This document shows, in pieces, positions 1-64,000 of a DNA stretch of 64,000 nt. How positions within the stretch are numbered: position 1 is the first letter of the stretch; every line of letters begins with the position of its first letter. The notes under the pieces were generated by a model. It was given only the letters and a program-made list of their open reading frames with translations, was not told the DNA's origin and searched no databases. The translations under genes were made by a program, and so were the position numbers. This DNA is from Fibrobacter sp. UWR2 (GTDB lineage: Bacteria; Fibrobacterota; Fibrobacteria; Fibrobacterales; Fibrobacteraceae), in the NCBI RefSeq assembly GCF_002210285.1, contig NZ_MWQE01000004.1, forward strand, positions 1-64,000, written 5' to 3'.

Positions 1-16
1 AATTTTTGCCAAGGAA

Positions 17-1231
17 TCAAACAACGGACGATGACACAGTTTGATTTACACTACCATTCCCTTTGGCTCGGTTATGCGACTTGCAGAGCATTTCGCAGTT
101 GGCGCGGTCGGTTGCGCCGCCCTTGCTCCATGCGGTTACGTGGTCGGCGTCCATTTCGGCGAGTTTCCAGATTTTGTTCTTGTTCGCATTTTCCGACATG
201 GCACAGTATGGGCAGTTGGATCTTCCTGTCGTTTGAGCCTTGGCTGTTTGCACCGCATAGACGCTTTTCTTGGTAGCGTCATCGAACACGCGGATGTTCA
301 AAAGTTTTTTATCTTGTTCGCCACCCAAGATGTATTCGAAAATTCCCTTGCGGTCTTTGACATATGGGTCCGCATATAACGCCAACACTTTCTTTTGAAT
401 TTCGCCCGGATTGTAGGCGGTTGCGTGGTAGGACTCATACAGCCGTCCCCATTCCAGCCCCTTCATCTCGGACTCTGTGCATTCAAACACGCTCGAAATC
501 CAGTCGATGACGGTCGTGAAATACAGTTTCAGCTCGTCGATGGACTTGTCGCGGCGATGCATGGATATATATTCGCCGATGGATAGATTGTTGTGGGCGG
601 CGACCCATTCAAGGGCCGTTTCCAAAATTTGCTGCCGCCTTGGATCGCCCGAAACGTAAGTCTGCCATTTCTGCATGTTGGCGTTTTGCGAATTGGAGAA
701 GACGGACTTCGCGGCAGTGACAAATTCGCCAGAATAGACTGCGTTCAAGAGTTCCTGATTGTTCAGGGGAACGCCCGCGATGTTGATGGTCTTGAACCAT
801 TCCTTGATTTCAGTCTCGGCGCCTTCACATTCATAGACTAGCAATTCATAGTTTTCAAGTTGCTGTTGAGTTTCGGCATTCAAGCCTGAAAAATATTGCG
901 GTATGCCGTTTGTATCAAAAATGGCCAGCTTGCCCGTCAAGAAACGACCGATTGATGTGATGCGCTGCTGACCGTCCAGAACTTCAAAACGGGCTTCGTT
1001 GTTTTCTGCCGTTACTTTGTTGAAATAGATGAGTCCAAGCGGATAGCCCTTGAGCATGGAGTCGATGACGGCGACATCGCGCTTGCCGTCGGCGTAGATG
1101 TAGTTACGTTGGTATTCCGGCTGGATGGTGAGTTTTCCCGAAAGCCCGAACAGGCCCTTGCCTTCGAGTTCGTTATAGACAAAGCCTTCGCAGATTTCCT
1201 TGACGGTGTAGGTCTTGAGTTGCGTTTTCAT
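17..1231 (-). CDS. DUF262 / HNH endonuclease-domain protein
   Basis: About 404 residues. The N-terminal DUF262 (ParB/Srx-like NTPase) part carries the family hallmark DGQQR near residue 88. The C-terminal ~60 residues form an HNH module: CPYC, then [12 protein letters not shown], then a CxxxHN element. This architecture resembles GmrS/GmrD-type modification-dependent nucleases and other defence proteins, so a DNA-cleaving defence role is inferred. The start at 1231 (MKTQLKTY) is preferred over the upstream ATG because GGAGGG lies just before it. It lies 14 bp downstream of the interrupted EcoRI-type methyltransferase gene on the same strand, so the two were probably one operon before the prophage inserted. 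Confidence 0.8.
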
Positions 1232-1245
1232 TTTCCCTCCTCTTG

Positions 1246-2345
1246 TCATTCCCGGCTTGACCGGGAATCTCCTTTTTGCCTGATAAGGACACGGGCATAA
1301 ACTTGTTGGTACATTTTATCATTCACAATGTAATACGTGTCGCCATCGGGAATTTCGGACAATTCGATTGTAGCACCATCGTTTAATTTGGTTACACGAC
1401 TTCTTTTCCCATGCTTGTCAACTTGAATTTGTTCAGGATAGACTTTATTCGCACCGCCAAACCATGTCTTGGTTATTCCCAAAATTTCAAACTGTTCGGG
1501 ACAATACTTGTCCAAGAAAGAAATCGGGACACCCATCACGCCCTTGTAATCACTTGGGATTGCGTCGGTATATGGAACTTCGATGGCGTCGTAATTGTCG
1601 TATTGTTTGTAACCAACACCCTTGACTTCTTTGTGCCTGCTGAACTTGATGTTGTCCGCTTCAGTCATCAAGGACAGCGGTTCATGACGACGACCATGTT
1701 CAATGTTGGTAAACCAACGAACACCTTTCACTCTGATAAAGTGATTTCCTTTTTCATCAATTCTCCACCCAGCAGCCTCAAGTGGATATTCCTTTGGAAC
1801 TCCAAATTCTCTATCTCCACTATGAATTGTCGCTCCTAACCAAGTTTCGTTTTCCTTCAACAATGGAAAAATTTCCTTATACGTAATCGCATTCATGTTT
1901 CCGATTACAGTGAAACGTTTTTTTGATTCCATAATCCACGCGACAAACTCCCGAAACAAACTAAATGGCGGATTGGTAATGATGAAGTCTGCTTCGTCTC
2001 GCAACCGCATGATTTCATCGGAGCGAAAGTCACCATCGCCTTCTAAATATTGCCATTCCAAATCATGAATGTCTATGCGACCATTCTTGTTGGTGTCGTG
2101 GTCGAGCGTGAAAATTTTGCCCCTGATTTTCGACTTGTCCACATCGAACCAGGGGGCCTGCTGTTCGAACAACGTCGGCTGCCAGTCTTTGATTTTGTAT
2201 TTCTTGGACTCGATGGCGTAAGACGTCGAAATGAGTTTCTTCAAACCCAGTTTTTCAAAGTTCTGCGCAAAGTAGCGGGTGAAATTGCTCCATTCTGGGT
2301 CGTCGCAAGGAAGCAAAACGGTCTTGCCACGGAATACGTTCTCGT
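1246..2345 (-). pseudogene. EcoRI-type adenine methyltransferase, C-terminal part (interrupted by prophage)
   Basis: Recognisable as EcoRI-family N6-adenine methyltransferase from VFRGKTVLLPCDDPEW through the catalytic motif IV NPPF (in FIITNPPFSLF). The reading frame stays open upstream to an ATG at 2430, but residues before ENVFRG come from the prophage left end. The missing N-terminus lies on the other side of the prophage at 38277-38387. Joining 38387-38277 to 2340-1246 gives exactly 1206 bp (402 codons) in frame and restores LEYDENVFRGKT. The fragment lacks the family's N-terminal segment and is probably inactive, although a fused start inside the prophage end could allow some translation. 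Confidence 0.88.
2341..2345. repeat. Left copy of 5-bp target-site duplication (CTCGT)
   Basis: CTCGT here and at 38277-38281 are the only bases shared by the two junctions. Keeping one copy restores an unbroken methyltransferase reading frame. A 5-bp duplication is the size made by Mu-type transposition. Confidence 0.88.
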
Positions 2346-2362
2346 TATGCCAAAGCGGAAGT

Positions 2363-2432
2363 AATGAGAAAAGAAATAAATCAGTGAATGCGGCTGGAGC
2401 CCTTGATTTTATTGGGTTTTCTTTTCTCATTT
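2363..2432. repeat. 14-bp inverted repeat inside prophage left end
   Basis: AATGAGAAAAGAAA (2363-2376) and its exact reverse complement (2419-2432) lie within the first 90 bp of the prophage. They may bind transposase or a host factor at the end; the function is inferred from position only. Confidence 0.5.
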
Positions 2433-2510
2433 AACCCGAAAAATGTGTGTTTTTTGATTTTGCCGTTTTTTCGCTATTTTCGCGGTTTCTTCATTTTGCA
2501 GAAAAAGATG

Positions 2511-2529
2511 TTTCACTTTTCGTGAGACA
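2511..2529. repeat. Prophage end repeat, left copy 1
   Basis: TTTCACTTTTCGTGAGACA occurs here and again at 2629-2647. Its 14-bp core, CTTTTCGTGAGACA, occurs in inverse orientation at 38229-38242 near the right end. Repeats near both ends in opposite orientation are what transposase binding sites (Mu L and R sites) look like. Confidence 0.6.
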
Positions 2530-2628
2530 TTTTTTTTTGAGAGTTGGCGTTTTTAGGCCGTTAAAGGCGTTTTGAATTTTTCTTGAAAAATGGGGTGCGG
2601 ACATTTGGTGCGGACATGTTTTTGAGTT

Positions 2629-2647
2629 TTTCACTTTTCGTGAGACA
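2629..2647. repeat. Prophage end repeat, left copy 2
   Basis: Identical 19-bp copy of the repeat at 2511-2529. A shorter direct repeat, GGTGCGGACAT at 2594-2604 and 2607-2617, lies between the two. The 2431-2650 stretch holds no gene and appears to be the transposition end region. Confidence 0.6.
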
Positions 2648-2676
2648 AAAAAAGAGGCAGGATTTTGCATCCTGCC
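2647..2676 (-). terminator. Terminator of the leftward early operon
   Basis: GGCAGGAT (2656-2663) pairs perfectly with ATCCTGCC (2669-2676) across a 5-nt loop. On the minus strand the stem is followed by a T-rich run complementary to the A run at 2647-2653. It lies after the last gene of the leftward early operon. Confidence 0.8.
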
Positions 2677-2700
2677 GTAAATATTCTGCGGGTTGGGAAA

Positions 2701-2832
2701 TCAGCTTTCAGTTCCGTTTACCATGAGCGGTTTCAGAATCTTATTCCAGACGAAGCCCCAAAGAAAACCAAGGCACACGGCCAAGGGAGCAATAAAAAGC
2801 CATAAGCAAGCAATTATAATCAGGAGTGTCAT
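2701..2832 (-). CDS. Small single-pass membrane protein (43 aa)
   Basis: A 43-residue ORF starting MTLLIIIACLWLFIAPL, with a GGAGG ribosome site six bases before the ATG. One long hydrophobic segment covers residues 2-28 and the tail is short and polar. It is the last gene of the early operon, just before its terminator. Position near the endolysin could suggest a lysis accessory role, but no family is recognised. Confidence 0.55.
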   Translation of the reverse strand: MTLLIIIACLWLFIAPLAVCLGFLWGFVWNKILKPLMVNGTES

Positions 2833-2846
2833 TCTTCACCTCCGCG

Positions 2847-3668
2847 TTACACATTTAATATAGATTCTTTTGGGTCGGACGGAACATTATTTTCACCTTT
2901 TTTCTTCTGGAGTATGGCGGCGAACTCTTCGATGGTGGGCACCTGGAGCGTTCCCTTGCCGTAGGGGTTCGGGGAGCGCATCTGCGGGCAGCCGGTGCCG
3001 AGTTTTTTGCTGGTGGCGTATTTCTTGACCATTTCGTGGACTTCGAAAACGTTGAAGTTATAATCGAAGCGGTCGAAGCCGTAGAACTGGAGCACGGTGC
3101 CGATGAACGGATCGTGGAAGACGAGCTTTTCTTTCTGCTTAGCGAGCGATGCCGTTTTCTTGAGCAGCATGGGGAGCAGGAGTTCGAGCTGGTTGTCGGT
3201 TTCGGCTTGTTCGGGGGTCTTCTGAGATCCCTGGAAGTCCTTCCAGTTCCTGAGTGCGGCATGCCAGTCGGAGAGCGGAAGCCCGGATTTCATCTTCCAG
3301 CCGGTCATCGAATAGTAGTTGTAGAAGCGCCTTGCGCAGTCTGCGGACTTGCCGAGTTTTGCGGCATACTCGACGGCTTCGTCTTCGCTTGCAGGGCGGT
3401 TGCCTACGTTTGTGCGGGTGTTCTTCCCGGAGCGCTTGACGGACACGACGCAGTAATCGTCCTTGATGCCTACGGCGTCCTCTGCGTGCATGATAAAGGT
3501 GATACGCACGGTAAGGCTACGGCCTGTTTCATTGCCGCCTTCGGTTTCGAAGAGCACCAGGCGGTCGCCGACGCAGTAGAGCCTGTCAACCTTGTGGATG
3601 ACGAAGGTCAAATCGCCGTTCATGAGCGATTCAAAGTTCCTTTTTCTGATTTTCAAGACGTATTCCAT
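2847..3668 (-). CDS. DUF3850 (ASCH-like) N-terminus fused to phage helical domain
   Basis: About 273 residues from the start MEYVLKIRKRNFESL (3668). Residues 1-80 match the DUF3850/ASCH-like pattern (LKI..R.FE.L..G, VGDRLVLFE). Residues 120-150 carry FYNYYSMTGWKMKSG..LSDWHAALRNW, a motif seen in phage replication-accessory (DnaT-like) proteins. The family functions are not well defined; ASCH folds are thought to bind RNA or modified nucleotides. It follows a second ASCH-type gene with a 5-bp gap, giving two such folds in tandem. The fusion is clear, the role unknown. Confidence 0.65.
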   Translation of the reverse strand: MEYVLKIRKRNFESLMNGDLTFVIHKVDRLYCVGDRLVLFETEGGNETGRSLTVRITFIMHAEDAVGIKDDYCVVSVKRSGKNTRTNVGNRPASEDEAVEYAAKLGKSADCARRFYNYYSMTGWKMKSGLPLSDWHAALRNWKDFQGSQKTPEQAETDNQLELLLPMLLKKTASLAKQKEKLVFHDPFIGTVLQFYGFDRFDYNFNVFEVHEMVKKYATSKKLGTGCPQMRSPNPYGKGTLQVPTIEEFAAILQKKKGENNVPSDPKESILNV

Positions 3669-3673
3669 AGCGT

Positions 3674-4051
3674 TTACCTCACGAATTGCCAGCTTTGCGG
3701 TGCCCTTCTGATGTGCAGATCTTCGGGATAGAGCCAATCGGGACCGTATTCATCGACGCCGCAAATCTCCCAACCGTAGAGCTTACCCCTGCCTTTTGCC
3801 TTGTATTTCTCGATTTCATCGAGAGAAACGCACGAATTTTCGACAATTTTGGGCGTTATTTCGGTGATTTCGTGGTAAAAATTCACGTATATGACGCCAG
3901 TGATGCTTTTCAGGTCGGTGTCGTAGAGGTAAACCTTCAAACCGTCGCCGTCCAATGCTTTCGGGGCGGTCTTGCGGAGTTCCAGAGTCTTTTCGCCGCT
4001 GTAGATCATTTCTGCCCACTTGTGGTGGATGCTCATCAGGATTTCTTTCAT
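3674..4051 (-). CDS. ASCH-domain protein
   Basis: A 125-residue protein starting MKEILMSIHHKWAEMIYSGEKTLELRKTAP. The I.H..WA..I..GEKT.ELRK pattern is the hallmark N-terminus of ASCH domains, which are related to PUA folds and proposed to bind RNA or nucleotides. Aromatic residues near the C-terminus (YGWEICGVDEYG) fit the family. It lies between the endolysin and the DUF3850 fusion in the early operon. Phage ASCH proteins have no settled function. Confidence 0.7.
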   Translation of the reverse strand: MKEILMSIHHKWAEMIYSGEKTLELRKTAPKALDGDGLKVYLYDTDLKSITGVIYVNFYHEITEITPKIVENSCVSLDEIEKYKAKGRGKLYGWEICGVDEYGPDWLYPEDLHIRRAPQSWQFVR

Positions 4052-4063
4052 CTTTCGACTCCT

Positions 4064-4597
4064 TTACAGTAGCGCGTTGACCTTGGCGGCGATTTCGAAC
4101 ATGCGTTCTTCCAGGTACTGGCCGGGGCAGGCCTTGTTCTTGAACCACTTGTGGAGCGTCATGTTCTGGACGGGTTCGCCCTTGTCGTCCAGCTTGCCGA
4201 CAAGGGTCTTGTCGTGGAACCAGCGGAGCTTCTGGATGCCGTTACGCTTGCAGATGTCGGCAACCAAGTAAATGAGGCTTGAAAAGGCCTCGGCGGTCAC
4301 GGCATACGGTGCGGTGTCGTCGCTCGATACCTCGATGGTGACGGCGCGGTTGTCGTTGGCTGCGTTGCTTGAACACCAGCTGCGGTCGGCTTCATCGACA
4401 TAGAGCGCGATGTGGCCCAGGTCGTCGATGCCGTAGTTGCTTGACGCCATGCGGCCCTTGGCAGAGAAGAGCTTGCCGAGCGCACGCACGTTGATGTGGC
4501 CTGCGGTGCAGTGGATGGTGATGGTGTCTATCTTGTGGTTCCGGGGCGTTGTCCTGTTCGGGCTTATCTCTGTGTGCGATACTAGCGGGCTGTTCAT
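4064..4597 (-). CDS. N-acetylmuramoyl-L-alanine amidase (endolysin)
   Basis: 177 residues with an Amidase_2 / T7 lysozyme-like fold. A zinc-ligand histidine lies in TITIHCTAGH (about residue 29), followed by VTIEVSSD and then LHKWFKNKACPGQYL, which supplies the second histidine and the cysteine of the CPG motif. The predicted activity cleaves the amide bond between N-acetylmuramic acid and L-alanine to release virions. There is no signal peptide, so export would need a holin; the 38-residue membrane protein immediately upstream is a candidate. A GGAG site precedes the ATG. It lies in the early operon rather than with the late genes, unlike Mu. Confidence 0.85.
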   Translation of the reverse strand: MNSPLVSHTEISPNRTTPRNHKIDTITIHCTAGHINVRALGKLFSAKGRMASSNYGIDDLGHIALYVDEADRSWCSSNAANDNRAVTIEVSSDDTAPYAVTAEAFSSLIYLVADICKRNGIQKLRWFHDKTLVGKLDDKGEPVQNMTLHKWFKNKACPGQYLEERMFEIAAKVNALL

Positions 4598-4605
4598 TTC
4601 GACTC

Positions 4606-4722
4606 CTATAGTGAGGTTGCAACCATGTAGAGCACGGTTATTGCGAGTGCAACAAAGGCGACGCAGTAGGCCGCCTTTGCCGTGGTCTTTATGACCTTGA
4701 TTATGCCGTTTGCCGTAATCAT
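4606..4722 (-). CDS. Small membrane protein, possible holin (38 aa)
   Basis: MITANGIIKVIKTTAKAAYC then a hydrophobic segment (about residues 18-36) with a very short tail. The start overlaps the previous stop as ATGA, indicating translational coupling. It lies directly before the amidase gene. Size, a single membrane segment and position suggest a holin or lysis-accessory role, which is inferred. Confidence 0.55.
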   Translation of the reverse strand: MITANGIIKVIKTTAKAAYCVAFVALAITVLYMVATSL

Positions 4723-5228
4723 CTGAATGCGTTTTCGGTGATGGTCCTGCCGTTGAAGCGCTTGAGCGTCATGCCGTTCTGGTCGAGCCATTGCAGGCGC
4801 ACCAGCGTCTTGTTCCGGTTGTAGATGTCGCCCTGGTCCTCTTCCAGGGTGTTGTAGTGTGAACCGGCGAAGAACTTGACGGCGTAATAGACGGCGTTGC
4901 GCTTGACAGCGCCCATGCCTGCGTGTTCGAGCATTTCGAGCAGGAGCCGGTCGGCAAGTTTCTTCGAGAGGAAGCCGTGGTAGTTGACATCGTGGATGAG
5001 CCACGCGAGCGCGAGCTTGATGTCGCCGATTTTCGGGATGAGCGGGTTCACGATGGAAGGGCCGCTGCGGAAGTCGGTGACGTAGCTGGGGCGTATCTGG
5101 TAGACCAGAGTGCCGGGGACGCACTTCGCCTGGATCTCGATGCGGAGCGGGTTTCGGATGCTGTACATTTCTTCGCACCTGGAATACTTGTCCCAGGTGG
5201 GGACTTCCGGCTTATACGCGAGGTTCAT
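4719..5228 (-). CDS. DUF1353 family phage protein
   Basis: 169 residues from MNLAYKPEVPTWDKY. The block TDFRSGPSIVNPLIPKIGDI..ALAWLIHDVNYHG...KLADRLLLEML matches the DUF1353 signature (TDF.S.P...., A..IHD..Y). DUF1353 proteins are common in phages of diverse bacteria and lack an assigned biochemical function. The start at 5228 is chosen because it forms an ATGA overlap with the upstream stop, the pattern used throughout this operon. Confidence 0.75.
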   Translation of the reverse strand: MNLAYKPEVPTWDKYSRCEEMYSIRNPLRIEIQAKCVPGTLVYQIRPSYVTDFRSGPSIVNPLIPKIGDIKLALAWLIHDVNYHGFLSKKLADRLLLEMLEHAGMGAVKRNAVYYAVKFFAGSHYNTLEEDQGDIYNRNKTLVRLQWLDQNGMTLKRFNGRTITENAFR

Positions 5229-5362
5229 TTGCGTTCGACTCCTTGGGGGTGGGTGGTGTCGCAGGCCTTGCAGACCCACTTGTGGCCTTCGAGCTTGCAG
5301 TATTTCTTGTGACCGCACCAGCTGCATGTCACGTATTCGGGGTATTCTCTCTTTGGAATCAT
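5225..5362 (-). CDS. Small zinc-ribbon protein (45 aa)
   Basis: MIPKREYPEYVTCSWCGHKK followed by a second CxxC (VCKACD) about 17 residues later, forming a four-cysteine zinc ribbon. AAAGGA lies upstream, and the start overlaps the preceding stop as ATGA. Too short to assign a role; such ribbons often bind nucleic acid or stabilise small regulators. Confidence 0.7.
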   Translation of the reverse strand: MIPKREYPEYVTCSWCGHKKYCKLEGHKWVCKACDTTHPQGVERK

Positions 5363-5811
5363 GTTTTTTCCTTTTTGGGGCGTCCTATGGGCCCTGGATT
5401 TGGGTGTTTCTTTCTCCACCAGATGCGCTTACGTTCTCGGTCATATTCCTTGTTCTTTTCGCGCCACTGTGCGTTATACTTGCTGTTTGCCGCCTTTCCC
5501 TTCTCGGTCGCGTTGTATTCGCGATGCCTTGCGTTGATTTCGTCCTTGTTTTCTTCGCGATACTTTTGGTGATACTGCTTGCGTTCGGGGGAAGCGTCGT
5601 ATTCCTTTTGCCAGGCTTTTCTCTTCGGGTCGTTTCTTCGCTTCGCGTCGTGCTTCCGCTGAATTTCCCTGCGCCTTTCAGGGTTTTTCTCGGCCCATCG
5701 TTTCTTTGCATTCGCCTGGTTTCGCTTGCCTGGGTCTTCTATTCGCTGCGGACGGTAGCTGTCACGGTGCATGGCGATTTTGTCGGCGATGAGAGTTTCC
5801 CAGTTTTGCAT
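5359..5811 (-). CDS. Highly charged helical phage protein
   Basis: 150 residues rich in Lys, Arg and Glu, with repeated units such as KNPERRREIQRKHDAK, SPERKQYHQKYREEN and EKGKAANSKYNAQW, and a basic tail ending GRPKKEKT. The composition predicts long basic helices, as in the linker arms of some phage HNH nucleases, but no HNH residues are present. A nucleic-acid-binding role is plausible and not shown. It starts just downstream of the tRNA-like element. Confidence 0.6.
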   Translation of the reverse strand: MQNWETLIADKIAMHRDSYRPQRIEDPGKRNQANAKKRWAEKNPERRREIQRKHDAKRRNDPKRKAWQKEYDASPERKQYHQKYREENKDEINARHREYNATEKGKAANSKYNAQWREKNKEYDRERKRIWWRKKHPNPGPIGRPKKEKT

Positions 5812-5836
5812 GACAATTCCTTTTCTTGTTTAGTTA

Positions 5837-5909
5837 GGGGCAGTGCGGGGGCTCGAACCCCGCCGTGTCCGGATCACAACTCCCGGCACGTGGCCAACCG
5901 CAACCGCCC
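5837..5909 (-). tRNA. tRNA-like element with 8-nt anticodon loop
   Basis: A 73-nt minus-strand segment folds as a near-canonical cloverleaf. The acceptor stem GGGCGGT/ACTGCCC pairs 7/7 with one G-U. A weak 3-bp D stem has a GG-containing loop. A 5-bp anticodon stem CCGGG/TCCGG has an 8-nt loop AGTTGTGA. The T arm has six pairs and the standard loop TTCGAGC. CCA is not encoded. The oversized anticodon loop and weak D arm mean it may be degenerate or not charged; GTG (His) lies within the loop but is not clearly in anticodon register. It lies between small early genes inside the prophage. Confidence 0.45.
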
Positions 5910-5933
5910 AAAGACTACCGCCACGACAATGGC

Positions 5934-6077
5934 TCAAAACGTGACGGTAATCGTGAGAACTGCCGCCGCTACCCAGTAGACGACCTTGCGCACGTTCATG
6001 TCTGTCACTCCGTAGACGACGGCTGCCAAAAGGTCGAGGATGATGAGTACCAGCGGGAAGATTTGTTGTTTGGTCAC
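5934..6077 (-). CDS. Small two-helix membrane protein (47 aa)
   Basis: A GTG-started ORF, MTKQQIFPLVLIILDLLAAV, with a second hydrophobic segment YWVAAAVLTITVTF at the C-terminus. GGGAGAAGGG lies before the start, which overlaps the preceding TAG by one base. Two membrane helices separated by a short polar loop resemble small phage holins or superinfection proteins; no family is recognised. Confidence 0.55.
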   Translation of the reverse strand: MTKQQIFPLVLIILDLLAAVVYGVTDMNVRKVVYWVAAAVLTITVTF

Positions 6078-6262
6078 TAGCCCTTCTCCCACGTTTCGGC
6101 AAGGTCTTCCATCGCCTTGTGCGGGGTGGAGCCCACGCCCCGGAGGAGCGGCTTGCCTTGGTTCTGCCTGAGCACGACCGCGTAGCCGAACTGGGAGTCG
6201 GCTTCGAGTTCGAGCTGGTCGCGGAAAAGGTCGAGTGTCCTGTAGGTTTCGCTATTCGGCAT
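6077..6262 (-). CDS. Small phage protein of unknown function (61 aa)
   Basis: MPNSETYRTLDLFRDQLELE, a soluble acidic protein with the pattern SQFGYAVVLRQNQGKPLLRG that looks like a small beta-hairpin domain followed by a helix. It overlaps the end of the DUF3164 gene by 11 bp and abuts the next start. Present as part of a tightly packed operon; no family is recognised. Confidence 0.5.
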   Translation of the reverse strand: MPNSETYRTLDLFRDQLELEADSQFGYAVVLRQNQGKPLLRGVGSTPHKAMEDLAETWEKG

Positions 6263-6917
6263 CTTTCTTTTCCTTTTTCTTTGCGGGTGCTGCGGGGCGC
6301 GGCACGTCGTTGAAGTTGAGCACGATGACTTCCCAGGTCTCGCCAGCCTCGGTCTTCACCTTCCGCTTGAAGGTGGTGGACTGCTTGGAGGACTTGACGA
6401 TGATCGACTCTTTCAGCATGCGCATGGCCTTCTTCCATTCGGAATCCTCGATTTCGAGGTTCAGGAGCTTCATGAGCATGGCGGTGTTCACGCGGCCCTG
6501 CTTGTCCACGTTGAATGCCTGGGCGATGACCTTGCCGAGGTTGTCGTCGATGCCGTCGAGGCGGCTTGCGATCCACTTGTCCACCAGGGTCTTCACCATC
6601 TGGAGGCGTTCGTCGAAGCCGATGTGGTCGTTGATGCGGCGCTCGATGACAAGCGACTTGTCGAAGTTGTAGAGCAGGATGTTTCCCTTCCAGTTCTCGC
6701 GGGTGCGGTTCTCCTTCGCGAGTTCTTCGAGGTACTTGTCGATGCTGCCTTCGATTTCGATACGGTGTTCCGCGATTTTCTCGGCGAGCTTCACGACCTT
6801 CTTGAAGGTGCGCTCGACAAGGGCGTCGCGCTTCTTGTCTGTCGCGGGAATGTACTGCTCGGGGATGGGGCGTCCCTTCTCGTCGAGCCAGTTCCCGTCT
6901 TTGTCTTTTGTTGCCAT
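6252..6917 (-). CDS. DUF3164 family protein of Mu-like phages
   Basis: 221 residues from MATKDKDGNWLDEKGRPIPE, a start with AGAGG upstream. The opening D.DGNW.D..G..IP..YI and the following long helical region match DUF3164, a protein found in the early region of Mu-like phages beside gp16 and MuB. The family function is unproven; position suggests DNA transactions during replication. The C-terminus is lysine/alanine-rich (AAPAKKKEKKDAE). Confidence 0.75.
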   Translation of the reverse strand: MATKDKDGNWLDEKGRPIPEQYIPATDKKRDALVERTFKKVVKLAEKIAEHRIEIEGSIDKYLEELAKENRTRENWKGNILLYNFDKSLVIERRINDHIGFDERLQMVKTLVDKWIASRLDGIDDNLGKVIAQAFNVDKQGRVNTAMLMKLLNLEIEDSEWKKAMRMLKESIIVKSSKQSTTFKRKVKTEAGETWEVIVLNFNDVPRPAAPAKKKEKKDAE

Positions 6918-6921
6918 AGGT

Positions 6922-7389
6922 TTACCTCTGGTTGTTGTTCTTGTTTCGGTTAAATTCTTCGGGGCTCTGCGCCCCCATGGCCTGTATCGCCTTGATGAGC
7001 GTCTTCGCGTCGTCCTTGCAGATCCAGGTGATGACATCGACCCCGGTGAGGCGCTTGCAGAATGCGTTCAGCGCCTTGCGGCGTTCTTCGGAAGTCTCTG
7101 CGCGGCTGACCTGCGCCCACATCGCCTCGATGGCGCGGAGCTGTGCGGGGCTCGCCTTGTGCTTCGCCCTGCCGGAGAGGTGCGCGAACTTGGTGGCCCC
7201 CGCGTGGACCTGCGTGCGCAGGCTTGCGATGAGCGAGCTGCGCTGCTGTGTCGAGAGCTGCTTGGAACTTTCGACCTGGTAGCGGTCGCGCAGCATGTCG
7301 CGGTAGGCTTCGTCGTTCATCCCGAGCAGGCGCACAAGGCCGTGGATTTGCCTGTACTGTTCGGCCCTCTTGTCGGCTGGAGTAGTCAT
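6922..7389 (-). CDS. gp16-like protein (DUF1018) of Mu-like phages
   Basis: 155 residues. The N-terminus (YRQIHGLVRLLGMNDEAYRDML...Y.VESSKQLS) is the typical DUF1018/gp16 opening (I..L...LGM.D..YR..L), and the second half (LRAIEAMWAQVSR...) also fits. It lies just after MuB, as in other Mu-like phages. The role is unknown; gp16 is an early, non-essential region protein in Mu. Confidence 0.8.
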   Translation of the reverse strand: MTTPADKRAEQYRQIHGLVRLLGMNDEAYRDMLRDRYQVESSKQLSTQQRSSLIASLRTQVHAGATKFAHLSGRAKHKASPAQLRAIEAMWAQVSRAETSEERRKALNAFCKRLTGVDVITWICKDDAKTLIKAIQAMGAQSPEEFNRNKNNNQR

Positions 7390-7395
7390 CTTGCC

Positions 7396-8292
7396 CTACC
7401 TTGCCACTACGAGCATCTGGGATGCGCTTTCGAGGATTTCGTTGTCGAGCGTGTCGCGGTCGTTGTTGCGCATAAGTTCCTTGCTCCACATTACAAGGTG
7501 CGAGAGCAGGCGGAAGTTGCGGCGGCAGATCTGGGCGGCGCGTTCGATGCAGTTGCCTTCGTACTTGGGGAAACGGCTCTCGATGAACGCCTTCACGTCG
7601 GCGTTGTCCAGGAGCTTCGCCCTGCACGGTGCGCTGATGCGGCTGTTCAGCTGGGCGTAGTGGTTCTTGTCGCCCTGGACATTCTTTTCGAGGCGCGGCA
7701 TGCCGCAGAGAGCGATGCCGACGCCCGCCTTGTCGTGGACGCGGCGGATGAGTTCGAGCGCACGGTAGGGCAGGTGCTCGGCCTCGTCGATGATGACCAG
7801 ACGGCCCGAGTCGTTCAGCTTGTTCACGACGCGCACGAGCTTTTCGTGCAGGCTTCCGCGTTCGTCGAGACCGAGTTCTGCGCAGAGCTCGTCGAAGAGA
7901 GCCTTGGCGGTGTAGCCGTGGTCCGCCTCGATAAGGATGACGCTCGGGTGGGCCTTGGCGAATGCCTTGAGCGCGGTGGTCTTGCCGCAGCCCGCGTCAC
8001 CCGTGAGCATGCCGCAAATCTGGTGGCTGAGCACCAGCGAGCAGAACTTGTGGATGGTCTTGAAGCACTTGGTCTGCACGATGCCTTCGCTCTGCTTGAT
8101 GGTGTCGCGCTGCGCCTCGATTTCGAGGAAGTCCTTCACCTTGTCGCAGATGGCGTCGATGTCGCCGGTGTAGGTGCCCTTGATGAAGTAGCTGAGCGTG
8201 GCGGGGCTTATGCCCATGGCGTTCGCCACCTTGGTCTGCGAGGCCCCGTTTCGGACCATGTAGTCCTTGAGTTGCTTGATGATTGCGTCCAT
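7396..8292 (-). CDS. MuB-like transposition ATPase
   Basis: 298 residues. The N-terminal HTH (ASQTKVANAMGISPATLSYFIKG) is followed by an AAA+ core with Walker A GDAGCGKTTALKAF (about residue 100) and Walker B LVIIDEAEHLP (about 165). This is the MuB architecture: an ATP-dependent DNA-binding protein that selects target DNA, activates MuA and gives target immunity. It lies downstream of the transposase with one small gene between, as in Mu (A then B). Confidence 0.9.
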   Translation of the reverse strand: MDAIIKQLKDYMVRNGASQTKVANAMGISPATLSYFIKGTYTGDIDAICDKVKDFLEIEAQRDTIKQSEGIVQTKCFKTIHKFCSLVLSHQICGMLTGDAGCGKTTALKAFAKAHPSVILIEADHGYTAKALFDELCAELGLDERGSLHEKLVRVVNKLNDSGRLVIIDEAEHLPYRALELIRRVHDKAGVGIALCGMPRLEKNVQGDKNHYAQLNSRISAPCRAKLLDNADVKAFIESRFPKYEGNCIERAAQICRRNFRLLSHLVMWSKELMRNNDRDTLDNEILESASQMLVVAR

Positions 8293-8413
8293 ATTCTATC
8301 CTTTATGGTTGCTGGGTTAAAAAGGGGTGCCTCCGGGGGCGGTTTTCAGGGAGACAAGTGTTGTGTTGCGGCAAAGTGTGCCTGCCCCCATTGGCGAAGT
8401 CTTGAGCAAATCT

Positions 8414-8608
8414 TTAGATGAGTCCGTGTTCGGCGATCCGTTCCTTTACCCGGAAGTAGGTGCGGATTTCGCTTTTCATCAGGCAGGGCGGCATCTTGCC
8501 GCCGTTCCTGATGATGCGGAGCGCCTTTTCCACGTTGTTCTTGGCGACGGGCCCTGCCACGGCGTGGTAGATCTTGAGCATGGTGCCCGGGTCGATGTTC
8601 TTGTCCAT
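8414..8608 (-). CDS. Small early protein between MuA and MuB (64 aa)
   Basis: From MDKNIDPGTMLKIYHAVAGP. The ATG overlaps the MuA stop (TAATG), so it is translationally coupled to the transposase. The sequence is mostly helical with a basic middle (ALRIIRNGGKMPPCLMKSEI). No family is recognised. The 120 bp between it and the MuB start hold no other gene. Confidence 0.6.
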   Translation of the reverse strand: MDKNIDPGTMLKIYHAVAGPVAKNNVEKALRIIRNGGKMPPCLMKSEIRTYFRVKERIAEHGLI

Positions 8609-10557
8609 TACATTGCCTCGCTTGTGGTGAGTTCGTCCCATAGGTCGGTGCTGGGCTTTTCTTCCACGTCGCCGTCGAAGATGTTGTAGATGTCGGCGTT
8701 ACCGACCTTCTTGTCTGCCTTGAGTTCCTGCGCGTCCTTGTCGTGGCGCGTGAGGTGCGTGGGGCCCTGCGGCACGAAGATGTCCTGCGGGCCCACGGCG
8801 CTGCGCATGGCGCTGATGTATTCCGCCGCCTGCTCCTTCTTCATGTCGGGGCAGATTTCCTTGAGGAGCTTCTCTTCGTGGCGCTTGCGGGCGACACCTT
8901 CGGCAATCTGCGCCTTGCCCACGGCATCGTCGTCCTTGACCATGGCACCCACGGCGCTCTGCAGGGTGCATTCGCCGATAAGCTTCTTGTTCAGGTCGTA
9001 GCACCAGGCGGTGCGCATGTCGTCGGGGTCGTAGCGGAAGATGACCTCGCGGCCCTTCCATACCGGCATCCATTCCGCCCAGTACCAGGTGTCGAGCTGT
9101 GCCAGGTGGAAGCCCATGTGCATGATGCGGCCCGACACGGTGCGGCTCACCAGCATGGAGAGAGTCTCGCGGCTCACCCTGCGCATGGGTTCGCGCTTCA
9201 CGATTTCTTCGTTCCAGAGCTGAGAACGCGTTTTGCCGTTGTGGTGCTTGCCCTGGCAAGGGAGTCCGGGGAACACGTTCTGCATGTAGTCCTGCGCCAT
9301 GTCGTAGAACTCTTCCCAGGTGGCGAAGTCGCCACGCTTGAGCACGCCCTTCAGGGGCTCCGGCTTCTCGACCACGTTGCCGCCCTTGTAGCTATTGAAT
9401 AGCTTATCAAGGCTTCCTTTAATGATCAAGAAGTTGCGTTCAATGATCTTTGCGCGGGCGTTGCGGACTATGGCGAAGTGCATCTTGATGCCGAGGCGGC
9501 TTGCCATGGATTCGGCATACTGCTCGTCTTCCACAATCTGGTGACCACGGCTTTGGCCGGAGAAGTCGCGGTTACGGTATTCTCGACCGTTGTCCACGTA
9601 GATTTCTTCCGGAAGACCGTAGCGTTCGATGCCGTTGCGCATGGCACGCAGGGTGTTCTCGGTGCCCGGGGCGTCGTGGTGCAGACACCAGCCCATGGGC
9701 ATGTAGGTCTTGAAGTCCATGAACAGCGTGATGTAGCAGGTGGCGGGCTTTTCTTGCCCCTGCACCTTCACGAACACGTCCCATGTGCGGGTATCGCCTA
9801 CCCACACCTGCCCCGCCTTCAGGTCGGAGTAGTCGCGGTCCAGGTGGTAGCCCTTGTTATCGTAGAACTTCTTCTTGCCTTCGCGGGCAAAGTAGATGAC
9901 ATCGGGGGCGAACTCGCTCTTGAGCCTGCGCACGAATGCCGACTTGCTCGGGAAATCGTCTTCGCCCTTGCATTCGCCGCGTTCCTTCGCCTTGCCGAAC
10001 GCAATCATCCAGCTGGAAAACGCGCTCAGCTTGTTTGCGGTAAGGTAGGCGGTCTTGAAGTCGTCGAACATCGTGTCGGTCACGGTGGAGCGCATGGTCT
10101 CGCGGTGGTTGATGAGCGAAATCTTGCCGCCGTCCTCGACCGAGGCGCGCTGGCGGTAGATGCTCTTGATGCTCGTCTTCATTTCGGGGTGGGCCTTGTT
10201 CCACTCGTCCACGAAACGCCCGAGTTCCTTTGTGCCCGTGATGCCTTCGCACTTGAGCAAAATGAGAGTCCACTTGTCGAAGTTCTTCTTTGCGCGGTCG
10301 GTGGCGCGGTCATAGCTTCTGATGACCGTCTCCACGTCCTCTGCGCGGGTGGCGACTTCGGGGGCTTCGGGCAGGGTCTCCTGGACATAGCGGTTCGAGG
10401 CCTCGGCGGGAAGGCTGCGGACATCGATTTCGAGAACCTTGCGCCCGTCCTTTTCGCTCCAGCGGTAGTTCCACATGGAGACGCTACGGCGAACCTGCCT
10501 GTCGGATATCCCGAGAAGCTCCGCTGCCTTCGTTGAACTAATCCAGATCGGTTTCAT
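8608..10557 (-). CDS. MuA-like DDE transposase
   Basis: 649 residues. It begins with a winged/MerR-like HTH (ISSTKAAELLGISDRQVRRSV). The RNase H-fold catalytic domain shows the DDE triad: D in VGDTRTWD, D in EEIYVDNGREY, and E in RAKIIERNF. Downstream is the beta-barrel and C-terminal segment that recruits MuB in Mu. It carries out strand transfer during integration and replicative transposition. Length is close to MuA (663 aa). The 5-bp flanking duplication at the prophage ends fits its expected chemistry. Confidence 0.93.
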   Translation of the reverse strand: MKPIWISSTKAAELLGISDRQVRRSVSMWNYRWSEKDGRKVLEIDVRSLPAEASNRYVQETLPEAPEVATRAEDVETVIRSYDRATDRAKKNFDKWTLILLKCEGITGTKELGRFVDEWNKAHPEMKTSIKSIYRQRASVEDGGKISLINHRETMRSTVTDTMFDDFKTAYLTANKLSAFSSWMIAFGKAKERGECKGEDDFPSKSAFVRRLKSEFAPDVIYFAREGKKKFYDNKGYHLDRDYSDLKAGQVWVGDTRTWDVFVKVQGQEKPATCYITLFMDFKTYMPMGWCLHHDAPGTENTLRAMRNGIERYGLPEEIYVDNGREYRNRDFSGQSRGHQIVEDEQYAESMASRLGIKMHFAIVRNARAKIIERNFLIIKGSLDKLFNSYKGGNVVEKPEPLKGVLKRGDFATWEEFYDMAQDYMQNVFPGLPCQGKHHNGKTRSQLWNEEIVKREPMRRVSRETLSMLVSRTVSGRIMHMGFHLAQLDTWYWAEWMPVWKGREVIFRYDPDDMRTAWCYDLNKKLIGECTLQSAVGAMVKDDDAVGKAQIAEGVARKRHEEKLLKEICPDMKKEQAAEYISAMRSAVGPQDIFVPQGPTHLTRHDKDAQELKADKKVGNADIYNIFDGDVEEKPSTDLWDELTTSEAM

Positions 10558-10724
10558 TAGCGGCTAGCCCTTCCGATGTAGAATGCACGGACGCGCTTGG
10601 TGCGCATGCATTCGCCGCAGAAGTGGTCCTGGTTCACGGTGATGCGTGCTTCCTTGCCGCAGATGTCGCAGTTTCGGTTGAGCGATACGGGAACGATGGT
10701 GTGAAGAGGGATGCTCGTAGTCAT
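10557..10724 (-). CDS. Small zinc-ribbon protein before MuA (55 aa)
   Basis: MTTSIPLHTIVPVSLNRNCD continues with a CxxC (CDICGK) and a second CxxC (FCGECM) about 17 residues later, a compact zinc ribbon. AAGGAG lies before the ATG, and its stop overlaps the MuA start as TAATG. Probably a small DNA- or protein-binding regulator; exact role unknown. Confidence 0.7.
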   Translation of the reverse strand: MTTSIPLHTIVPVSLNRNCDICGKEARITVNQDHFCGECMRTKRVRAFYIGRASR

Positions 10725-10769
10725 TGTGGATCTCCTTGTGAGTGGAAGTTTAAGGGCGTGCTTGGTCGG

Positions 10770-11573
10770 CTATTCCAGCTGGTCGAGTGCGCGGGTGATG
10801 AGGAACTTCACGAACTCCTTGTTGTTGGGGAACGTGTGGCCCTCGTTGTAGAGCTTGAGCTTCGCGGCGTTGATTTTTTCGGTCAAGGGCTTCGGGAAGG
10901 TCATCGACGGCATCATGTTGGGGAACAGTTCGCACTGCACGGACTCTTCGGCAGGGGCGACCGTCGTGGCGTCGGTGGCCGCCGCGTAGTCGATTTTGCG
11001 GCGCACGGCGTACTTGCCCGTCTTGCGGATGGTCGGGAGCACGTCTTCGACGACCCACTTCTCGAACTTGCGGGCGTCGGGCATGCGGCTACGCATGATG
11101 AGACGGTAGAGGTCGGGTTCGTTGATGGCGATCATAGCACGGCCTTGTCCGTTGGCGTCCTTGACCGTGATCTTCTTGCAGAGTTCGGTTTCGCCTTCCA
11201 CCATGTCCTTCGAGTCGGTCACCTTGTCGCAGTGAGCGGCGATTGCCGCCTTGGTGTTCTTGTAGCCGAGAACCTTGCACACGTCGTTGGCGACGAACCA
11301 CACTTCCTTGTTCTCGTCCTGCACCATACGGATATCGGCTCCGTTGAAGATACGGTAGCGCAGCTTGAGCGCGGTCGCGGTGGTCGGGTCGAGCTCTTCT
11401 GCCTTGGGCGGTTCTTCCTTGACGGCGGGCAGGGTCTCGCCACGGACTTCACGGTCGAAGTCGGTATCACCTTCGCCCTGGATTTCGGGTTCTTTTTCGG
11501 GGAGCTGGTCTAACGATTCGTTAGAGCAGGTCTCGGCATTTTCGGGTTCTTCGTCGAAAATTTTCTTGATCAT
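10770..11573 (-). CDS. BRO-N domain protein (antirepressor-like)
   Basis: 267 residues. An acidic N-terminal ~75 residues precedes a BRO-N domain (about 75-185): IRMVQDENKEVWFVANDVCKVLGYKN, ending MPDARKFEKWVVEDVLPTIRKTG. BRO-N proteins occur as phage antirepressors and DNA-binding regulators. The C-terminal 80 residues are distinct and include a helical segment. It is the second gene of the early operon, a usual place for a regulator of the lysis-lysogeny switch. A GGAG site precedes the start, which overlaps the upstream stop. Confidence 0.75.
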   Translation of the reverse strand: MIKKIFDEEPENAETCSNESLDQLPEKEPEIQGEGDTDFDREVRGETLPAVKEEPPKAEELDPTTATALKLRYRIFNGADIRMVQDENKEVWFVANDVCKVLGYKNTKAAIAAHCDKVTDSKDMVEGETELCKKITVKDANGQGRAMIAINEPDLYRLIMRSRMPDARKFEKWVVEDVLPTIRKTGKYAVRRKIDYAAATDATTVAPAEESVQCELFPNMMPSMTFPKPLTEKINAAKLKLYNEGHTFPNNKEFVKFLITRALDQLE

Positions 11574-11755
11574 TATGCGACTCCTTTGGTGGTGAGCCCC
11601 AGGTCCTTGAGGATGGGGGTAAGCTGGTTGTTGGTGCGGTAGCCAGTGGCTACTTCCCTTATGTATTGGGCGCTATAGGGCTTTCCGGCGATTTCGGAAA
11701 CCCTTTCGGCGGCCTTGCGCCATGAGAATTTCGTCACTGTAAGATTTTTATCCAT
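11573..11755 (-). CDS. Small HTH-like first early gene (Ner/Cro position)
   Basis: 60 residues: MDKNLTVTKFSWRKAAERVSE and then YSAQYIREVATGYRTNNQL, a pattern compatible with a short helix-turn-helix. It is the first gene transcribed leftward, directly opposite the repressor, the position of Ner in Mu. AGGAAC lies before the ATG. A negative regulator of early transcription is inferred from position; sequence similarity to Ner itself is not evident. Confidence 0.55.
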   Translation of the reverse strand: MDKNLTVTKFSWRKAAERVSEIAGKPYSAQYIREVATGYRTNNQLTPILKDLGLTTKGVA

Positions 11756-11786
11756 TTGGAAAAGTTCCTCGTCTTTTTTAACTTTT

Positions 11787-11840
11787 TGTAGTGGTGGTTA
11801 ATTACTACTACATTCCAAAATTAATCAAAGATTAATCAAA
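11787..11840. promoter_or_regulatory. Repressor/early-operon divergent control region
   Basis: The intergenic region between the divergent repressor and early operon holds an imperfect inverted repeat TGTAGTGGT (11787-11795) / ACTACTACA (11804-11812). Two copies of TTAATCAAA follow (11821-11829, 11832-11840), spaced 11 bp apart, about one helical turn. These are candidate operators for the HTH repressor or the Ner-position protein. Confidence 0.55.
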
Positions 11841-12364
11841 TGTCAAGAGAAAATTCAAAAAAGATTAATTTTTCTTCGGAAAATGTTCGAAATTTTGCCT
11901 CCGAGCGGTTTGGAACCCTGAAAAAACTTGCTGAAGCTATAGGCGTAAGTCAGCCAAACCTAACGCAAAGCCTATCTGGTAAGCGTCCTTTTGGCGCATC
12001 TTGGCGCGAAAGACTTGAAGATGTCGGCTTTTTTGAATGGCTTTCGCAAAAAAACGACAATTTAATCAAAGATGAATTAATCAAAGATTCCTCAAATGTC
12101 AAGGGGGAATCTGAAAATAGTGGAATTTTAGACATTTCAGGCGCTCTTGAGCTGTCGAACACGCCCGCAAGCCGCCTCGCCCAGCTCGTGGGGGTAAGCC
12201 CCGCCACGCTCGACTCCTGGCGGCAGGGCACCGCCACGCCCACTGTCGAGGAGCTCTCCCGCCTCTTCAACCAGGTCGTCGCCCTCGCCCTGAGCTCCCG
12301 CCACGCCACCACCACCCAAGCCCCCGCCGAACCCGAAGCACCCCCCGCCCAAGCTACCGCGTAG
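11840..12364 (+). CDS. Phage repressor with two HTH domains
   Basis: 174 residues. Residues 15-55 form an XRE-like HTH (RFGTLKKLAEAIGVSQPNLTQ) and residues 105-145 a second one (ASRLAQLVGVSPATLDSWR). The ~50-residue linker is hydrophilic, and the tail is rich in Ala/Pro/Thr. No LexA-type peptidase motif is seen. Divergent orientation to the early operon and operator-like repeats overlapping its start codon support the role of lysogeny repressor (functional analogue of Mu c). The repeat that covers its start recurs inside the gene at 12075-12103. Confidence 0.75.
   Translation: MSRENSKKINFSSENVRNFASERFGTLKKLAEAIGVSQPNLTQSLSGKRPFGASWRERLEDVGFFEWLSQKNDNLIKDELIKDSSNVKGESENSGILDISGALELSNTPASRLAQLVGVSPATLDSWRQGTATPTVEELSRLFNQVVALALSSRHATTTQAPAEPEAPPAQATA
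12075..12103. repeat. Internal copy of the operator/start-region repeat
   Basis: This 29-bp stretch matches 11819-11847, which covers the repressor start codon, at 27 of 29 positions. It carries TTAATCAAA at 12077-12085; another copy lies at 12062-12070. Candidate secondary repressor sites inside the repressor gene. Confidence 0.55.
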
Positions 12365-12393
12365 CGGGGAATATTATCGAGTTGAGGTTCTGA

Positions 12394-13146
12394 ATGTCTT
12401 CCAGCAGCATGTGCCAAACAGTCTATGATACCGTTCACACCGTTGTCTACGATACGGTGCATACCGTGTCGTTCGATACGGTCCGCACCTTCGATACCGT
12501 GAAGGTGCAACTTGATTCGGTCTTCACTATTGACCTTCTGAACAAGTCGCAGGAGTTCTATGTAAATGCGTTCGATGATGTCAAGTTTTTGCTTGGCGTT
12601 TTCGTTTCCATTTTCTGCGCTGTCGTAGGAGTCGCCTACCTTATAAATACTAGATGGACTATAGGTCGGATAAAGGAAGAAACGAGGCGTGGCGTTGAAG
12701 ACGAAACCAGCAAGGCTATCGCAAGATTTGAGGACGAGCAGAAAAAGAACTTGGAAAAATGCCGAAAGGAAATGGACGCCATTTCGTTGAGGTCGGCGAC
12801 CGTCACGAACAAAATGCTGTTCGCTATTCTCGCGCAAGCCAAGATAACGGAAGATTCCAACAACTCCCTCAGGATGTATCACATCCTTGTCAAGTTTGTC
12901 AATGACGAATTTGATGTTGTCCATATTACCTTGGTTGAAATTGCCGTGAAAGAAATGATGGTGAGGTTCTTTGGTTCCGTAGTCCACCCAGAACTCAATG
13001 CTACCGTCTGCAAAAACCTCTATGAAGAGCTGGGCAAATTTCGGCGCCGTATATACGACATTGACGATGCCGAAATCAAGAAGTTTGTCGAAGAATTTGA
13101 CCCGTTCATTACTGGCCTAAGAAAAGAACTGTCTGAAAGGTTCTAA
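12394..13146 (+). CDS. Accessory membrane protein with DTV repeats
   Basis: 250 residues. The N-terminal ~40 residues repeat a YDTVHTV/FDTV unit, visible in the DNA as repeated GATAC-GT blocks. A membrane segment lies at about 65-87 (LLGVFVSIFCAVVGVAYLI), followed by a charged coiled-coil stretch and a helical C-terminal domain. GAGG lies 7 bases before the ATG. It sits between the repressor and the Mor-like gene, outside the core Mu modules, so it is probably a lysogenically expressed accessory gene. Function unknown. Confidence 0.6.
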   Translation: MSSSSMCQTVYDTVHTVVYDTVHTVSFDTVRTFDTVKVQLDSVFTIDLLNKSQEFYVNAFDDVKFLLGVFVSIFCAVVGVAYLINTRWTIGRIKEETRRGVEDETSKAIARFEDEQKKNLEKCRKEMDAISLRSATVTNKMLFAILAQAKITEDSNNSLRMYHILVKFVNDEFDVVHITLVEIAVKEMMVRFFGSVVHPELNATVCKNLYEELGKFRRRIYDIDDAEIKKFVEEFDPFITGLRKELSERF

Positions 13147-13635
13147 TGCTTTTGAGAACCTTATTGCACAGGCGCAAAAGGCAATAAAAAAAATGAGTCC
13201 GTACAATTCCAAGCAGCGTCTAAAGGCGTCATCTCTAAGATAGCAGGCTGTTTTTTCTTTGGCGTAACTGAAGATGTCTTTCCACGTGCGCCACGAAAAA
13301 AGAAAACGAAAATCCTGCTTAAATGTTTTCCATATTGATTTCTTTTCCTTGTCTTCAATTTGATTAGTTTCCTTTGGCGGGTAGTTGTCGTGGCCGTTAA
13401 TGCGGTTGGCGACTGCTTCCAGGGCGTCCACGGTTCGCTTGTCCAGGACGATGTCCTGTCCCTTGCCGGTCATGCAGCAATGGATGCAGACGGTGCGCCC
13501 GTCAACGGTTTTAAGCGGGATGTGAAACTTGTCCTTCTTGCAGGCTTGGCACTTGAACTTTTTCATGTGCTTTCTTATGGGGTCGTTGTCGTCACCGACG
13601 GGTGCGGTGCGTTCGAATGTCGTGAAGTCGTTCAT
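13117..13635 (-). CDS. Zinc-ribbon membrane protein, accessory
   Basis: 172 residues. CQACKK and CIHCC, about 22 residues apart, form a zinc ribbon near residues 30-55. The middle is charged, and the C-terminus holds one hydrophobic segment (LYGLIFFIAFCACAI). It is transcribed toward the preceding gene, and their 3' ends overlap by 30 bp. Both belong to the accessory pocket between repressor and activator. Function unknown; a membrane-anchored partner of the neighbouring protein is possible. Confidence 0.55.
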   Translation of the reverse strand: MNDFTTFERTAPVGDDNDPIRKHMKKFKCQACKKDKFHIPLKTVDGRTVCIHCCMTGKGQDIVLDKRTVDALEAVANRINGHDNYPPKETNQIEDKEKKSIWKTFKQDFRFLFSWRTWKDIFSYAKEKTACYLRDDAFRRCLELYGLIFFIAFCACAIRFSKALEPFRQFFS

Positions 13636-13704
13636 GCTTTTTCCCTTGAAGATTTTTTATGTTGTTGTTTTTTTCACGCAATTTGATTATATTTGCAATA
13701 CAGA

Positions 13705-14001
13705 ATGAGCGTCTGGGATTCCCTTACAGTTGATGACTTGCCTAACGAGGACTTGAAATGGGTCGCGAAGTCCTTGGGGCTCGATGTCGCCAAACGTATC
13801 TGGAAGAAGTTCGCGGGCAACCATGTAGCCTGCCCAGCCCGGATGACGCCCAACGCAGTGCGCCGCTATATGCGCGACAATTTCGACAAGCCCGTTCACC
13901 AGCTTGCGTTTGAAACGGGTCTCAGCGAGCGAACGATCTACAGGTATATGAACTTTGTCGAGAAGAAGCCCGAGCAGTCGGGGCAGCTTAGCCTGTTCTA
14001 G
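13705..14001 (+). CDS. Mor/C-like late transcription activator
   Basis: 98 residues from ATG 13705. The sequence shows the Mor family layout: an N-terminal dimerisation part (LTVDDLPNEDLKWVAKSLGL), then MTPNAVRRYMRDNF, then an HTH (PVHQLAFETGLSERTIYRYM) and a Q..LSLF tail. In Mu, Mor activates the middle promoter and C the late promoters by binding palindromic sites. Only one such gene is seen here, so it may serve both roles. It sits upstream of all structural genes. An upstream in-frame TTG at 13693 is less likely. Confidence 0.8.
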   Translation: MSVWDSLTVDDLPNEDLKWVAKSLGLDVAKRIWKKFAGNHVACPARMTPNAVRRYMRDNFDKPVHQLAFETGLSERTIYRYMNFVEKKPEQSGQLSLF

Positions 14002-14003
14002 GG

Positions 14004-14543
14004 TCATTTGATTCCCTCCGTCAAGTGTTCCAAGAGTGTTTCCTTGAATCCTTCGATGTCTTCGGGCTGCACCACCATATATGGGCGTGCAGGGATGTTT
14101 GACCCTGGGTGGTGGACCTTTCCGTAGAATACCTTTGTTCCGTTACGCATAAAGGCGAGCGCCTTGTTATTCCGATGCCATATATCGTGCGCACTTGTCT
14201 TGCCGCCGAAGTTGAGTATGCGGGCGTAAACCTTGTTTGTGCCAACCGTGGCACTATCCTTGGTGCTGGACTTGACGAATGAACCCGACAAGTTCGACCC
14301 GCCCGTTCCCCTTGATATCAGGCGGCCCTTGCCGTACTTGCTGATTACCCACTTTTTGTTACCACCGATAAAGGAGTCCTTGGAACTGTAACGACCGCCT
14401 ACCTCGAAGTTGTATTCGATGGAGCTTTGCAGGTCCTTGGCGATGATTTTCATTGCCGTGGACATGTCTTTTGCCTTGTTATCGATGCCTTTTAGCGTGA
14501 TTTTGCAATTTTTGTCATCGATTTCAGCATTAATCATTTGCAT
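14004..14543 (-). CDS. gpG-like virion morphogenesis protein
   Basis: 179 residues. The pattern MSTAMKIIAKDLQSSIEYNF... ... GSNLSGSFVKSST...GTNKVYARILNFGG...IPARPYMVV matches Mu gpG / phage virion morphogenesis proteins (Y..I...G, RPF/RPY near the C-terminus). Mu gpG acts in head-tail joining. It is the last gene of the leftward late operon and converges on the Mor-like gene with a 2-bp gap. The -35 of a plus-strand promoter overlaps its start codon. Confidence 0.8.
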   Translation of the reverse strand: MQMINAEIDDKNCKITLKGIDNKAKDMSTAMKIIAKDLQSSIEYNFEVGGRYSSKDSFIGGNKKWVISKYGKGRLISRGTGGSNLSGSFVKSSTKDSATVGTNKVYARILNFGGKTSAHDIWHRNNKALAFMRNGTKVFYGKVHHPGSNIPARPYMVVQPEDIEGFKETLLEHLTEGIK

Positions 14544-14566
14544 TTCTCCTGAAAAAGTGGTATATT
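14538..14566 (+). promoter_or_regulatory. Sigma70-type promoter for candidate small RNA
   Basis: TTGCAT (14538-14543) and TATATT (14561-14566) are separated by exactly 17 bp. A start seven bases after the -10 box falls at A14573, the first base of the closing stem of the RNA below. Confidence 0.6.
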
Positions 14567-14572
14567 AGGGGT

Positions 14573-14679
14573 ATAGGATATGTGAGTAAGTGTAAAAGCC
14601 GGACACTTGGGTGGTCATACTAAGCTATGCTCATCGTATAATGGGAAGACGACGGTCCATTGACATATCCTATTTTTTT
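14573..14679 (+). ncRNA. Candidate phage small RNA between gpF and gpG
   Basis: About 107 nt, bounded by a predicted promoter start and an intrinsic terminator. Its two ends pair perfectly over 11 bp: ATAGGATATGT (14573-14583) with ACATATCCTAT (14663-14673), followed by a T run. Inside are a hairpin AAGTGT/ACACTT (14588-14608, 9-nt loop) and a second possible hairpin TCGT/ACGA (14134-offset bases, i.e. 14634-14652). The RNA runs opposite to the flanking late genes and overlaps the gpF stop codon. It has no ORF of note and matches no RNA family known to me. A regulatory RNA expressed from the prophage is inferred. Confidence 0.6.
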
Positions 14680-16055
14680 ATTGGTTTGTGATTTTCGTAA
14701 AAATCTCGATCATCAACGACATATCCGGTTTTGTAGGTCATCGTTTTTGTTCTTTCATCAAAGCCAATAACGATTTTGTTTCTTTTTCTCTTCTTCGTTC
14801 CGTTTTCAACAATCTCATAAGGTTTCGAGAAGAAGAAAACTTGACCATTATTTGAGTCAATCTTGTAAGCTGGAGTGTATTCGTCCAGAAGTTCAGGCAC
14901 CTTTTCTAGCGTTTCCTTTGTTAATCCGGTATGTTTTTCCGCTTCGCGTAGAGTGTGCCTTATTCTCATTTGGTCAAACGTTATGATGGGCGATTTTAAT
15001 TGGCTGAAATTTTTCTGGCAGAAAGTCTCTACGGCACCTTCCAAAATTCCGGCGGCAACCATCGATTTATATTGTGATTCAACCCTATCTACGGAAGCGT
15101 CGATTTTCACCATTTCCTTGAAGTTTTTCTGTATTTCCTGCTTTTGCTGTTTGGTGAGTTCGTACTTTGCATCCTTTCCATCAATCATGTCGATGGTCTG
15201 TTTCAGGTATTCCTGGTGCCTGTAACTGTAGGCTCCGGGGGCATAGTCCCAACCAGCATCGGGGTAAATTTCCTTGCCGCCGACCTTATAGCCGCGGGTG
15301 GTTATCTGCTTGCCCTGAATGGTCTCGGTCTTGCTTACAAAATTTTCGGGCTTGCTCTTCTGGACTACTTCATCGGCTGACTTCCCGTAAAGTTTCTTGA
15401 TGCCCTGCTTTGTGTAGGACTTGGTAGAACAGTGACAGTTCCAGCCCTTGTGCCCGAAGAAAACTTCCCAGAACGGGTCGTCGTACCGGAGAACCATGTT
15501 GTGCAGAGCCGCGTGGCTTTCTCTTGGGTGCGGGTTCAGCGGACCCTTTGGAATGGCAACGAAACGCCAATACGGTGCGATGTCGGCCTCTTCCATCATC
15601 TCCTTGTATTTGCCTGCATCGTATGCGGTTTTCATGTTGGTGCCGTATATGGTCCTTAAACGGCGATGGTCTACTACGATTTGTTTTGTTTTTCCTGTTT
15701 CGGGGTTGACGGCGTTGACATCACCCCACCATCCCCTTTTCTTTAAAGTCGGAATGATGTCGTTCGCAAAGTCCTGATAGGAGGTTCCATTCTTTATCGC
15801 GGCTTGGATTGATTTCTTGATGTCCTTGACTAATGCAATCGATGTAGCCTTCGAAACGACGAAAACCCTGTCGTGCTGTTCACGCATGGTGTCCGTCCAG
15901 TCCCAATGACCGAAAACGCCCTTGGGTCTCTTCTGGGCTTCCTTCGCTGTCAATACCGCCTTCACCTGTTTCTTCTTGAAGAAATCGATGGCGTTCTTCG
16001 GCTCCATCTTCCAGGCGGCATTGATCATGGCTTGCAGTTCGCTTTTATCAGGCAT
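14670..16055 (-). CDS. gpF-like minor head protein with C-terminal nuclease-like domain
   Basis: 461 residues. The first ~300 match Mu gpF / SPP1 gp7 head-morphogenesis proteins: HPRESHAALHN, then GHKGWNCHCSTKSYT, the conserved GWNC.C element. The remaining ~150 residues are not part of standard gpF. The end (AEKHTGLTKETLEKVPELL ... KIVIGFDERTKTMTYKTGYV) resembles phage-associated Barnase-EndoU-ColicinE5/RelE-like (PBECR) nuclease modules fused to head proteins. The head role is well supported; the nuclease-like assignment is an inference from pattern. It overlaps the portal gene by 8 bp. Confidence 0.8.
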   Translation of the reverse strand: MPDKSELQAMINAAWKMEPKNAIDFFKKKQVKAVLTAKEAQKRPKGVFGHWDWTDTMREQHDRVFVVSKATSIALVKDIKKSIQAAIKNGTSYQDFANDIIPTLKKRGWWGDVNAVNPETGKTKQIVVDHRRLRTIYGTNMKTAYDAGKYKEMMEEADIAPYWRFVAIPKGPLNPHPRESHAALHNMVLRYDDPFWEVFFGHKGWNCHCSTKSYTKQGIKKLYGKSADEVVQKSKPENFVSKTETIQGKQITTRGYKVGGKEIYPDAGWDYAPGAYSYRHQEYLKQTIDMIDGKDAKYELTKQQKQEIQKNFKEMVKIDASVDRVESQYKSMVAAGILEGAVETFCQKNFSQLKSPIITFDQMRIRHTLREAEKHTGLTKETLEKVPELLDEYTPAYKIDSNNGQVFFFSKPYEIVENGTKKRKRNKIVIGFDERTKTMTYKTGYVVDDRDFYENHKPIKK

Positions 16056-17529
16056 CGGTACGGCCCTGCATTTCGGAGAGCAGTAGACACTTCGTTACCG
16101 CGTCGTCCATTTTCTTGCTGCTAAGGTTCGGGAGAATCTTGTAGAGTTCTTCTTCGAACTGTTCATAGTTGCCGCAGTGTTCCGCAAGGTCGATGATGGG
16201 CCTTGCCAGTTCTTCAATCTGTTCCTGCAAGTCTTCTGCAGAAAGGTCCTGGATCATCTTCTCGATTTTGGTCTTGATACCACCTTCGGCAAAGCAGTGG
16301 CAATCGTCATCATGTTCGGCGAACATTCCGCCCTGCGGCTGGACTTCTGTCATCTCGAAATACTTTTCGTCGATGCCGTAAATGTCGGTGATATACTGGG
16401 CGTTGAACTTGACGCCGAGCTGCGTGAGCTTGATATCGCGATTGAGTCGTGCTTCTTGAAGGTCTTCCGGGAGGATGATGTTCATCCACGGGATTTCCTT
16501 TTCGTTTGGCCAGTTGATTTCGTAAATCCAGCGGATGAGCTGGTTGATGCTGGACTCGATCATCGCGGCATCGTCGAGGGCGAGGTCTGCGCGGACATCG
16601 TTGTGGACGGTGGCCATCGCCTGGGTGCCGCCGGAACTTGTCTGCTCGGTGGTGAGCGTTTCGCCGAGCCACGCCTTTGACATCGCCTGGTCTGCCCAAT
16701 CGACGATTGCCTTGTGCGGGTTCGCGTTTGCCGCGCCTGCTTCCAGGAGTTCCACGGAGCCGGTCTGCGGGATGACTGCGACTGCATCGCGGACAAGGCC
16801 CACGAGCATTTTGAGGAAGTCTTGCTGTTCCTTTTCGGTTGCCGTCGGCGGGACCTTGCCGATTGCCTTGGGCATACCGTATTTTTCGACAAAAAGCATC
16901 CAGAACTTGAGACCACCCTTCTTGAAGGCGAGTGGCCAGAAGCAGCGGGAATATACCGCGTTTCCGTATGGGTTCGCCGTGGTGGGGCGGTTGCGGGTGA
17001 CAAGGAACTTGCGCTCGGGCATTTCACGGCGCGAACCGTCGTTGGTCTGCAAGAGCAGCTTGCTGTCGCTATCGAACTTGAACCATTCCTGCTTGCGGTC
17101 CTTGATTGCGGTGGGGAGTATGAGCGTGCCCAGATCGGTCTGGACTGTGTTCCACACGATTTCGTGTACGGCATATCCGAAGCCGATCGCTTCGAGCATC
17201 TGCGATATGACGTTTCGGAGGTCGATGTTCCAGAGGTATTCCTCGACAAACTTTGCCTTTTTCTGGTCGCCCTTGCTTCCGTCGATTGTCCAGGCTCGGC
17301 TGGTGATGGATGCAAAGCGCTTGTTTTTCACCGCGTCAAGGTGGGCGTCTATCATTTCGCGATAGACCTTGATGTTGCCACCGTTGTTCTTTAGGATGGT
17401 GTCGGGGTTCGGGAGGTAGTCGAGCCCGGTGACTAACTCCGCCACGTTTCGGGTGGCGACTTCCTTGGCGAGCTGCAAATCGCGCTTGTCCTTGGGTTCG
17501 TTCGGGTTATTTTTGGTCTTTTTGCTCAT
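16048..17529 (-). CDS. Portal protein (DUF935, Mu gp29-like)
   Basis: 493 residues. The run of features LPNPDTILKN...G..KVYREMIDAHL, RAWTIDG, GFGYAVHEIVW, NPYGNAVYSRCFWPLAFKK and MLFVEKYGMPKAIGK is diagnostic of DUF935 portals of Mu-like phages. The portal dodecamer forms the DNA entry vertex and docks the terminase. Length is typical. The C-terminal third includes an acidic region with an H.DDDCHCF motif. It follows TerL by about 130 bp on the leftward late operon. Confidence 0.9.
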   Translation of the reverse strand: MSKKTKNNPNEPKDKRDLQLAKEVATRNVAELVTGLDYLPNPDTILKNNGGNIKVYREMIDAHLDAVKNKRFASITSRAWTIDGSKGDQKKAKFVEEYLWNIDLRNVISQMLEAIGFGYAVHEIVWNTVQTDLGTLILPTAIKDRKQEWFKFDSDSKLLLQTNDGSRREMPERKFLVTRNRPTTANPYGNAVYSRCFWPLAFKKGGLKFWMLFVEKYGMPKAIGKVPPTATEKEQQDFLKMLVGLVRDAVAVIPQTGSVELLEAGAANANPHKAIVDWADQAMSKAWLGETLTTEQTSSGGTQAMATVHNDVRADLALDDAAMIESSINQLIRWIYEINWPNEKEIPWMNIILPEDLQEARLNRDIKLTQLGVKFNAQYITDIYGIDEKYFEMTEVQPQGGMFAEHDDDCHCFAEGGIKTKIEKMIQDLSAEDLQEQIEELARPIIDLAEHCGNYEQFEEELYKILPNLSSKKMDDAVTKCLLLSEMQGRTDA

Positions 17530-17661
17530 GCAGTCCTCGGTGTATTTCTAATCTCGTTGAATGGCCGTTCAAATTCGTTGAATTTTGATTTTCTAAACTC
17601 GGATGACCGTTTACTAGTCCAAAACAAAAAAGGGCTAGAAAGGGCCGTTCTGTGCGATTTT

Positions 17662-19068
17662 TTAGAAGGTGCTGAAATCCACGTTTTTCCCCTTGAACGG
17701 ATTGGTCGTTTGCACGAATATCGGGCCCGTGTCGCTTGCGTTTTTGGCGTGGTACGCCAAGGCTGCCCCCCAGAAGAAGTCGCCGTGGCCCTGCTCGGTG
17801 CTCGCGGCGTCGTAGCGCACGTTTCCGGCGGTGGTGACAATCTTTCGGACGGCGTGGATGCTTTCGGCCTGTTCGTCCTCGATGCGGCCTTCGACTCCGG
17901 GGAACTTGGGGCACTTCTCGATGACAATCTTTTGGTCTTCAAACGCCTGGAGCAGGTTTATTGCGAGGTCTGCCTTGACGGCGTTCGTGAACAGCACGCC
18001 TTCGACCTTGACGGAGCCATACTTTTCCTGGGCGCGTTCGGTGAACTGGTCGCCTACGCCGGTGCGGTCGATGCAGGCACGGACAAGGTTCGGGAGCATC
18101 AGGTACTTGTAGAGTTTTTGTTCCAGGAAACTCCACTTTTTGTTCTGGTAGGCTTCGACGGCGCGGCAAACGAGCGTGCCGCCTACATCTTCGAGAACGT
18201 AGATGACGTAGAGGTGGCGGTGGCGTGCCACGTCGCAGCCGAGGTAAAGAGGGCCTTTTGCCTTTTCCATGCCGAGCACGCCCTGGCGCTCGCAGCTGTG
18301 GATGAGGTCGTAGCCTATCATGGCCTTGGATTCGTCCTGCGGGTTGCAGCAGTATTCCTCTTGCCAGATGGCTTCGGTAAGGCACCCTTTGTGCTCCTGT
18401 TCCAGCCATTCCTCGCGTTCCTTCTTGGTGAGCTTGCGCCCGCAGATACGGTCGGCGACGCCTTCTTCGACGGCGAGCTGGATGGGCACGGTGTGGACGC
18501 TGTAGTCGAGTTCTCCCTTGCGGCACTTGTCGATGAGCTTGTAGAATAGGCTGTTCACGCCGTTGTGGGTTGACAAGATGCGGATGGGATAGCCCCACAT
18601 GGCGGCAGGCTTCGCGGCTGCCCACATTTTCTGGTCGTTCTCGTGGTGGGCGGCTTCGTCCCACACGATTTTTCCACCCTTGGAACGGAATGCCTTGGGG
18701 TTGCTGGATAGCACGTAAATCTTGGAGCCGTTGCAGAACTCGATGAGCTTGGATTTGACGCCCTTGTCTTCGTCGGCGAAAACGCAGTCCTCGATGTCTT
18801 CGCAGTTGACTTCGGCGAGCGCCTTGGCGATGGCGTTGAGCTTCTGAATCCAGGAGTCGCAATAGTCGATGTATTCGGCGGCAGCCGTCATGTCGGCGGA
18901 ACTGAAAAAGACTTTCAGTCCGGGCTGTTCGATACAGTCCTGCACGTCTTCGAAGCTCTGGACCCACGTTCCACCGATACGGCGGGACTTCTCGAAAATC
19001 TTGACCTTGCTTTTGTCAAGTAGCCAGCGCTTCTGGTAAGGAAAGAAAAAATCGTCAAGTGCTGCCAT
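17662..19068 (-). CDS. Terminase large subunit (Mu gp28-like)
   Basis: 468 residues. It begins FFFPYQKRWLLDKSKVKIFEKSRRIGGTW, with an adenine-binding Q motif and a Walker A-like KSRRIGGTW. Walker B follows at GGKIVWDEAAHH. The nuclease domain has a first acidic residue in YLGCDVARH and further acidic residues at IDRTGVGD and GDFFWGAAL. This is the ATPase-nuclease motor that packages phage DNA and, in Mu-like phages, cuts host DNA flanking the inserted genome. It overlaps the small subunit gene by 14 bp. Confidence 0.92.
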   Translation of the reverse strand: MAALDDFFFPYQKRWLLDKSKVKIFEKSRRIGGTWVQSFEDVQDCIEQPGLKVFFSSADMTAAAEYIDYCDSWIQKLNAIAKALAEVNCEDIEDCVFADEDKGVKSKLIEFCNGSKIYVLSSNPKAFRSKGGKIVWDEAAHHENDQKMWAAAKPAAMWGYPIRILSTHNGVNSLFYKLIDKCRKGELDYSVHTVPIQLAVEEGVADRICGRKLTKKEREEWLEQEHKGCLTEAIWQEEYCCNPQDESKAMIGYDLIHSCERQGVLGMEKAKGPLYLGCDVARHRHLYVIYVLEDVGGTLVCRAVEAYQNKKWSFLEQKLYKYLMLPNLVRACIDRTGVGDQFTERAQEKYGSVKVEGVLFTNAVKADLAINLLQAFEDQKIVIEKCPKFPGVEGRIEDEQAESIHAVRKIVTTAGNVRYDAASTEQGHGDFFWGAALAYHAKNASDTGPIFVQTTNPFKGKNVDFSTF

Positions 19069-19477
19069 TTAAAACGCCCAGGTGTTTCTTGATTTCTTCG
19101 AGCGCCTTCTTGGCGCGTTCTTCCGGGGAAAGGTCGGACTTGTTCTTTTTCGGTGCCACGGCCTCGTACTTGCGGGCGTGTTCTGCGGTGTCGATGATGC
19201 GCTGGAGCGCGGTGTAGCGTTCGGGGGCAATCTTCACGCCGTCGAGTTCGTCCTGCTTGATTTTTCGGGCCATCACTTCGCCCAGGCTGAAGAGTTCGGC
19301 GTGGAAGTTCTTTTCGCCGCCGCTGATTTCTGCGCGGGTTTCTTCCCAGCGGTCTTCTGCCTTCCAGTTCTGCAGGGTGCGCGTGGATATGTTGAGCCTG
19401 CGACTGATGTCTGCGAGACTCAGCTGGTGGATGGTGTAAAGTTCTTTCGCCTTTGGTTTGAGTTCCGCCTTGCTCAT
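19055..19477 (-). CDS. Terminase small subunit (gp27/DUF1804-like)
   Basis: 140 residues from MSKAELKPKAKELYTIHQLS. A helix-turn-helix (LSLADISRRLNISTRTLQNWKAEDRW) fills residues 18-45 and is followed by coiled helices, as in small terminases that recognise the packaging site. GGGAGAA precedes the ATG, which overlaps the upstream stop as ATGA. Longer upstream extensions of this frame are rejected for lack of a ribosome site. Confidence 0.82.
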   Translation of the reverse strand: MSKAELKPKAKELYTIHQLSLADISRRLNISTRTLQNWKAEDRWEETRAEISGGEKNFHAELFSLGEVMARKIKQDELDGVKIAPERYTALQRIIDTAEHARKYEAVAPKKNKSDLSPEERAKKALEEIKKHLGVLNGST

Positions 19478-19710
19478 GGCATTCTCCCGGGTGTTGCGTG
19501 GTTCTCGGTGCAGCATGCGCGTATCGCTTCGAGTGCTCGTTTCTGGTCGTCGCTGTATTGCTTCAATACGGCTTCCCATCGCACCTGGTCATTTGCGGCG
19601 TTCTTTTCCCACTTGGCGTTTTCGTTCGTGTAGAAGATGGCGAGCATGACGGCGAAGACAATGCCCACGCCGAACTGTTTCAATGCCTCTTGCCAGAAAG
19701 TTTTATCCAT
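19474..19710 (-). CDS. Holin-like single-pass membrane protein
   Basis: 78 residues from MDKTFWQEALKQFGVGIVFA, with one hydrophobic segment at residues 12-27 followed by a charged helix and a CC pair. GGAGG lies before the ATG. It is the first gene of the leftward late operon and overlaps TerS as ATGA. One membrane segment plus a coiled helix fits a holin or an i-spanin; which one cannot be told from sequence. Confidence 0.6.
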   Translation of the reverse strand: MDKTFWQEALKQFGVGIVFAVMLAIFYTNENAKWEKNAANDQVRWEAVLKQYSDDQKRALEAIRACCTENHATPGRMP

Positions 19711-19753
19711 GGAATATACCTCCGTGCAAATGTAGCCGTAAAACACTGACAAA

Positions 19754-19774
19754 GGGCATGACATTGTCATGTCC
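19754..19774. promoter_or_regulatory. Palindrome between the two divergent late operons
   Basis: A 21-bp near-palindrome with perfect 7-bp arms CATGACA (19757-19763) and TGTCATG (19765-19771), extended outward by GG/CC pairs. It lies between the start of the leftward head operon (19710) and the rightward operon (19807). A binding site for the Mor-like activator or another late regulator is inferred from position and symmetry. Confidence 0.5.
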
Positions 19775-19806
19775 TCTTTCGCGGGCAAGCGGGTAAATTT
19801 GGAGCC

Positions 19807-21111
19807 ATGAAAGATAAGCATCCGAAGATTCTGAAATCCACCGACCTGCGCGAGCCGTGGGTCGAGGCATTCAAGACCGGCCCCGTCGTAGATATGGCGG
19901 GCAACACTCACGACTTTAGCGAAGCTGACCTCGAAGAACTCAACCAGGGAATCCACGACCAGCTCGCCGCAGGCTACCAGCCGCCGATGGTCAAGGGCCA
20001 CCCGAAGGTTGACGATCCGCGTGTCGGCTCCATTGTCGATTCCAAGGTGGAAGACAAGGTGCTGAAGGTGAAGCTAGACGATGTTGACCCGGACTTTGCC
20101 GAAGAGGTGAAGAAGGGCGGTTTCAAGTATCTTTCGGCTGCCGTTTACAGCAACTTGAAGAAGGGTTTGCGACACCTGGGCGCTCTCGGTGCGGTCGGCC
20201 CTGCCATGAAGGGTATGGCCCCGCTTTGCTTTGGCGAAGGTATGTTCGCCGATTCCGACAAGGGCGTTACAGAGCAGGACGTGAGCGTCTTTGCAGAGCC
20301 GTTCGCATGGGACCGCCTGGTGCCGCGATCCGTGTTCGAGTCGCTGGTGTACAAGATTGGCGGCATTGGACGCCTGTTCCGCAGCCAGCGCGAACAGCTC
20401 ATTGAAAAGGAAGGCATCGAGGCCGCCGACAAAGTTTTCCCGGAATACACCATCAAGGACCTCGAAGAAATCGAAAGTGTCCTGAAGGATGCGAAGGATT
20501 TCCCGCAGCTGCCCAAGCCTGCCGTGGAAAAGCCCGCTGAATCTACAGCTTCTTTCGGTGAACCGAACGAAAGCGGTTCTGATTCGCTGGAGAACGGGAA
20601 TCAGAATCCTCAGCCTACAACGCCCCCTCGCGACGAACCGACCGATTCTATCCCGGAAGGTAATTCTAGCGAAGCGACGCGGCTGAGCGAAGAGAATGCC
20701 GCGCTCCGGGCAGAGAACGATACTCTCAGGGCCGAAAAGCTCCAGGCGCAGCGCCTCCGTGCCGGTGCGGCATTCTCTGAGACTTTGGACAACGCCATTT
20801 CCGAAGGTCGTTGCAATCAGGAACTCAAGGACAACCTGATGAAGATTTTCGGTTTCTGCCAGGAAGTGCCCGTCGATGGCGAAGGCTGCTTCGGCGAAGG
20901 CGATGAACGCGTGAATGTTGCAAATGTGCTTGCCAAGACGGTTGCCGCGCTCCCGAAGATTGTGGAGTTCGGCGAAGCCCAGGGCATGCACGATACGCCG
21001 CAGCTTGCGGCTGGTGAAGCTCTTGCCAGGTACAAGGCGGAGCAGGAATCTAAGGGCCGCGTGCTTTCGTTTGCCGAAGCTGCGGAAGAATACGGTCGAA
21101 TCAAGGTTTAA
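19807..21111 (+). CDS. Mu gpI-like head protease/scaffold
   Basis: 434 residues. The N-terminal half (WVEAFKTGPVVDMAGN...F.EADLEELNQG, PPMVKGHPKVDDPRVGSI, GGFKYLSAAVY) matches Mu gpI protease. The C-terminal half is rich in Glu/Ala/Arg with a coiled-coil (SEENAALRAENDTLRAEKLQA) typical of a scaffold. The combination processes and shapes the prohead. It opens the rightward late operon. Confidence 0.88.
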   Translation: MKDKHPKILKSTDLREPWVEAFKTGPVVDMAGNTHDFSEADLEELNQGIHDQLAAGYQPPMVKGHPKVDDPRVGSIVDSKVEDKVLKVKLDDVDPDFAEEVKKGGFKYLSAAVYSNLKKGLRHLGALGAVGPAMKGMAPLCFGEGMFADSDKGVTEQDVSVFAEPFAWDRLVPRSVFESLVYKIGGIGRLFRSQREQLIEKEGIEAADKVFPEYTIKDLEEIESVLKDAKDFPQLPKPAVEKPAESTASFGEPNESGSDSLENGNQNPQPTTPPRDEPTDSIPEGNSSEATRLSEENAALRAENDTLRAEKLQAQRLRAGAAFSETLDNAISEGRCNQELKDNLMKIFGFCQEVPVDGEGCFGEGDERVNVANVLAKTVAALPKIVEFGEAQGMHDTPQLAAGEALARYKAEQESKGRVLSFAEAAEEYGRIKV

Positions 21112-21129
21112 ACAATCAAGGAGAATCCT

Positions 21130-21834
21130 ATGAAGGGCAATGTCCTCAATTTTACGGCGTCTAATGCCGTCCCCGCCTTCCGATTTGTCGCTCTTGGCGC
21201 AACAGAAGGTACTGTCGCACTCGCTTCCGCTGACGGCGATGCCGTTGGCGTGAGCTACGAACTGGATGCCGCACAGGATGGTCGCCAGGATGTCCAGCTT
21301 GACGGCATTGCCGAAGTGACCGCTGGCGGTGCTTTCGCCGTTGGCGCAAAGCTCAAGGTCGGCGCGAACGGCAAGGCTGTTGCCGCTGCCGCTGGCGATG
21401 CCTACGTGGCTGTTGCTCTCGATGCCGCAACCGGCGACGGCGACCTGGTGCGTATCAAGCTCGAAAAGGGTGCCGCGACGAACGAAACCACTTTCAAGGC
21501 CGAAGAAGCCATCGGCAAGCACCTGTTCGTGAAGGCAGGAACCGACACGAATAAGGTCAAGGTTGGCACTGCTGCTTCTGCTCCGCTCGGCGTAAGCGGC
21601 GATTCCGATACCGCAAGCGGTGCGAATATCGTCATCCAGACCAGCGGCAACGTGAAGGTGCTCGCTGGCGGCAATGTGGCTGTCGGTAACCTTATCGCCG
21701 TCGATTCGAACGGCAAGGCTGTCGCGGCTGGCGCGTCTGCCGAAACTTACGGCGTGGCTCTCACTGCAGGTGCCTCTGGCGACATTATCACGGTCGCGTT
21801 TGGCTACAGCGGCAAGACTGCGGCAGGGCTTTAA
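21130..21834 (+). CDS. Capsid decoration-like protein with two tandem domains
   Basis: 234 residues rich in Ala, Gly and Val with beta-strand periodicity. Two halves are related: both carry AGG..AVG..L.V..NGKAVAA followed by a VAL strand, so the protein is an internal duplication. The first half resembles DUF2190-type decoration proteins. It lies between the scaffold/protease and the capsid gene, the place of the decoration protein in many phages. No signal peptide. Confidence 0.65.
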   Translation: MKGNVLNFTASNAVPAFRFVALGATEGTVALASADGDAVGVSYELDAAQDGRQDVQLDGIAEVTAGGAFAVGAKLKVGANGKAVAAAAGDAYVAVALDAATGDGDLVRIKLEKGAATNETTFKAEEAIGKHLFVKAGTDTNKVKVGTAASAPLGVSGDSDTASGANIVIQTSGNVKVLAGGNVAVGNLIAVDSNGKAVAAGASAETYGVALTAGASGDIITVAFGYSGKTAAGL

Positions 21835-21854
21835 ACTTTAACAAGGACAAAAAC

Positions 21855-22937
21855 ATGAAGAAGATGACCAAAATCCCGCTCATTCTCCTCGCTCTCGTGT
21901 GCTCTGTAGCAGCCTTCGCAGGTGCAGACACGCTTACCGCCTGCGGCGTTCCGCAGATTTTCGCCAATATCTTTGGCTCCGACGGTGGCGCTCTTGCCGC
22001 TGGCCTGCTCTTGCCGATTGGCGTGCAGCAGACCGACCTTGTGGCCGCCTACAAGAACGGCAAGATGATTGCCGACCAGGTGATGCCGGTCAAGGTGCTC
22101 GACGGCCCGGAACTTGCGTTCAAGTATTACGAACGCACCAAGGGCGATTCGTTTGCCGCACCTGATACCCATGTGGGCCGCACTTCCGAGCCGAATATCA
22201 TCCACCTTTCCGGCGAAGAAAAGGCTTCTGTTGCCGAAGCCCATGGCTTGCAGACTATTGTTCCGAAGGAAGATATCGACCAGATCAAGAACAAGGAACG
22301 CTTTGTCAATACGAACCTTGAATATCTTATGAACCAGGTGTTTCTGGGCAGGGAAATGCGTGTTGCAGGCATTGTGCAGAATACTTCGAACTATGGAACC
22401 GGTCTTTCGCATACTTACGAAGACAACCAGGGTATCGGTGCCGACGGCTTCAATATCGTGGAAGTCATTCTTGATTATCTCGAAAAGCCGCTTGCCCGTC
22501 CGAATATCCTTGGCATGAACGCCGTCGTGTGGGCAAAGCTCCGCACCGACGCGAACGTACTCCGCGCTATCTACCCGAACTCCAACGGCGCTGGCGTCGC
22601 TACCCGCGAACAAATCAAGGCCCTGTTCGAAGTCGATGACATCCTCGTCGGTGAAGCCCGCGTGAACACCACCAAGAACGCCAAGAATCCGCAGCTCGAA
22701 CGTTGCTGGGGCAACAACATCTGGGCCCATTACACCGAGCCGCTTTCCACGCTCAAGGAAGGCATCGCCTGGGGTATGACCGCACAGGTGGGTGACCGTT
22801 ACGCAACGATCATCGAAGACGAAAAGATTGGCCTCAAGGGTGCCGAAATCATCAAGGCCGGCTTCTACCAGAAGGAAGTCGTGGTCGCCAAGGATGCAGG
22901 CTTCCTCCTGAAGAATATCATCAAGGCCGCAGGCTAA
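21855..22937 (+). CDS. Major capsid protein with unusual N-terminal hydrophobic leader
   Basis: 360 residues. From residue ~28 (TACGVPQIFANIFGSDGGALAAGLLLP) to the end the sequence reads as an HK97-fold capsid protein: DNQGIGADGFNIVEVILDYLEKPLARPNILGMNAVVWAKLR, IKALFEVDDILVGEARVN, and WGNNIWAHYTEPL. Ahead of it is a leader (MKKMTKIPLILL then a hydrophobic stretch ending AFAGA) that looks exactly like a Sec signal peptide with an AxA cleavage site. AAGGAC supports this start, and no better downstream start is seen. A secreted capsid would be unexpected, so the leader may be a cleaved pro-segment. Confidence 0.8.
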   Translation: MKKMTKIPLILLALVCSVAAFAGADTLTACGVPQIFANIFGSDGGALAAGLLLPIGVQQTDLVAAYKNGKMIADQVMPVKVLDGPELAFKYYERTKGDSFAAPDTHVGRTSEPNIIHLSGEEKASVAEAHGLQTIVPKEDIDQIKNKERFVNTNLEYLMNQVFLGREMRVAGIVQNTSNYGTGLSHTYEDNQGIGADGFNIVEVILDYLEKPLARPNILGMNAVVWAKLRTDANVLRAIYPNSNGAGVATREQIKALFEVDDILVGEARVNTTKNAKNPQLERCWGNNIWAHYTEPLSTLKEGIAWGMTAQVGDRYATIIEDEKIGLKGAEIIKAGFYQKEVVVAKDAGFLLKNIIKAAG

Positions 22938-22944
22938 GGCTCCC

Positions 22945-23388
22945 ATGAACTACTGCACTTACGAGGACATCAAGGGCCATGTGCCCGAGGCACGTCTGGT
23001 AGAGGTCACTGACGACCTCTCGCCGAACGCGACTGGCACGGTCAATGTCGAAATCGTGGAAAAGGCCATCAAGGAAAGTTCCACGCTTATCGACTCTTAC
23101 GTGAGGAAGCGTTTCCCGCGTCCGTTCCAGAGTGTCCCGGAAGTGCTGCGCATGGTCTGCATTGACCTGAGCATCTACAATCTGTACGAACGCGTGACGG
23201 AGCTGAATATCACTGACGGTATGAAGCTCCGCTACGATAACGCCATCAAGCTGCTTATCCGCATTGCCGATGGCGAACAGGATATCGGTGTGGATCCTGA
23301 TGAACCTGTCGTCGAATCTGGCTTTTCCGTCGCTTCGAAGCTGAACGGCGGACCAGCCATGTTTTCGCTTGAATCCATGAGGTTCTGA
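22945..23388 (+). CDS. gp36-like head-tail protein (DUF1320)
   Basis: 147 residues. YCTYEDIKGHVPEARLVEVTDD, then IVEKAIKESSTLIDSYVRKRF..PF...PEVLRMVCIDLSIYNLY and MKLRYDNAIKLLIRIADG, is the DUF1320 pattern (Mu gp36), a head completion or adaptor protein. It follows the capsid gene by 7 bp and abuts gp37 (overlap at the stop/start). Confidence 0.85.
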   Translation: MNYCTYEDIKGHVPEARLVEVTDDLSPNATGTVNVEIVEKAIKESSTLIDSYVRKRFPRPFQSVPEVLRMVCIDLSIYNLYERVTELNITDGMKLRYDNAIKLLIRIADGEQDIGVDPDEPVVESGFSVASKLNGGPAMFSLESMRF

Positions 23389-23957
23389 TGAGTACGCCGA
23401 TTGCCGTTACTAACTGCTATGTGATAGAAAAGGCCATCAAGGAACTGATTGAGGCTGGGAATACCCCGCAGATGGTCTTCAAGGCTGTCGATATCCAGAA
23501 GGATTTACAGACCATCACTCACCCGAGCTTTACGGTCGCCATCATCAAGGGCGATTTCGAGCCGGAAGGAATGGACAAGATTACGGAGTCCGTCGAGGTG
23601 GTGGTGACACTCATCGTGAAGAACCTTGCGAACGAGGAACAGCGCAGGATGATGATTCACCCGATGGTGTCCTATGTGGTGCAGAAGCTGCACCATAACG
23701 ATCTCGGGCTTCAGATGGAGCCCCTAACCGTTAGCGGCTGGAACGATGTGTCCACGACGGAACATCTTGGCCTTGCCCTGACGCTGTTTGAAATCAAGTT
23801 TAAGACGCAGTTCACGGTCGTGCCCGAAGCCGCCGAAGAAAACTACAGGGAACTGCTCTCCATCGGCTCTACGTTCCAGAGCGAAACGCCCGAACACGAG
23901 GTACTTGCCCAGGGCGAAGTCATTTTCAAAGAGGTAAACAATGAACCTGTCCCCTAA
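23388..23957 (+). CDS. gp37-like neck/tail terminator (DUF1834)
   Basis: 189 residues. IEKAIKELIEAGNTPQMVFKAVDIQKDLQTITHPSFTVAI, followed by a strand-rich domain with EHLGLALTLFEIKFKTQF, fits the DUF1834/Mu gp37 family positioned between gp36 and the sheath. These proteins terminate the tail or join it to the neck. The C-terminal ~30 residues are acidic and unlike the family. It overlaps the sheath gene by 17 bp. Confidence 0.75.
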   Translation: MSTPIAVTNCYVIEKAIKELIEAGNTPQMVFKAVDIQKDLQTITHPSFTVAIIKGDFEPEGMDKITESVEVVVTLIVKNLANEEQRRMMIHPMVSYVVQKLHHNDLGLQMEPLTVSGWNDVSTTEHLGLALTLFEIKFKTQFTVVPEAAEENYRELLSIGSTFQSETPEHEVLAQGEVIFKEVNNEPVP

Positions 23958-25389
23958 TATCCCCGAAACTAAAATCCCGGGGTCCTATACGGCCTACAAC
24001 TATTACGCAGGCCCGAACGGTCTCCCCGCCAACATTCAGAAGGTGCTCCTTATTGGCGACAAGTCATCTGCGGGCAGCATTGCGGCATTCAGGCCGACGG
24101 AAGTTGCTACCGAGCAGGATGCAATAGCCCTCGCGGGTGCGGGATCCGTGCTCATGCAGATGTACAAGGCTGCTAAGAAGGCTTGGAAGTATGCACAGAT
24201 TTCGTTCCTGTGCTACAATGTGGCTGGCGGTTCTGCTGCCACTTGGGCGTTCACGCTTACTGGAAATGCAACTGCTGCAGGTCAGGTGGGCGTCGAATGC
24301 AACGGCGTTCAGATCGTGACCGGCGTCGCAAAGACTGATGCGGCAGCCGATATCGCCACGGCTCTCGCAGCTGAAATCAACAACACCCCAGACGCTCCGT
24401 TTACCGCTGAAGCCTCTTCTGGAACAATCACCCTTACTGCAAAGTGCAAGGGTGCGTATGTTTCCACGGCTGCGGGTGGCCTCAACGTGAGTGGGTTCAG
24501 TACGGCAACAGGCGTGACAGCCGGTTCTACAACCGCTACGGCTGGCGAAGGGACTGTGAACCTCCAAACCGCTCTTGCATTCGTATTTGCGGAACGCTAT
24601 CATATCATCGTAAGTCCGGTGAATGACAGAACGAACCTCGGATATCTCAAGGTACATCTTGAAGCTGCTGCCGCACCGCTCGAACAGCGTGGTCAGCGTG
24701 CCATCTGCGGCATGGTGGCTACTCCGACTATGGATGGAACTACTCTTGTTTCTGGGGCTGCAACCAATGCCGCAAACGAAGGTAAGTACCATAACTATGA
24801 ACGCATCCACATCGCGGCAGTAAAAAACAAGCTCAACGCTACCGCATGGGAAATCGCGGCTGGTCTCGGTGCGATTTTTGCCAGCAACTCCAAGCCGAAC
24901 GTGCCGATGAACAGCGTAGCCATTCCTGGCCTTGCCACCCCGGCTTTGGAAGACAAGTGGAGTGGCGAAGAACAAGATCTGCTGCTCAACGGCGGCGTGA
25001 TTCCTCTCGTCGAAGAAGATGGCCAGCTCTGCATCGTGCGTGCCGTGACCACGCGTACAAAGAATAGCGGTTCTGAATGGAATAAACTCAACGATACCGG
25101 GGTCATCGCTTCGCTTGACTATTTCCGCGAAGCTATTCTTTCTACGCACAAAGTGAAGTTCAAAAACAAGGTTATCCATGCACTCCTTGCGGACGCCATC
25201 AACGAAGAAAACAAGAAGGTGGCCGAAGACCTTGAAAAAGAAGAAATCTTGCGTTACATCAAAGAATACGAAGACCAGTTCGTCACGCAGGAATCGACGA
25301 ACGTACCTGGCCGCATGCTTTGCCAGATTCCGGCCCCTGTCGTGCCTGGCCTGAACCAGATCTATTCCACCATCGACCTTTACCTGTAA
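23941..25389 (+). CDS. Contractile tail sheath protein (Mu gpL-like)
   Basis: 482 residues. It begins IPETKIPGSYTAYNYYAGPNGLPANIQKVLLIGDKSS, the opening of Mu-type sheath proteins, with an inserted small beta domain (about 100-185; TFTLTGN, IVTGVAKTDAAADIATALAAEIN). The C-terminal core has LNGGVIPLVEEDGQLCIVRAVTTRT and SLDYFREAIL. The sheath surrounds the tube and contracts on infection, so the phage has a myovirus tail. Confidence 0.9.
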   Translation: MNLSPNIPETKIPGSYTAYNYYAGPNGLPANIQKVLLIGDKSSAGSIAAFRPTEVATEQDAIALAGAGSVLMQMYKAAKKAWKYAQISFLCYNVAGGSAATWAFTLTGNATAAGQVGVECNGVQIVTGVAKTDAAADIATALAAEINNTPDAPFTAEASSGTITLTAKCKGAYVSTAAGGLNVSGFSTATGVTAGSTTATAGEGTVNLQTALAFVFAERYHIIVSPVNDRTNLGYLKVHLEAAAAPLEQRGQRAICGMVATPTMDGTTLVSGAATNAANEGKYHNYERIHIAAVKNKLNATAWEIAAGLGAIFASNSKPNVPMNSVAIPGLATPALEDKWSGEEQDLLLNGGVIPLVEEDGQLCIVRAVTTRTKNSGSEWNKLNDTGVIASLDYFREAILSTHKVKFKNKVIHALLADAINEENKKVAEDLEKEEILRYIKEYEDQFVTQESTNVPGRMLCQIPAPVVPGLNQIYSTIDLYL

Positions 25390-25399
25390 GGAGTGAACC

Positions 25400-25759
25400 A
25401 TGAGAATTTCTTCTTTTACTCTCGTCAAAGACGGCTCCAGAATCACCGACTTCTCGAAATTCAAGGAAGGTGAAACCGAAGTCGCCACCACCGTAGAAAC
25501 CTTCTACGGCGAAGACTACATCAAGGTTCCGGCGAAGCATTCCTTCTCGCTTACCTACCTTCCGAAATCCGGTGCCGACCTGGACTGGGTCAAGGAAGAG
25601 GCTTCGAACGATAACGGCTGGACCTTCATCATCAACTATGTTGGCGGTAACAAGGTCACCTATACCGGCGTTCACCTGCTCAAGTCCACCCCGAACGAAG
25701 TGGACGGCAAGACCGCCAAGGAATCGCAGCTTGACTTCTACGCAGAGGACAAGAAGTAG
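25400..25759 (+). CDS. Tail tube protein (Mu gpM-like)
   Basis: 119 residues, beta-rich: SSFTLVKDGSRITDFSKFKEGE, SLTYLPKSGADLDW, NVTY-like strands and GVHLLKSTPNEVDGKTAKESQLDFYAED. Size and place directly after the sheath match Mu gpM, which stacks in hexameric rings to form the inner tube. AAGGAG precedes the start. Confidence 0.82.
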   Translation: MRISSFTLVKDGSRITDFSKFKEGETEVATTVETFYGEDYIKVPAKHSFSLTYLPKSGADLDWVKEEASNDNGWTFIINYVGGNKVTYTGVHLLKSTPNEVDGKTAKESQLDFYAEDKK

Positions 25760-25761
25760 CC

Positions 25762-26322
25762 ATGACCGCTTTGTCTGACAAAATCAAGGCCGCCCGTGAT
25801 GCCGCCGAAGAGGTCGATGTCGCAGAATCTGCGATTATCGACCAAATCAAGGCGTCGCACGATGTCTTCAAGGATATCGAGTGGCCCGGTGTCCCGGGCG
25901 TGAAAGTCCGAATGAGGCTTTTGACGGTCTCAGAAGCCCGCAAGGCGAAAGTCGATAACCAGCAGGAGTTCAACCGTGACGGTATCGAAATCGGCATGCA
26001 GAACCTGGCGGACTACCGTGAACAGGAAGCTGTGCACGGTATGTGGCGGGCGTTTTCTGACCCTGCCACGGGAAAGCCGGTGTTCACCAGCGCCGAGCAC
26101 ATGCGAACCCTGTGCACAAATGACGAACTGAAAGCCTTGTGCGATGCCTACAATGCCTTCTCCGACGAGAACGACCCGAACCTGGAAAAGCTCTCGGACG
26201 AAGAATTTGAACAGCTCAAGGACATTCTCAAAAAAAAACCGGACCAGATTCGCTCGAAAGTCTTAAGCTTGCCTGTAGCCTGGAAGCTTCTGCGTATTTT
26301 GGTTGCCCCGCAAGAGAACTAA
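25762..26322 (+). CDS. Tail assembly chaperone, short form (gp41-like)
   Basis: 186 residues, zero-frame product. It contains an acidic helical domain with WPGVPGVKVRMRLLTVSEARKAK and, near the C-terminus, KDILKKKPDQIRSK, whose three Lys codons form an A9 run (26230-26238). It occupies the slot between tube and tape measure where nearly all long-tailed phages encode a pair of chaperones made by programmed frameshifting. The short form is expected to be the more abundant. Confidence 0.82.
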   Translation: MTALSDKIKAARDAAEEVDVAESAIIDQIKASHDVFKDIEWPGVPGVKVRMRLLTVSEARKAKVDNQQEFNRDGIEIGMQNLADYREQEAVHGMWRAFSDPATGKPVFTSAEHMRTLCTNDELKALCDAYNAFSDENDPNLEKLSDEEFEQLKDILKKKPDQIRSKVLSLPVAWKLLRILVAPQEN

Positions 26323-26399
26323 ACGACGCCCAGTGGCTCCTCATCTTTTCGATGAAGGGCTATTTGGCCAACGATAAAGGATGGCAGAGCATTGGCTGA
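25762..26399 (+). CDS. Tail assembly chaperone, -1 frameshift (G-GT) product
   Basis: A slip of one base back on A AAA AAA within the A9 run (26230-26238) continues an open frame to TGA 26397-26399. The extension reads TGPDSLESLKLACSLEASAY, then FGCPARELNDAQWLLIF, then SMKGYLANDKGW, with the LNDAQW block typical of Mu-type tail-chaperone extensions. It would otherwise be unexplained coding sequence between two genes. Conserved -1 frameshifting in tail-assembly genes is established for many phages, including Mu. Confidence 0.75.
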
Positions 26400-28374
26400 C
26401 AATAGCGTTACATTGCGTATCGGCGCGGACCCGACAAGGCTTGAAACCGGCCTTAGACAGTCTTCCGCCTCGATTAACAGCTTTGGCGTCCGTGCCCGTG
26501 CAAGCATTGCGCGTGTCGGTAGTTCCCTACGGGGGCTTGCAGACCGTATGGTCACGCCTTTCAATTCGTTGGTCCTTGGCGGTGGGCTTGGCATGGCCAT
26601 CAAGAATGTGGGCGACCTTTCCGAATCGCTCATGTATTACGGCTTTGCCGCAAAGAAAAGCGACGCGGACACGAAGGTGTTCCGCGAATCGCTGCATAAG
26701 ACGGCGGTCGAAACAGGGGTTGCCGCCAATGAAATCCTGAACGGTGTTTCAAAGATCGGTGAAATCACGGGTGACTTTGATTTTGCCGAAAAGATGAGCG
26801 TTAGCCTAGCCAAGGCGTCCAAGGCTTCCCAAACTTCTATTGAAGACCTGGCTGCCGTAGCGTCTTCCATGAAAGGTTCCATGGGGTATAGCGCCGACCA
26901 GGTTCTTAATGCCTTTAATGCCTTGATTATTCAAGGCGAAAAGGGTTCCTTTACATTGCAGAGCTTCGCCGCCGAAGGAAAGGCGTTGCTGGCGTCTGCA
27001 TCTACGTTTGGCATTAAATCCACGGATCAATTCGCCAAATTCGGTTCTTTCCTCCAAATTGTCAATGAAAAAATCAAGAGTTCAGCGGAAACAACGACAT
27101 CGGTTTCTGCGCTATTTTCTGAACTGATCGACAAGGCTGCCGATATAAAAAAGAAATTTGGCGTAAGTGTATTCGACAAGAACAATGAACTTCGCGAATT
27201 TGATGTAATTATCAAGGAAATCATGGCAAAGACGGGCGGAAGTCTTAAAAAGTTGTCGCCTGTATTTGGCGCATCCTCGATGAAAGCCATCAATCCCCTG
27301 ATTGGGGAGTTCCAAAACAACTGGGAAAGGATGGAAGACATTGCCAAGGCTGGTATCGAAGGGATGAAAAATTCCGATGTCCTGGAAGATTACTACCAAA
27401 AAGCGTCCAATTCGTTCAATAGCAATGTTGACAAGATGAAGGCTGTCGCACTGCAATTTGCCGACACGAACCTTACGGGCCCCGTGGAACAGCTCACGAC
27501 AGCGCTTGGCTTCCTTTCCCGCCATCAGGGGATTGTCACGGCTGGCTTCAAGGCGATGGCCGTTGCAGCTATCGCCTTGGGTGCCGTCAAGATTGGCGGC
27601 CTCGTGAAGGATGTCGCTGGGCTTGCCAGGGATATCAAGGGAATCTGGAGCAAGAAGGGCGGCGCTGGACCGTCTGCCACCAGTGCGGGCGCTTCTGCGT
27701 TGAACGCTTCTGTCCAAAAGGTATTCGTGGTCAACATGCGCGACGGTTTAGGCGGTGGCTCCGACTACATGGACGACGATGTTCCGCCTGTCAAGAATAT
27801 GGCAAAGCAGACCTCCGTGGCGATGGAAACTACCACAAGAGAGGTCGGCAGGTTCCGCCAGGGACTTTCTACCGCACGTGCGGGGCTGAACAAGCTCGGC
27901 AATACCGCCCTTGGTCGCATCGGCCTTACGGCTGCCACCACCTGGGCAATGGACAAGATCTACGACTTTGGCCAGGCGTTCATGGAATGGCGCAATGTCG
28001 TTGCCGATGTCGAGGCCAACAGCCGCGCCATGGTGGAACGTAACCAGGAGAATTTTGAAAAACGGTATGGCAGCAAGGCTGCGGTGTATAGCAAGAAGCA
28101 CGGCGAAACCCTGCTCGAAATCCAAAAGGAAGAAAACAGTTTTTTGCCTTCGCAGAAGAAACTCGACAAGCTCTATGCCGACCTGAACATGTATAACACT
28201 CTGATGAAGAACGCCATCAAGAACGGCGACGGGAAAAATGGCGTGTCTGCCCAGGAATACATGGCGAATTTTGTAATCAACATCGATTCTTCCGGGAAAA
28301 CCGTAGTGGAAACCGACAAGGGCAAGCCGCCCAAGGTCAAGGTCCACAAGAATACACCGGGCTGGGGGGCGTAA
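26392..28374 (+). CDS. Tape measure protein
   Basis: 660 residues from a TTG start with AAAGGA about 11 bases upstream, overlapping the chaperone extension. The N-terminus (SVTLRIGADPTRLETGLRQSSASIN) and the following long helical TMP core (EILNGVSKIGEITGDFDFAEKM, AAVASSMKGSMGYSADQVLNAF) match phage tail length tape measures. A hydrophobic segment (GFKAMAVAAIALGAVKIG) lies near 385, as in other TMPs. Protein length sets the tail length: 660 residues predicts a tail of roughly Mu length. Confidence 0.88.
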   Translation: MADNSVTLRIGADPTRLETGLRQSSASINSFGVRARASIARVGSSLRGLADRMVTPFNSLVLGGGLGMAIKNVGDLSESLMYYGFAAKKSDADTKVFRESLHKTAVETGVAANEILNGVSKIGEITGDFDFAEKMSVSLAKASKASQTSIEDLAAVASSMKGSMGYSADQVLNAFNALIIQGEKGSFTLQSFAAEGKALLASASTFGIKSTDQFAKFGSFLQIVNEKIKSSAETTTSVSALFSELIDKAADIKKKFGVSVFDKNNELREFDVIIKEIMAKTGGSLKKLSPVFGASSMKAINPLIGEFQNNWERMEDIAKAGIEGMKNSDVLEDYYQKASNSFNSNVDKMKAVALQFADTNLTGPVEQLTTALGFLSRHQGIVTAGFKAMAVAAIALGAVKIGGLVKDVAGLARDIKGIWSKKGGAGPSATSAGASALNASVQKVFVVNMRDGLGGGSDYMDDDVPPVKNMAKQTSVAMETTTREVGRFRQGLSTARAGLNKLGNTALGRIGLTAATTWAMDKIYDFGQAFMEWRNVVADVEANSRAMVERNQENFEKRYGSKAAVYSKKHGETLLEIQKEENSFLPSQKKLDKLYADLNMYNTLMKNAIKNGDGKNGVSAQEYMANFVINIDSSGKTVVETDKGKPPKVKVHKNTPGWGA

Positions 28375-29652
28375 ATGGCAGAAGCGAAGACCGCAAAGCT
28401 GGGCCCGTGGGAACTTAAGCTCGTATCCATCGACGATGACATCTCTCATGCCATCTCGTCCACGACCTACCCCTACAAGAACGGGGCGGACCATGAAGAC
28501 ATGGGCGTCAACCCGGAAACCTTCAAGTTTTCAGGCGTTCTCTCAAATAAAGACTACGACAATAACTATCAGTCGCTGCGCAAGTGGTTTTTGTCCATTT
28601 TCAAGAAGCCTGTAGAACTCTTTCACCCGGACCACGGGACTATTTACGGCTACCCGAAGACGGCTTCTTTCAGAAATGACCGCCGTCGCCGTTTCTGCGA
28701 GTTCACCTTCGATTTCGAAGTCGATGAAATCCAGCCCGACATCCAAAGTTACACGGACCCCTACCAGAACAATTTCAAGCAGGCGCAGGCCCTCAACCTG
28801 GAAGTACAGGAAAGCGTGGCTCTATCGATGCAACAGACGGGCGTTCCCGACATCCCGGGATCTTCGGACTGGTCGCTTATTGACGCGTGGTCGTCTCTTG
28901 GCGATGCCGCCCGCAGTTTTGCCAATGCGACAAGCAAGGCGATGGGACAACTCCTTGGCGCCCTTGCTACCGTCAAGGCTCCAGTCGATGCTATAAACAC
29001 TACTATCGATTACTTGGACTCGCTATCTGGAACCTTGACAAAGGCTATCCAGGAATGTTGCGATTCCTTCGTGACTCTTGCCAGAAAGACAGGTCTGAAT
29101 AATGGCAAATCCAGGGCTTCTACGGCCACTTTGGTGAGTAGCGCGTCTTCTATGCTGGCATCCCTTTATGACGCCCCTGCAAGCGTCCGTTCGGCTTTTG
29201 CGACCCTTGCGGCGGCAACAGTCGCGACAGAGACTGCCAAGCAGATTTCCGATGACAAGAAAAAGATGGGCGAATCCTTCGCCGCAGAACGGATTGTCAT
29301 GGACGATGCCGAAGGCCGTGAACTGGCAGAGGAAAGCAAAGTCTACCTTGTTACGCCTGCCGATTTGGAAGATACCCTAGCCCTGGCAAGGGAGTTCATT
29401 CAGCAAGTCCTTCCGCAGGCTGTAAGCCCTTACAGGCTCAAGAACATGGCCGCGATGCTATCCGATGCGGTACTTCGCATAAAGCTGGAATACATGACCA
29501 CAAAGACGGTCGATGTGTCCCACGAAACTCCGCTTCACAAGATTGCCCTGGAAAACGGCTTGAACTACAAGGCCGCTGAACGTCTTTGCGCATTGAACAA
29601 TGTCAAGAATCCCACTTTCATGCAAGGCAAGGTGATGGTCTATGGAGAATGA
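28375..29652 (+). CDS. gp43-like (DNA circularisation N domain) baseplate protein
   Basis: 425 residues. LGPWELKLVSIDDDISHAIS, YPYKNGADHEDMG, and NYQSLRKWFLSIFKKPVELFHPDHGTIYGYPKTASF match the N-terminal DNA_circ_N domain of Mu gp43 (gpN). The C-terminal ~70 residues (ETPLHKIALENGLNYKAAERL, NVKNPTFMQGKVMVYG) look like a LysM-type module. It follows the tape measure and overlaps gp44 by 11 bp. In Mu it is a baseplate/tail protein despite the family name. Confidence 0.85.
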   Translation: MAEAKTAKLGPWELKLVSIDDDISHAISSTTYPYKNGADHEDMGVNPETFKFSGVLSNKDYDNNYQSLRKWFLSIFKKPVELFHPDHGTIYGYPKTASFRNDRRRRFCEFTFDFEVDEIQPDIQSYTDPYQNNFKQAQALNLEVQESVALSMQQTGVPDIPGSSDWSLIDAWSSLGDAARSFANATSKAMGQLLGALATVKAPVDAINTTIDYLDSLSGTLTKAIQECCDSFVTLARKTGLNNGKSRASTATLVSSASSMLASLYDAPASVRSAFATLAAATVATETAKQISDDKKKMGESFAAERIVMDDAEGRELAEESKVYLVTPADLEDTLALAREFIQQVLPQAVSPYRLKNMAAMLSDAVLRIKLEYMTTKTVDVSHETPLHKIALENGLNYKAAERLCALNNVKNPTFMQGKVMVYGE

Positions 29653-30655
29653 TGAAGTCATCTTGTTTGTTGTGAACGCTCGCGATGCAAAACGATATAG
29701 CGTGGACAAGTTCGTAAGCTATACGATTGACGCGGACCTCTATTCCCCGGAGGGCTCATTCTCGTTTGAGTGCGATTCCAAGTATGACGTGACCAAGGGC
29801 GATCCCTGCGAAATATACGTGAACCGCAAGTGCGTGATGAAGGGCATTGTCGATTCCGTGCGTCGTTCGCTGTCTCGCAGCGGGCCAAAGCTAGAAATCG
29901 AGGGGCGTTCCGTCGCGTCCGTCCTGGCAGACTCCAGCGTGACAAACTTCGGGACTTTGCCGACGACTTTGCCCGCACTGGCTGAAAAGCTGGTACGGGA
30001 CTTGCCGATTATCTCCAGGAAGGATTTTGTTTTCAAGTCCAAATCCAACAAGGTTCAGGTCAATAGAAAGTTCGTGGAACTTTCTCCGGGAGACAGCGTT
30101 TTCGATGTCCTCAAGAAGGCTGCAAATTCGCAGGGTTTCCTGTTCTGGGCGTCTCCCGAAGGCGAACTGGTCTTTGACAAGCCGGTTGCCCGCGGCCAGG
30201 CAGATTTCAAGATCCACGCCTTTGAAAACGGCGAGGAAATGGACTACATCGAAGGCTCCGTCACCGAGACACTGAACGGGCAGCATTCGCTCATCAAGGT
30301 TATCGGCGAAAGCCAGGATGATGACGACATCAAGTATGTGGCGGCAAAGGTAAAGAATGACGATTTCCCGTTCTACCGCCCGCTTGTCGTGAACTGGAAC
30401 GAAAACGAGGGCCCCGCGAAGCGCACCGCAGAACTCCAGCTTGCGACGGAAAAGGCTTCAGCCATCCAGCTCGAATATACAGTTCCTGGGCATTCGCAGA
30501 ACGGTAAGCCCTGGACAGTCAACGCCTTTTGCGATGTAGAAGACCATTACAACGGTGCGGTTGACTCCTACCTGATTAAGCGCCGCACGTTCACCCTTGA
30601 CAGGCAGAACGGCAAACGCACCCGCCTGGAACTGCAACCGGGAGGCTCCCTATGA
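29642..30655 (+). CDS. gp44-like baseplate hub protein (gpP-like)
   Basis: 337 residues. FVSYTIDADLYSPEGSFSFEC, KGDPCEIYVNRKCVMKGIVDSVRRS, EIEGRSVASVLADSSV, and a central hub domain match Mu gp44/T4 gp27-type hubs. ATGA overlap with gp45. The trimeric hub connects tube and spike. Confidence 0.87.
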   Translation: MENDEVILFVVNARDAKRYSVDKFVSYTIDADLYSPEGSFSFECDSKYDVTKGDPCEIYVNRKCVMKGIVDSVRRSLSRSGPKLEIEGRSVASVLADSSVTNFGTLPTTLPALAEKLVRDLPIISRKDFVFKSKSNKVQVNRKFVELSPGDSVFDVLKKAANSQGFLFWASPEGELVFDKPVARGQADFKIHAFENGEEMDYIEGSVTETLNGQHSLIKVIGESQDDDDIKYVAAKVKNDDFPFYRPLVVNWNENEGPAKRTAELQLATEKASAIQLEYTVPGHSQNGKPWTVNAFCDVEDHYNGAVDSYLIKRRTFTLDRQNGKRTRLELQPGGSL

Positions 30656-31116
30656 TGAAATTTTTCACTAGCGTCGTGACAAGCTGCAAGGATATTGCTG
30701 GAAAACTCCGCAGTATCAGCGGCAAGGCCAACGGCATACAGTTTGAAGAACGGCAGATGATGCAGCACTTTGGCTTCATCAGCATTCCCAAGTCTGGCGA
30801 ACGCTGCCTTTTCCTGCAATTCGGCAATGTAGTCGTTGCGGTTGCGAGCGACGGCAAGGACCGCCCCGCCGTAAAGGAGGGCGAAACTGCACTTTACAGC
30901 GACAAGGCCCACTACATCATCCTCAAGGATGACGGCACCGTCGCCATCAAGGCAGATGGCGGCGTCGATGTCGATGGCGACCTTCGCGTAAATGGCGAGG
31001 TGAGCGACAAGGTGGGCAAGCTTTCCAAGCTGCGCGACAACTACAACCAGCACACCCACATCGGCAACCTCGGCGCACCTACGGCACCGACGGACAAACA
31101 GGACACGGGGGCGTAA
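30652..31116 (+). CDS. gp45-like tail spike (membrane-puncturing tip)
   Basis: 154 residues. An OB-like N-terminus (HFGFISIPKSGERCLFLQFGNVVVAVASDG) is followed by beta-helix repeats (IILKDDGTVAIKADGGVDVDGDLRVNGEV) and a C-terminal NQHTHIG. The HxH supplies the iron-coordinating histidines of the Mu gp45/P2 gpV apex. Length is a little short of Mu gp45 (197 aa). Confidence 0.88.
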   Translation: MMKFFTSVVTSCKDIAGKLRSISGKANGIQFEERQMMQHFGFISIPKSGERCLFLQFGNVVVAVASDGKDRPAVKEGETALYSDKAHYIILKDDGTVAIKADGGVDVDGDLRVNGEVSDKVGKLSKLRDNYNQHTHIGNLGAPTAPTDKQDTGA

Positions 31117-31611
31117 ATGCTTGACCTGGACACTCTCGATTCCGAATTTACCCGGATTGTCAAGGCCGCCGACGGCAAGACAAGCGTGGCCCCGCAGCTT
31201 GCCAAGGCATACGACGACTACGCCAAGGGCGGCATCATTCTCGGCGCGGACCTTTCGGCGGGTGGCGACAAGTCTCTCCTGGAAAGCGCCTTCTCGGTGC
31301 TCGACCCGTCCAGCGGGACGCCTGCCAACATGGCGGCGAAGCTCTGCGCCTACTGGCAGGGCCTTCCTAAGCCTGGAATTCCGTCCCACGGTGGCGTGGC
31401 CGTAGTTTCCGTCGTTCCGACCTTCGCGGCTGCCCAGGCGGGCGTTCTGGCTGCCATAATGGCCTGCGTCACCACGAATGAAGTTCAAAAGCCCTACAAG
31501 AAGCTTTTCGGAGACATTGAAACCGTCTTGAAGACCGCCGTCTGCACCGTCACCGAGACCATGCCGACGACACCGCCGAGCCCGTCACCTTTCCCGGAGT
31601 TTTTACAATGA
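31117..31611 (+). CDS. Unknown baseplate-region protein
   Basis: 164 residues with no recognised family. The body is Ala-rich and helical (LCAYWQGLPKPG, VVPTFAAAQAGVLAAIMACVT) and the C-terminus is Pro/Ser-rich (MPTTPPSPSPFPEF). It lies between gp45 and gp46 with tight spacing (start right after the gp45 stop, ATGA overlap with gp46), so it is certainly a coding gene of the baseplate operon. Confidence 0.65.
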   Translation: MLDLDTLDSEFTRIVKAADGKTSVAPQLAKAYDDYAKGGIILGADLSAGGDKSLLESAFSVLDPSSGTPANMAAKLCAYWQGLPKPGIPSHGGVAVVSVVPTFAAAQAGVLAAIMACVTTNEVQKPYKKLFGDIETVLKTAVCTVTETMPTTPPSPSPFPEFLQ

Positions 31612-31925
31612 CTACAGACCAGATTAAAGAAGAAGTCCAGCTCTCGCTTACCGTCGCCAAGGGATCCTTTTACAAGAAGCCCGAATTTGGCCACCGCTTC
31701 AAGGAACTCGCCCGGGAAGTGGCGCCCGAGAAGACCAGGAGCAGGGCCGAAACATACGCCGCCGAGGCGTTGCAGTGGATGATTGACTACAAGCACCTGA
31801 AAAGCGTCGTCTCGACGGCTACCTATATCGATAGCGACAAGCTCCAGGTGCATGTGGAATGTACCGCCTACAATGGCGACGTGATTGAATTTACCCGTTT
31901 CGTGGAGGTTAGACAATGGCCGTAA
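31608..31925 (+). CDS. gp46-like baseplate wedge protein (gpW-like)
   Basis: 105 residues. QIKEEVQLSLTVAKGSFYKKPEFGHRFKEL, then AETYAAEALQWMIDYKHLKSVV, matches the Mu gp46 family (L.i..g.f....fGs.l). This small protein is the wedge/sheath-initiator equivalent of T4 gp25. Overlaps gp47 by 10 bp. Confidence 0.85.
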   Translation: MTTDQIKEEVQLSLTVAKGSFYKKPEFGHRFKELAREVAPEKTRSRAETYAAEALQWMIDYKHLKSVVSTATYIDSDKLQVHVECTAYNGDVIEFTRFVEVRQWP

Positions 31926-33124
31926 CAGTTGACCAGATCTTTCAGCGCATGGTGACCGATGCGAAGAATATAGACCCGCTGATAAATATCAGCCAGGGCA
32001 CGGAAACCTATATCCGCTTCGCGACAGCCGCGTCCGCCATTTGGGGCCTATACAAGCAGATGGACTGGACCCTTGACCAGATTTTCCCGACCACGATGAA
32101 CCAGGAGAGCCTGGAACAGTGGGCGAACGACCGAGGGCTGGACTACAGCAACCTGACCGCAAGCGAGCTTTTGACGCTCATCCTGTCGTATCTTCGCAAC
32201 CCGAAGAGCGGCGGCAAGCCAAGCGACTACGAACGCTGGGCGCTCGAAGCGTCTTCTGCCGGCAAGGCTGTCGAGCTCGAATCCTCGATGATTTCCGGCA
32301 ATATGCCCGACCTGAGCGCCGCCAACGCCGTCAAGCCGCACGACCGCGAGAACATCGCCTTTACCTGCGGCTCCAGCGACACCGAAAAGTATGTCGTTAT
32401 TGACTTTGGCGGTTCCAAGGAAATTATCGGCATCGGGCTTGGCTTCATTACCAACCGACCGGCTTCTTTCAATGTCTATACGTCCGACGATGGCTCGACC
32501 TGGACCAAGCAGGGCAAGGTTGAAAGCGCCTACTGGTGGGCCATGACCACTTTCGAATCTGTTTCTACCCGATATGTCAAGGTAGAACTCGACGAAATCG
32601 AGGCTCTTGAAAGCTGGCAGACTGCATCCCTGAACGCCGTCAAGTGCTTCGGACTCGAAATCTACGAACCGGCTGAATCCGACGAAGCCCCGACGACATC
32701 CCGATGCCTCAAGAACTACTACGGCGTGGGCACGGTGCTCATGCTCATTGGCCCCAGCACGCTCTCTATGCGCTGCTGCGAAGCCGTCCGCGTCAAGTGC
32801 GAAGACGAAGGGCCGGTGGCCCCGCGTGAAATCTGGGTCAATGTCCCTGTAGAAACGACCCTTTCCCTGCGCGTCACGGTAAGCGGCTTGTCCAATATGG
32901 ACGAAGACGGCTTCCGGGAAGACGTGACCAAGTATTTTGCCGACCTCAGCGCAGGCGACCTGTTTATCCCCGCCCAGATTGTCGTGTTCGTGCTCAAGCA
33001 CGGCGGGTCCAATGCCGTTGTCGAGGTCTCGAAGAACGGCGGGGCGTACCAGGAACAGACTTCGGCAATCTATCCCGAAAATGAAACAGACCGATTTGTC
33101 CTTGGTGAACTGGTGGTGCAGTAA
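31916..33124 (+). CDS. gp47-like baseplate J protein with inserted discoidin-like domain
   Basis: 402 residues. The N-terminus (RMVTDAKNIDPLINISQGTETYIRFATAASAIWGLYKQMDWTLDQIFPTTM...LEQWANDRGLD) and C-terminus (VTVSGLSNMDEDGFREDVTKYFADLSAGD) match Mu gp47/baseplate J. Between about residues 120 and 265 lies an extra beta domain: YVVIDFGGSKEIIGIGLGF, ASFNVYTSDDGSTWTKQG, TRYVKVELDEIEALESWQTASLNAVKCFGLEIYE. This is the F5/8 type C (discoidin/CBM32-like) pattern and would place a glycan-binding module on the baseplate. Confidence 0.82.
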   Translation: MAVTVDQIFQRMVTDAKNIDPLINISQGTETYIRFATAASAIWGLYKQMDWTLDQIFPTTMNQESLEQWANDRGLDYSNLTASELLTLILSYLRNPKSGGKPSDYERWALEASSAGKAVELESSMISGNMPDLSAANAVKPHDRENIAFTCGSSDTEKYVVIDFGGSKEIIGIGLGFITNRPASFNVYTSDDGSTWTKQGKVESAYWWAMTTFESVSTRYVKVELDEIEALESWQTASLNAVKCFGLEIYEPAESDEAPTTSRCLKNYYGVGTVLMLIGPSTLSMRCCEAVRVKCEDEGPVAPREIWVNVPVETTLSLRVTVSGLSNMDEDGFREDVTKYFADLSAGDLFIPAQIVVFVLKHGGSNAVVEVSKNGGAYQEQTSAIYPENETDRFVLGELVVQ

Positions 33125-33708
33125 TGAGTGAAAATTTTTTCGATAGTCGGCATTACAGGGCGCTCTCGCGGCTGCACCCGCTCCAGATGGACCTGGAAGA
33201 GTATGCGGTGTGCAAGGAGCTTGACCGCGCCCTGGAAAGCGCAGACGGCGTTTACCGCGAAATCTTCCCCAGTTCGGCCACCGCGACGCTCGAAAAGTGG
33301 GAAAACCTTTACGAATTAGGCCATTCCGGCACCATTGAAGCCCGCAGGGCGGCGCTCCTGGAAGCCATCAACCGTGATTCTGGCATTGCCGAACGCCACT
33401 ACAAGGCGCTTGCTGCGTCGATGGGCTTTGAAATCGACATCGTGAAGCCGCCGCGCATGTTGCGTGCGGGCCTTGGCCGTGCGGGTTTTGAAATCTACGA
33501 CCCGGACGAACAGTACACCTGGACCGTGACCAGCGACCACCCGCAGCACGGCATTTACCGTATCGTGGACCTGCTCGAAGCCGAGAAAATCCCGTTCACG
33601 CAGATCCGCTGGCAGATCTCTAAAGAAAAATTCCTTGAACTTGAGGACGGCAAGCTCCTGAAGCTCGAAAGCGACAAATTCCTTATCCTGGAGGACGAAA
33701 ATGAATAA
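33124..33708 (+). CDS. gp48-like baseplate wedge protein (DUF2313)
   Basis: 194 residues. LSRLHPLQMDLEEYAVCKELDRALESADGVYREIFPSSATATLEKWENLYEL matches DUF2313 (Mu gp48), which joins the wedge to the tail fibre network. The C-terminal 40 residues consist of repeats of the type KFLELEDGKLLKLESDKFLILE. GTAATGAGTG junction with gp47; 8-bp overlap with the next gene. Confidence 0.85.
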   Translation: MSENFFDSRHYRALSRLHPLQMDLEEYAVCKELDRALESADGVYREIFPSSATATLEKWENLYELGHSGTIEARRAALLEAINRDSGIAERHYKALAASMGFEIDIVKPPRMLRAGLGRAGFEIYDPDEQYTWTVTSDHPQHGIYRIVDLLEAEKIPFTQIRWQISKEKFLELEDGKLLKLESDKFLILEDENE

Positions 33709-34588
33709 GATAAATTTTAAAACGGGCACTATCATTCCCCCGGAACTGATGAATGCCTTGCAGAATCCGTCGTTCACGAATGATGAAGAAGAGGCCGGAC
33801 ACTTGCCCTTGCCGCCCAACTACGGCAAAAAGGTCCAGGTGTTCAATACGGAAAACCGTGCAGTGGACCTGTCTACTGCTTCGAGTGGCTTTGCCGTCGT
33901 TATCCATCACAGTTCTTCGCTGTCCGGCGAGCCTGAAACGGTCACGATTGACGGCGTCGGCGGCACCGGGGCCAATACGATTCTACTGGTAACCCGTGGA
34001 ACGGACTATCCTGTAATTGTATCTTTGCCGCAGAATTCTGTTTCTCGCAAGGAAATCTCTATCAAGGGCGGTTCAAGCGTCCTTTTGACGTTCTTCTCCT
34101 ATGGTGCTGCGTACGTTTGGAAGTATTACGAGCTCGAAACCAACCCGGTCGCCATGACCGATACGGGCTGGAAGAGCTTTACGCCCGGAGGCGTTTCTAC
34201 CGATTTCGTGAAATTCGCCACGCTTAAGGTCCCCAAGGACTACAGCGCAATCGTGATGGTCAAGGGAACAGGTCATTCTGAATATCCGGTAACGTCGGGT
34301 AGTACAGGCATTGTCAAAGAATATACCTTCAAGGCAATAGACGCCAACAATAACGAAGAAAACTGCGAAATGTCCATTCTTAAAGTCAACGAATATGGGC
34401 GACAAACTCAAGATTATGACGCCAGGGATGACCGTTTCAGCGGATATCTTGTTATTCCGCCATTGAGCACACCAGCACAGCGCAGCGTCGATTTGAAACT
34501 TAAAACAAACCAAGAAGCGATTACTATTGCGGCGTCCTTCAGGGCGCTGCTCTACAAAGCGAACCTTGACACGACTTTACTTGCATAA
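33701..34588 (+). CDS. Tail fibre-like protein
   Basis: 295 residues. The N-terminal ~70 residues (INFKTGTIIPPELMNALQNPSF..DEEEAGHLPLPPNYG) resemble the attachment regions of phage fibres. The remainder is beta-rich, with no recognised carbohydrate-binding fold. Position directly after gp48 corresponds to the Mu S (fibre) slot. It may be a structural base for the following tip proteins. Confidence 0.6.
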   Translation: MNKINFKTGTIIPPELMNALQNPSFTNDEEEAGHLPLPPNYGKKVQVFNTENRAVDLSTASSGFAVVIHHSSSLSGEPETVTIDGVGGTGANTILLVTRGTDYPVIVSLPQNSVSRKEISIKGGSSVLLTFFSYGAAYVWKYYELETNPVAMTDTGWKSFTPGGVSTDFVKFATLKVPKDYSAIVMVKGTGHSEYPVTSGSTGIVKEYTFKAIDANNNEENCEMSILKVNEYGRQTQDYDARDDRFSGYLVIPPLSTPAQRSVDLKLKTNQEAITIAASFRALLYKANLDTTLLA

Positions 34589-34597
34589 GAGGTGACT

Positions 34598-34978
34598 ATG
34601 GCTAACAGTAACGAAGCATTCGAAGGCGAAAAGACCGGGCAACTTTCCCCGGTGACTCTTGCCGCCGCACGCGAAAACCACTACGAAGGCGTTTTCAGCA
34701 TTCAGGGGAGTTCCAAGCGTCTTGATGCGGCTGAAATCGCCGGAACGGCTGACATCGAAGATGAGTATAGCGAAAACGGGTACTATGTCGAAGGTGCCTT
34801 GAGGTATCATTCCGGTGTGCTTTACCGCGCCAAGAATGATATCGGCTCCGAGAATACCCCCGCCGGTCCGTGGGACTCTACCAAGTGGGAAGTGGCCAAA
34901 ATCGGGCGAATTATGGCCAGCAAGGCCGATGTAAATGCCGCCCTTGGCAATATCGAAACCCTCTTGGCGGCTATTTAA
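34598..34978 (+). CDS. Small tail-tip protein with CBM5/12-like module
   Basis: 126 residues from ATG 34598, with AAGAGG upstream; a GTG two codons earlier is less well placed. YYVEGALRYHSGVLYRAKND...TPAGPWDSTKWEV matches short carbohydrate-binding modules of the CBM5/12 type often found in phage tail fibres. Helical ends flank it. Predicted to bind a surface glycan; which one is unknown. It lies immediately before the DGR target gene. Confidence 0.6.
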   Translation: MANSNEAFEGEKTGQLSPVTLAAARENHYEGVFSIQGSSKRLDAAEIAGTADIEDEYSENGYYVEGALRYHSGVLYRAKNDIGSENTPAGPWDSTKWEVAKIGRIMASKADVNAALGNIETLLAAI

Positions 34979-34989
34979 GGAGGCTTTAA

Positions 34990-35907
34990 ATGAGCGTTGC
35001 AAGCGAAATTACGCGCCTTAACGGCGCAAAGGCCGATATTATCCAGGCCATCACCGACAAGGGCGTCACCGTGCCGTCTTCGGCGAAGCTCGACGACATG
35101 GCCCAGCTCATCGCATCCATAACCGGCGGCGGTGGTGGCGGCAATGGTGTATATTTACAGGCGATTCTTCCGGTTTTCGGCGGAAAAGTGCTTGTCGTGG
35201 ATGAAAATGGGTATATCGGTTGTAAAAGTCTCCCGACATATTATCCTTCAGCTTATACCAGTTATGCCTTTGTAGTAAGCGGTGCAGATTTTTCGAGTTC
35301 AGGTCTTGGCCAAGTAACTTTGGTTACTCCGGGAACGGCTGATATTGGAGGTCGTTCTTACCGAACTGTGTCTATTAACGGTGTCATTTGGATGGCTGAA
35401 AATCTTGATTTTAAGGCTTCTGGTATTGACATTGGGCCGTCTGGATCTCCTGGAACTCCCGCTGCATGGTACTACGATAACAGTGAAAGTACCTATGGCG
35501 AAAATGGCAATAAGTACGGGTTGCTCTATAATTGGCATGCAGTAAAGCATCTTAACGACAACCGTGAACTGTTGATGAACGGCTGGCATGTCCCTACAAC
35601 AGCAGAGTGGGATGCTTTAGCCAATGCCGTTGGAGGTACTGGAGTAGCAGGTTCGAAGCTTAAATCATCTACAGGATGGTCATCTGGTAACGGAACCGAC
35701 GACTTCGGCTTTGCGGCCTTTCCTGCTGGCTACCGGTACTCGGGCTCCTTCTACAGTTTAGGCAGCAACGCGTACTTCTGGACGGCCACAGAGAACTCGT
35801 CCACCTACGCCGACAGCCGTAGCTTTGATACGGGCGCATCGATGGGCTCGCACAACGTCAGTAAGACTTACTTCGCCTTTTCTGTTCGTCTCGTCAAGGA
35901 TTCCTAA
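34990..35907 (+). CDS. DGR target: tail-tip protein with C-terminal FISUMP (CLec-like) domain
   Basis: 305 residues. Residues 1-45 (SVASEITRLNGAKADIIQAI, VTVPSSAKLDDMAQLIASI) are a phage tail-tip segment, followed by a GGGGGG linker. From about 110 onward the protein reads as a FISUMP/Fib_succ_major domain: INGVIWMAENLDF, NGNKYGLLYNWHAV, NGWHVPTTAEWDALANAVGG, ending FSVRLVKDS. This is a C-type-lectin-like fold, the usual scaffold for DGR variation. Residues 240-305 are encoded by the variable repeat. AAGGAGG precedes the start. It is probably displayed at the tail tip as the receptor-binding protein. Confidence 0.9.
   Translation: MSVASEITRLNGAKADIIQAITDKGVTVPSSAKLDDMAQLIASITGGGGGGNGVYLQAILPVFGGKVLVVDENGYIGCKSLPTYYPSAYTSYAFVVSGADFSSSGLGQVTLVTPGTADIGGRSYRTVSINGVIWMAENLDFKASGIDIGPSGSPGTPAAWYYDNSESTYGENGNKYGLLYNWHAVKHLNDNRELLMNGWHVPTTAEWDALANAVGGTGVAGSKLKSSTGWSSGNGTDDFGFAAFPAGYRYSGSFYSLGSNAYFWTATENSSTYADSRSFDTGASMGSHNVSKTYFAFSVRLVKDS
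35707..35904 (+). repeat. DGR variable repeat (VR)
   Basis: 198 bp, aligned without gaps to the template repeat at 36901-37098. There are 19 mismatches, and 17 are at template adenines: changes to T, G or C at codons such as AAC to TAC, AGC, GGC, GTC, TTC and CAC. The other two are a T-to-G in one codon and a C/T difference near the 3' end. The 3' ~30 bases carry no adenine changes and are the likely initiation-of-mutagenic-homology segment. Confidence 0.95.
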
Positions 35908-35913
35908 GTGAGC

Positions 35914-35933
35914 CTAGGCCCTTTGGGGCCTAG
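35914..35933 (+). other. DGR target hairpin downstream of VR
   Basis: CTAGGCCC (35914-35921), loop TTTG, GGGCCTAG (35926-35933): a perfect 8-bp stem with a 4-nt loop, starting nine bases after the VR ends. The same dimensions and place are known for the hairpin/cruciform that marks the target for retrohoming in the Bordetella phage DGR. Confidence 0.8.
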
Positions 35934-35941
35934 AGCGAACG

Positions 35942-35970
35942 GGACCGGAGCGCCGCAAGGCGCACGGTCC
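35942..35970 (+). other. Second GC-rich hairpin after VR
   Basis: GGACCG pairs with CGGTCC, and within it GCGCC pairs with GGCGC, closing a GCAA tetraloop. An 11-bp stem interrupted by a small internal loop. It may be part of the target recognition structure or an mRNA 3' stabiliser. Confidence 0.6.
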
Positions 35971-36010
35971 TGAATTTAATTAAATTTGCCCCCCGGCTAA
36001 GCATCCAGAA

Positions 36011-36043
36011 GCAAGGCTGCGAAGCAGCCTTGCGAATTTTTTT
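36011..36043 (+). terminator. Terminator between DGR target and Avd-like gene
   Basis: GCAAGGCTGC / GCAGCCTTGC (10-bp perfect stem, 3-nt loop), then GAA and a T7 run that ends right at the ATG of the next gene. A strong intrinsic terminator that should separate late-operon transcription from the DGR accessory genes. Confidence 0.85.
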
Positions 36044-36871
36044 ATGAATACAGAAGACATCATAAAGTTTGAAAATAACGCCGGAAACGAACTCCATCTG
36101 TTTCGTGACAGACTGTTCTGGCAGGCTTGGGAACGTTCTGCGTTCCTTTTTTCAAAAATCTTTAGAAAATACCAGGTTCATCACAGATTCGTCCAAAAGG
36201 TCGCGCAGGACCTGGTGTGGCTCGGCTTCCCAAAGACCGTGCTCAAAGATGTCCAGATGACGGCGAAGCAGAAGGCCTTTTCTTATGAAGTATTGGACGA
36301 TTCTCATATCGTAATAAAGGGAATACCAAATATTGACGGCTTCCAGGAATGGAAATCTGGCATATTGTCTTCGCCTACGGCAGACAAGAAAAAGCCTGTC
36401 ACAAAAGATGCAAAAGACTCATCAAAGAAAGATGTAAAAACCGCTGAATTTTTGCTTTATAGGCTGGTTTTTGACTTTATCATTTATTCTTCAAAACTTG
36501 TCCCTAAAATCGACAGAGACTATAAATTCACCATCGGGGAACGGATAGTCAATGAGTTGGTGAACGTGGGAGAGTACATTTTTCTTTATATTAACCATAG
36601 AACGGCCATTGATTCGACCAGTGTGATAGATTCTTTATATCGAATACGGTTTGATTTTCGTCTTTTAAATGAACTTAAACAAGTAAGCATCGACCAATGG
36701 ATGTTTGTAAACACTAAAATCGAGGAAATTTTGAAAACGATAATGCCAGAATCCATGAGTTTACGGACGCATGGAGCGAGCAAAGAGGAATCCAGTATTC
36801 TGCCCTCATCACCGGGTCTTCCTGGTGACGGGTTTACACCGCTTACAAGATCCAATGAAAGCCTCTTTTAA
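36044..36871 (+). CDS. DGR accessory protein: unknown N-domain fused to Avd-like four-helix domain
   Basis: 275 residues in two parts. Residues about 135-235 (EFLLYRLVFDFIIYSSKLVPKIDRDYKFTIGERIVNELVNV ... LNELKQVSIDQWMFVNTKIEEI) match Avd, the helical-bundle protein that binds the DGR reverse transcriptase and template RNA and is needed for mutagenesis. Residues about 15-110 (LFWQAWERSAFLFSKIF, FVQKVAQDLVWLGFP, FQEWKSGI) form a separate domain; a lysine/aspartate linker joins the two. Typical Avd is about 125 aa, so this is a fusion. No ribosome site precedes the ATG, which directly follows a terminator T run. Confidence 0.8.
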   Translation: MNTEDIIKFENNAGNELHLFRDRLFWQAWERSAFLFSKIFRKYQVHHRFVQKVAQDLVWLGFPKTVLKDVQMTAKQKAFSYEVLDDSHIVIKGIPNIDGFQEWKSGILSSPTADKKKPVTKDAKDSSKKDVKTAEFLLYRLVFDFIIYSSKLVPKIDRDYKFTIGERIVNELVNVGEYIFLYINHRTAIDSTSVIDSLYRIRFDFRLLNELKQVSIDQWMFVNTKIEEILKTIMPESMSLRTHGASKEESSILPSSPGLPGDGFTPLTRSNESLF

Positions 36872-36900
36872 GCCTTATTAAATGAATACTCAGTCGTAAG

Positions 36901-37098
36901 GGCTTTGCGGCCTTTCCTGCTGGCAACCGGAACTCGGGCTCCTTCAACAATTTAGGCAGCAACGCGAACTTCTGGACGGCCACAGAGAACTCGTCCACCA
37001 ACGCCTACAACCGTAACTTTGATACGGGCGCATCGATGAACTCGAACAACAACAATAAGACTAACAACGCCTTTTCTGTTCGTCTCGTCAAGGACTCC
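36901..37098 (+). repeat. DGR template repeat (TR)
   Basis: 198 bp equal in length to VR. It is dense in AAC/AAT codons (if translated in the VR frame, mostly Asn at variable sites), which lets adenine-directed changes reach many residues while avoiding stops. It lies between the Avd-like gene and the reverse transcriptase, the usual order. It begins at GGCTTTGCGG and ends GTCAAGGACTCC; the VR equivalent has GGATTCC. Confidence 0.95.
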
Positions 37099-37116
37099 TC
37101 GGAGGGCACCATATCG

Positions 37117-38195
37117 GTGCCCTCTCTTTATCGTTTACTGTATAAATCCTATCGTTTAGCCCGCAAAAACAAGCGGAATACCAGAAGCCAGCTGAAATTC
37201 GAACTAGACCTAGAATCCAACCTATTAAGGCTTGCCCAGGAGCTCTATTCAAGAACTTACGAATTATCCCCGTCTGTATGCTTTATTAACGAATTACCCG
37301 TAAAAAGAGAGGTCGTTGCGGCTGATTTCCGCGACCGTGTAGTGCATCATTTGCTCTGCTCCTGGCTGTTTCCAATTTTCGAGAGACAGTTCATTTTTGA
37401 CTCATACAGTTGCCGCAAGGGTAAAGGAACCTTTTTGGCATAAATCGTGCCCGTGGATTCTTGCGGGCGGCCAGCAACGACTTTCACAGAGATTGCTGGG
37501 CCCTCAAGCTTGATGTAAAAGGCTTCTTCATGAATATCAACAAAGACCTGCTTTACGGGTTTATTATGGATGGCCTTGAACGAGCCAAATGGAGCGATGT
37601 CCCTGATATTGACCTTTGCAAGTACCTTATTAAGAAGATTGTCTATGCAAAACCGCTAGATACGGCTATATTCCGTAGTCCACCCGAAGCCTGGGACAAC
37701 CTTCCGCACGATAAATCGATGAAATATGCGGGCGACGAAAGAGGTCTACCTATAGGCAATCTTACTTCGCAGCTGTTCGGCAATATCTACATGAATAAAC
37801 TGGACCATTTCGTCAAAAGAGTGCTGAAAATACGCTATTATGGCCGATACGTTGACGATATGGTCCTTGTCTCAGATGACAAAGAACGGCTGGTCGATGC
37901 CATTGACCGTATTCGAAAATTCTTGAAAAAAGAGCTTCTTTTGACCCTTCACCCGCATAAAATACAACTACAGCCAGCCGCCTTCGGTTTTGACTTCCTT
38001 GGCGTCCATATATTGCCCTATAGGGTATATCCTGGCACTAGGGTGCTCAAAAACTGCAAAAAGGCCGTTGTCAATCCAGACAACGACCAAGCTAAACAGG
38101 AGTCAAGAATCAATAGTTACGAAGGAATGTTTAAGCACTTGAACGGAACCAGTAAAATTCGTAAATTTATAGCCGATTCAAGGAAACCTCAATAA
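37117..38195 (+). CDS. DGR reverse transcriptase, reading frame disrupted
   Basis: The first frame runs to TAA 37441; the second continues from inside it to TAA 38195. Joined by one missing base near 37429-37436, the sequence reads RKGKGT-LFGINRARGFLRAASNDF, an uninterrupted RT. The catalytic box is RYVDDMVL, and GLPIGNLTSQLFGNIYMN is the SQ-type motif 4 typical of DGR enzymes. GTG 37117 with GGAGGG ten bases upstream is the likely start; an ATG at 37036 lies inside the TR. The break could be a real mutation, a C/T-run sequencing error, or a frameshift site. Full-length product about 359 aa. Confidence 0.88.
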
Positions 38196-38228
38196 CCGTT
38201 CAATCGGTTTTGCAATTCAATTAAATTT

Positions 38229-38242
38229 TGTCTCACGAAAAG
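38229..38242. repeat. Prophage end repeat, right copy
   Basis: TGTCTCACGAAAAG is the reverse complement of the core of the left-end repeats (2511-2529, 2629-2647). A partial copy, TTCTCACGACAA, follows at 38252-38263. Likely right-end transposase sites. Confidence 0.6.
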
Positions 38243-38276
38243 CGGTTAGCGTTCTCACGACAACCGCGCCGTTATA

Positions 38277-38281
38277 CTCGT
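38277..38281. repeat. Right copy of 5-bp target-site duplication (CTCGT)
   Basis: Matches 2341-2345; defines the right boundary of the prophage and is the codon region where the methyltransferase gene is split. Confidence 0.88.
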
Positions 38282-38387
38282 CATATTCCAAGTAAGCATT
38301 CATCTCTTTTTCCACATCCGCAAACTGCGTGTAGAACTCGTCGTTCTTCGCCTTTTTAGCATTTGATAACAAAGCGTTTTTCGCCAT
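38277..38387 (-). pseudogene. EcoRI-type adenine methyltransferase, N-terminal part
   Basis: From ATG 38387 (AAGGAG upstream) the product begins MAKNALLSNAKKAKNDEFYT, continues DVEKEMNAYLEYDE, and then runs into prophage sequence to a stop at 38217. NAKKAKNDEFYT is the hallmark N-terminus of EcoRI-type methyltransferases. The rest of the gene lies at 1246-2345. The two pieces join in frame at the target duplication. The fragment alone cannot be active. Confidence 0.9.
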
Positions 38388-38441
38388 CGGGCTTGCTCCT
38401 TGGAGCTTGCCCTTATTCGTGTGCAAACATTGACGCTTTAG

Positions 38442-38485
38442 ATTCTCGCTGGAGTTTATCCCCACCTACGAGTGGGGGCGAGAAT
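38442..38485 (-). other. Compound hairpin upstream of the interrupted methyltransferase
   Basis: ATTCTCGC (38442-38449) pairs with GCGAGAAT (38478-38485), and inside it CCCCAC (38460-38465) pairs with GTGGGG (38472-38477). It lies in the 5' region of the methyltransferase gene; a controlling or RNA structure is possible. Confidence 0.45.
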
Positions 38486-39198
38486 GTCGACGCTGCTGTC
38501 ACACCATATAAAAAAGGCGTGAAGTTGAATGCACTTGTCTAGTCTAAGGCTCTCGACTGCCTGCAATCAAACAAGAACAAACAACTCACGCCCCAATCGG
38601 GCGACAGCACCGTCGGCATACGCCAGCAGTGCACGGCGAAGGAGGAACCGCCGCTGTCGAAATACACCCAAACGCACCATACCGGGTATAGCGCGTCAAA
38701 GCATATCTGCGTGAGCGTCCGTCTTATTCTCTGATTGCTTGAATTGTCGAGATTCTAGACTAGAGAATAAGAGCAAAAGCTCAAATTGCGAGCGTCGCAG
38801 AAACCGAGCTTGCTCGGAGTTTCTATGACCGAGCATGCAGAGCTTCTACAAAGCTCAAAAAAATGTCTATCGATAATATAGATTATTCGAAGAGGAAAGG
38901 AGAGGCCGCATCAGGTGCGGCACAACATTTGGGCGGGTGGGCGGGGGGAAGCCCGGGCGTTGCGAGCTGGCGTTTGAAGCCCGCTAGAAAGGGTAGTGAG
39001 CAACGGAGTGCGAACCAGGGGACAACTGCATAAGGCGAGTATCGCGACAAAAGTATGCAAGGCGAGAGAGCGCAAAAACTTGTTTTTGCATTATCGAGCC
39101 GCAGCGACGGACGTCATAGACGTCAAACCGCTAGCGGGCTGGCATGATCGAGCCGAGCAGTTGGGACTTTAGTCACACGCTTTCCCCTTTTTATATAG
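38486..39198. other. Gene-poor region with several hairpins
   Basis: About 700 bp with no convincing ORF on either strand. It contains hairpins such as CGAGC/GCTCG flanked by AGAAAC/GTTTCT (near 38809-38834) and GCCGCA/TGCGGC (near 38907). It does not show the signatures of RNase P, tmRNA or SRP RNA that I could check. It may be decayed sequence or hold an unrecognised structured RNA. Confidence 0.4.
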
Positions 39199-39224
39199 AA
39201 AGGACTGCATCGCTGCAGTCCTTT
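39199..39224. terminator. Bidirectional terminator after the GH116-like gene
   Basis: AAAGGACTGCA (39199-39209), loop TCGC, TGCAGTCCTTT (39214-39224): an 11-bp perfect stem. It sits just past the 3' end of the leftward glycosidase gene, with T-rich sequence on the minus strand beyond it. Confidence 0.75.
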
Positions 39225-39272
39225 AAATGTTTTGGACCCTATCGCTTCGCTCCAGGGTGACACGTCGCCACA

Positions 39273-42200
39273 TTACCACAGCAATGCAAACACCATTCCG
39301 GGGCGGAAGTACTTGCCGGCGGTGTACTTTAGAGCCGTGCTGTGGAGCAGCATGAACAGAGCGCTCGCTTCAACCTTGTTGGCCTTCGCGATGCTGCCGA
39401 ATGCCTTCGTAAAGGCGGGCAGGTTGCGCGGGAGCTTCGGGCTGATGCGGCTGTCGGCAAGGAGGGCGCCCTTCTTCAGGAGGCCTTTGTGCAGGGTGTC
39501 GGCGGCGGTAGCGCTAAGGCCGAAGGCCTTCACGAGTGCTTCCGGGTGCAGGCGGCAGGAGCCGTTGAATCCTTCCGGTGCGGCGAACGGGATGCGGGCT
39601 TCTTCGTAGAGGTTACGGATCATGGAATCGCCCATGTCGGCAGCCTGACTCACAAGGCCGTGGTGCATCATGGCGCACATGATGCTGTACTGAATACCGA
39701 TCCACACGTCGTGGGCCTGGAAGTTGAATTCGTCGAGCGGAGAACCGTCCTTACGGACAAGGTTAGCGGCGCCGATGAGCGGGCTGTTGGCCTTGTAGTT
39801 GGTGTTGTAGACGCGGAGCAGGTTCGCCTTGGCCTTCTTGCTGTCGCAAATCGGCTTAAGGTCCAAAAGACGCAGGTAAGTGTCGGCGAGCATCGTATCG
39901 GCGAAAACATCGTCGCAGTCGTTGCTGATTTTTGCGTTCCAAGAAGCGGTAAAGGCTTCCTTGCACTGGGCGGTGAGCCATGCCTTCTTGAGGCCGCGGA
40001 GTTCATTCTTGGAAAGTTCCACGTCGCTCGGAATGTCGCCGGAGTTGAGCCATTCGTTGATGGTCTTGAGGGCTGCCTTCACGTTGGTGCCGTCGATGAC
40101 GAGCGTTTCCTTGATGGCGTCGGCGAGTTGCGGGAGCTTGTCGGCCACAACGTCCTTCGCTTCCATCGGGGTCACGAAGAAGTGGTAGTAGCCTTCGGCT
40201 TCGTCCCACAATGCTTCGTCGAATTCCTTGTTGGCGGCGTCGGCCTTGGCGTTCCAAGTGTCGGCCTGCTGCTTGTCGCCGAGGATTTCGGCAATCTTGG
40301 CGGCTGCGCGGAGGCCTGCAATCCAGAGGCTACCGCAGTACACGGAAATGCCGTGGCTGGAGAGGTTGTCGAACGTGTCGTCGGTACCGTGGGTGAGCGG
40401 GAAGTTTTCGCCTTCGTTCACCATCTTTTCGAGGTACTGCATGGCGGCGTAAACGGCTTCCTTGCAATCCTGCAAGTTCTGCTTGTCCTGCGTCTTCACG
40501 TAATGACGGAGAACCATTAGCACATACTTCGGAGCGAGATCCTTCCATTCCTTCACGTTGTGCCAGTCGTAGGCATCGGGTTCAGCGTCGAAGGGGCTTC
40601 CGAGGTCGTGAATCACGGCGCCACGCACGGCGCGCGGACCTTCAAGTTTCGGATCCGGAAGGTCGGCGAACGGGTGGTTCACATATTCGTGGTGGCGGCG
40701 ACGGTTGTTGTTCACGGCGAGAATCGCATCACCGAAGCGCTTCATCACCACGCCGTCGAGGCGCGGCATCAGGGCCATCAGGCTGAAACTGCCGTAGAAG
40801 TAAACGTCGAGGGAGTTGAAGAACGGATAGTCGGCGCATTCGCGGACGAGGAAGCGGTCGTCCTTGTCCCACACGGTGGCTTCGGCGAGGAAGCTGAGCG
40901 TGTTGATGGCGAGGCTCTTGAATTCGTCCTGCTTGGCAGCCGTCTTGTAAAGCTTGGCCACGGCCTTCTTCGGAACGAGAGCTTCGAATGCCTTGAGGCG
41001 AGCGTCCATGTTCTTGTCGGCGGCGAGGGCTTCTTCGAGGATAGCGCCCACGCGGCCATAAGCTTCGGGGAAGAATGCGGTGTACTTCTTGGCGGAAGTA
41101 AGCTTGTTCAGCTTGATTTCGGGGAAGTCAAGCACCAGGTTGAACTGGAAAGACACCTTCTGCTTCGGCTTGAGAACTGCGGTAACGGCAACAGCACCGG
41201 CCATCGTTTCGCGGCCGCTGTAAACGTTCTTGACCCAGGCTTCGCAAACGCGACCGCTACGGAGAGCGCCCTTCAGCACGGAGGCGGCGTCATCCTGGTA
41301 GAACATCGGCTTCACGGAAACGTTCAGGTTGTCCTTCTTGTTCCAGGCGACAGATACGCCCATGCAGCCGTTGAAGTCGCTTTCGGCGAGCGGCTTTTCG
41401 TTGTAAAATTCGAGACCGCGGACTTCGCGACCGTCCTTGGCCTGCTTGCTGAACTTTACGCCCTTCGGGAAGCGTGCGGACGGAACGAGCACGAAGCTGG
41501 AGTCCTGAACGCCCTGGCGGTCCTTCTTGGCCATGTAACCGGCGATGCAGTCCTGCACCTGCACAATCGTGACTTCGCGGGTTTCCTTGGTGGTATTTTC
41601 GAGGGTGAACACGGTCGCGTTCACCGGGAGGCTGGAGAGGCGTTCGTCACCCGGTGTCACGTAGCTGGACTGGGTCTTCACAATCTGCACGCCCTTGCCT
41701 TCGTACTTGGTTTCGCTCACGGGGTAGAGGGCGGCGTACTGCATCTTGGCGGCATCGTAACCGGCCTGTCCCAGGAATTCACTGTCGTTTGCCCAAGCGG
41801 CGGTGAGTGCGCCCTGACGCACAGCCTTTTCGCCCACGACACCGTTGAAGAAGTCGATGACGGCGCTGCGGTTGAGTTCTGCACCGGCCTTGTTCAAAAG
41901 GGCTGCGGTGCGGTCGCTCCATTCGATGTGCCAGCGTTCAAACGCGGCCTTGTTGTTCTTGAAGAAATCCTTTTCGGCGATGGCCTTGTTGAGCTTGGCC
42001 TCGGCCTTCTTCTGGTTTGCAAGTTCTGCGGCGCTGAAGAGGGCTTCGCCCTTCGCGTCCACGAGCGGGTACTTGGCGAGCATCTGCGTGAAGCCGGCGA
42101 AGTCACCGATTTCAAGCGCTGCCTTCGCGTCAATCACGGATTCGCGGAAGAAGAAGTTGTTAAAACGGAGGTCGGAGGGCTTTTCGGTGCGGACCTGCAC

Positions 42201-42422
42201 GCCCGGCATCACGTTCATCACGGGAGTGGTGCCCGCAGGCGTTGCGGTGAATGTCGAGCCGATACCGCCGACAGCAATACCCGTGGTAGAGGGGGTCGTA
42301 GAAAGCGGGGTGTACCAGGGCTGGATAAATTCCACGGCGAGGCCCGGGGTCATCAGCTTCTGGACGGAACCGGCCTGTTTTGCGCCGGCAAGGTATTCTT
42401 TAATGCTCATAGTAGGTTCCAT
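39273..42422 (-). CDS. GH116-like glycoside hydrolase (beta-glucosidase family)
   Basis: 1049 residues, no signal peptide. The N-terminal beta-domain has the GGIGST opening; the (alpha/alpha)6 domain has RFLVRECADYPFFNSLDVYFYGSFSLMALMPRL, GTDDTFDN, YCGSLWIAGLRAAAKIAEILGD, DDVFADTMLADTYLRLLDL and FNFQAHDVWIGIQYSIMCAMM. These align with GH116 (GBA2-type) blocks; the Glu of RECADY and the Asp of DDVFAD fall at the expected nucleophile and acid/base positions, though the surrounding motifs diverge from better-known members. It is longer than bacterial GH116 enzymes. A cytoplasmic beta-glycosidase role is inferred. Start may be 42422 or 42410 (MSIKEYL). Confidence 0.75.
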   Translation of the reverse strand: MEPTMSIKEYLAGAKQAGSVQKLMTPGLAVEFIQPWYTPLSTTPSTTGIAVGGIGSTFTATPAGTTPVMNVMPGVQVRTEKPSDLRFNNFFFRESVIDAKAALEIGDFAGFTQMLAKYPLVDAKGEALFSAAELANQKKAEAKLNKAIAEKDFFKNNKAAFERWHIEWSDRTAALLNKAGAELNRSAVIDFFNGVVGEKAVRQGALTAAWANDSEFLGQAGYDAAKMQYAALYPVSETKYEGKGVQIVKTQSSYVTPGDERLSSLPVNATVFTLENTTKETREVTIVQVQDCIAGYMAKKDRQGVQDSSFVLVPSARFPKGVKFSKQAKDGREVRGLEFYNEKPLAESDFNGCMGVSVAWNKKDNLNVSVKPMFYQDDAASVLKGALRSGRVCEAWVKNVYSGRETMAGAVAVTAVLKPKQKVSFQFNLVLDFPEIKLNKLTSAKKYTAFFPEAYGRVGAILEEALAADKNMDARLKAFEALVPKKAVAKLYKTAAKQDEFKSLAINTLSFLAEATVWDKDDRFLVRECADYPFFNSLDVYFYGSFSLMALMPRLDGVVMKRFGDAILAVNNNRRRHHEYVNHPFADLPDPKLEGPRAVRGAVIHDLGSPFDAEPDAYDWHNVKEWKDLAPKYVLMVLRHYVKTQDKQNLQDCKEAVYAAMQYLEKMVNEGENFPLTHGTDDTFDNLSSHGISVYCGSLWIAGLRAAAKIAEILGDKQQADTWNAKADAANKEFDEALWDEAEGYYHFFVTPMEAKDVVADKLPQLADAIKETLVIDGTNVKAALKTINEWLNSGDIPSDVELSKNELRGLKKAWLTAQCKEAFTASWNAKISNDCDDVFADTMLADTYLRLLDLKPICDSKKAKANLLRVYNTNYKANSPLIGAANLVRKDGSPLDEFNFQAHDVWIGIQYSIMCAMMHHGLVSQAADMGDSMIRNLYEEARIPFAAPEGFNGSCRLHPEALVKAFGLSATAADTLHKGLLKKGALLADSRISPKLPRNLPAFTKAFGSIAKANKVEASALFMLLHSTALKYTAGKYFRPGMVFALLW

Positions 42423-42541
42423 GAATTAAGGTTTATTTCCGGGGTAAAAAATTACAAATTGTAAGGCGGTTGCGCTTGCTGGAAAACAAAAAAGTGTTTA
42501 CAAAACGGAACTCGGGCAAAAAAAGTATTATCTTTTAAATC

Positions 42542-42742
42542 ATGAACAAGTTGATGTCTTACCTGCTCCCTGGCGTTTTCCTCATTGTGGCTTTTGCACT
42601 CGTCAAGACCTTCCTTCTTCCGCCCTCGGTGACGGTGCAGGAATGGTTCGTGTACCTGACAGCCGCGGTGACTGTGCTCTGCGTTATGGTGCCCTGCATT
42701 ATATACTACTTGCGCACTCCGCCAGGCATTGACCACAAGTAA
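42542..42742 (+). CDS. Small two-helix membrane protein
   Basis: 66 residues. MNKLMSYLLPGVFLIVAFAL and then YLTAAVTVLCVMVPCIIYYL form two membrane segments; the tail is short and polar. It lies 20 bp upstream of purN on the same strand and probably shares its transcript. No family recognised. Confidence 0.6.
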   Translation: MNKLMSYLLPGVFLIVAFALVKTFLLPPSVTVQEWFVYLTAAVTVLCVMVPCIIYYLRTPPGIDHK

Positions 42743-42762
42743 CTTTTGCTATCTTTGGCGCC

Positions 42763-43353
42763 ATGTTTAAAATTGGCGTGATGGCTTCCGGTGGCGGAAG
42801 CAACTTTAAAGCAATTATTGACCGCATTGGGGAGGGGGACCTCGAGGCTCAGTGCAAGTTTTTGATTACGAATAACGGAACGTGTGGCGCTGTTTCGCAT
42901 GCTGAAGAATTCGGAATACCTGTTTATCATATTTCGGGGAAAACCCATCCGGTCGTTGCGGACTATGAAACTGCGATGATGGATGTGCTCAACAAGTACG
43001 ATGTAGACCTGCTTATACTGGCTGGTTACATGAAGGCTTTGCCCGCATGTATGATTCACCGTATGCCCGACCGTATTTTGAATATTCATCCGTCGCTCTT
43101 GCCCAAATATGGGGGCAAGGGGTTCTGGGGAATCCACGTGCATGAGGCCGTGATTGCTGCTCACGAGAAGGAATCGGGCCCGACGGTGCACCTAGTGAGC
43201 GAGGAAATCGACCAGGGGCGTATTCTTGCGCAGGTGAAGGTGCCCGTGCTGGAAGGCGATACGCCGGAAGTGCTTGCCGCCCGCGTGCTCGAGCAGGAAC
43301 ACAATCTTTATTGGAAAACTATCCGCGACTATGCTGCGGAACTCAGGTCCTAG
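42763..43353 (+). CDS. purN: Phosphoribosylglycinamide formyltransferase
   Basis: 196 residues, usual length for PurN. It converts GAR plus 10-formyl-THF to FGAR in purine synthesis. The sequence shows GVMASGGGSNFKAIID (phosphate loop), ILAGYMKAL, NIHPSLLPKYGGKGFWGIHVHEAV with the catalytic Asn and His, and SGPTVHLVSEEIDQGRIL with the catalytic Asp. It precedes rnhB by four bases. Confidence 0.95.
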   Translation: MFKIGVMASGGGSNFKAIIDRIGEGDLEAQCKFLITNNGTCGAVSHAEEFGIPVYHISGKTHPVVADYETAMMDVLNKYDVDLLILAGYMKALPACMIHRMPDRILNIHPSLLPKYGGKGFWGIHVHEAVIAAHEKESGPTVHLVSEEIDQGRILAQVKVPVLEGDTPEVLAARVLEQEHNLYWKTIRDYAAELRS

Positions 43354-43357
43354 AACA

Positions 43358-44149
43358 ATGAAATTCAAACTGCCTGCATTCCTAGAAAATGTATCCACGC
43401 CGGTAGAAGGCGAGGTGGCCATGCGTAAGTATGCTTGCAGTGATGCTGGTGTGGGCAATTCGCTCTCGCTAGATTTGTTTGCGGCTGAAATGGCCCCGCA
43501 TGCCGATATCCTGGTGGGTGTCGACGAGGTGGGGCGAGGCCCGCTTGCCGGCCCCGTGGTGGCGTGTGCCGCCGTCTTGAAGGCCCCGGATATCATGCCT
43601 GCGCTGAACGACTCGAAGAAACTCACGCGCAAAAAACGCGAGGAAATGTTCGAAGGCGTGAAGGAGGCGTGCGCCTGCTATGCCATTGCGAGTGCCTCTG
43701 TCGAAGAAATCGACAAGATGAACATCCTGGAGGCGGATTTCCTTGCCATGCGCCGCGCCTTGCAGGCGCTTGGCTTGCCGGGAATATCGGAATCTGCACC
43801 CGAAATCCCCATAGAAGTGAAGGGCTCGTTTGCGGAATTGGCCCCTGTCGGTCGTGCGCCGCAGGTGTTCATCGCCGTGGACGGAAACTTGAAGATACGC
43901 GGCGTTCCCGAGAATATCCAGATGCCAGTCGTGAAGGGGGATGGGCACATCGCGAGCATTTCTGCGGCGTCCATTTTGGCGAAGGTTTTCCGTGACCGCT
44001 TTATGGACAAACTAGCAGAAACTTATCCGGCATATGGCTTTGAGAAAAATGCGGGCTACGGCTCCAAAACACATCTCGACGCCATTCGTAAATTCGGGTT
44101 TACACCGATGCACCGCAGGAGCTTCCACGTCAAGGAACTGGAAGGCTAA
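43358..44149 (+). CDS. rnhB: Ribonuclease HII
   Basis: 263 residues from ATG 43358, five bases after the purN stop. VGVDEVGRGPLAGPVVACAAVL carries the DEVGRG catalytic box; LNDSKKLTRKKREEMFEGV, KGDGHIASISAASILAKVFRDRFM and GFEKNAGYGSKTHLDAIRKFG follow. It removes ribonucleotides from RNA-DNA hybrids. An N-terminal extension of about 45 residues precedes the core, and an insertion near 130-155 makes it longer than typical (about 200 aa). Confidence 0.95.
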   Translation: MKFKLPAFLENVSTPVEGEVAMRKYACSDAGVGNSLSLDLFAAEMAPHADILVGVDEVGRGPLAGPVVACAAVLKAPDIMPALNDSKKLTRKKREEMFEGVKEACACYAIASASVEEIDKMNILEADFLAMRRALQALGLPGISESAPEIPIEVKGSFAELAPVGRAPQVFIAVDGNLKIRGVPENIQMPVVKGDGHIASISAASILAKVFRDRFMDKLAETYPAYGFEKNAGYGSKTHLDAIRKFGFTPMHRRSFHVKELEG

Positions 44150-44271
44150 AACCGCGCTCTTGCTGGTTTTGTACAAAAAAACACCATTAACTTGGCTTAA
44201 AAGATTTTTTTTTGCTACATTGGGTTCGGGGCGGTCGTTCCCGCCTAGAGTGTTTTTTCGAGGAGGATCCT

Positions 44272-44964
44272 TTGAATAATTCCATACCTCTTGTACAGAT
44301 GGTACTTCAGTCCGATATTGCGACGATTGTCGTGTTGTGCATTCTTGCCATCATGTCGCTGGGTTCCTGGGGAATCATCATCGTGAAGTTCTTCACTTAC
44401 CGCAGGAGCAAGCATGCAAACGCTGAATTCTTCCGCAAGTTCAGCACGGTGACCCAGTTCGTGCAGCTGCAGGGCCTTTGCGAAACTGCCGAAGACAGTG
44501 CTCTGCGCCGCCTGACTGCCGAAGTGCTGAAGGAAGCCTCCAAGTTCAGTAACTTCGTGAGTTACGACTCCATCCAGCACCGCGCCTCGCTCCTGGAAGA
44601 CACCATCCAGCGCTCCATCGAAGGCCTGCGCCTTACCGAAGACCGCTACCTGAGCTTCCTTGCCACGAGTTCTAACCTTGCCCCGTTCTTCGGCCTTCTG
44701 GGTACGGTCTGGGGCATCATGATTGCGTTTTTCCAGATAGGCCAGCACGGCTCTGCCGACCTCTCCGTTGTCGCTCCTGGTATCGCCATGGCGCTTATCA
44801 CCACGGTGGGTGGCCTTGTGGTCGCTATCCCGGCTTCTGCGGGCTATAACTACTTTACGAGCTGCAACGGCCAGAACGAGATTTCGTACTTCAACTTCGG
44901 TTCGCAGGTGTTGAGCCTCTTCAAGCGCGGTGACCTGCTTGCTCTTGAAGAAGTTGCTGGCTAG
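44272..44964 (+). CDS. tolQ: TolQ/ExbB-type proton channel protein
   Basis: 230 residues from TTG 44272, with AGGAGG five bases upstream; upstream in-frame starts lack a ribosome site. Three membrane segments: around 14-36 (IATIVVLCILAIMSLGSWGIIIV), 135-157 (TSSNLAPFFGLLGTVWGIMIAFF) and 165-190. The GLLGTVWGI and ITTVGGLVVAIPA motifs are diagnostic. With TolR it forms the proton-driven motor of the Tol-Pal system that holds the outer membrane during division. Confidence 0.9.
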   Translation: MNNSIPLVQMVLQSDIATIVVLCILAIMSLGSWGIIIVKFFTYRRSKHANAEFFRKFSTVTQFVQLQGLCETAEDSALRRLTAEVLKEASKFSNFVSYDSIQHRASLLEDTIQRSIEGLRLTEDRYLSFLATSSNLAPFFGLLGTVWGIMIAFFQIGQHGSADLSVVAPGIAMALITTVGGLVVAIPASAGYNYFTSCNGQNEISYFNFGSQVLSLFKRGDLLALEEVAG

Positions 44965-44973
44965 GAGGCCTAG

Positions 44974-45381
44974 GTGAAGCGTAGCCGCGGAAAAGAACTT
45001 AAGCAGGAGATGAACCTCACGAACATGATCGACATCGTGTTCTCGATCCTTATCGTGTTCATCATTTCTGCGCCGCTCATGAGCCAGGGCGTCAAGGTCG
45101 ATCTGCCGAAGGCCGAAGCCCCGACCATGGAACAGGAAAAACTTCTGAAGGTGTCTATCACCAAGAACGAGGAAATCTACATCGCCGACATGCAGGTGGA
45201 TTTTGACGGCTTCAATACGGTGTTCAAGTCTCTCTGGAATGGTGAGATGGCCGTTGTCATCAATGCTGACGAAGCCGTGAACTACGGGCTTGTGATGAAG
45301 GTCGTGACCAAGGTGCAAAAGCTCGGGGTCACCAAACTCGGCTTCCTGACCTTGAACCCCAAGGAAAAACCGGGTAAATGA
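44974..45381 (+). CDS. tolR: TolR/ExbD-type protein
   Basis: 135 residues from GTG 44974 with AGGAGG upstream. MNLTNMIDIVFSILIVFIISAPLMSQGVKVDLPKA contains the membrane segment with its essential Asp (NMIDIVF). The periplasmic domain follows. It partners TolQ in the inner-membrane motor. ATGA overlap with the next gene. Confidence 0.92.
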   Translation: MKRSRGKELKQEMNLTNMIDIVFSILIVFIISAPLMSQGVKVDLPKAEAPTMEQEKLLKVSITKNEEIYIADMQVDFDGFNTVFKSLWNGEMAVVINADEAVNYGLVMKVVTKVQKLGVTKLGFLTLNPKEKPGK

Positions 45382-46109
45382 GCAAGGAAGAAGAAAGGAT
45401 AAAGTACTTCAGCTCGGACGTGGATTCCACGCTCGTGAAGATAATCGTTGTTGCGGTTGTCTTCCATTTTCTGGTTGTCGCGTTCTTTATCGGACTCCAT
45501 TACGTGAACCTGAAGCCCGAACCGGAACCGATTCCTGTGTTTGAAATGGTCCAGGTGTCGCAGCCGGCTCCACCAAAGCCCGTGCGCCCGAAGCCGCCTG
45601 AGCCGCCCAAGCCCAAGGAACCGCCTAAGCCCAAGGTGAACAAGGAATTGCCGCCCGAAATAAAGCCGGAACCGGAGGAAAAGCCCGAGGAAGTGCACGA
45701 GGAAGTGCCGCCCGAGCCGGAACCCGAACCCGAACCGGAACCGGAGGAAGATTTTGATGTGGATGATCTGGATTTGCCACGTGCGGTGGAAGCATCTAGC
45801 TTGAACCCGGTGGGGTCGGTCGACATGGACCCGCTGATGCAGGTCTATCTTGAACAGTTGAAAAAGATTATCATGAGCAATTTCAAGCCGCCCAAGGACT
45901 TGAAGGTGGGCCGTGATGCGAAGACGACTGTCCAGTTCCAGGTGGACCGCTTTGGCGGGATTACGGCGGTTATCTTGAAGCGCTCGTCGGGCAACAAGGC
46001 GTGGGACCACCTGTCGGTGCGTGCCGTGCAGATTTCGAAGGTTCCGGAACTTCCGCCGAATTACCGCGCGCCGAGCCTGGTACTGCATTTCAACTTTACG
46101 CCCAATTAG
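45378..46109 (+). CDS. TolA/TonB-like energy transducer
   Basis: 243 residues. One N-terminal membrane segment (IIVVAVVFHFLVVAFFIGLHYV), a long Pro/Glu/Lys-rich periplasmic spacer (residues 50-130), and a C-terminal TonB-fold domain (TTVQFQVDRFGGITAVILKRSSGN, DHLSVRAVQISKVPELPPNY). The position between tolR and tolB makes it the TolA-equivalent, though its C-domain is TonB-like rather than the longer TolA type. Confidence 0.85.
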   Translation: MSKEEERIKYFSSDVDSTLVKIIVVAVVFHFLVVAFFIGLHYVNLKPEPEPIPVFEMVQVSQPAPPKPVRPKPPEPPKPKEPPKPKVNKELPPEIKPEPEEKPEEVHEEVPPEPEPEPEPEPEEDFDVDDLDLPRAVEASSLNPVGSVDMDPLMQVYLEQLKKIIMSNFKPPKDLKVGRDAKTTVQFQVDRFGGITAVILKRSSGNKAWDHLSVRAVQISKVPELPPNYRAPSLVLHFNFTPN

Positions 46110-46112
46110 GAT

Positions 46113-47450
46113 TTGATGATGAACTTTTCGAACGAGGTTTGCAAGGAAATGAAGCATAGGTATTCGCTGGTAGGCGTCTTGGCTTTCTTCTTTCTTCTTT
46201 TTGCCCCGGTTGCAAGTTTTGCGGCCATCGATACGATCGCGGTCGATGTGGGAATCTCTGTTTTCAAGACCATTCCTATTGGTATAGTGCCTTTCGAGGA
46301 GAAGGGCTCGATTGACTGGGTCGAGGAACAGCCGCACAAGATTCTTACGCGCGATGCGAACCTTTCGGGGCGCTTCGATGTCGTGGCTTCCCAGAAGTTT
46401 GACCTTGCGAAGTTCAGCCGCGAACATGCGGACTATTACATGACGGGCAAGGTGGAAAATGCCGGTGCGGGTAAACTCCGCGTGCAGTGCTTCTTGTATG
46501 TCTCAAAGACGAAGACTCTCCGCTTGGGCGAAAGCTACACTATCCCGCAGAAGGACTTGCGCCGTGCGGTTCATGAGTTTTTTGACAAGGCGACGCTTGT
46601 TGTGTGTGGTGAACGCGGCGTGGCGAGTACAAAGCTTGCCTATGTTTCCAAGATTGACGGTGTAAAGCAGGTTGTGGTGTCGGACTATGACGGATTCCAC
46701 CGCAGCCAGGTGACGCGCGATTCGACCATCAGCATGATGCCTGTGTGGAAGCGCGGAAACAAGGGCCTGGTGTACGTGAATTTCAAGACGCACAGGCCGC
46801 GTCTTTACGAGAAGAATTTTGGCGGCACGGAACGCCCGCTGTTTACCCAGTTTGACCAGACCTACAGCCCTGCAGTAAATCCGGTTACGGGCGAACTGCT
46901 GTTCTCTTCGACGGTCGATGGCAAGACGGACCTTTATGTGGGGAACACCGAAACGGGGAAGGCTCGCAAGTTTGCCTACCTGAAGAGCAACCAGACGAGC
47001 CCCGCATGGAGCCCGCGTGCGGCCGAAGTTCTGTTTACGAGCGACCGTGGTGGCAGCCCGCAGATTTTCGTGATGGGCAGCGATGGGAGCGACCTGCGCC
47101 GTGTAACTTTCATGGGCCGTTACAACGAACGTGCCAGCTGGTCTCCGGAAGGTGACCGCATTGTCTATACCTCGATGGATAACGGCAAGATGAATATTTA
47201 CACCTGCGCGCTTGACGGGAGCGACATCGTGCAGCTCACCAATAACGCAGGTAACAACGAGCATCCGACCTGGTCTCCCGATGGCAAACTGATTGCCTTC
47301 TCGAGTAACAGGAGCGGGACATACCAAATCTACATCATGAGAAAGGACGGGGCAAACGTGACCCGCATTACCAATTCCGGCGAGAACACTGCGCCGACTT
47401 GGTCGTTCTTTAACGAAGAAATTAACACAAAAAAGGAAGGTAACAAATGA
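46113..47450 (+). CDS. tolB: TolB translocation protein
   Basis: 445 residues. A signal peptide (GVLAFFFLLFAPVASFA) is followed by the TolB N-terminal domain (IGIVPFEEKGSIDWVEEQ, DANLSGRFDVVASQKF) and a six-bladed propeller of WD-like repeats: PAWSPRAAEVLFTSDRGGSPQIFVM, ASWSPEGDRIVYTSMDNG, PTWSPDGKLIAFSSNRSGTYQIYIM. TolB binds Pal in the periplasm. The start may be 46113 or an internal ATG at 46149; both keep the signal peptide. ATGA overlap with pal. Confidence 0.93.
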   Translation: MMMNFSNEVCKEMKHRYSLVGVLAFFFLLFAPVASFAAIDTIAVDVGISVFKTIPIGIVPFEEKGSIDWVEEQPHKILTRDANLSGRFDVVASQKFDLAKFSREHADYYMTGKVENAGAGKLRVQCFLYVSKTKTLRLGESYTIPQKDLRRAVHEFFDKATLVVCGERGVASTKLAYVSKIDGVKQVVVSDYDGFHRSQVTRDSTISMMPVWKRGNKGLVYVNFKTHRPRLYEKNFGGTERPLFTQFDQTYSPAVNPVTGELLFSSTVDGKTDLYVGNTETGKARKFAYLKSNQTSPAWSPRAAEVLFTSDRGGSPQIFVMGSDGSDLRRVTFMGRYNERASWSPEGDRIVYTSMDNGKMNIYTCALDGSDIVQLTNNAGNNEHPTWSPDGKLIAFSSNRSGTYQIYIMRKDGANVTRITNSGENTAPTWSFFNEEINTKKEGNK

Positions 47451-48040
47451 AGTTATACGCAAAGATCGCCATGATTTCTTGTGTTGCGGGCCTCGCTCTT
47501 GTGGCTTGCTCCAAGAACAATCCGCCCGAGACGAACCCGCAGCCCGCTCCGGCTCCTGCCGCCGCAGCCCCTGCACCGGCTCCTGCCGCAGCAGCGCCTG
47601 CTCCTGCGGTGAACGAGGATTCGCTCGCTGCCGAACGTGCTCGCCTCGAGGCCGAACGCCTTGAAGCCGAACGTGCCCGCCTCGAAGCTCTTATTAACCA
47701 GATTATGAGCGAAGACGTGTACTTCGATTTCGACCGTTCGGAACTGACCGAAAAGGCTAAGGAACTCCTTGCCCAGGTGGGCGAACTCCTCCTCAAGGAA
47801 CAGCGCTTCACCATCACTATCGAAGGCCATACGGATGCCCGCGGTACCGAAGACTACAACTTCACTCTCGGTGCAAAGCGCGCCATGAAGGTGAAGGAAT
47901 TCCTGAATGCCTACGGTATTGAAGGCAAGCGCATGGAATCTGTCAGCTACGGTAAGGAAGCTCCGAAGGCTCAGGGTGAAACCGAAGAGGCTTACTCCCA
48001 GAACCGTCGCGCAAATTTCCGCGTGAACATCCAGCAGTAA
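47447..48040 (+). CDS. pal: Peptidoglycan-associated lipoprotein Pal
   Basis: 197 residues. Lipobox LVAC with the cysteine at about residue 22, an Ala/Pro-rich linker, a short Arg/Glu/Leu coiled stretch, and an OmpA-like domain: VYFDFDRSELTEKAKELL, ITIEGHTDARGTEDYNFTLGAKRAMKVKEFL, SYGKEAPKAQG and NRRANF. It anchors the outer membrane to peptidoglycan and binds TolB. Confidence 0.95.
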   Translation: MKLYAKIAMISCVAGLALVACSKNNPPETNPQPAPAPAAAAPAPAPAAAAPAPAVNEDSLAAERARLEAERLEAERARLEALINQIMSEDVYFDFDRSELTEKAKELLAQVGELLLKEQRFTITIEGHTDARGTEDYNFTLGAKRAMKVKEFLNAYGIEGKRMESVSYGKEAPKAQGETEEAYSQNRRANFRVNIQQ

Positions 48041-48108
48041 TTTTTTAGAACTTAGTCGGTAGTCATTGTTCTTGACTAATAACTAACAACTATTAACTTA
48101 CGTTAATT

Positions 48109-49023
48109 ATGAAAAAACTTGCTATAGCTATTGTTACGGTTGCATTTGCCTTGGTCGGATGCTCCCAGATGACGATTCTCCGTACCGAAGAGATGAGAAA
48201 CGTCGGTACGGACGTGCAGGTTGCTGTCCTCAGCAATCTTGATTCCGCCATGCGTAAACTCAGAACGGATAACAAGAATCTCCGGAAGCGTGTCGATTCC
48301 CTCAGGGCGGAACTGGATGCGTCTGCCTTGGCACAAAAGCGTATGATGGCTGAAATCACTACGCTTTCGCGCCGTGTGAGCGATGAATCCGAAAGGAATG
48401 ATTCCAGACAGGAAGAAATCATCTACCGCTTGGATATGCTGCTTGGTAAGAGTGACAAGATCCTTGCGAAGAAGGTGGTGGTGAGCGGTGCTCCTCAGGC
48501 GCCGATGTCGCTGGATAGCCTGGAACGTGAAGCTGAAAAACTGGTGGAAGCCGAAGCGACTTTCAATACGGCGCGTTCCGATTTCCATAGCGGTGAGTAC
48601 AAGCTTGCCTTCAAGGGATTCAAGCAGGTTTACGAACAAATGAAGACCGGCGAACTGGCCGAAAATTCGCTCTACTGGATGGGCCTCTGCTTGATAGAGG
48701 TGAACCAACTGGACAAGGCGAAGAAAATCTTTACGAACCTGTCGGAAACCTTCCCCGACGGTGCAAAGGCCTGTCCTTCGCTGTTTAAACTGGCTAATCT
48801 CTATGGCGAGGGTTGCGATATCCAGTCGCAGAAACAGTACCTTCAGAAGATACTCTCGAAGAAGTCCTGCGAAAAGACGGGCGAGTTCGAGCAGTCTGCT
48901 GAAATCCTGCAGGAAATCCTTGAAAAGGAAGAAAAGGCGGCTGCCGGTGAGCAGGTCGAGGCGTGTGTCCCCGTTGTACGCGAGCCGGTCGAATCATCGG
49001 CTGCGAAACCTGCCGCTAAGTAG
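48109..49023 (+). CDS. CpoB/YbgF-like periplasmic lipoprotein
   Basis: 304 residues. Lipobox LVGC (Cys 18), an N-terminal coiled coil (LDSAMRKLRTDNKNLRKRVDSLRAEL) and TPR repeats at about 145-235 (FNTARSDFHSGEYKLAFKGFKQV, NSLYWMGLCLIEVNQLDKAKKIF). This is the CpoB architecture and it closes the Tol-Pal operon as in many bacteria. CpoB coordinates cell-wall synthesis with Tol function. The lipobox is a difference from E. coli CpoB, which is a soluble periplasmic protein. Confidence 0.82.
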   Translation: MKKLAIAIVTVAFALVGCSQMTILRTEEMRNVGTDVQVAVLSNLDSAMRKLRTDNKNLRKRVDSLRAELDASALAQKRMMAEITTLSRRVSDESERNDSRQEEIIYRLDMLLGKSDKILAKKVVVSGAPQAPMSLDSLEREAEKLVEAEATFNTARSDFHSGEYKLAFKGFKQVYEQMKTGELAENSLYWMGLCLIEVNQLDKAKKIFTNLSETFPDGAKACPSLFKLANLYGEGCDIQSQKQYLQKILSKKSCEKTGEFEQSAEILQEILEKEEKAAAGEQVEACVPVVREPVESSAAKPAAK

Positions 49024-49046
49024 AAAAAGCGAGACAATAAAAAAAG

Positions 49047-49073
49047 TCCGACGGTATTCCGCCGGATTTTTTT
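49047..49073 (+). terminator. Terminator after the tol-pal operon
   Basis: TCCGACGG pairs with CCGCCGGA across a 4-nt loop (one A-C mismatch), followed by seven T. It ends the rightward operon just before the convergent murA gene. Confidence 0.75.
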
Positions 49074-49118
49074 GTTTAGTCTTTGCGGGCAATGGCCGTG
49101 CGCAGAGATTAGCGTTGC

Positions 49119-50396
49119 TTACGGTTCGTCGGCGTCGATGACGACGCGCTGTACTTCTGCACCGAGTTTCGCCATCTTGGCCTCGAAATCCTCGTAACCG
49201 CGGTCGAGGTGGTAGATGCGGCTGATCTTGGTTTCGCCTTCGGCGATGAGCGCAGCGAGTACGAGCGCAGCACTTGCGCGCAGATCGGAACCCATCACTT
49301 CGGCGCCTTCGAGCGGAAGCCCGCCCTTGATGGTCGCCGTGTTCCCGCTGAGCGTGATGTTGGCGCCCAGGCGCTCCATTTCGGCCACGTGCTTGAAGCG
49401 GTCGTTATAGACGGTGTCCTGGATGACACTGTTGCCCGGTACGGAAAGCAGGGTTGCCATGAGGGGAGCCTGCATGTCGGTGGGGTAGCCCGGGAAGGGA
49501 AGCGTCTGGATGGTGATGGGCTTGAGTTCTTGCCCGCGGGCATCGACTTCGGCCCAGTCCGGCCCGACAGTCACCTTGCAGTTCATGTCGCGGAAGGCAT
49601 CAAGCGTAGAGGCGATGTGCTCGGGAATGATCTTGTTGACCTTCACGCGGCCACGCGTAATGGCGGCGCCACAAAGGAATGTGCCTGCCTCGATGCGATC
49701 GGGAATGGTGACGCCATTACCAGGGCGTAGGGCTTCTACGCCCTGCACCGTCAAGGTGCGCGTGCCGCGGCCCTGAATCTTGGCGCCCATCGAGACGAGA
49801 AAATCCACCAGGTTATCGATTTCGGGTTCGAGAGCCGCGTTCTGCAGCACGCTGGTCCCCTTGGCGAGCGTAGCCGCCATAAGCACGTTCACCGTGGCGC
49901 CAACGCTCGAAATCGGGAAATGGAATGTCCCGCCGGGGAGCCTTCCGTCGCAGGTGGCTTCCACGTAACCGCGGGTAAGGGTAATCTTGGCACCGAGCGC
50001 CTCGAGCCCCTTCAGGTGCAAGTCTACAGGGCGCGGGCCCCAGGCGCATCCGCCGGGGAGCGAGACGCGGCAGCGGCCGAAGCGGGCGACGAGAGGGCCT
50101 AGCACGTAAAAGCTTGCGCGCATGGTCTTCACGAGTTCGTAGGGCGCTTCCAGGTGGTCGGCACCGCGGGTGTCAATCCTTAGGCAATGAGCTTCTCCGC
50201 TGATGCGGCAACCAATGACGCGCAACACGTCGCTCATCGTCTTCATGTCCTTCAGGTGAGGGACGTTTGTTATTTCGGAGACTCCGTCGGCGAGGAGGGC
50301 TGCTGCCATCACGGCAAGCACGGCGTTCTTCGCACCGGAAATTTCTACTTCCCCGTCCAGGGGCTTCTTGACTTGCGGAACGATAAACTGGTACAT
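49119..50396 (-). CDS. murA: UDP-N-acetylglucosamine 1-carboxyvinyltransferase
   Basis: 425 residues. It transfers enolpyruvate from PEP to UDP-GlcNAc, the first committed step of peptidoglycan synthesis. GEVEISGAKNAVLAVMAAALLADG at the N-terminus, the catalytic-loop Cys in LPGGCAWGPRPVDLHLKGLEALGA, and FPGYPTDMQAPLMATL with DRGYEDFEAKMAKLGAEVQRV at the C-terminus are all canonical. The active-site cysteine is present, so fosfomycin sensitivity at this residue would be expected. Confidence 0.96.
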   Translation of the reverse strand: MYQFIVPQVKKPLDGEVEISGAKNAVLAVMAAALLADGVSEITNVPHLKDMKTMSDVLRVIGCRISGEAHCLRIDTRGADHLEAPYELVKTMRASFYVLGPLVARFGRCRVSLPGGCAWGPRPVDLHLKGLEALGAKITLTRGYVEATCDGRLPGGTFHFPISSVGATVNVLMAATLAKGTSVLQNAALEPEIDNLVDFLVSMGAKIQGRGTRTLTVQGVEALRPGNGVTIPDRIEAGTFLCGAAITRGRVKVNKIIPEHIASTLDAFRDMNCKVTVGPDWAEVDARGQELKPITIQTLPFPGYPTDMQAPLMATLLSVPGNSVIQDTVYNDRFKHVAEMERLGANITLSGNTATIKGGLPLEGAEVMGSDLRASAALVLAALIAEGETKISRIYHLDRGYEDFEAKMAKLGAEVQRVVIDADEP

Positions 50397-50418
50397 AATT
50401 TATTCGGTATGGAGTGCG

Positions 50419-51210
50419 TTATTTGGCTTCTTTGTTCTTTTTGGATTTCTCCGGTGCTTCGTATACGACGAAGGTTCGGGCAATCCAGTCATGCAGGGCA
50501 CGGCGCTTGGGGTCGACGCAGACAACTAGGTAACCGAGCCCGTAGAGAATTAGGGTGAACTGTGTAATGATGCTGCAAAGGTAGCGCGCAATCGAGGCTC
50601 CCCAGGTAAGCTTGTTTCCTTCCACTGTCTCTACGTGGATGTGGAGGAGCATCTTGCCGGGTGTTGCTGAAAATACGGCATGGAAAACAATGAAGTATAT
50701 GGCCTGTATTACACTCCAGATGCTCAGCAGCGAACCCATTCCGGGGGCTTCCATTAGCTTGTTCATCGATTCTGCCGACATCGGGTCTTGAAGGTAGGTG
50801 CCTGTCGCCTGCTGGATTGCATCTAGGTCGTAAATTCCCGCCTGAGTGAGAACAAAAAGTACGATTCCGCCGATAATTCCTAGGATGAAGTTGTCTGTAA
50901 TGAAGGCTAGGGCACGGATAAGGAAGCCTGCAAACATCTTTTTCTGCTTGTTGGCCTCAATCATCTCCTCGAGCGCCTTGATGGTGCTTTCGAGGATTTC
51001 TTCTTGTTCGGGTTGGATACCGAAGGAGTCCTTCTCGAGTTTCTCGCTAGCTTCTTTCCATGAAATCCAGTTCTCCATGCCGCTATGCCAGACTAGGGTT
51101 TCGTCGATGATTTTACCCTGCTTGACAAAGTCGCGGATTTCTTCGATGGAATAGGGACCTTGCCTCCGCTCTCCATCGGTAATGCTTTCGTCAATAAAGA
51201 ACCACTTCAT
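50419..51210 (-). CDS. RDD-family membrane protein with N-terminal GYF_2-like domain
   Basis: 263 residues from MKWFFIDES. The first ~60 residues (QGPYSIEEIRDFVKQGKIIDETLVWHSGMENWISWKEA) match the GYF_2 pattern (GP.s..el...i..G.i...tlVW..Gm..W). An acidic helix follows, then an RDD domain with AGFLIRALAFITDNFILG, SATPGKMLLHIHV and LYGLGYLVVCVDPKRRALHDWIARTFVV. RDD proteins have poorly defined transport or envelope roles. The upstream start at 51294 overlaps the rapA gene and is rejected. Confidence 0.8.
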   Translation of the reverse strand: MKWFFIDESITDGERRQGPYSIEEIRDFVKQGKIIDETLVWHSGMENWISWKEASEKLEKDSFGIQPEQEEILESTIKALEEMIEANKQKKMFAGFLIRALAFITDNFILGIIGGIVLFVLTQAGIYDLDAIQQATGTYLQDPMSAESMNKLMEAPGMGSLLSIWSVIQAIYFIVFHAVFSATPGKMLLHIHVETVEGNKLTWGASIARYLCSIITQFTLILYGLGYLVVCVDPKRRALHDWIARTFVVYEAPEKSKKNKEAK

Positions 51211-51270
51211 ACGTGAGTCAAAGATAGAAAAAAAGGCCCTGTCTTGCTGTTTTTTACTAAATTTGGAGGC

Positions 51271-54243
51271 ATGAAAATGTATAAGCCGGGGCAACGTTTC
51301 GTTAGCCAGTCAGAGCCGGAATTGGGTCTTGGAGTTGTTTCCGAGGTTCAGGGCCGTACAGTCAAGTTTTTATTTCCGCTTGTGGGGGAGGTGCGTCTTT
51401 ACCGCACGGATAACGCTCCAGTCGACAGGTTCATTTTACAGCCGGGCGAGACCGTCAAGAACGACAAGGGCGTATCTTTCGCTGTAGAAAGCCTCCGCGA
51501 GGTAGATGACTTGGTTGTCTACGTAGGCCGTGGTGGTCGCGAAATGAAGGAAGCCGACCTTACTGCAAAACAGATGGCTAGGCCTTCCGACTTGTTCCGT
51601 GCCCTGACGAGTATCGGCAAGGCCCAGAAACCCGATAGCGCTCCGACAGCGAATGCCGCAGATGTTTCTTCGAAGGCTTTTGAACGTCGCCGCCGTGCCA
51701 TGGAACTTTCGTGCATGTGGAAGTCTTCGCCTGTGCGAGGCATGATTGGCCCTCGTGTGAGCATGATTCCGCACCAGTATTACCTGTGCCACCGTGCCTG
51801 TAGCGAATCTACGCTCCCGCGCCTTATGCTGAGTGATGAAGTCGGCCTCGGAAAGACTATCGAGGCGGGCATGATCTGGCATGCGCTGAGTATGCGCGGC
51901 CGTGTTTCCCGTACGCTCATTATTGTGCCCGAGACGCTCAAGCACCAGTGGATGGTCGAAATGAAGCGCCGGTTCAACCAGCTCTTTACGCTTGTGGACG
52001 AAGGCTTTATCCGTGGTCTTTTTGTTGGCGTCGGGAAGGATGAAGAAAAGCCCAATCCGTTCTTGCAGAGCAACAATATCATTGTGGCGATAGACTTCCT
52101 CATGGGGCAGCCTGCCCTTATCGAAGACTTGCTCAAGACGAACTGGGACATGACGATTATTGACGAGGCGCACCACCTCGTTTGCGAAGACGGTTTTACG
52201 AGCCATGAGTACATGCTCGCGAATGCTGTGCTTGCACGTTCCAAGGGCGTATTGCTCCTGACGGGTACTCCGCTCCAGCTGCATCCCGAAAGCCAGTTCA
52301 ATCGTTTGAAAATGCTCGATCCGGTGCGCTTTGCCGACTACAACGCCTTTATCAAGGAGCAGGAAGAATACCGCAAACTGGTGAACGACCTCTCCAAGCT
52401 CCCGACCGACCCGAATCACCGGATGAGCTGGGAAGACCTGTACGACAGCGTCCCGAAGAATTCGAAGATCCGCCCCTGGCTGGAACAGGAAAACTCGAAG
52501 TCCATGACTGCGGGTGAATGGATTCGCCGTATTGTGGACGGCATGGGTACGGGTTCCGTGGTATTCCGCAATACGCGTAAGGGTGTGGGCGGATTTCCGA
52601 AACGCAAACTCGACGAGATTTGCCTGGAACCGAACCCGAAATACCGCGAGATGGTGGAGGCTGCTGCCGAAAACGATCTGGACGCCTCTACGGACATCCA
52701 GGAGAACGGCCTGCTTTGCACGCGCTATTCCGACGGCTGGGAACTCGACGAACGCATCGTGTGGCTCAAGGATTTCTTGAAGAAGCACCAGAAAGACAAG
52801 ATTCTCCTGATTTGCGAATCTATAGAAGTCGTGCTTGCGCTGGAAACAATCCTCACCGATTACTTGGGCGAGGGCGCGTTCTCGATGTTCCACGAAGAAA
52901 TGACCATCATGGCCCGCGACAAGGCTGCGGCAAACTTCAGCAAGCCGAACGGGGCGAACTTGCTTATCGCCTCCGAAATCGGTTCCGAAGGCCGCAACTT
53001 CCAGTTCTCGCACCATCTGGTGCTGTTTGACCTCCCGCTTGATGCGGCGCTTGTGGAACAGCGCATTGGGCGACTGGACCGCATTGGCCAGACCGAAGAT
53101 ATCATCGTGCATGTGCCTTATGTGAAAGGCTCCGGGCAAGAAGTCATGTTCCGTTGGTACAACGACGGCCTGAATGCTTTTGGTGCGCCCCTGATGAGTG
53201 GAGGCGAACTTTTCCTCAAGTACACGGACAGCCTGATTGAGGCCCTTGCCGACCCGAGACATGGCCTTGAGAACTTTGTCGAAAGTATTATTCCGCAGGT
53301 GCGTAAGGATTGCGAAACGATGCGCAAAAACATCGAGAAGGGGCGCGACCGCTTGCTGGAATACAATTCTCGCAACCCCGAGAAGGCAAAAGAAATTACC
53401 GACGAAATCCTTCGCATCGATGCACAGACGGAATTGAAGGACTTGCTCCTGGAGTCCCTGCATGCGCGCGGTCTTGACGTGGATGCGAGCGCGATTGCCG
53501 GCTGTTGCGTGATTACGCAGGGCCCGCAGATCGAAGAAGGCTCTATTGCCGGCATGCCGAGCCGCGGGCTTGTCGCTGCGCAGAACGAGGAGGACGAGCA
53601 GGGTTCCGACAATATCTGCCTTACGGCGACATTCGACCGCGATGTGGCGATGGTTCACGACGAGGTAGATTTCCTGAGCCTTGAACACCCGCTGGCGCAA
53701 GGCATGATAGACTTTGAAACGGGCGTAAACCACGGAAATGTTGCCTGTTGTATTTGGCCGAATTCAGGCCTGCGCGGGCTTATGATGCAGTACGACTTCG
53801 TGGTGGAACTGCCCGTGCCCGAGGAATGGGGCGTTTCCGATATCGTGGGCCCGCGCTATGTGTGCGCGCTTGTCGATGCCACGGGCACGGACCAGTCCGA
53901 GCATCTTGAGGCATTGTCTAAGGCCGAGCTTCGCGACGTGAACGTGCCGCAGGGCAACAAGGCCGTCGATGCGACACTGCGTTACTTCGCGAAGGAAGGC
54001 CTTGCGCTTGCGAAGAAGGCGGTAAGTGGCTTTGCCAAGGAATATGCCGATAAGGCTGCAAACGCAGTCGAGGCCCGCACTGAGCAGGAATATCAGCGCA
54101 TGAACCACTTGCTTACCATGCGAGGCAAGGCGGCGGGCAGCGCCGAACTCAAGCAGCTCCGCAAGAACGTCGGTGACCGCAAGAAGATTGTTGCAAACCC
54201 GCAGCTCCGTCTCGATGCGATCCGTTTGCTTGTTTGTAGATAA
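51271..54243 (+). CDS. rapA: RNA polymerase-associated SNF2 ATPase RapA
   Basis: About 990 residues from ATG 51271 (GGAGG upstream). The N-terminus (GQRFVSQSEPELGLGVVSEVQGRTVKFLFPLVGEVRLYRTDNAPV) is the RapA tudor-like opening. The SNF2 core has LSDEVGLGKTIEAGMIWHAL (Walker A), IIDEAHHLV (DEAH), and LVEQRIGRLDRIGQTEDI in the helicase C part. RapA helps recycle RNA polymerase after transcription. Length is close to E. coli RapA (968 aa). Confidence 0.93.
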   Translation: MKMYKPGQRFVSQSEPELGLGVVSEVQGRTVKFLFPLVGEVRLYRTDNAPVDRFILQPGETVKNDKGVSFAVESLREVDDLVVYVGRGGREMKEADLTAKQMARPSDLFRALTSIGKAQKPDSAPTANAADVSSKAFERRRRAMELSCMWKSSPVRGMIGPRVSMIPHQYYLCHRACSESTLPRLMLSDEVGLGKTIEAGMIWHALSMRGRVSRTLIIVPETLKHQWMVEMKRRFNQLFTLVDEGFIRGLFVGVGKDEEKPNPFLQSNNIIVAIDFLMGQPALIEDLLKTNWDMTIIDEAHHLVCEDGFTSHEYMLANAVLARSKGVLLLTGTPLQLHPESQFNRLKMLDPVRFADYNAFIKEQEEYRKLVNDLSKLPTDPNHRMSWEDLYDSVPKNSKIRPWLEQENSKSMTAGEWIRRIVDGMGTGSVVFRNTRKGVGGFPKRKLDEICLEPNPKYREMVEAAAENDLDASTDIQENGLLCTRYSDGWELDERIVWLKDFLKKHQKDKILLICESIEVVLALETILTDYLGEGAFSMFHEEMTIMARDKAAANFSKPNGANLLIASEIGSEGRNFQFSHHLVLFDLPLDAALVEQRIGRLDRIGQTEDIIVHVPYVKGSGQEVMFRWYNDGLNAFGAPLMSGGELFLKYTDSLIEALADPRHGLENFVESIIPQVRKDCETMRKNIEKGRDRLLEYNSRNPEKAKEITDEILRIDAQTELKDLLLESLHARGLDVDASAIAGCCVITQGPQIEEGSIAGMPSRGLVAAQNEEDEQGSDNICLTATFDRDVAMVHDEVDFLSLEHPLAQGMIDFETGVNHGNVACCIWPNSGLRGLMMQYDFVVELPVPEEWGVSDIVGPRYVCALVDATGTDQSEHLEALSKAELRDVNVPQGNKAVDATLRYFAKEGLALAKKAVSGFAKEYADKAANAVEARTEQEYQRMNHLLTMRGKAAGSAELKQLRKNVGDRKKIVANPQLRLDAIRLLVCR

Positions 54244-54253
54244 TTTTATACTT

Positions 54254-54285
54254 AATTTTTTTTGCTTTAAGTAGCAAAAAAAATT
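54254..54285. terminator. A/T-rich terminator after rapA
   Basis: A 13-bp perfect inverted repeat, AATTTTTTTTGCT / AGCAAAAAAAATT with a 6-nt loop, right after the rapA stop. It provides T tracts on both strands and ends rapA transcription. Confidence 0.6.
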
Positions 54286-54317
54286 ATTTTAAAAATGGTG
54301 TGGAAAAGGGGGAGGGT

Positions 54318-55112
54318 ATGAAACAGGTATTCGCTTTTGTCGTTTTTCTCGCTGTTTCGGCGTGGTCCAGCGTAAACCTTATTTGGACGGAGTTCCAGTT
54401 CGAAAAAGGGTATTTGGAAGTAGACACTGCAAAGATTTGCAATGTGGATACGTCCTATATCAACTGCTCGCAGGACAGAGGTCTTGCGTACTATTCTACG
54501 ATGGATACCACTTTCGCTGTTCTTTTCAATCCGTTAATCACAAGGGCGCAGATTTTTAAATACTTGAACGCGGACGAACAAAGAGACGCCGCTGCGGGAT
54601 ATGATTTCAAGATAACGGCCGTTCTGCGCTATGAGTTTATGAAGTGGCAGGAGTGGGGTATTATCAAGATGACAAAGGATAGTGCCCAACGTTTGCTGGA
54701 CCGTATCTTGCCTGAATCGAGAGATATTCAGGGACGTAAAATTATCCATAAAAAGGTTTGCGACGAGGAAATGCAATCGGCATGCCGAGGGGAAATCCTT
54801 TGGGGTGGGAGCGGTTCACCGGATTTTTCTGAAGATGACGTTGCCCGTCTCCCTCAAAAAAAGATTCTTGCAGACACGTCAGCATCGGTGGGGAATTCAT
54901 CGGAAACTGCCGCGGATACTTCCGAGAAACCTTTGCGGATTTTTGAACCGGCGACTTTTATGACGCCGTCCGTTGTGCCGGGGATGCGGTATCGCGTATT
55001 TGACTTGAACGGAGTCTATCTCTACGATGGTACTTGGCAAGGGAACTTCAAGGCGCAGGGTAAACCGGTAATCGTCCGGTTTGAAAATGGTCTAACGGCT
55101 GTTTTCCGCTAG
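54318..55112 (+). CDS. Exported protein of unknown function
   Basis: 264 residues from MKQVFAFVVFLAVSAWS, a clear signal peptide, with GGAGGG upstream. The mature part has WTEFQFEKGYLEVDTAKICNVDTSYINCS and a C-terminal beta segment (RYRVFDLNGVYLYDGTWQGNF...GKPVIVRFENGLTAVFR) like the end domains of secreted Fibrobacter proteins. No catalytic motif is recognised. It sits alone between rapA and proB. Confidence 0.6.
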   Translation: MKQVFAFVVFLAVSAWSSVNLIWTEFQFEKGYLEVDTAKICNVDTSYINCSQDRGLAYYSTMDTTFAVLFNPLITRAQIFKYLNADEQRDAAAGYDFKITAVLRYEFMKWQEWGIIKMTKDSAQRLLDRILPESRDIQGRKIIHKKVCDEEMQSACRGEILWGGSGSPDFSEDDVARLPQKKILADTSASVGNSSETAADTSEKPLRIFEPATFMTPSVVPGMRYRVFDLNGVYLYDGTWQGNFKAQGKPVIVRFENGLTAVFR

Positions 55113-55165
55113 TTTTTCCTCGTCAACTTTTTTTGTTGCGCTGATACATTCTATTTTTTAGTTGT

Positions 55166-56305
55166 ATGAGTGAACTTCGTAAGAATATTTTAGATGAGTC
55201 CCGCCGTATCGTGGTGAAAATCGGGTCCCGTATTTTGGTGGATTCCGAGAAGGGCGGTGTACGTACCCGCTATATCCAGAAACTTGCCGATTCCGTCGCC
55301 CGACTCATGGAAGCGGGCAAGGAAGTCGTGATTGTGACGAGCGGTGCCGTGGGCACCGGCATGAGCCAGTTGGGCTACAAGGAAAAGCCGACGGTGCTTG
55401 CCGAAAAGCAGGCCTGCGCCGCCGTGGGGCAGATCGACCTCATGTACGCCTACCGTGAAATGTTCCGCTGGGTACAGCTTTCGGTTGGCCAGATTCTCCT
55501 TTCTGCCGATGACTTCCGCGACCGCACCCGCTACAAGAATTTGCAGAACACCATTAAGGCGATGCTCGCCCGTAAGATTGTTCCGATTATCAACGAGAAC
55601 GACTCTCTCGCCGTCGCCGAAATCAAGGTGGGCGACAACGACAAGCTTTCGAGCGACGTGGCTCTGTTCCTCGATGCAGACTTGCTTCTGATTTTCACGG
55701 ACGAAGACGGCCTCTTCGACGACAACCCGAAGAAGAACCCGAATGCCCGACTGTTGCGCTTTGTGCCCGAGATTACGCCTGCCGTTCTGGCCCTTGCCGG
55801 CAAGCCCGGCGAGACGGGTTCTGCCGTGAGTACCGGCGGTATGCGCAGCAAGCTTGAAGCCATCCGCAACGTGACGAGGAGCGGCTGCAACGCTTTCCTC
55901 GCGAGCGGCATGAAGGTGCTGCCGCACCAGGTGCTTTTCGAAAATGCGCAGGGAACGCTCTTTGTGGGCTCCAAGAAAAAGCTCAACAGCCGCCAGCGCT
56001 GGCTCAGCTTTATCACGACTCCGCGCGGGGCTGTGGTGGTAGACGAAGGTGGTGTGAAGGCGTTGCGCGAAAAGCACTCGAGCCTGTTGCCCGTGGGCGT
56101 GTGCGCTGTGAAGAAGCATTTCGACAAGGGCGACCTGATTGAGGTCCTGAGCCCGTCGGGTGATGCGGTCGCACGTGGTGTTGCTGGCTTCGACAGCGAG
56201 ACCCTGAAACTCGTTCTCCGCAAGAAAACGGCTCAGGTCCACGAGATCTTGGGCAAAGATGTGCCTGACGAACTTGTTCACAAGAACGACCTGGTTGTTT
56301 TTTAA
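55166..56305 (+). CDS. proB: Glutamate 5-kinase
   Basis: 379 residues, the long form with a C-terminal PUA domain. It phosphorylates L-glutamate in the first step of proline synthesis. RRIVVKIGSRILV, VIVTSGAVGTGMSQLG, AAVGQIDLMYAYREMF, IVPIINENDSLAVAEIKVGDNDKLSSDVALFLDADLLLIFTDEDGLFD and TGGMRSKLEAI are typical amino-acid kinase motifs. The PUA domain (about 280-370) includes AVVVDEGGVKAL and DLIEVLSPSG. Confidence 0.95.
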   Translation: MSELRKNILDESRRIVVKIGSRILVDSEKGGVRTRYIQKLADSVARLMEAGKEVVIVTSGAVGTGMSQLGYKEKPTVLAEKQACAAVGQIDLMYAYREMFRWVQLSVGQILLSADDFRDRTRYKNLQNTIKAMLARKIVPIINENDSLAVAEIKVGDNDKLSSDVALFLDADLLLIFTDEDGLFDDNPKKNPNARLLRFVPEITPAVLALAGKPGETGSAVSTGGMRSKLEAIRNVTRSGCNAFLASGMKVLPHQVLFENAQGTLFVGSKKKLNSRQRWLSFITTPRGAVVVDEGGVKALREKHSSLLPVGVCAVKKHFDKGDLIEVLSPSGDAVARGVAGFDSETLKLVLRKKTAQVHEILGKDVPDELVHKNDLVVF

Positions 56306-56329
56306 CTTGTCTTTTATATATTTAAAACT

Positions 56330-57571
56330 ATGAAGTTCATCCGATTTCCAAAGACTGTTATTGCGACAATCGTACTTGCCGCGTCGACCGTTTTTGCCGA
56401 CCCGGTCGATGTCGAAACAATCGCGCGTGGCGGCTTCTGGATGCGTGACAACCATCTCCGCGATGTCGGGGAAATGCTCCTTTATTCGAATGGCTCGTTT
56501 ATCGATGCTGGGCTCAATTACACTCCGTTTTCGACGCAGCTTCCGCTGAGGAGCGAGTTCGGTGAGCACGAAGGCTTTGTTGCTCGCCAGCACCTGTCCG
56601 TGATGGCCTCGTACCTGCTTGAGAACCAGAGCATTTTGACCGCTTTGCTGTGGTTTGAGCGTTCCGGCTGGGATGGGGAGGACTTCCTGTTTGTTCCGCA
56701 TTACAATGATTTCGGCCTTATCCGCTCCGTGACAACCTGGGGCTTTGCGTATACGAGCCCGTCGTCGCTCTTCTCTGCTGCCGCAGGTATGCAGCACCAG
56801 AATGTGGAATATGTCGGCGATGTTTACCCTGCTGAAAACGACTCGCTGCTGTACGCCTGGGCAAACGTTCGTGTCGGATGGTTCAGTGCGCAGACGAGTT
56901 TCCACCGTACGCATCTGAATATGCTTCGCTTGTCTGTAGACCTCGAGGACCGAGCCGTGTTGGGCGGGGCATCTTCTGGAATCAAGACGTATCTGCCGAA
57001 TTTCGACCTGACGATGTACAAGCGTAAGCTTGATGGTTTTGATGAAGACTTTATCCGCCTTACGTGGGAACAGAACCTGTTCGCCCAGAGGCTTTACGGC
57101 GAGTTGACGTTTGATTTCCCCGACGACGGCTTCCATTCCGCCGCGATCAAGTACTATCCCGATCCTTCGCGTTTTGTCGGAATTGAAGCGACCTGCGTTC
57201 GTCGCCGTGCCGTGGCCGATAATTGGGACGACCTGATGTTTGGCTGGGCTCTTGAACTACCCATTCTCCGTATCGGTTACAACTCCTCTTACGAGTACGA
57301 CCACCTTTTCCATGCGAAGGGAACGTGGATCCTGGAGTTCCACTTCAACTTGGGTGCAATCGATAATATGTTGTTTGCAAAGGGCGGCCGTCAGGCGGCA
57401 CCGCTGGAAACCCAGCAGGTCAAGAAGAAGAACACCCCGAACAAGTCTGCGGAAACGGTTCCCCTTACTGGCGATACCGGTGCTTCTGAAGCGCCGACGA
57501 AGACAATTACGGCGAAGGGAGTCCGCTACGAGAAGGCGGCCCCGGCAAATGACTCGCAGGGAGGCAACTAA
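56330..57571 (+). CDS. Exported, probably outer-membrane, protein of unknown function
   Basis: 413 residues. Signal peptide (TVIATIVLAASTVFA) followed by alternating hydrophobic/polar strands rich in aromatic residues (LSVMASYLLENQSILTALLWFERSG, RSVTTWGFAYTSPSSLFSAAAGM, WILEFHFNLGAIDNML), which fits a beta-barrel. The C-terminal ~50 residues are a Lys/Thr/Pro-rich low-complexity tail. It overlaps the next lipoprotein gene, so the two are probably co-expressed. No family recognised. Confidence 0.6.
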   Translation: MKFIRFPKTVIATIVLAASTVFADPVDVETIARGGFWMRDNHLRDVGEMLLYSNGSFIDAGLNYTPFSTQLPLRSEFGEHEGFVARQHLSVMASYLLENQSILTALLWFERSGWDGEDFLFVPHYNDFGLIRSVTTWGFAYTSPSSLFSAAAGMQHQNVEYVGDVYPAENDSLLYAWANVRVGWFSAQTSFHRTHLNMLRLSVDLEDRAVLGGASSGIKTYLPNFDLTMYKRKLDGFDEDFIRLTWEQNLFAQRLYGELTFDFPDDGFHSAAIKYYPDPSRFVGIEATCVRRRAVADNWDDLMFGWALELPILRIGYNSSYEYDHLFHAKGTWILEFHFNLGAIDNMLFAKGGRQAAPLETQQVKKKNTPNKSAETVPLTGDTGASEAPTKTITAKGVRYEKAAPANDSQGGN

Positions 57572-57966
57572 TGAAAAAGTCTGTTAGAAGTTTGCTTGTC
57601 CTAGCTATGATGTTTGCCTGCTGTACGGTGCTTTCGGGCTGCCTTAGCCACTGGTTTCTTGATTCCGAAACACGCCTGCAGGTCCAAAACGTGACCGACG
57701 ACTGCTCCATCATTCGAATTTCTGTGTCGAGTGAGGATTCGACTAAGTTTGTTCCTTGGATTTCCGAGACGCTTCTGCCTGGCGAACGCAGCCATGTGGT
57801 GCGCGAGGACTGGGTCGGAGAATTCCTTTTCCGTGTGGACTATACCAATAGCACGGATGCTGAAGGCGACACCTTGAGTGAATACCGGACGATCGAGATT
57901 GAAGGCGGTAGCGTCTACCTGAAAATCGGTGGCGATGCGGATTCCCTTGAAATTGTCGTGAAGTAG
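57571..57966 (+). CDS. Lipoprotein of unknown function
   Basis: 131 residues. A lipoprotein signal peptide with lipobox LSGC (Cys about 25). The mature part is a small acidic beta domain (TRLQVQNVTDDCSIIRISVSSEDS, GERSHVVREDW, GEFLFRVDYTN). It follows an exported barrel-like protein with an overlapping start. No family recognised. Confidence 0.6.
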   Translation: MKKSVRSLLVLAMMFACCTVLSGCLSHWFLDSETRLQVQNVTDDCSIIRISVSSEDSTKFVPWISETLLPGERSHVVREDWVGEFLFRVDYTNSTDAEGDTLSEYRTIEIEGGSVYLKIGGDADSLEIVVK

Positions 57967-58025
57967 CGAAATTTCGCTGATTTCTACAAATTTCGTTCTA
58001 TCTTCTTGCTATCTTTTTTCTTACA

Positions 58026-61000
58026 GTGCAGATAACAAAGCTTAAGATTTTTGGGTTCAAGTCCTTCGCTCAGAGGACTGAAATCAACTTCCCCACGAAG
58101 GGGCTTACGGCCGTCGTGGGTCCGAACGGATGCGGTAAGTCGAATATTACAGATGCCATCCGCTGGGTGCTCGGCGAACAGAGGGCGGCGCTCCTCCGCA
58201 TGAGCAAGATGCAGGACGTAATCTTTAGCGGTACCGAGGAACGTGCCGCGATGAGCCTTGCCGAAGTATCCATTGTCATCGACAACAGTGACGGTACGCT
58301 CTCTTCTGAATATTCCGAGGTCGTAGTGACCCGCCGTGTGCACCGCGACGGTTCGGGCGAATACCTTATCAACAACCAGGAATGCCGCCTGCGCGATGTG
58401 CATGCGCTCCTGTTTGACTCGGGTCTCGGCTCCAGTACATACTCGCAGATGAACGCCGACATGATCAAGGCGGTTCTCTCCGACAAGGCGGACGACCGCC
58501 GTGTGCTTTTCGAAGAGGCCGCCGGCGTGAGTAAGTACCGCCAGCAGAGGAAGGAGGCCGTTCGCCAGCTGGAACGTGTCCAGACGGACATGACCCGCGT
58601 GGAAGACAACCTGAGGGCGACCCGCCGCTCGGTGCGCCAGTACGAGACGCAGGCTGAGAAGGTCGAGGAATACAAGAAACTTACCAAGCGCCTGCGTGAA
58701 CTGGACCTTTCGGTCAGCCTCGATAAGTACGAGGATTTCGTCGAGGGGCTGAATACGCTCGATACATCGTCTCGCCGTATGGAACACGAGGTCGAGTCGT
58801 CAAAGACTAAGGCGACCGAGCTCCAGACGAAGATCGAGGAGAAAAAACTCGATATTAGCGAAGACGAAAATGCCTACCGCGACCTGGAACGCGAGGTTCA
58901 GGCTGCGACCATCGAACTCAATAACCTGAACAACGACATCGTGCGCTTGCGCGATTCGATTTCTTCTATGGAATCTTCTAATGCGAAGGCAGAAGAGGAG
59001 ATTACCCGTAGTGAACAGAAGGTTGACGAACTTACCCAGGAACAGGGCCGCCTTGAAGAAGAAAATGCGGTTCTTGGTAACGATAGCGAAGTCGACAAGA
59101 TGAATGCTCTCCTGGAGCGCGAGCGCGAGACCCTGCAGGTCATGCGCGACAAGCTCGATGACTTGCGCCAGAGGTCTAGGGATCTTTCTAACGAGCGCGT
59201 TGCCGCTATCAACAAGCTTAATGGCCTCAAGGGGCGCTTCGAACGCATGGATGCGGAAGTCGACATGCTGCAGAAGAACCTCGAAGGTTGGGATGGGGAA
59301 CTTGGTGCCCTACGTTCCCAGAAGGACGATGCCGAACGTGCGGTTGCAGATATCCAGCAGGGCATGGACAATGCGCGCAACGAAATTACGAATCTGCAAG
59401 AACAGAAGTCTGTGCGCGAAGAACGTGTCGAGTCCCTCGGGGCGGAACTGCGTGAACTGCAGGCCAAGGCTGCCGCCTTGAAGAGCGAGGAAGCTGGTCT
59501 CCAGGCGCGCATTGAAGTGTTACAGAGTGTCGCAAACGAAGGCTCCGATGCCAGCCGCTGGCTTGCCGAAAACAAGGCGGGCCTTACGCAGGGACTTCTT
59601 TCTGAACGTATTACAGCGACTCCAGAATATGCTGGCCTTGTGGAAAATGCCCTGGGCGACGTTCTTGAGGCGACGGTTGTCGAAAATGCAGACAACATTG
59701 CAGAAATTGTTTCTGCCCTTAAGTCCGAAAATGTGGGCCAGGCGCTGATGGCGCTCCTGTCGAAACCGCGCCCCGCATTTACGGGAACCATAGAGGGTGC
59801 GGGCGTTATCGGCCCCATGCAGAATTTTGTCCAAGCGGACGATGTGACGAAGGCTTGGCTCGGCGGGCTCCTTTCCCGCTACATTCTTGTCGAATCCCTC
59901 GATGCGGCACTGGAACTTTCCGCCCGTTATGGAAACGAGGACCTGTGTTTTGTTGCTCCCGAAGCGACGGTACGTACCGCGGGGCTCGTGTCTACGGGTA
60001 GCCCGACTTCCGGTACGCTCAGCCGTAAGAACGAAATTGCCGAAGCAGAATCTTCGCTTGCCGATGTGCAGGGGAAGATTTCCCAAGCGGAATCCGATAT
60101 TGCGAGGATTCAGGACAACGTTGCCGAAGAAACCCAGATGCTTGAATCCCTTGTGGATGATATCCGCGAGAAGGAAAATTCGCTACATGGTGGGGATGCG
60201 GCAATCGCTATCCAGAAAAATACCATATCCTCTTGCGAAAGCCGTATTGTACAGCTTGAGGAACAGCGTGGCCGTGCACGTGCACGAATCGAAGAGGCCG
60301 AAGGCACCAAGAATGCCGATGCAGAACTTGCCGAGGCCGAGGTGGACGCGAATCGTGCTGAAGACGAATATAGCCGCGTGAACGATGAACTCGCCGAACA
60401 GGAAACGATGTTCCGTGAGAAGGACGAAGAAGTTCGCGATCTGGAACGCAGTGCCCTTGACAAGAGTGCAAAACTCACGCAGAATACGAACCGCCTCAAG
60501 AATATTGCCGATCAGATGGAATTCCTGGGGAATACGGTCAGGTCGTATCGAGAAGGAATCGAGAAGAATAACGAGAGTATAGAGAAACTCCGCATAGACG
60601 TGGAAGCCATTGCCGGCCAGGTGCAGGAAAAGGATTCTGCGCTTCGTGAACTGGAAAACAGGCGTGATTTGGCCCGCGAAAAGTATGAACTCGTGTCTGG
60701 CGACCTTGAAGAATGGCGTAGCGAGGTGAACCGCCTGCGCGACGACATGATTGACAAGATGAAAGACTTGAACGAGATTGTCCGCCGTCGTGAGGCTCTG
60801 CAGGCGAATGTGGACCGCCTCAAGGAACGTATGCTTGCCGATTGGGAAGTGAACCTCGAGGAACCCGGCGATATCGAACGTGTTGAATATACGCAGCCTG
60901 AAGCCGACCGTGAAATTCGCGAGATTCGAGGGAAGGTGAAGGAACTCGGCCCCATCAACGTGAACGTGATGGAAGACTACGAGGACGAGAAGAAGCGCCT

Positions 61001-61580
61001 GGAAGAAGTCGAAAAACAGTTCGACGACCTGGATCGTGCTCGCGCCTCGCTCGACCGCACCATCACCAAGCTTGACGATATCGCCCGTACGCGCTATCTT
61101 GAAACGTTCGAACGTATCCAGAAGAATTTCCAGTTCGTGTTCAGCAAGTTGTTCCTGAACGGCGAAACCAAGATGAGCCTCGTGGAGAAACTCGACGAGA
61201 ATGGCAAGCCGATGGATATCCTCGACGCAGACATTGAAATCAACGTGCGCCCCACTGGCAAGAAGATGCGTGGCATCAAGGCGCTCTCCGGCGGTGAACA
61301 CGCCTTGACTGCGACGGCACTCCTGTTCGCCATCTACATGGAAAAGCCGTCTCCGTACTGTGTGCTGGACGAAGTCGACGGCCCGCTTGACGATGCCAAC
61401 GTGGGCCGCTTCATGGCGCTCCTCCGCGAGTTCAGCAAGCAGACCTTGTTCATTGTGGTGACGCATAACAAGCGTACCATGGCCGAGGCCGACATGCTCT
61501 ACGGTGTGACGCAGGAAATCAAGGGTATTTCCCGTATTGCCAGCGTGCAGCTTGCCGACGCTACCAAGTTTGCGATTTAG
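58026..61580 (+). CDS. smc: Chromosome segregation SMC protein
   Basis: 1184 residues from GTG 58026. Walker A VVGPNGCGKSNITDAIRWVLGEQ near residue 35, two long coiled coils (about 170-500 and 670-1000), a hinge (about 510-650; ATPEYAGLVENALGDVLEATVVENADN), then the ABC signature ALSGGEHALTATALLFAIYM and Walker B/D-loop PSPYCVLDEVDGPLDDANVGRF. Full-length bacterial SMC that organises chromosomes with ScpA/ScpB. No ribosome site is strong, but the start MQITKLKIFGFKSFA matches the family. Confidence 0.97.
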   Translation: MQITKLKIFGFKSFAQRTEINFPTKGLTAVVGPNGCGKSNITDAIRWVLGEQRAALLRMSKMQDVIFSGTEERAAMSLAEVSIVIDNSDGTLSSEYSEVVVTRRVHRDGSGEYLINNQECRLRDVHALLFDSGLGSSTYSQMNADMIKAVLSDKADDRRVLFEEAAGVSKYRQQRKEAVRQLERVQTDMTRVEDNLRATRRSVRQYETQAEKVEEYKKLTKRLRELDLSVSLDKYEDFVEGLNTLDTSSRRMEHEVESSKTKATELQTKIEEKKLDISEDENAYRDLEREVQAATIELNNLNNDIVRLRDSISSMESSNAKAEEEITRSEQKVDELTQEQGRLEEENAVLGNDSEVDKMNALLERERETLQVMRDKLDDLRQRSRDLSNERVAAINKLNGLKGRFERMDAEVDMLQKNLEGWDGELGALRSQKDDAERAVADIQQGMDNARNEITNLQEQKSVREERVESLGAELRELQAKAAALKSEEAGLQARIEVLQSVANEGSDASRWLAENKAGLTQGLLSERITATPEYAGLVENALGDVLEATVVENADNIAEIVSALKSENVGQALMALLSKPRPAFTGTIEGAGVIGPMQNFVQADDVTKAWLGGLLSRYILVESLDAALELSARYGNEDLCFVAPEATVRTAGLVSTGSPTSGTLSRKNEIAEAESSLADVQGKISQAESDIARIQDNVAEETQMLESLVDDIREKENSLHGGDAAIAIQKNTISSCESRIVQLEEQRGRARARIEEAEGTKNADAELAEAEVDANRAEDEYSRVNDELAEQETMFREKDEEVRDLERSALDKSAKLTQNTNRLKNIADQMEFLGNTVRSYREGIEKNNESIEKLRIDVEAIAGQVQEKDSALRELENRRDLAREKYELVSGDLEEWRSEVNRLRDDMIDKMKDLNEIVRRREALQANVDRLKERMLADWEVNLEEPGDIERVEYTQPEADREIREIRGKVKELGPINVNVMEDYEDEKKRLEEVEKQFDDLDRARASLDRTITKLDDIARTRYLETFERIQKNFQFVFSKLFLNGETKMSLVEKLDENGKPMDILDADIEINVRPTGKKMRGIKALSGGEHALTATALLFAIYMEKPSPYCVLDEVDGPLDDANVGRFMALLREFSKQTLFIVVTHNKRTMAEADMLYGVTQEIKGISRIASVQLADATKFAI

Positions 61581-61589
61581 TAAGCAACT

Positions 61590-61856
61590 ATGCAGGCGAC
61601 CTGTTCAAAATGTGGTAAGGAATTCAACGACAAGGTGGGTATGACCCCCTTGCAGAGCAACATGGCTATCCGCGTGCGCAACAGGGTTGGCAATATCTGC
61701 CCCGATTGCCGTGCCGAAGCCTGCAAGACGCGTCGCGGATGGTGGAAGATGTTCTTCTACGATTTGAAGATAAGTTTCATCTGCTTCTGGTTCCTGGTGC
61801 CCGTGGCGCTCTTCTTTGCTGCTTTTACGGTCTTTTTGGCGCTCTACGTACTCTAA
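61590..61856 (+). CDS. Zinc-ribbon membrane protein
   Basis: 88 residues. CSKCGKEF and CPDCRAEAC form a zinc ribbon (residues 5-45), followed by one hydrophobic segment (FICFWFLVPVALFFAAFTVFLALYVL). It starts nine bases after smc and may share its mRNA. No function assigned. Confidence 0.65.
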   Translation: MQATCSKCGKEFNDKVGMTPLQSNMAIRVRNRVGNICPDCRAEACKTRRGWWKMFFYDLKISFICFWFLVPVALFFAAFTVFLALYVL

Positions 61857-61978
61857 CGAATTGTTCGCTGTTGTCCATGGACAACATGTATATGCTTTTT
61901 TAGGCCGCGCTCGCCTTTTTTAGGCCGAAAAAGGGTAGTTTTAGAGTAAAGCGCATGGTGGCGCAAGGAGTATGCGGG

Positions 61979-63715
61979 ATGTTTGAACTTCCTTCCAGAA
62001 TTTTGGCTGTCTTGTGTGGGCTCACGATTTGTGCGTCTGCGGCAGTGGACCAGTGCAAGCCCATCGGCTGGGCGACCCGTTCGGGCCGTACGTCGACCCC
62101 CTTCGAGGTGACAGGAGGCGGCAACGCAACACCCATTACGGTAACGACTTTCGCCGACCTGCAGAAGTATGCGAAGGATTCCTCGCCGCGGGTCATCTAC
62201 ATTGACGGCACGCTCGGCAGCGGCTGGAGCGGCACGACCGGCGACCGCCTGAACATTACGGCCTCGAACAAGACGATTATCGGGCTCAGGCCGGGAACCG
62301 TTCTCAAGGCTCCCATCCATATCAGCAAGGCATCGAACATCATCGTCCGCAACATCGTCATCCAGGGTCCGGGCAGCAATGCCGACCAGGCGTGGGACAA
62401 CCTCACCATCGAAAACGACGGTTCCAAGAACATCTGGATTGACCACTGCGAATTTTGGGACGGCCAGGACGGCAACGCCGACGTGGTGAAGGGTGCAGAC
62501 AACGTAACGTTTACGTGGTGCATCTTCGGCTACAAGAAAAAGAGTACGCACAACCTCTCGAACCTCATCGGCAGTTCCGACAACGAGCCCGTGAGCGAGG
62601 GCAAGCTGAACGTGACCTACATGTTCAACTGGTGGAAGGCCGCGAACCAGCGTAAGCCCCGTTGCCGCTACGGCAACGTGCACGTGGTGAACAACCTCCT
62701 CACCGGCGATGCGAGCATCACGAGCGGGACCGACGTGCTGGGCGTTTCGGCGGGCCACATGTGCCGCGTGCGCACCGAACGGAACGTGTTCATCAACGAG
62801 GCGAACCCGATTTACACCGGCAATGCGAACGGCACGGGCGTGAACGAAACCATCGACAACATCTTTACGAACTGCTCGGGCAACACGAAGGGCACGGGAA
62901 CCTCCTTTACGCCGCCCTATGATTACACTGGCTTTATGCTCAAGGCGAGCGATGTGGAAGCTGCCGTGAAGGCGAATGCGGGGGCCACTCTCGCTAGCCC
63001 CACGGAATGCGATGCGAACTATGTGGAACCGCCTCCTCCGACACCGGACAAGCAGTACCAGGCCGAAAATGGAACCATTACGAGTGGGGTTTCCGAAAGC
63101 AGCAACTCGGGATTCCACGGCGATGGCTATGTGAACTTTGACAAGGGCGGTAATGTGGTCGTGCCCGTGAAGGTCGACGTGGCGGGAGAATACAAGTTCG
63201 AAATCGACTTCGCGAACGGTTCTAGCGAGGACCGTAGTTTGGTGATTTCTTCTGCTATCGACACGGCGACGAGCGTGTTCGAGAAGACGGGCGCCTGGAG
63301 TACCTGGAAAACGCAGGAAGTCTCGCTCAAGCTTACGGCGGGCGAGAACAGCGTGAAGTTTGCGACGCTTGATGGCAAGGACGGCCCGAACATCGACCAG
63401 TTCGACGTGGCGCTCGTGAAGGAGATTACCGCGCCGGATACCTCGAAGAAGGATTCGACTGTTCGCGACACGAGTTCGGGCGATACCACGAAGCCGGATG
63501 CGATTCCGCTGCTTTCGGGCTTGTCGCTCCAGCAGGGTGCATACAGCGTGAGTGTCTATGCGACTGACGGCAGGTTTATCCGCAAGGTGGAAAATGTTCC
63601 GCAGGCGATGCTTCGCGACACGCGTGAACTATCCAGGGGCCTCTGTGCCGGAATTTACCTGGTGCAGGCCTCCGCGCCGGGAATCAGCAAGAAGTTCTTC
63701 ATCGCGGTGAAGTAA
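61979..63715 (+). CDS. Secreted PL1 pectate lyase with CBM and C-terminal sorting-like domain
   Basis: 578 residues from ATG 61979, chosen for the AAGGAG eight bases upstream; an ATG at 61955 is less well placed. Signal peptide (LAVLCGLTICASA). PL1 parallel beta-helix: VIYIDGTLGSGW, ASNIIVRNIVIQGPG, IWIDHCEFWDGQDGNADVVKGADNVTFTWC, RKPRCRYGNVHVVNN with the catalytic Arg, and SGTDVLGVSAGH. A CBM6/35-like domain follows (YQAENGTITSGVSESSNSGF, IDQFDVALV). The last ~75 residues (YSVSVYATDGRFI...GIYLVQ) resemble Fibrobacter/Bacteroidota C-terminal secretion domains. It cleaves polygalacturonate by beta-elimination. Confidence 0.92.
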   Translation: MFELPSRILAVLCGLTICASAAVDQCKPIGWATRSGRTSTPFEVTGGGNATPITVTTFADLQKYAKDSSPRVIYIDGTLGSGWSGTTGDRLNITASNKTIIGLRPGTVLKAPIHISKASNIIVRNIVIQGPGSNADQAWDNLTIENDGSKNIWIDHCEFWDGQDGNADVVKGADNVTFTWCIFGYKKKSTHNLSNLIGSSDNEPVSEGKLNVTYMFNWWKAANQRKPRCRYGNVHVVNNLLTGDASITSGTDVLGVSAGHMCRVRTERNVFINEANPIYTGNANGTGVNETIDNIFTNCSGNTKGTGTSFTPPYDYTGFMLKASDVEAAVKANAGATLASPTECDANYVEPPPPTPDKQYQAENGTITSGVSESSNSGFHGDGYVNFDKGGNVVVPVKVDVAGEYKFEIDFANGSSEDRSLVISSAIDTATSVFEKTGAWSTWKTQEVSLKLTAGENSVKFATLDGKDGPNIDQFDVALVKEITAPDTSKKDSTVRDTSSGDTTKPDAIPLLSGLSLQQGAYSVSVYATDGRFIRKVENVPQAMLRDTRELSRGLCAGIYLVQASAPGISKKFFIAVK

Positions 63716-63773
63716 GCTGAGAAAAAATCGGAAGGACCTGTGAAGCACAGTTTTTTTCTAAATTGAGGCCCGT

Positions 63774-64000
63774 ATGTTGAAACATCTTGTTTGGTTAATC
63801 TTTTTTCCTGTAATTGCGGTTGTCTTTTTTGCCTGCGGTGATGAAAGCTCCAGTACGGGGCCCGCTGTGGATCCTTGCCCTGAAAATGCCGTTTGCGATA
63901 CGACCTACGTAGACAAGGAGGCCTACAGTTTTGTCTATTACTCGGGCAAGGGTCGCAAGGATCTCGACACGGTTACGGCCACGAAGGACGAAATGGAATG
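63774..64000 (+). CDS. Lipoprotein, partial (runs off window)
   Basis: Starts MLKHLVWLIFFPVIAVVFFA followed by a lipobox FFAC (Cys 21), then DESSSTGPAVDPCPENAVCD. No stop before the window ends. Its lipobox and Ser/Asp/Cys-rich mature start fit a Fibrobacter surface lipoprotein. Function not visible. Confidence 0.65.
   Translation, partial: MLKHLVWLIFFPVIAVVFFACGDESSSTGPAVDPCPENAVCDTTYVDKEAYSFVYYSGKGRKDLDTVTATKDEME

What the first reader, a model, noticed from the sequence alone, without database searches (positions are those of the whole stretch)
14538..14679. A compact promoter-to-terminator small RNA buried in the late head operon
TTGCAT-17 bp-TATATT predicts a start at A14573. The transcript would end in a T run 107 nt later, and its ends pair perfectly over 11 bp. 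It runs against gpF/gpG, overlaps the gpF stop and its promoter overlaps the gpG start. A self-closed RNA expressed from an otherwise silent lysogen region is a candidate regulator of host or phage genes.
Basis: partly seen in the sequence, partly recalled or inferred. Interest (0 to 1): 0.68.

Follow-up and report, generated by a model that had tools for sequence, protein, structure and literature searches.

The report
RNA immunity to a phage toxin
The predicted small RNA looks real and sits where toxin-carrying phages usually keep an antidote gene, so it is probably an RNA antidote to a toxin on the phage's own head protein; bacteria appear to have copied such antidotes into gene arrays of their own.

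Summary
A promoter at 14538-14566(+), an RNA at 14573-14679 and a T run lie where stated. Twenty relatives (19 distinct) fold into one four-helix cloverleaf: 94.7% of cells paired, 19 of 24 pairs with two-sided changes, shifted controls 37-48%.

gpF is a MuF-type polymorphic toxin: a MuF domain followed by a variable C-terminal domain whose model resembles RelE/CdiA-type RNases. The slot after it is where MuF phages carry the immunity gene. In 19 Fibrobacter gpF loci, four C-terminal types match four occupants without exception: cloverleaf RNA 6/6, other ncRNA-like segments 6/6, DUF7675 5/5, a 58-aa ORF 2/2. Between close phages the C-terminus and the RNA diverge together (56% and 62%) while the flanks stay at 92-97%.

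Best reading: an RNA immunity factor (RNA antitoxin) for the gpF toxin. Orphan copies, most with the toxin cut away, sit in host arrays of gene-sized cassettes between CRISPR-like repeats, beside Cas1-Cas2 without Cas9. No transcript or toxin assay exists; neutralisation is inferred.

The parts
14538..14566 (+). promoter: -35 TTGCAT 14538-14543, 17-bp spacer, -10 TATATT 14561-14566; overlaps the gpG start codon
   Evidence: 100% identical between window and L065 while the RNA is 61.7%; the same promoter position and GGTATATT-type -10 beside gpG in most slots whatever the occupant
14573..14679 (+). cloverleaf RNA, proposed RNA immunity factor (RNA antitoxin)
   Evidence: CM R1 matches, covariation
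14573..14583 (+). P1 closing helix, 5' arm
   Evidence: pairs with 14663-14673; 9 of 10 modelled P1 pairs change on both sides
14589..14593 (+). P2 5' arm (3' arm 14603-14607)
   Evidence: 97.9% of cells paired
14610..14613 (+). P3 5' arm (3' arm 14632-14635); the loop between is the most variable part
   Evidence: 89.2% of cells paired
14640..14644 (+). P4 5' arm (3' arm 14657-14661)
   Evidence: 93.7% of cells paired
14663..14679 (+). P1 3' arm (14663-14673) running into the T run (14673-14679), intrinsic-terminator-like end
14670..16055 (-). gpF: MuF-domain minor head protein with a variable C-terminal domain, proposed polymorphic toxin
   Evidence: PF04233 2e-20; phrog_220 2.9e-71
14673..15158 (-). 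gpF residues 300-461, proposed BECR/RelE-type RNase toxin domain
   Evidence: model pLDDT 81.2, pTM 0.78; weak matches to BrnT, RelE, HigB, CdiA-CT, Z 3-5; BFVD matches to 'Nuclease' and 'Phage MuF C-terminal domain'
14004..14543 (-). gpG-like virion morphogenesis protein, the constant flank of the slot
   Evidence: PF05069 2.9e-12; phrog_26
16048..17529 (-). portal protein, directly upstream of gpF as in MuF phages
   Evidence: phrog_113 9.4e-113

Best explanation
The RNA is the immunity factor of a MuF polymorphic toxin. gpF carries a constant MuF head-protein part and an exchangeable C-terminal domain of BECR/RelE type, probably an RNase that travels in the virion and enters the next cell with the phage DNA. 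The plus-strand RNA, made from its own host-type promoter in the lysogen, folds into a rigid four-helix cloverleaf that binds and blocks this domain, much as RNA antitoxins of type III toxin-antitoxin pairs do, possibly by mimicking the toxin's structured RNA substrate. It protects the lysogen from its own toxin and from related incoming phages. Fibrobacter cells have copied such immunity loci, protein and RNA alike, into arrays of gene-sized cassettes separated by CRISPR-like repeats next to a Cas1-Cas2 pair, usually with little or none of the toxin. Shown by sequence: the RNA family and its fold, the strict link to the C-terminal domain, the joint divergence of domain and RNA, the orphan cassettes. 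Inferred: transcription, RNase activity, delivery, binding, neutralisation, and capture by Cas1-Cas2.
For: Structure. Link: every locus examined with a C1-type C-terminal domain has the RNA directly beside it (window, L030, L031, L064, L065, L066, L092, L220), and none of the C2-C4 slot loci put to the model did (9; the whole-genome scan also found none in the four others, which lie in the 80 genomes). Clustering the domains by BLASTP alone gives four groups that match the slot occupants 6/6, 6/6, 5/5, 2/2. Joint divergence: window against L065, gpF aa 1-293 92-93%, C-terminal domain 56.5%, RNA 61.7%, promoter 100%, gpG 97%; L031 against L092 shows the reverse, C-terminal half and RNA 85-95% with flanks mostly 68-84%. 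Toxin type: PBECR2 (PF18810) over its cut-off in L191 and L195 and below it in L200 and L194; the window domain resembles RelE-superfamily and CDI toxins. MuF toxins have an adjacent immunity gene: 89.4% of 191 are followed by an ORF under 150 aa (PMC5576092, passages); Bxa and Apk2 are neutralised by neighbouring proteins (PMC11699363, passages). Orphan copies: in 22 of 85 cassettes the query proteins identify pieces of this slot; 12 cassettes hold the cloverleaf RNA.
Against: No transcript, toxicity or binding data. Pfam does not recognise the window's C-terminal domain, no PDB sequence matches convincingly (best E 0.25), Foldseek against PDB gives no E <= 0.001 with unrelated NTF2/ketosteroid-isomerase folds on top, and the VIA-align Z of 5 is in the range that can reflect a common arrangement. 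The slot comparison uses related phages of one genus, so the 19 loci are not independent. 63 of 85 cassettes hold other or unrecognised genes, so capture is not confined to MuF immunity. One cassette (L092, 3075 bp) carries whole gpF with the RNA. G058 holds array copies and a phage copy together, so array copies do not simply exclude the phage.
Confidence: 0.64

Rival explanations
1. The RNA controls synthesis of the toxin rather than its activity: a type I-like antisense or riboregulator that acts on gpF or gpG mRNA.
For: It lies on the opposite strand, its end overlaps the gpF stop in the window and its promoter overlaps the gpG start.
Against: The overlap with gpF is not conserved: about 10 nt in the window, 7 in L065 and L066, 1 in L031 and L092, 0 in L030. 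The conserved property is an internal cloverleaf with compensatory changes, not complementarity to gpF. Cassettes keep the RNA with little or no gpF.
Confidence: 0.14
2. The RNA is a moron regulator of host or phage genes, or a defence or anti-defence RNA (for example an RNA anti-CRISPR), unrelated to gpF toxicity.
For: Own host-type promoter and terminator; hypervariable slot; copies in arrays with CRISPR-like repeats next to Cas1-Cas2.
Against: Its presence follows the gpF C-terminal type exactly, and in the same slot the alternative occupants include small ORFs as expected of immunity genes. It was not seen to contain the array repeat (reading; no formal search).
Confidence: 0.13
3. The segment is a cis-acting element of the late mRNA (processing site or intercistronic structure), read from the minus strand.
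For: It lies between two co-directional late genes.
Against: The promoter and T run are oriented for the + strand; wobble pairs favour the + strand (12 G-U against 4 A-C); orphan copies outside the operon keep promoter, RNA and terminator.
Confidence: 0.05
4. No RNA: conserved DNA such as a recombination or packaging site.
For: The locus is copied repeatedly into arrays.
Against: Compensatory changes in four helices on divergent sequences; other cassettes from the same slot lack the RNA and carry DUF7675 instead.
Confidence: 0.02

Closest known systems
MuF polymorphic toxins of temperate phages (PMC5576092; Bxa in PMC11699363)
   Same: MuF domain followed by a variable C-terminal domain, gene directly after the portal, adjacent immunity slot, nuclease types common.
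   Different: All immunity factors in the passages read are proteins; here the slot holds structured RNA, and a second set of gpF types has other ncRNA-like segments.
Type III toxin-antitoxin systems (ToxIN, CptIN, TenpIN; recalled)
   Same: An RNA would neutralise a protein RNase directly.
   Different: No tandem-repeat antitoxin, different gene order and strand, RelE/BECR-like rather than ToxN-like toxin, and the toxin is part of a virion protein.
Orphan immunity gene arrays (acquired interbacterial defence clusters of Bacteroidales, Vibrio cholerae T6SS immunity arrays; search listing)
   Same: Recipient genomes hold immunity genes without the toxin.
   Different: Here the genes are cassettes between CRISPR-like repeats next to Cas1-Cas2, and some are RNA genes.
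Type II CRISPR arrays with Cas1-Cas2
   Same: Cas1 hits TIGR03639 at 7.8e-82; 34-bp repeats much alike within an array, a leader-like shared flank, array right behind cas2.
   Different: No cas9 beside it and spacers of 158-3075 bp that hold genes.
Integrons
   Same: Arrays of gene cassettes with a recurrent site.
   Different: The recurrent site is a short CRISPR-like repeat and the neighbouring enzyme is Cas1-Cas2; no integrase or attC search was made.

Membership tests
MuF polymorphic toxin (gpF) | N-terminal MuF domain | tested here: met
   PF04233 2e-20
MuF polymorphic toxin (gpF) | gene directly downstream of the portal gene | tested here: met
   portal 16048-17529, phrog_113, next to gpF 14670-16055
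MuF polymorphic toxin (gpF) | variable C-terminal domain on a conserved N-terminal part | tested here: met
MuF polymorphic toxin (gpF) | C-terminal domain is a known toxin type | tested here: inconclusive
   window domain: weak RelE/CdiA-like fold matches, no Pfam hit; C2-type relatives hit PBECR2
MuF polymorphic toxin (gpF) | small immunity ORF next to the toxin gene | tested here: not met
   the slot in the window holds the RNA; longest ORF inside it 22 aa. Jamet et al. report such an ORF in 89.4%, not all, so this is a usual rather than strict feature; proposed RNA replacement.
Type III toxin-antitoxin | antitoxin RNA made of tandem repeats upstream of the toxin in one operon | tested here: not met
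   single cloverleaf on the opposite strand, behind the toxin gene
Type III toxin-antitoxin | RNA binds and inhibits the toxin | not testable with these tools
   needs biochemistry
tRNA | recognised by ARAGORN | tested here: not met
   0 genes in the window; the cloverleaf topology is a likeness only
Any Rfam family | match at gathering score | tested here: not met
   0 matches in the window; only chance-level matches at E <= 10 in the region
Type II CRISPR-Cas (host arrays) | Cas1 with conserved acidic and histidine residues | tested here: met
   E176, H233 and E248 (G022 numbering) present in 11 of 11 long-array Cas1; that these are the catalytic residues is recalled
Type II CRISPR-Cas (host arrays) | cas9 next to cas1-cas2 | tested here: not met
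   cas9 hits lie beside the other Cas1 group (9 loci), none beside the long-array group
Type II CRISPR-Cas (host arrays) | spacers of about 30-40 bp | tested here: not met
   85 intervals of 158-3075 bp; cas9-linked loci of the same genus have 66- or 78-bp periods in 8 of 9

The most novel reading that the evidence does not exclude
Two linked novelties: virion-borne polymorphic RNase toxins whose immunity is a structured RNA (at least one cloverleaf family plus several further ncRNA-like families), and a Cas1-Cas2 system without effector that captures whole functional genes, including these RNA immunity genes, as gene-sized 'spacers', giving the host an inheritable array of antidotes to phage-delivered toxins.
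Probability: 0.42. Interest if true: 0.96.

Novelty: new variant of a known kind. Interest (0 to 1): 0.86.

Why it matters
Immunity to polymorphic toxins is taken to be protein-based; the MuF papers read here looked for small ORFs only, so phages whose antidote is RNA would be scored as lacking one. An RNA antidote to a delivered RNase would widen the type III principle from intracellular toxin-antitoxin pairs to phage-borne weapons and suggests a simple search: ncRNAs beside BECR-type toxins without an immunity ORF. The host arrays would show CRISPR adaptation proteins used to collect working genes rather than guides, a testable route from memory of sequence to memory of function.

Tried and rejected
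Considered and dropped: tRNA or tmRNA, any Rfam family, cis antisense to gpF (overlap not conserved), short coding gene (longest ORFs 12-39 aa, not conserved), late-mRNA element. I first took the cassette arrays for an integron and then for an ordinary CRISPR array; spacing, Cas1-Cas2 and the control loci fit neither. The hit in G012 (E 0.39) was dropped on a look at its surroundings (it looks coding) and G149 (30.7 bits) because it lies inside an ORF. Foldseek-PDB matches were discarded as unrelated low-TM folds. A loop-loop contact between P2 and P4 was tested: three pairs give 70.2% of cells paired in one register; suggestive, not claimed. L221 and L222 (other genera of the family) hold the RNA next to one copy each of a type I-E-like CRISPR repeat (name recalled), but no second copy was found. 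INPHARED phages have no match to the C-terminal domain. Literature: no paper in the held library joins 'polymorphic toxin', 'RNA antitoxin' and 'immunity protein'; other searches listed nothing on RNA immunity of this kind or on Cas1 gene-cassette arrays, which covers open-licence PMC papers only. The labels papain-like (C3) and zincin-like HExxH (C4) for the other gpF domains rest on recalled motifs; Pfam gave no toxin family there.

Full report
WHAT IS THERE. The promoter, the 107-nt segment, the perfect 11-bp end pairing and the T run are at the stated coordinates. Alone they are weak evidence: the region has 7 promoter-like sites against 6.9 expected, and 8 of 200 shuffles fold as stably.

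RELATIVES MAKE IT REAL. Searching 100 relatives of the host found the promoter region and then the RNA in other genomes of the genus. The host is Fibrobacter (named records). Seven sequences gave a four-helix consensus with 16 of 24 pairs changed on both sides. A covariance model found the RNA in 14 of 80 genus genomes at E <= 1, 13 of them strong, the fourteenth judged false. Over 167 genomes of the phylum it found 16 at E <= 0.01, including G150 and G162 from other genera and one false hit. On 20 matches (19 distinct) 94.7% of cells pair, 19 of 24 pairs have two-sided changes, no shuffle of 500 reaches the covariation score, and sliding the partner by 1-3 columns drops pairing to 37-48%. The 20 come from 16 sources chosen because they were known or expected to hold it, so this is a test of structure, not of frequency. 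The topology is cloverleaf-like but no tRNA is recognised.

THE SLOT. The RNA lies between gpF and gpG. The window's phage is IMGVR_UViG_2839079599_000001. Searching gpG in 80 genomes gave 21 matches in 19 genomes, some of them truncated cassette copies. Looking at the slot beside full gpF genes showed a hypervariable locus with the same promoter position, GGTATATT-type in most: the cloverleaf RNA, other ncRNA-like segments, a DUF7675 ORF (PF24723), or a 58-aa ORF. The ncRNA-like label for C2 slots rests on the lack of a conserved ORF and on single folds, not on covariation.

gpF IS A MUF TOXIN CANDIDATE. The window gpF has a MuF domain, follows the portal gene and ends in a variable domain. 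Clustering the last 165 residues of 19 gpF proteins by BLASTP gives four groups: C1 (window, L030, L031, L065, L066, L092), C2 (L191, L194, L195, L197, L200, L202), C3 (L190, L193, L196, L199, L201), C4 (L198, L205). Their slots hold the cloverleaf RNA 6/6, other ncRNA-like segments 6/6, DUF7675 5/5 and the 58-aa ORF 2/2. Nine of the C2-C4 loci, L220 and three more distant phages were among the 14 sources put to the RNA model: only L220, a C1-type phage fragment, matched. C2 domains hit PBECR2, an RNase family. The C1 model (pLDDT 81.2) is most like BrnT, RelE, HigB and CdiA toxin domains, at Z 3 to 5, with viral matches named nuclease or MuF C-terminal domain. Foldseek on PDB gave nothing convincing.

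DOMAIN AND RNA MOVE TOGETHER. Between the window and L065, gpF residues 1-293 are 92-93% identical at DNA level, the C-terminal domain 56.5%, the RNA 61.7%, the promoter 100% and gpG 97%. Between L031 and L092 the 3' part of the domain and the RNA are 85-95% identical while the flanks are mostly 68-84%. This is the pattern of toxin-immunity modules.

HOW IT MOST LIKELY WORKS. MuF toxins are thought to be loaded in the head and injected, and 89.4% of 191 are followed by an ORF under 150 aa (PMC5576092, passages read). Bxa, a MuF fusion, and Apk2 are neutralised by neighbouring proteins (PMC11699363, passages). In C1 phages the place is taken by RNA. An RNase-type domain paired with a rigid RNA suggests a direct RNA inhibitor, perhaps a substrate mimic. 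Antisense control is less likely because the overlap with gpF shrinks from about 10 nt to 0 among relatives.

ORPHAN COPIES IN HOST ARRAYS. In other Fibrobacter genomes the same piece of phage DNA, with promoter, RNA and terminator plus fragments of gpG and sometimes gpF, lies between copies of a 34-bp repeat. The repeat core occurs in 59 of 80 genomes, not in the window's own genome. Repeats are much alike within an array and differ between arrays. 85 intervals measure 158-3075 bp (repeats with at most 6 mismatches to one of seven consensus strings; 58-bp gaps beside degenerate end repeats were seen). Twelve intervals hold the cloverleaf RNA (counted; these loci were partly chosen for it). 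In 22 of 85 intervals the query proteins recognise pieces of the gpF-gpG slot, 12 with DUF7675; in most, only a short tail of the toxin or none remains; L092 keeps whole gpF. The other 63 hold different or unrecognised genes.

THE ARRAYS AND CAS1-CAS2. Next to many arrays lie Cas1 (TIGR03639, 7.8e-82 in L027) and Cas2. Cas1 occurs in 28 of 80 genomes; one group of nine loci has cas9 beside it and ordinary 66- or 78-bp arrays in 8 of 9. The long-array group has no cas9 beside it. Its 11 Cas1 proteins form one clade (support 99/98), keep the conserved E, H and E residues, and an array starts 530-614 bp from the Cas1 match in the loci with enough flank. Many of the Bacteroidota and other relatives have ordinary 66- or 76-77-bp arrays; no locus outside Fibrobacter showed a long array behind Cas1 in place of a short one by that test, but the nearest relative, an Alloprevotella MAG, has repeats spaced 593 and 2288 bp when searched with looser settings. 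That Cas1-Cas2 made the arrays is inferred from position and repeat behaviour.

LIMITS. One genus supplies most data; many genomes are MAGs; nothing is shown experimentally; the RNase nature of the window's domain is only suggested.

Noticed in passing
L027:13605-18127; L092:2656-11580; L090:5427-9395; L096; L097; L098; L099: Arrays of gene-sized cassettes (158-3075 bp) between CRISPR-like 34-bp repeats, right behind cas1-cas2 without cas9, in several Fibrobacter genomes.
   Followed up: partly
L121:10254-13182: An Alloprevotella MAG whose Cas1 is nearest to the long-array clade also has long-spaced repeats (593 and 2288 bp) behind Cas1.
   Followed up: no
L190, L193, L196, L199, L201 (slot); L028, L029, L043, L096 (cassettes): DUF7675 (PF24723) sits beside gpF with a cysteine-histidine type C-terminal domain and recurs in 12 of 85 cassettes: a candidate immunity protein family.
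   Followed up: partly
L191, L194, L195, L197, L200, L202, slot beside gpG: Further ncRNA-like occupants beside PBECR2-type gpF; one (L202 type) recurs at 77% in the G105 array, L089:7962-8059.
   Followed up: partly
L198, L205, slot: A 58-aa ORF beside gpF with an HExxH-type C-terminal domain; a relative is in a cassette of L047.
   Followed up: no
L089:5216-6964: One array region of G105 with five cloverleaf RNAs of different types, like a collection of immunity RNAs.
   Followed up: partly
L221:4960-4988; L222:4473-4501: In two other genera the RNA lies beside a single type I-E-like CRISPR repeat; L222 also has an ordinary 66-bp-period array.
   Followed up: partly
window:13693-14001(+): A Mor-family activator gene (PF08765, 1.9e-5) lies directly behind gpG on the opposite strand; similar genes lie there in related phages.
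   Followed up: no

Follow-up and report, generated by a model that had tools for sequence, protein, structure and literature searches.

In the diversity-generating retroelement (DGR) of Bordetella phage BPP-1, genes and sites run in the order mtd, avd, template repeat (TR) and brt. The variable repeat (VR) occupies the 3'-terminal part of a phage tail gene, changes pass from TR to VR specifically at adenines, and a hairpin following VR is required (Guo 2011, PMC3240598). The BPP-1 system has also been assayed in laboratory E. coli with a reporter VR (PMC12875486). Several later findings bear on the locus described here. FISUMP domains were published as DGR targets in human-gut DGRs in 2014 (PMC4159848), and Bacteroides uniformis phages (Bacuni) with FISUMP DGR targets followed in 2021 (PMC8143477). 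An accessory of DGRs known as MSL carries MutS domain I (PF01624; PMC10053308), the TR of DiGReF group 3 DGRs overlaps the reverse transcriptase (RT) ORF (PMC3521204), and DGRs with cellular targets exist (PMC8144416).

We analyzed a 64,000-nucleotide stretch of the Fibrobacter sp. UWR2 genome (NZ_MWQE01000004.1:1-64000), referred to here as the window, in which every feature discussed lies on the plus strand. We are confident that it holds a Mu-like Fibrobacter prophage whose right end carries a DGR of the BPP-1 type; the RT gene of this DGR is frameshifted, which has most likely left the element fixed at its last variant. The locus shares with BPP-1 its gene order, the A-specific TR-to-VR changes, a VR placed 3'-terminally in a phage tail gene, an Avd-type partner and a DGR RT. 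Unlike BPP-1, its target is a FISUMP protein instead of Mtd, its accessory protein has an extra domain that appears MutS-I-like, a hairpin immediately follows TR, TR lies in the RT reading frame, the RT is frameshifted and the carrier phage is Mu-like. Like the human-gut and Bacuni elements, it has a Fib_succ_major (or DUF1566) domain whose C-terminal portion holds VR, and like the Bacuni DGRs it is phage-borne and has Avd and RT. However, the Bacuni phages are Bacteroides siphoviruses in which two VRs are present and the variable part measures 35 aa, whereas the Mu-like Fibrobacter phage has one VR of 66 codons. A previous sequence-only reading of this DNA implied that FISUMP was a novel DGR scaffold, which the 2014 and 2021 reports anticipate. 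The core finding, a DGR with a FISUMP target, is not new; what is new is the Mu-like Fibrobacter setting, the fused accessory protein and the probably frozen RT.

The carrier was predicted to be a Mu-like phage, and its gene content and boundaries bear this out. The prophage occupies 2346..38276 (35,931 bp) and is flanked by a 5-bp duplication of the host sequence CTCGT at 2341-2345 and 38277-38281. We placed its ends at the points where homology to unrelated integration sites stops in seven relatives (left limits 2344-2346, right limits 38276-38277), together with this target duplication. Its genes include a MuA-type transposase with the Mu transposase C-terminal domain, Portal_Mu, a Mu F-like head protein and Gp48, in addition to sheath, capsid and baseplate hub genes. 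Insertion split an EcoRI-type methyltransferase gene, and the DGR is the final element before the right end.

All parameters previously given for the repeat pair were reproduced. TR (36901..37098) and VR (35707..35904), the latter forming the final 66 codons of the target gene, are both 198 bp long and align without gaps. They differ at 19 positions, 17 of which are TR adenines; with 52 adenines among the 198 bases of TR, the probability of at least 17 such mismatches in 19 is 1.6e-9. The two remaining mismatches are a T-to-G change at repeat position 106 and a C-to-T change at position 195. For the former we have no explanation beyond ordinary mutation. TR contains 15 AAC and 2 AAT codons, and these 17 AAY codons could encode about 10^20 combinations. 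We found no second copy of TR or VR elsewhere in the genome, including any remote VR.

To see how these repeats behave in other strains, we used the RT as a query and recovered relatives in 22 of the 111 genomes of the family, the window's own included, and in 18 viral contigs. The relatives with names are Fibrobacter assemblies from rumen and other ruminant gut. The only second copy of the element at 100% identity, in L034, most likely comes from the same genome. In the 12 elements whose TR and VR align gaplessly to each other, 199 of 216 mismatches fall at TR adenines (Fisher p 4e-105), and 12 of the 17 exceptions are one recurrent difference, C in TR and T in VR at position 195, present in all 12. 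The changed adenines sit mainly in AAY codons: mutations affect 55% of the As at the first position of these codons and 34% of those at the second, compared to 8% of other As. The resulting codon changes comprise 164 non-synonymous and 19 synonymous replacements and no stop, with Tyr, Ser and Asp the commonest new residues.

Among close relatives, VR diverges by 6-15%, compared to 0-0.5% for TR and mostly 0-7% for the flanks. The RT and TR of L035 and L036 are identical, yet their VRs differ at 21 positions, all of them TR adenines. Where lineages differ at non-A positions, each VR matches its own TR, for example in the AAGTCAAA form versus the AAGACTAACAAC form; this must be so if VR is repeatedly copied from TR. 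The strain comparison that had been proposed as a check, mismatches restricted to TR adenines and a VR hypervariable relative to TR and flanks, was thus clearly positive in the 12 elements. Because the mismatches are A-specific in all of them and VR is hypervariable relative to TR and the flanks, we conclude from these alignments that the DGR is genuine and has been active in this phage group. Separately, the pair L037 and L052 departs from the usual flank similarity: the body of the target gene has been exchanged and differs by 32%.

The ends of the repeats also resemble those of BPP-1. No adenine 3' of repeat position 173 is changed in any of the 12 elements, and together with the fixed TR C/VR T difference at position 195 this marks 35887..35904 as an IMH-like 3' boundary of VR. 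As in BPP-1 (PMC3240598), a GC-rich hairpin with an 8-bp stem and a 4-nt loop follows (35914..35933). It is present in 13 of 13 elements, and L039 and L041 keep the stem with a different sequence. Unlike the 5'-GRNA loop consensus of BPP-1, the post-VR loops here read TTTG, TTTT or TATT, with no obvious fit.

A further hairpin, with a 10-bp stem and a 5-nt loop, lies immediately 3' of TR (37101..37125), and its arms hold a Shine-Dalgarno-like GGAGG run and a GTG that is a candidate RT start. Compensatory changes preserve this stem in L041. Most of the divergent relatives that we tested also have a stem of 9-12 bp at about this site; L031, L011 and L026 do not. As in DiGReF group 3 (PMC3521204), the TR frame is open into the RT in the window's clade and many relatives; two clades and a few isolated lineages have TR in frame with the RT, and in the window the frame is open from 36886 through TR. 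TR may be translated as part of the RT, but these lineages show no consistent start codon upstream of TR. A search of 33500-38600 against Rfam returned no known RNA family.

The FISUMP domain had been named as the scaffold that carries VR, and profile searches above curated cut-offs agree. The target gene (34990..35907) encodes 305 aa, with a conserved N-terminal helix/linker followed by a FISUMP (Fib_succ_major) domain at residues 127-303 (Pfam E 7.5e-31, 108.3 bits against a cut-off of 33.9; NCBIfam TIGR02145 E 3.8e-34, 118.9 bits against a cut-off of 41.65). The protein matched no sequence of a solved structure, and tblastn against isolated-phage records found no full-length homologue, only weak FISUMP matches. 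Its AlphaFold model has a mean pLDDT of 76.6. The nearest solved fold is a weak match to the C-terminal domain of Legionella Lcl (E 0.007, probability 0.77), which we take to be a DUF1566 domain, and the next matches are mostly C-type lectins, also weak, with E above 0.3. In the model, variable residues 248/250, 260/262, 276/278 and 286/288 alternate in or beside predicted strands, as would be expected of residues on one exposed face.

The accessory protein, previously described as Avd-like, deserves that name in its C-terminal half only. The gene (36044..36871) encodes 275 aa, about twice the length of the Avd profiles (104-107 positions), and comprises a putative MutS-domain-I-like region (about residues 1-109), a linker and an Avd-like four-helix bundle (about 127-233). 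By sequence, the Avd match is weak and limited to the C-terminal half; the bundle predicted there matches S23-type proteins as well as Avd in 4dwl and 8ub7, with a TM-score of about 0.75 when scaled to the matched structure. An Avd partner of the kind that DGRs carry is thus present, and Pfam bAvd was detected in 15 of 24 relatives. Against sequences of solved structures the protein gave only weak matches, one of them an S23-type four-helix protein, and tblastn against isolated-phage records found no homologue.

A separate alpha/beta domain, conserved in the family, makes up the first 110 residues. Pfam MutS_I did not match the window's protein itself; of two relatives, the one from G002 reached the cut-off, at 20.6 bits, and the one from G027 stayed just below it, at 18.7. 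A profile-profile comparison of the accessory with Fibrobacter MutS gave P 8e-4, and its score of 25 exceeded the highest value among 60 shuffles, which was 20; family profiles were used here, a single E. coli MutS fragment having proved uninformative. Like the MSL accessory, the protein would link a MutS-domain-I-like domain to a DGR, but here the candidate domain is fused N-terminally to the Avd bundle. Up to 27 genomes of the 168 from Fibrobacterota encode the two-domain form, a figure that includes some fragmentary matches and families beyond the window's own, and it appears conserved across Fibrobacterota DGRs. We found no description of a MutS-I/Avd fusion in the literature searched.

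The RT was expected to contain the motifs RYVDDM and GLPIGNLTSQ, and both are present in a C-terminal ORF (37461..38195; RVT_1 E 3.8e-14) whose best solved relative is the DGR reverse transcriptase in PDB 8ub7. This ORF covers positions 224-436 of PHROG 1423. An N-terminal ORF in a different frame (37036..37443) covers positions 111-210 (E 8.6e-31), so that the two match consecutive parts of one RT profile. The frame is lost within 37425..37443, which is one base short compared to every relative having this stretch. Close relatives with the stretch have one extra base and a single open RT frame, intact in at least eleven of them. A DGR-type RT does adjoin TR, but the element is not, as had been claimed, complete, since its RT gene is divided between two ORFs by a one-base frameshift. 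The C-terminal ORF keeps YVDD but lacks the N-terminal part of the enzyme, which makes RT activity in the window unlikely. Because the RT is split here and intact in every relative that holds the stretch, the window's copy is probably a frozen DGR, switched off at its last variant.

If the frameshift were a sequencing or assembly error, the RT would be intact in the organism and the DGR complete and active. In favor of this, a run of five T adjoins the break, all relatives that have the stretch are intact, and nearly all differences between the window's VR and TR are at adenines, as they are in active elements. However, only at the RT site do the roughly 15 kb aligned between the window and L051 show a clear indel that breaks the frame of a gene and is left unreconciled; the other coding indels mostly cancel or are multiples of three. 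That it is the sole such indel makes a real mutation likelier than poor assembly. Moreover, the assembly is of good quality, with 20 contigs, 100% completeness and 0.07% contamination, and other members of the group are also broken: the accessory gene is split in L052, and L045 has no equivalent of 36172-37959, which holds TR and most of the RT. An error of this kind is unlikely in our judgment, and we infer that the frameshift is real and would abolish activity. Programmed ribosomal frameshifting could also join the two ORFs and make their split a matter of normal regulation, as the two open frames share about 18 nt around the T5 run and a -1 shift would connect them. This reading is very improbable, given that the site lacks a canonical slippery heptamer and that relatives with RT identities ranging from 98% down to about 50% all have one frame here.

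Other readings accept the sequence as it stands and dispute what it does. FISUMP domains are repeated in Fibrobacter proteins, and several FISUMP matches lie near related loci, so TR and VR might simply be products of gene duplication, one copy having diverged or come under selection, with no retrohoming. We give this hardly any credence: the differences among 12 elements are confined to As, TR is nearly invariant where VR varies, VR follows its own TR at non-A sites, and a DGR RT and Avd adjoin the repeats. Duplication without retrohoming is refuted by the A-specific mismatches and by the comparison of VR with TR and the flanks. It could also be argued that the diversified protein benefits the host cell or acts in superinfection exclusion, and not in phage adsorption. 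FISUMP domains are typical of Fibrobacter surface proteins, and there is the precedent of DGRs with cellular targets. Against this, the target is the last structural gene of the tail module, directly after the baseplate and tail genes inside the phage, its N-terminal module is conserved among the phages, and no signal peptide is apparent in its sequence. A host function is therefore improbable, and the target is probably a receptor-binding tail-tip adhesin, the best inference from its position and domain.

Comparison with relatives demonstrates the anatomy of this phage-borne DGR, the A-specific differences and VR hypervariability, the conserved hairpins, the broken RT frame and the phage boundaries. 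Its retrohoming biochemistry, drawn by analogy with BPP-1, would run as follows. The RT, with its Avd-type partner, would copy TR RNA, and errors would arise opposite template adenines. The cDNA would then replace VR between an upstream homology point and the IMH-like 3' boundary marked by the post-VR hairpin. Mainly AAC-derived residues in the C-terminal part of the FISUMP domain would be rewritten, and the altered domain may let the phage try new host-surface ligands.

The relatives of this element form a natural panel of at least ten close Mu-like rumen Fibrobacter phages with near-identical TRs and different VRs. The panel includes one broken RT, one broken accessory gene and one loss of TR and most of the RT, and it makes two questions directly testable: how frequently DGRs in phages are switched off, and which ligands a FISUMP domain can bind. 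The putative fusion of MutS-I-like and Avd domains is a lead on how mismatched cDNA/VR hybrids might be handled. We tentatively raise the possibility of a Fibrobacterota DGR subtype, in which Avd is permanently fused to a MutS-domain-I-like domain that senses mismatches or hybrids, TR lies in the RT frame and a conserved hairpin follows TR. If this proposal, which we regard as doubtful, is true, the Fibrobacterota subtype would control retrohoming and RT synthesis differently from BPP-1.

The Mu-like prophage that carries the diversity-generating retroelement (DGR) splits an EcoRI-type adenine methyltransferase gene, whose parts lie at 1249-2430 and 38220-38465, both on the minus strand. The duplication that flanks the prophage occupies 2341-2345 and 38277-38281. 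Adjoining the split gene is a GmrSD/HNH restriction-type gene (17-1249, minus strand), and a second EcoRI-type methylase gene is present on C11, another contig of the same genome.

Within the prophage, two genes upstream of the variable target have features of their own. In the baseplate J-like protein (31916-33124), residues 134-227 form an insertion, an F5/8 type C (galactose-binding-like) domain. Upstream of the target, a small protein (34592-34978) had no family matches in a family-profile search; by sequence it resembles a tail-fibre module of the chitin-binding type.

Related elements vary in the state of their DGRs. In the prophage L052, from genome G081, the accessory (Avd) gene at 3575-4308 is split by a deletion with loss of frame, and the reverse transcriptase (RT) is intact. 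In the viral contig L045, a deletion at 580-600 runs through the accessory gene, the template repeat (TR) and most of the RT, leaving the variable repeat (VR) and target in place; this could be a natural loss or an assembly artefact. In two distant relatives, L031 (1441-2901) and L056 (5105-6478), a minus-strand frame runs through the TR into the RT, and upstream of the TR it contains a QLDLF motif that, by sequence, resembles a sliding-clamp-binding motif.

Comparison of L052 with another related element, L037, showed that the target gene body upstream of the VR differs by 32%, whereas the remaining DGR differs by about 1%. This pattern suggests that the FISUMP scaffold was swapped between phages.
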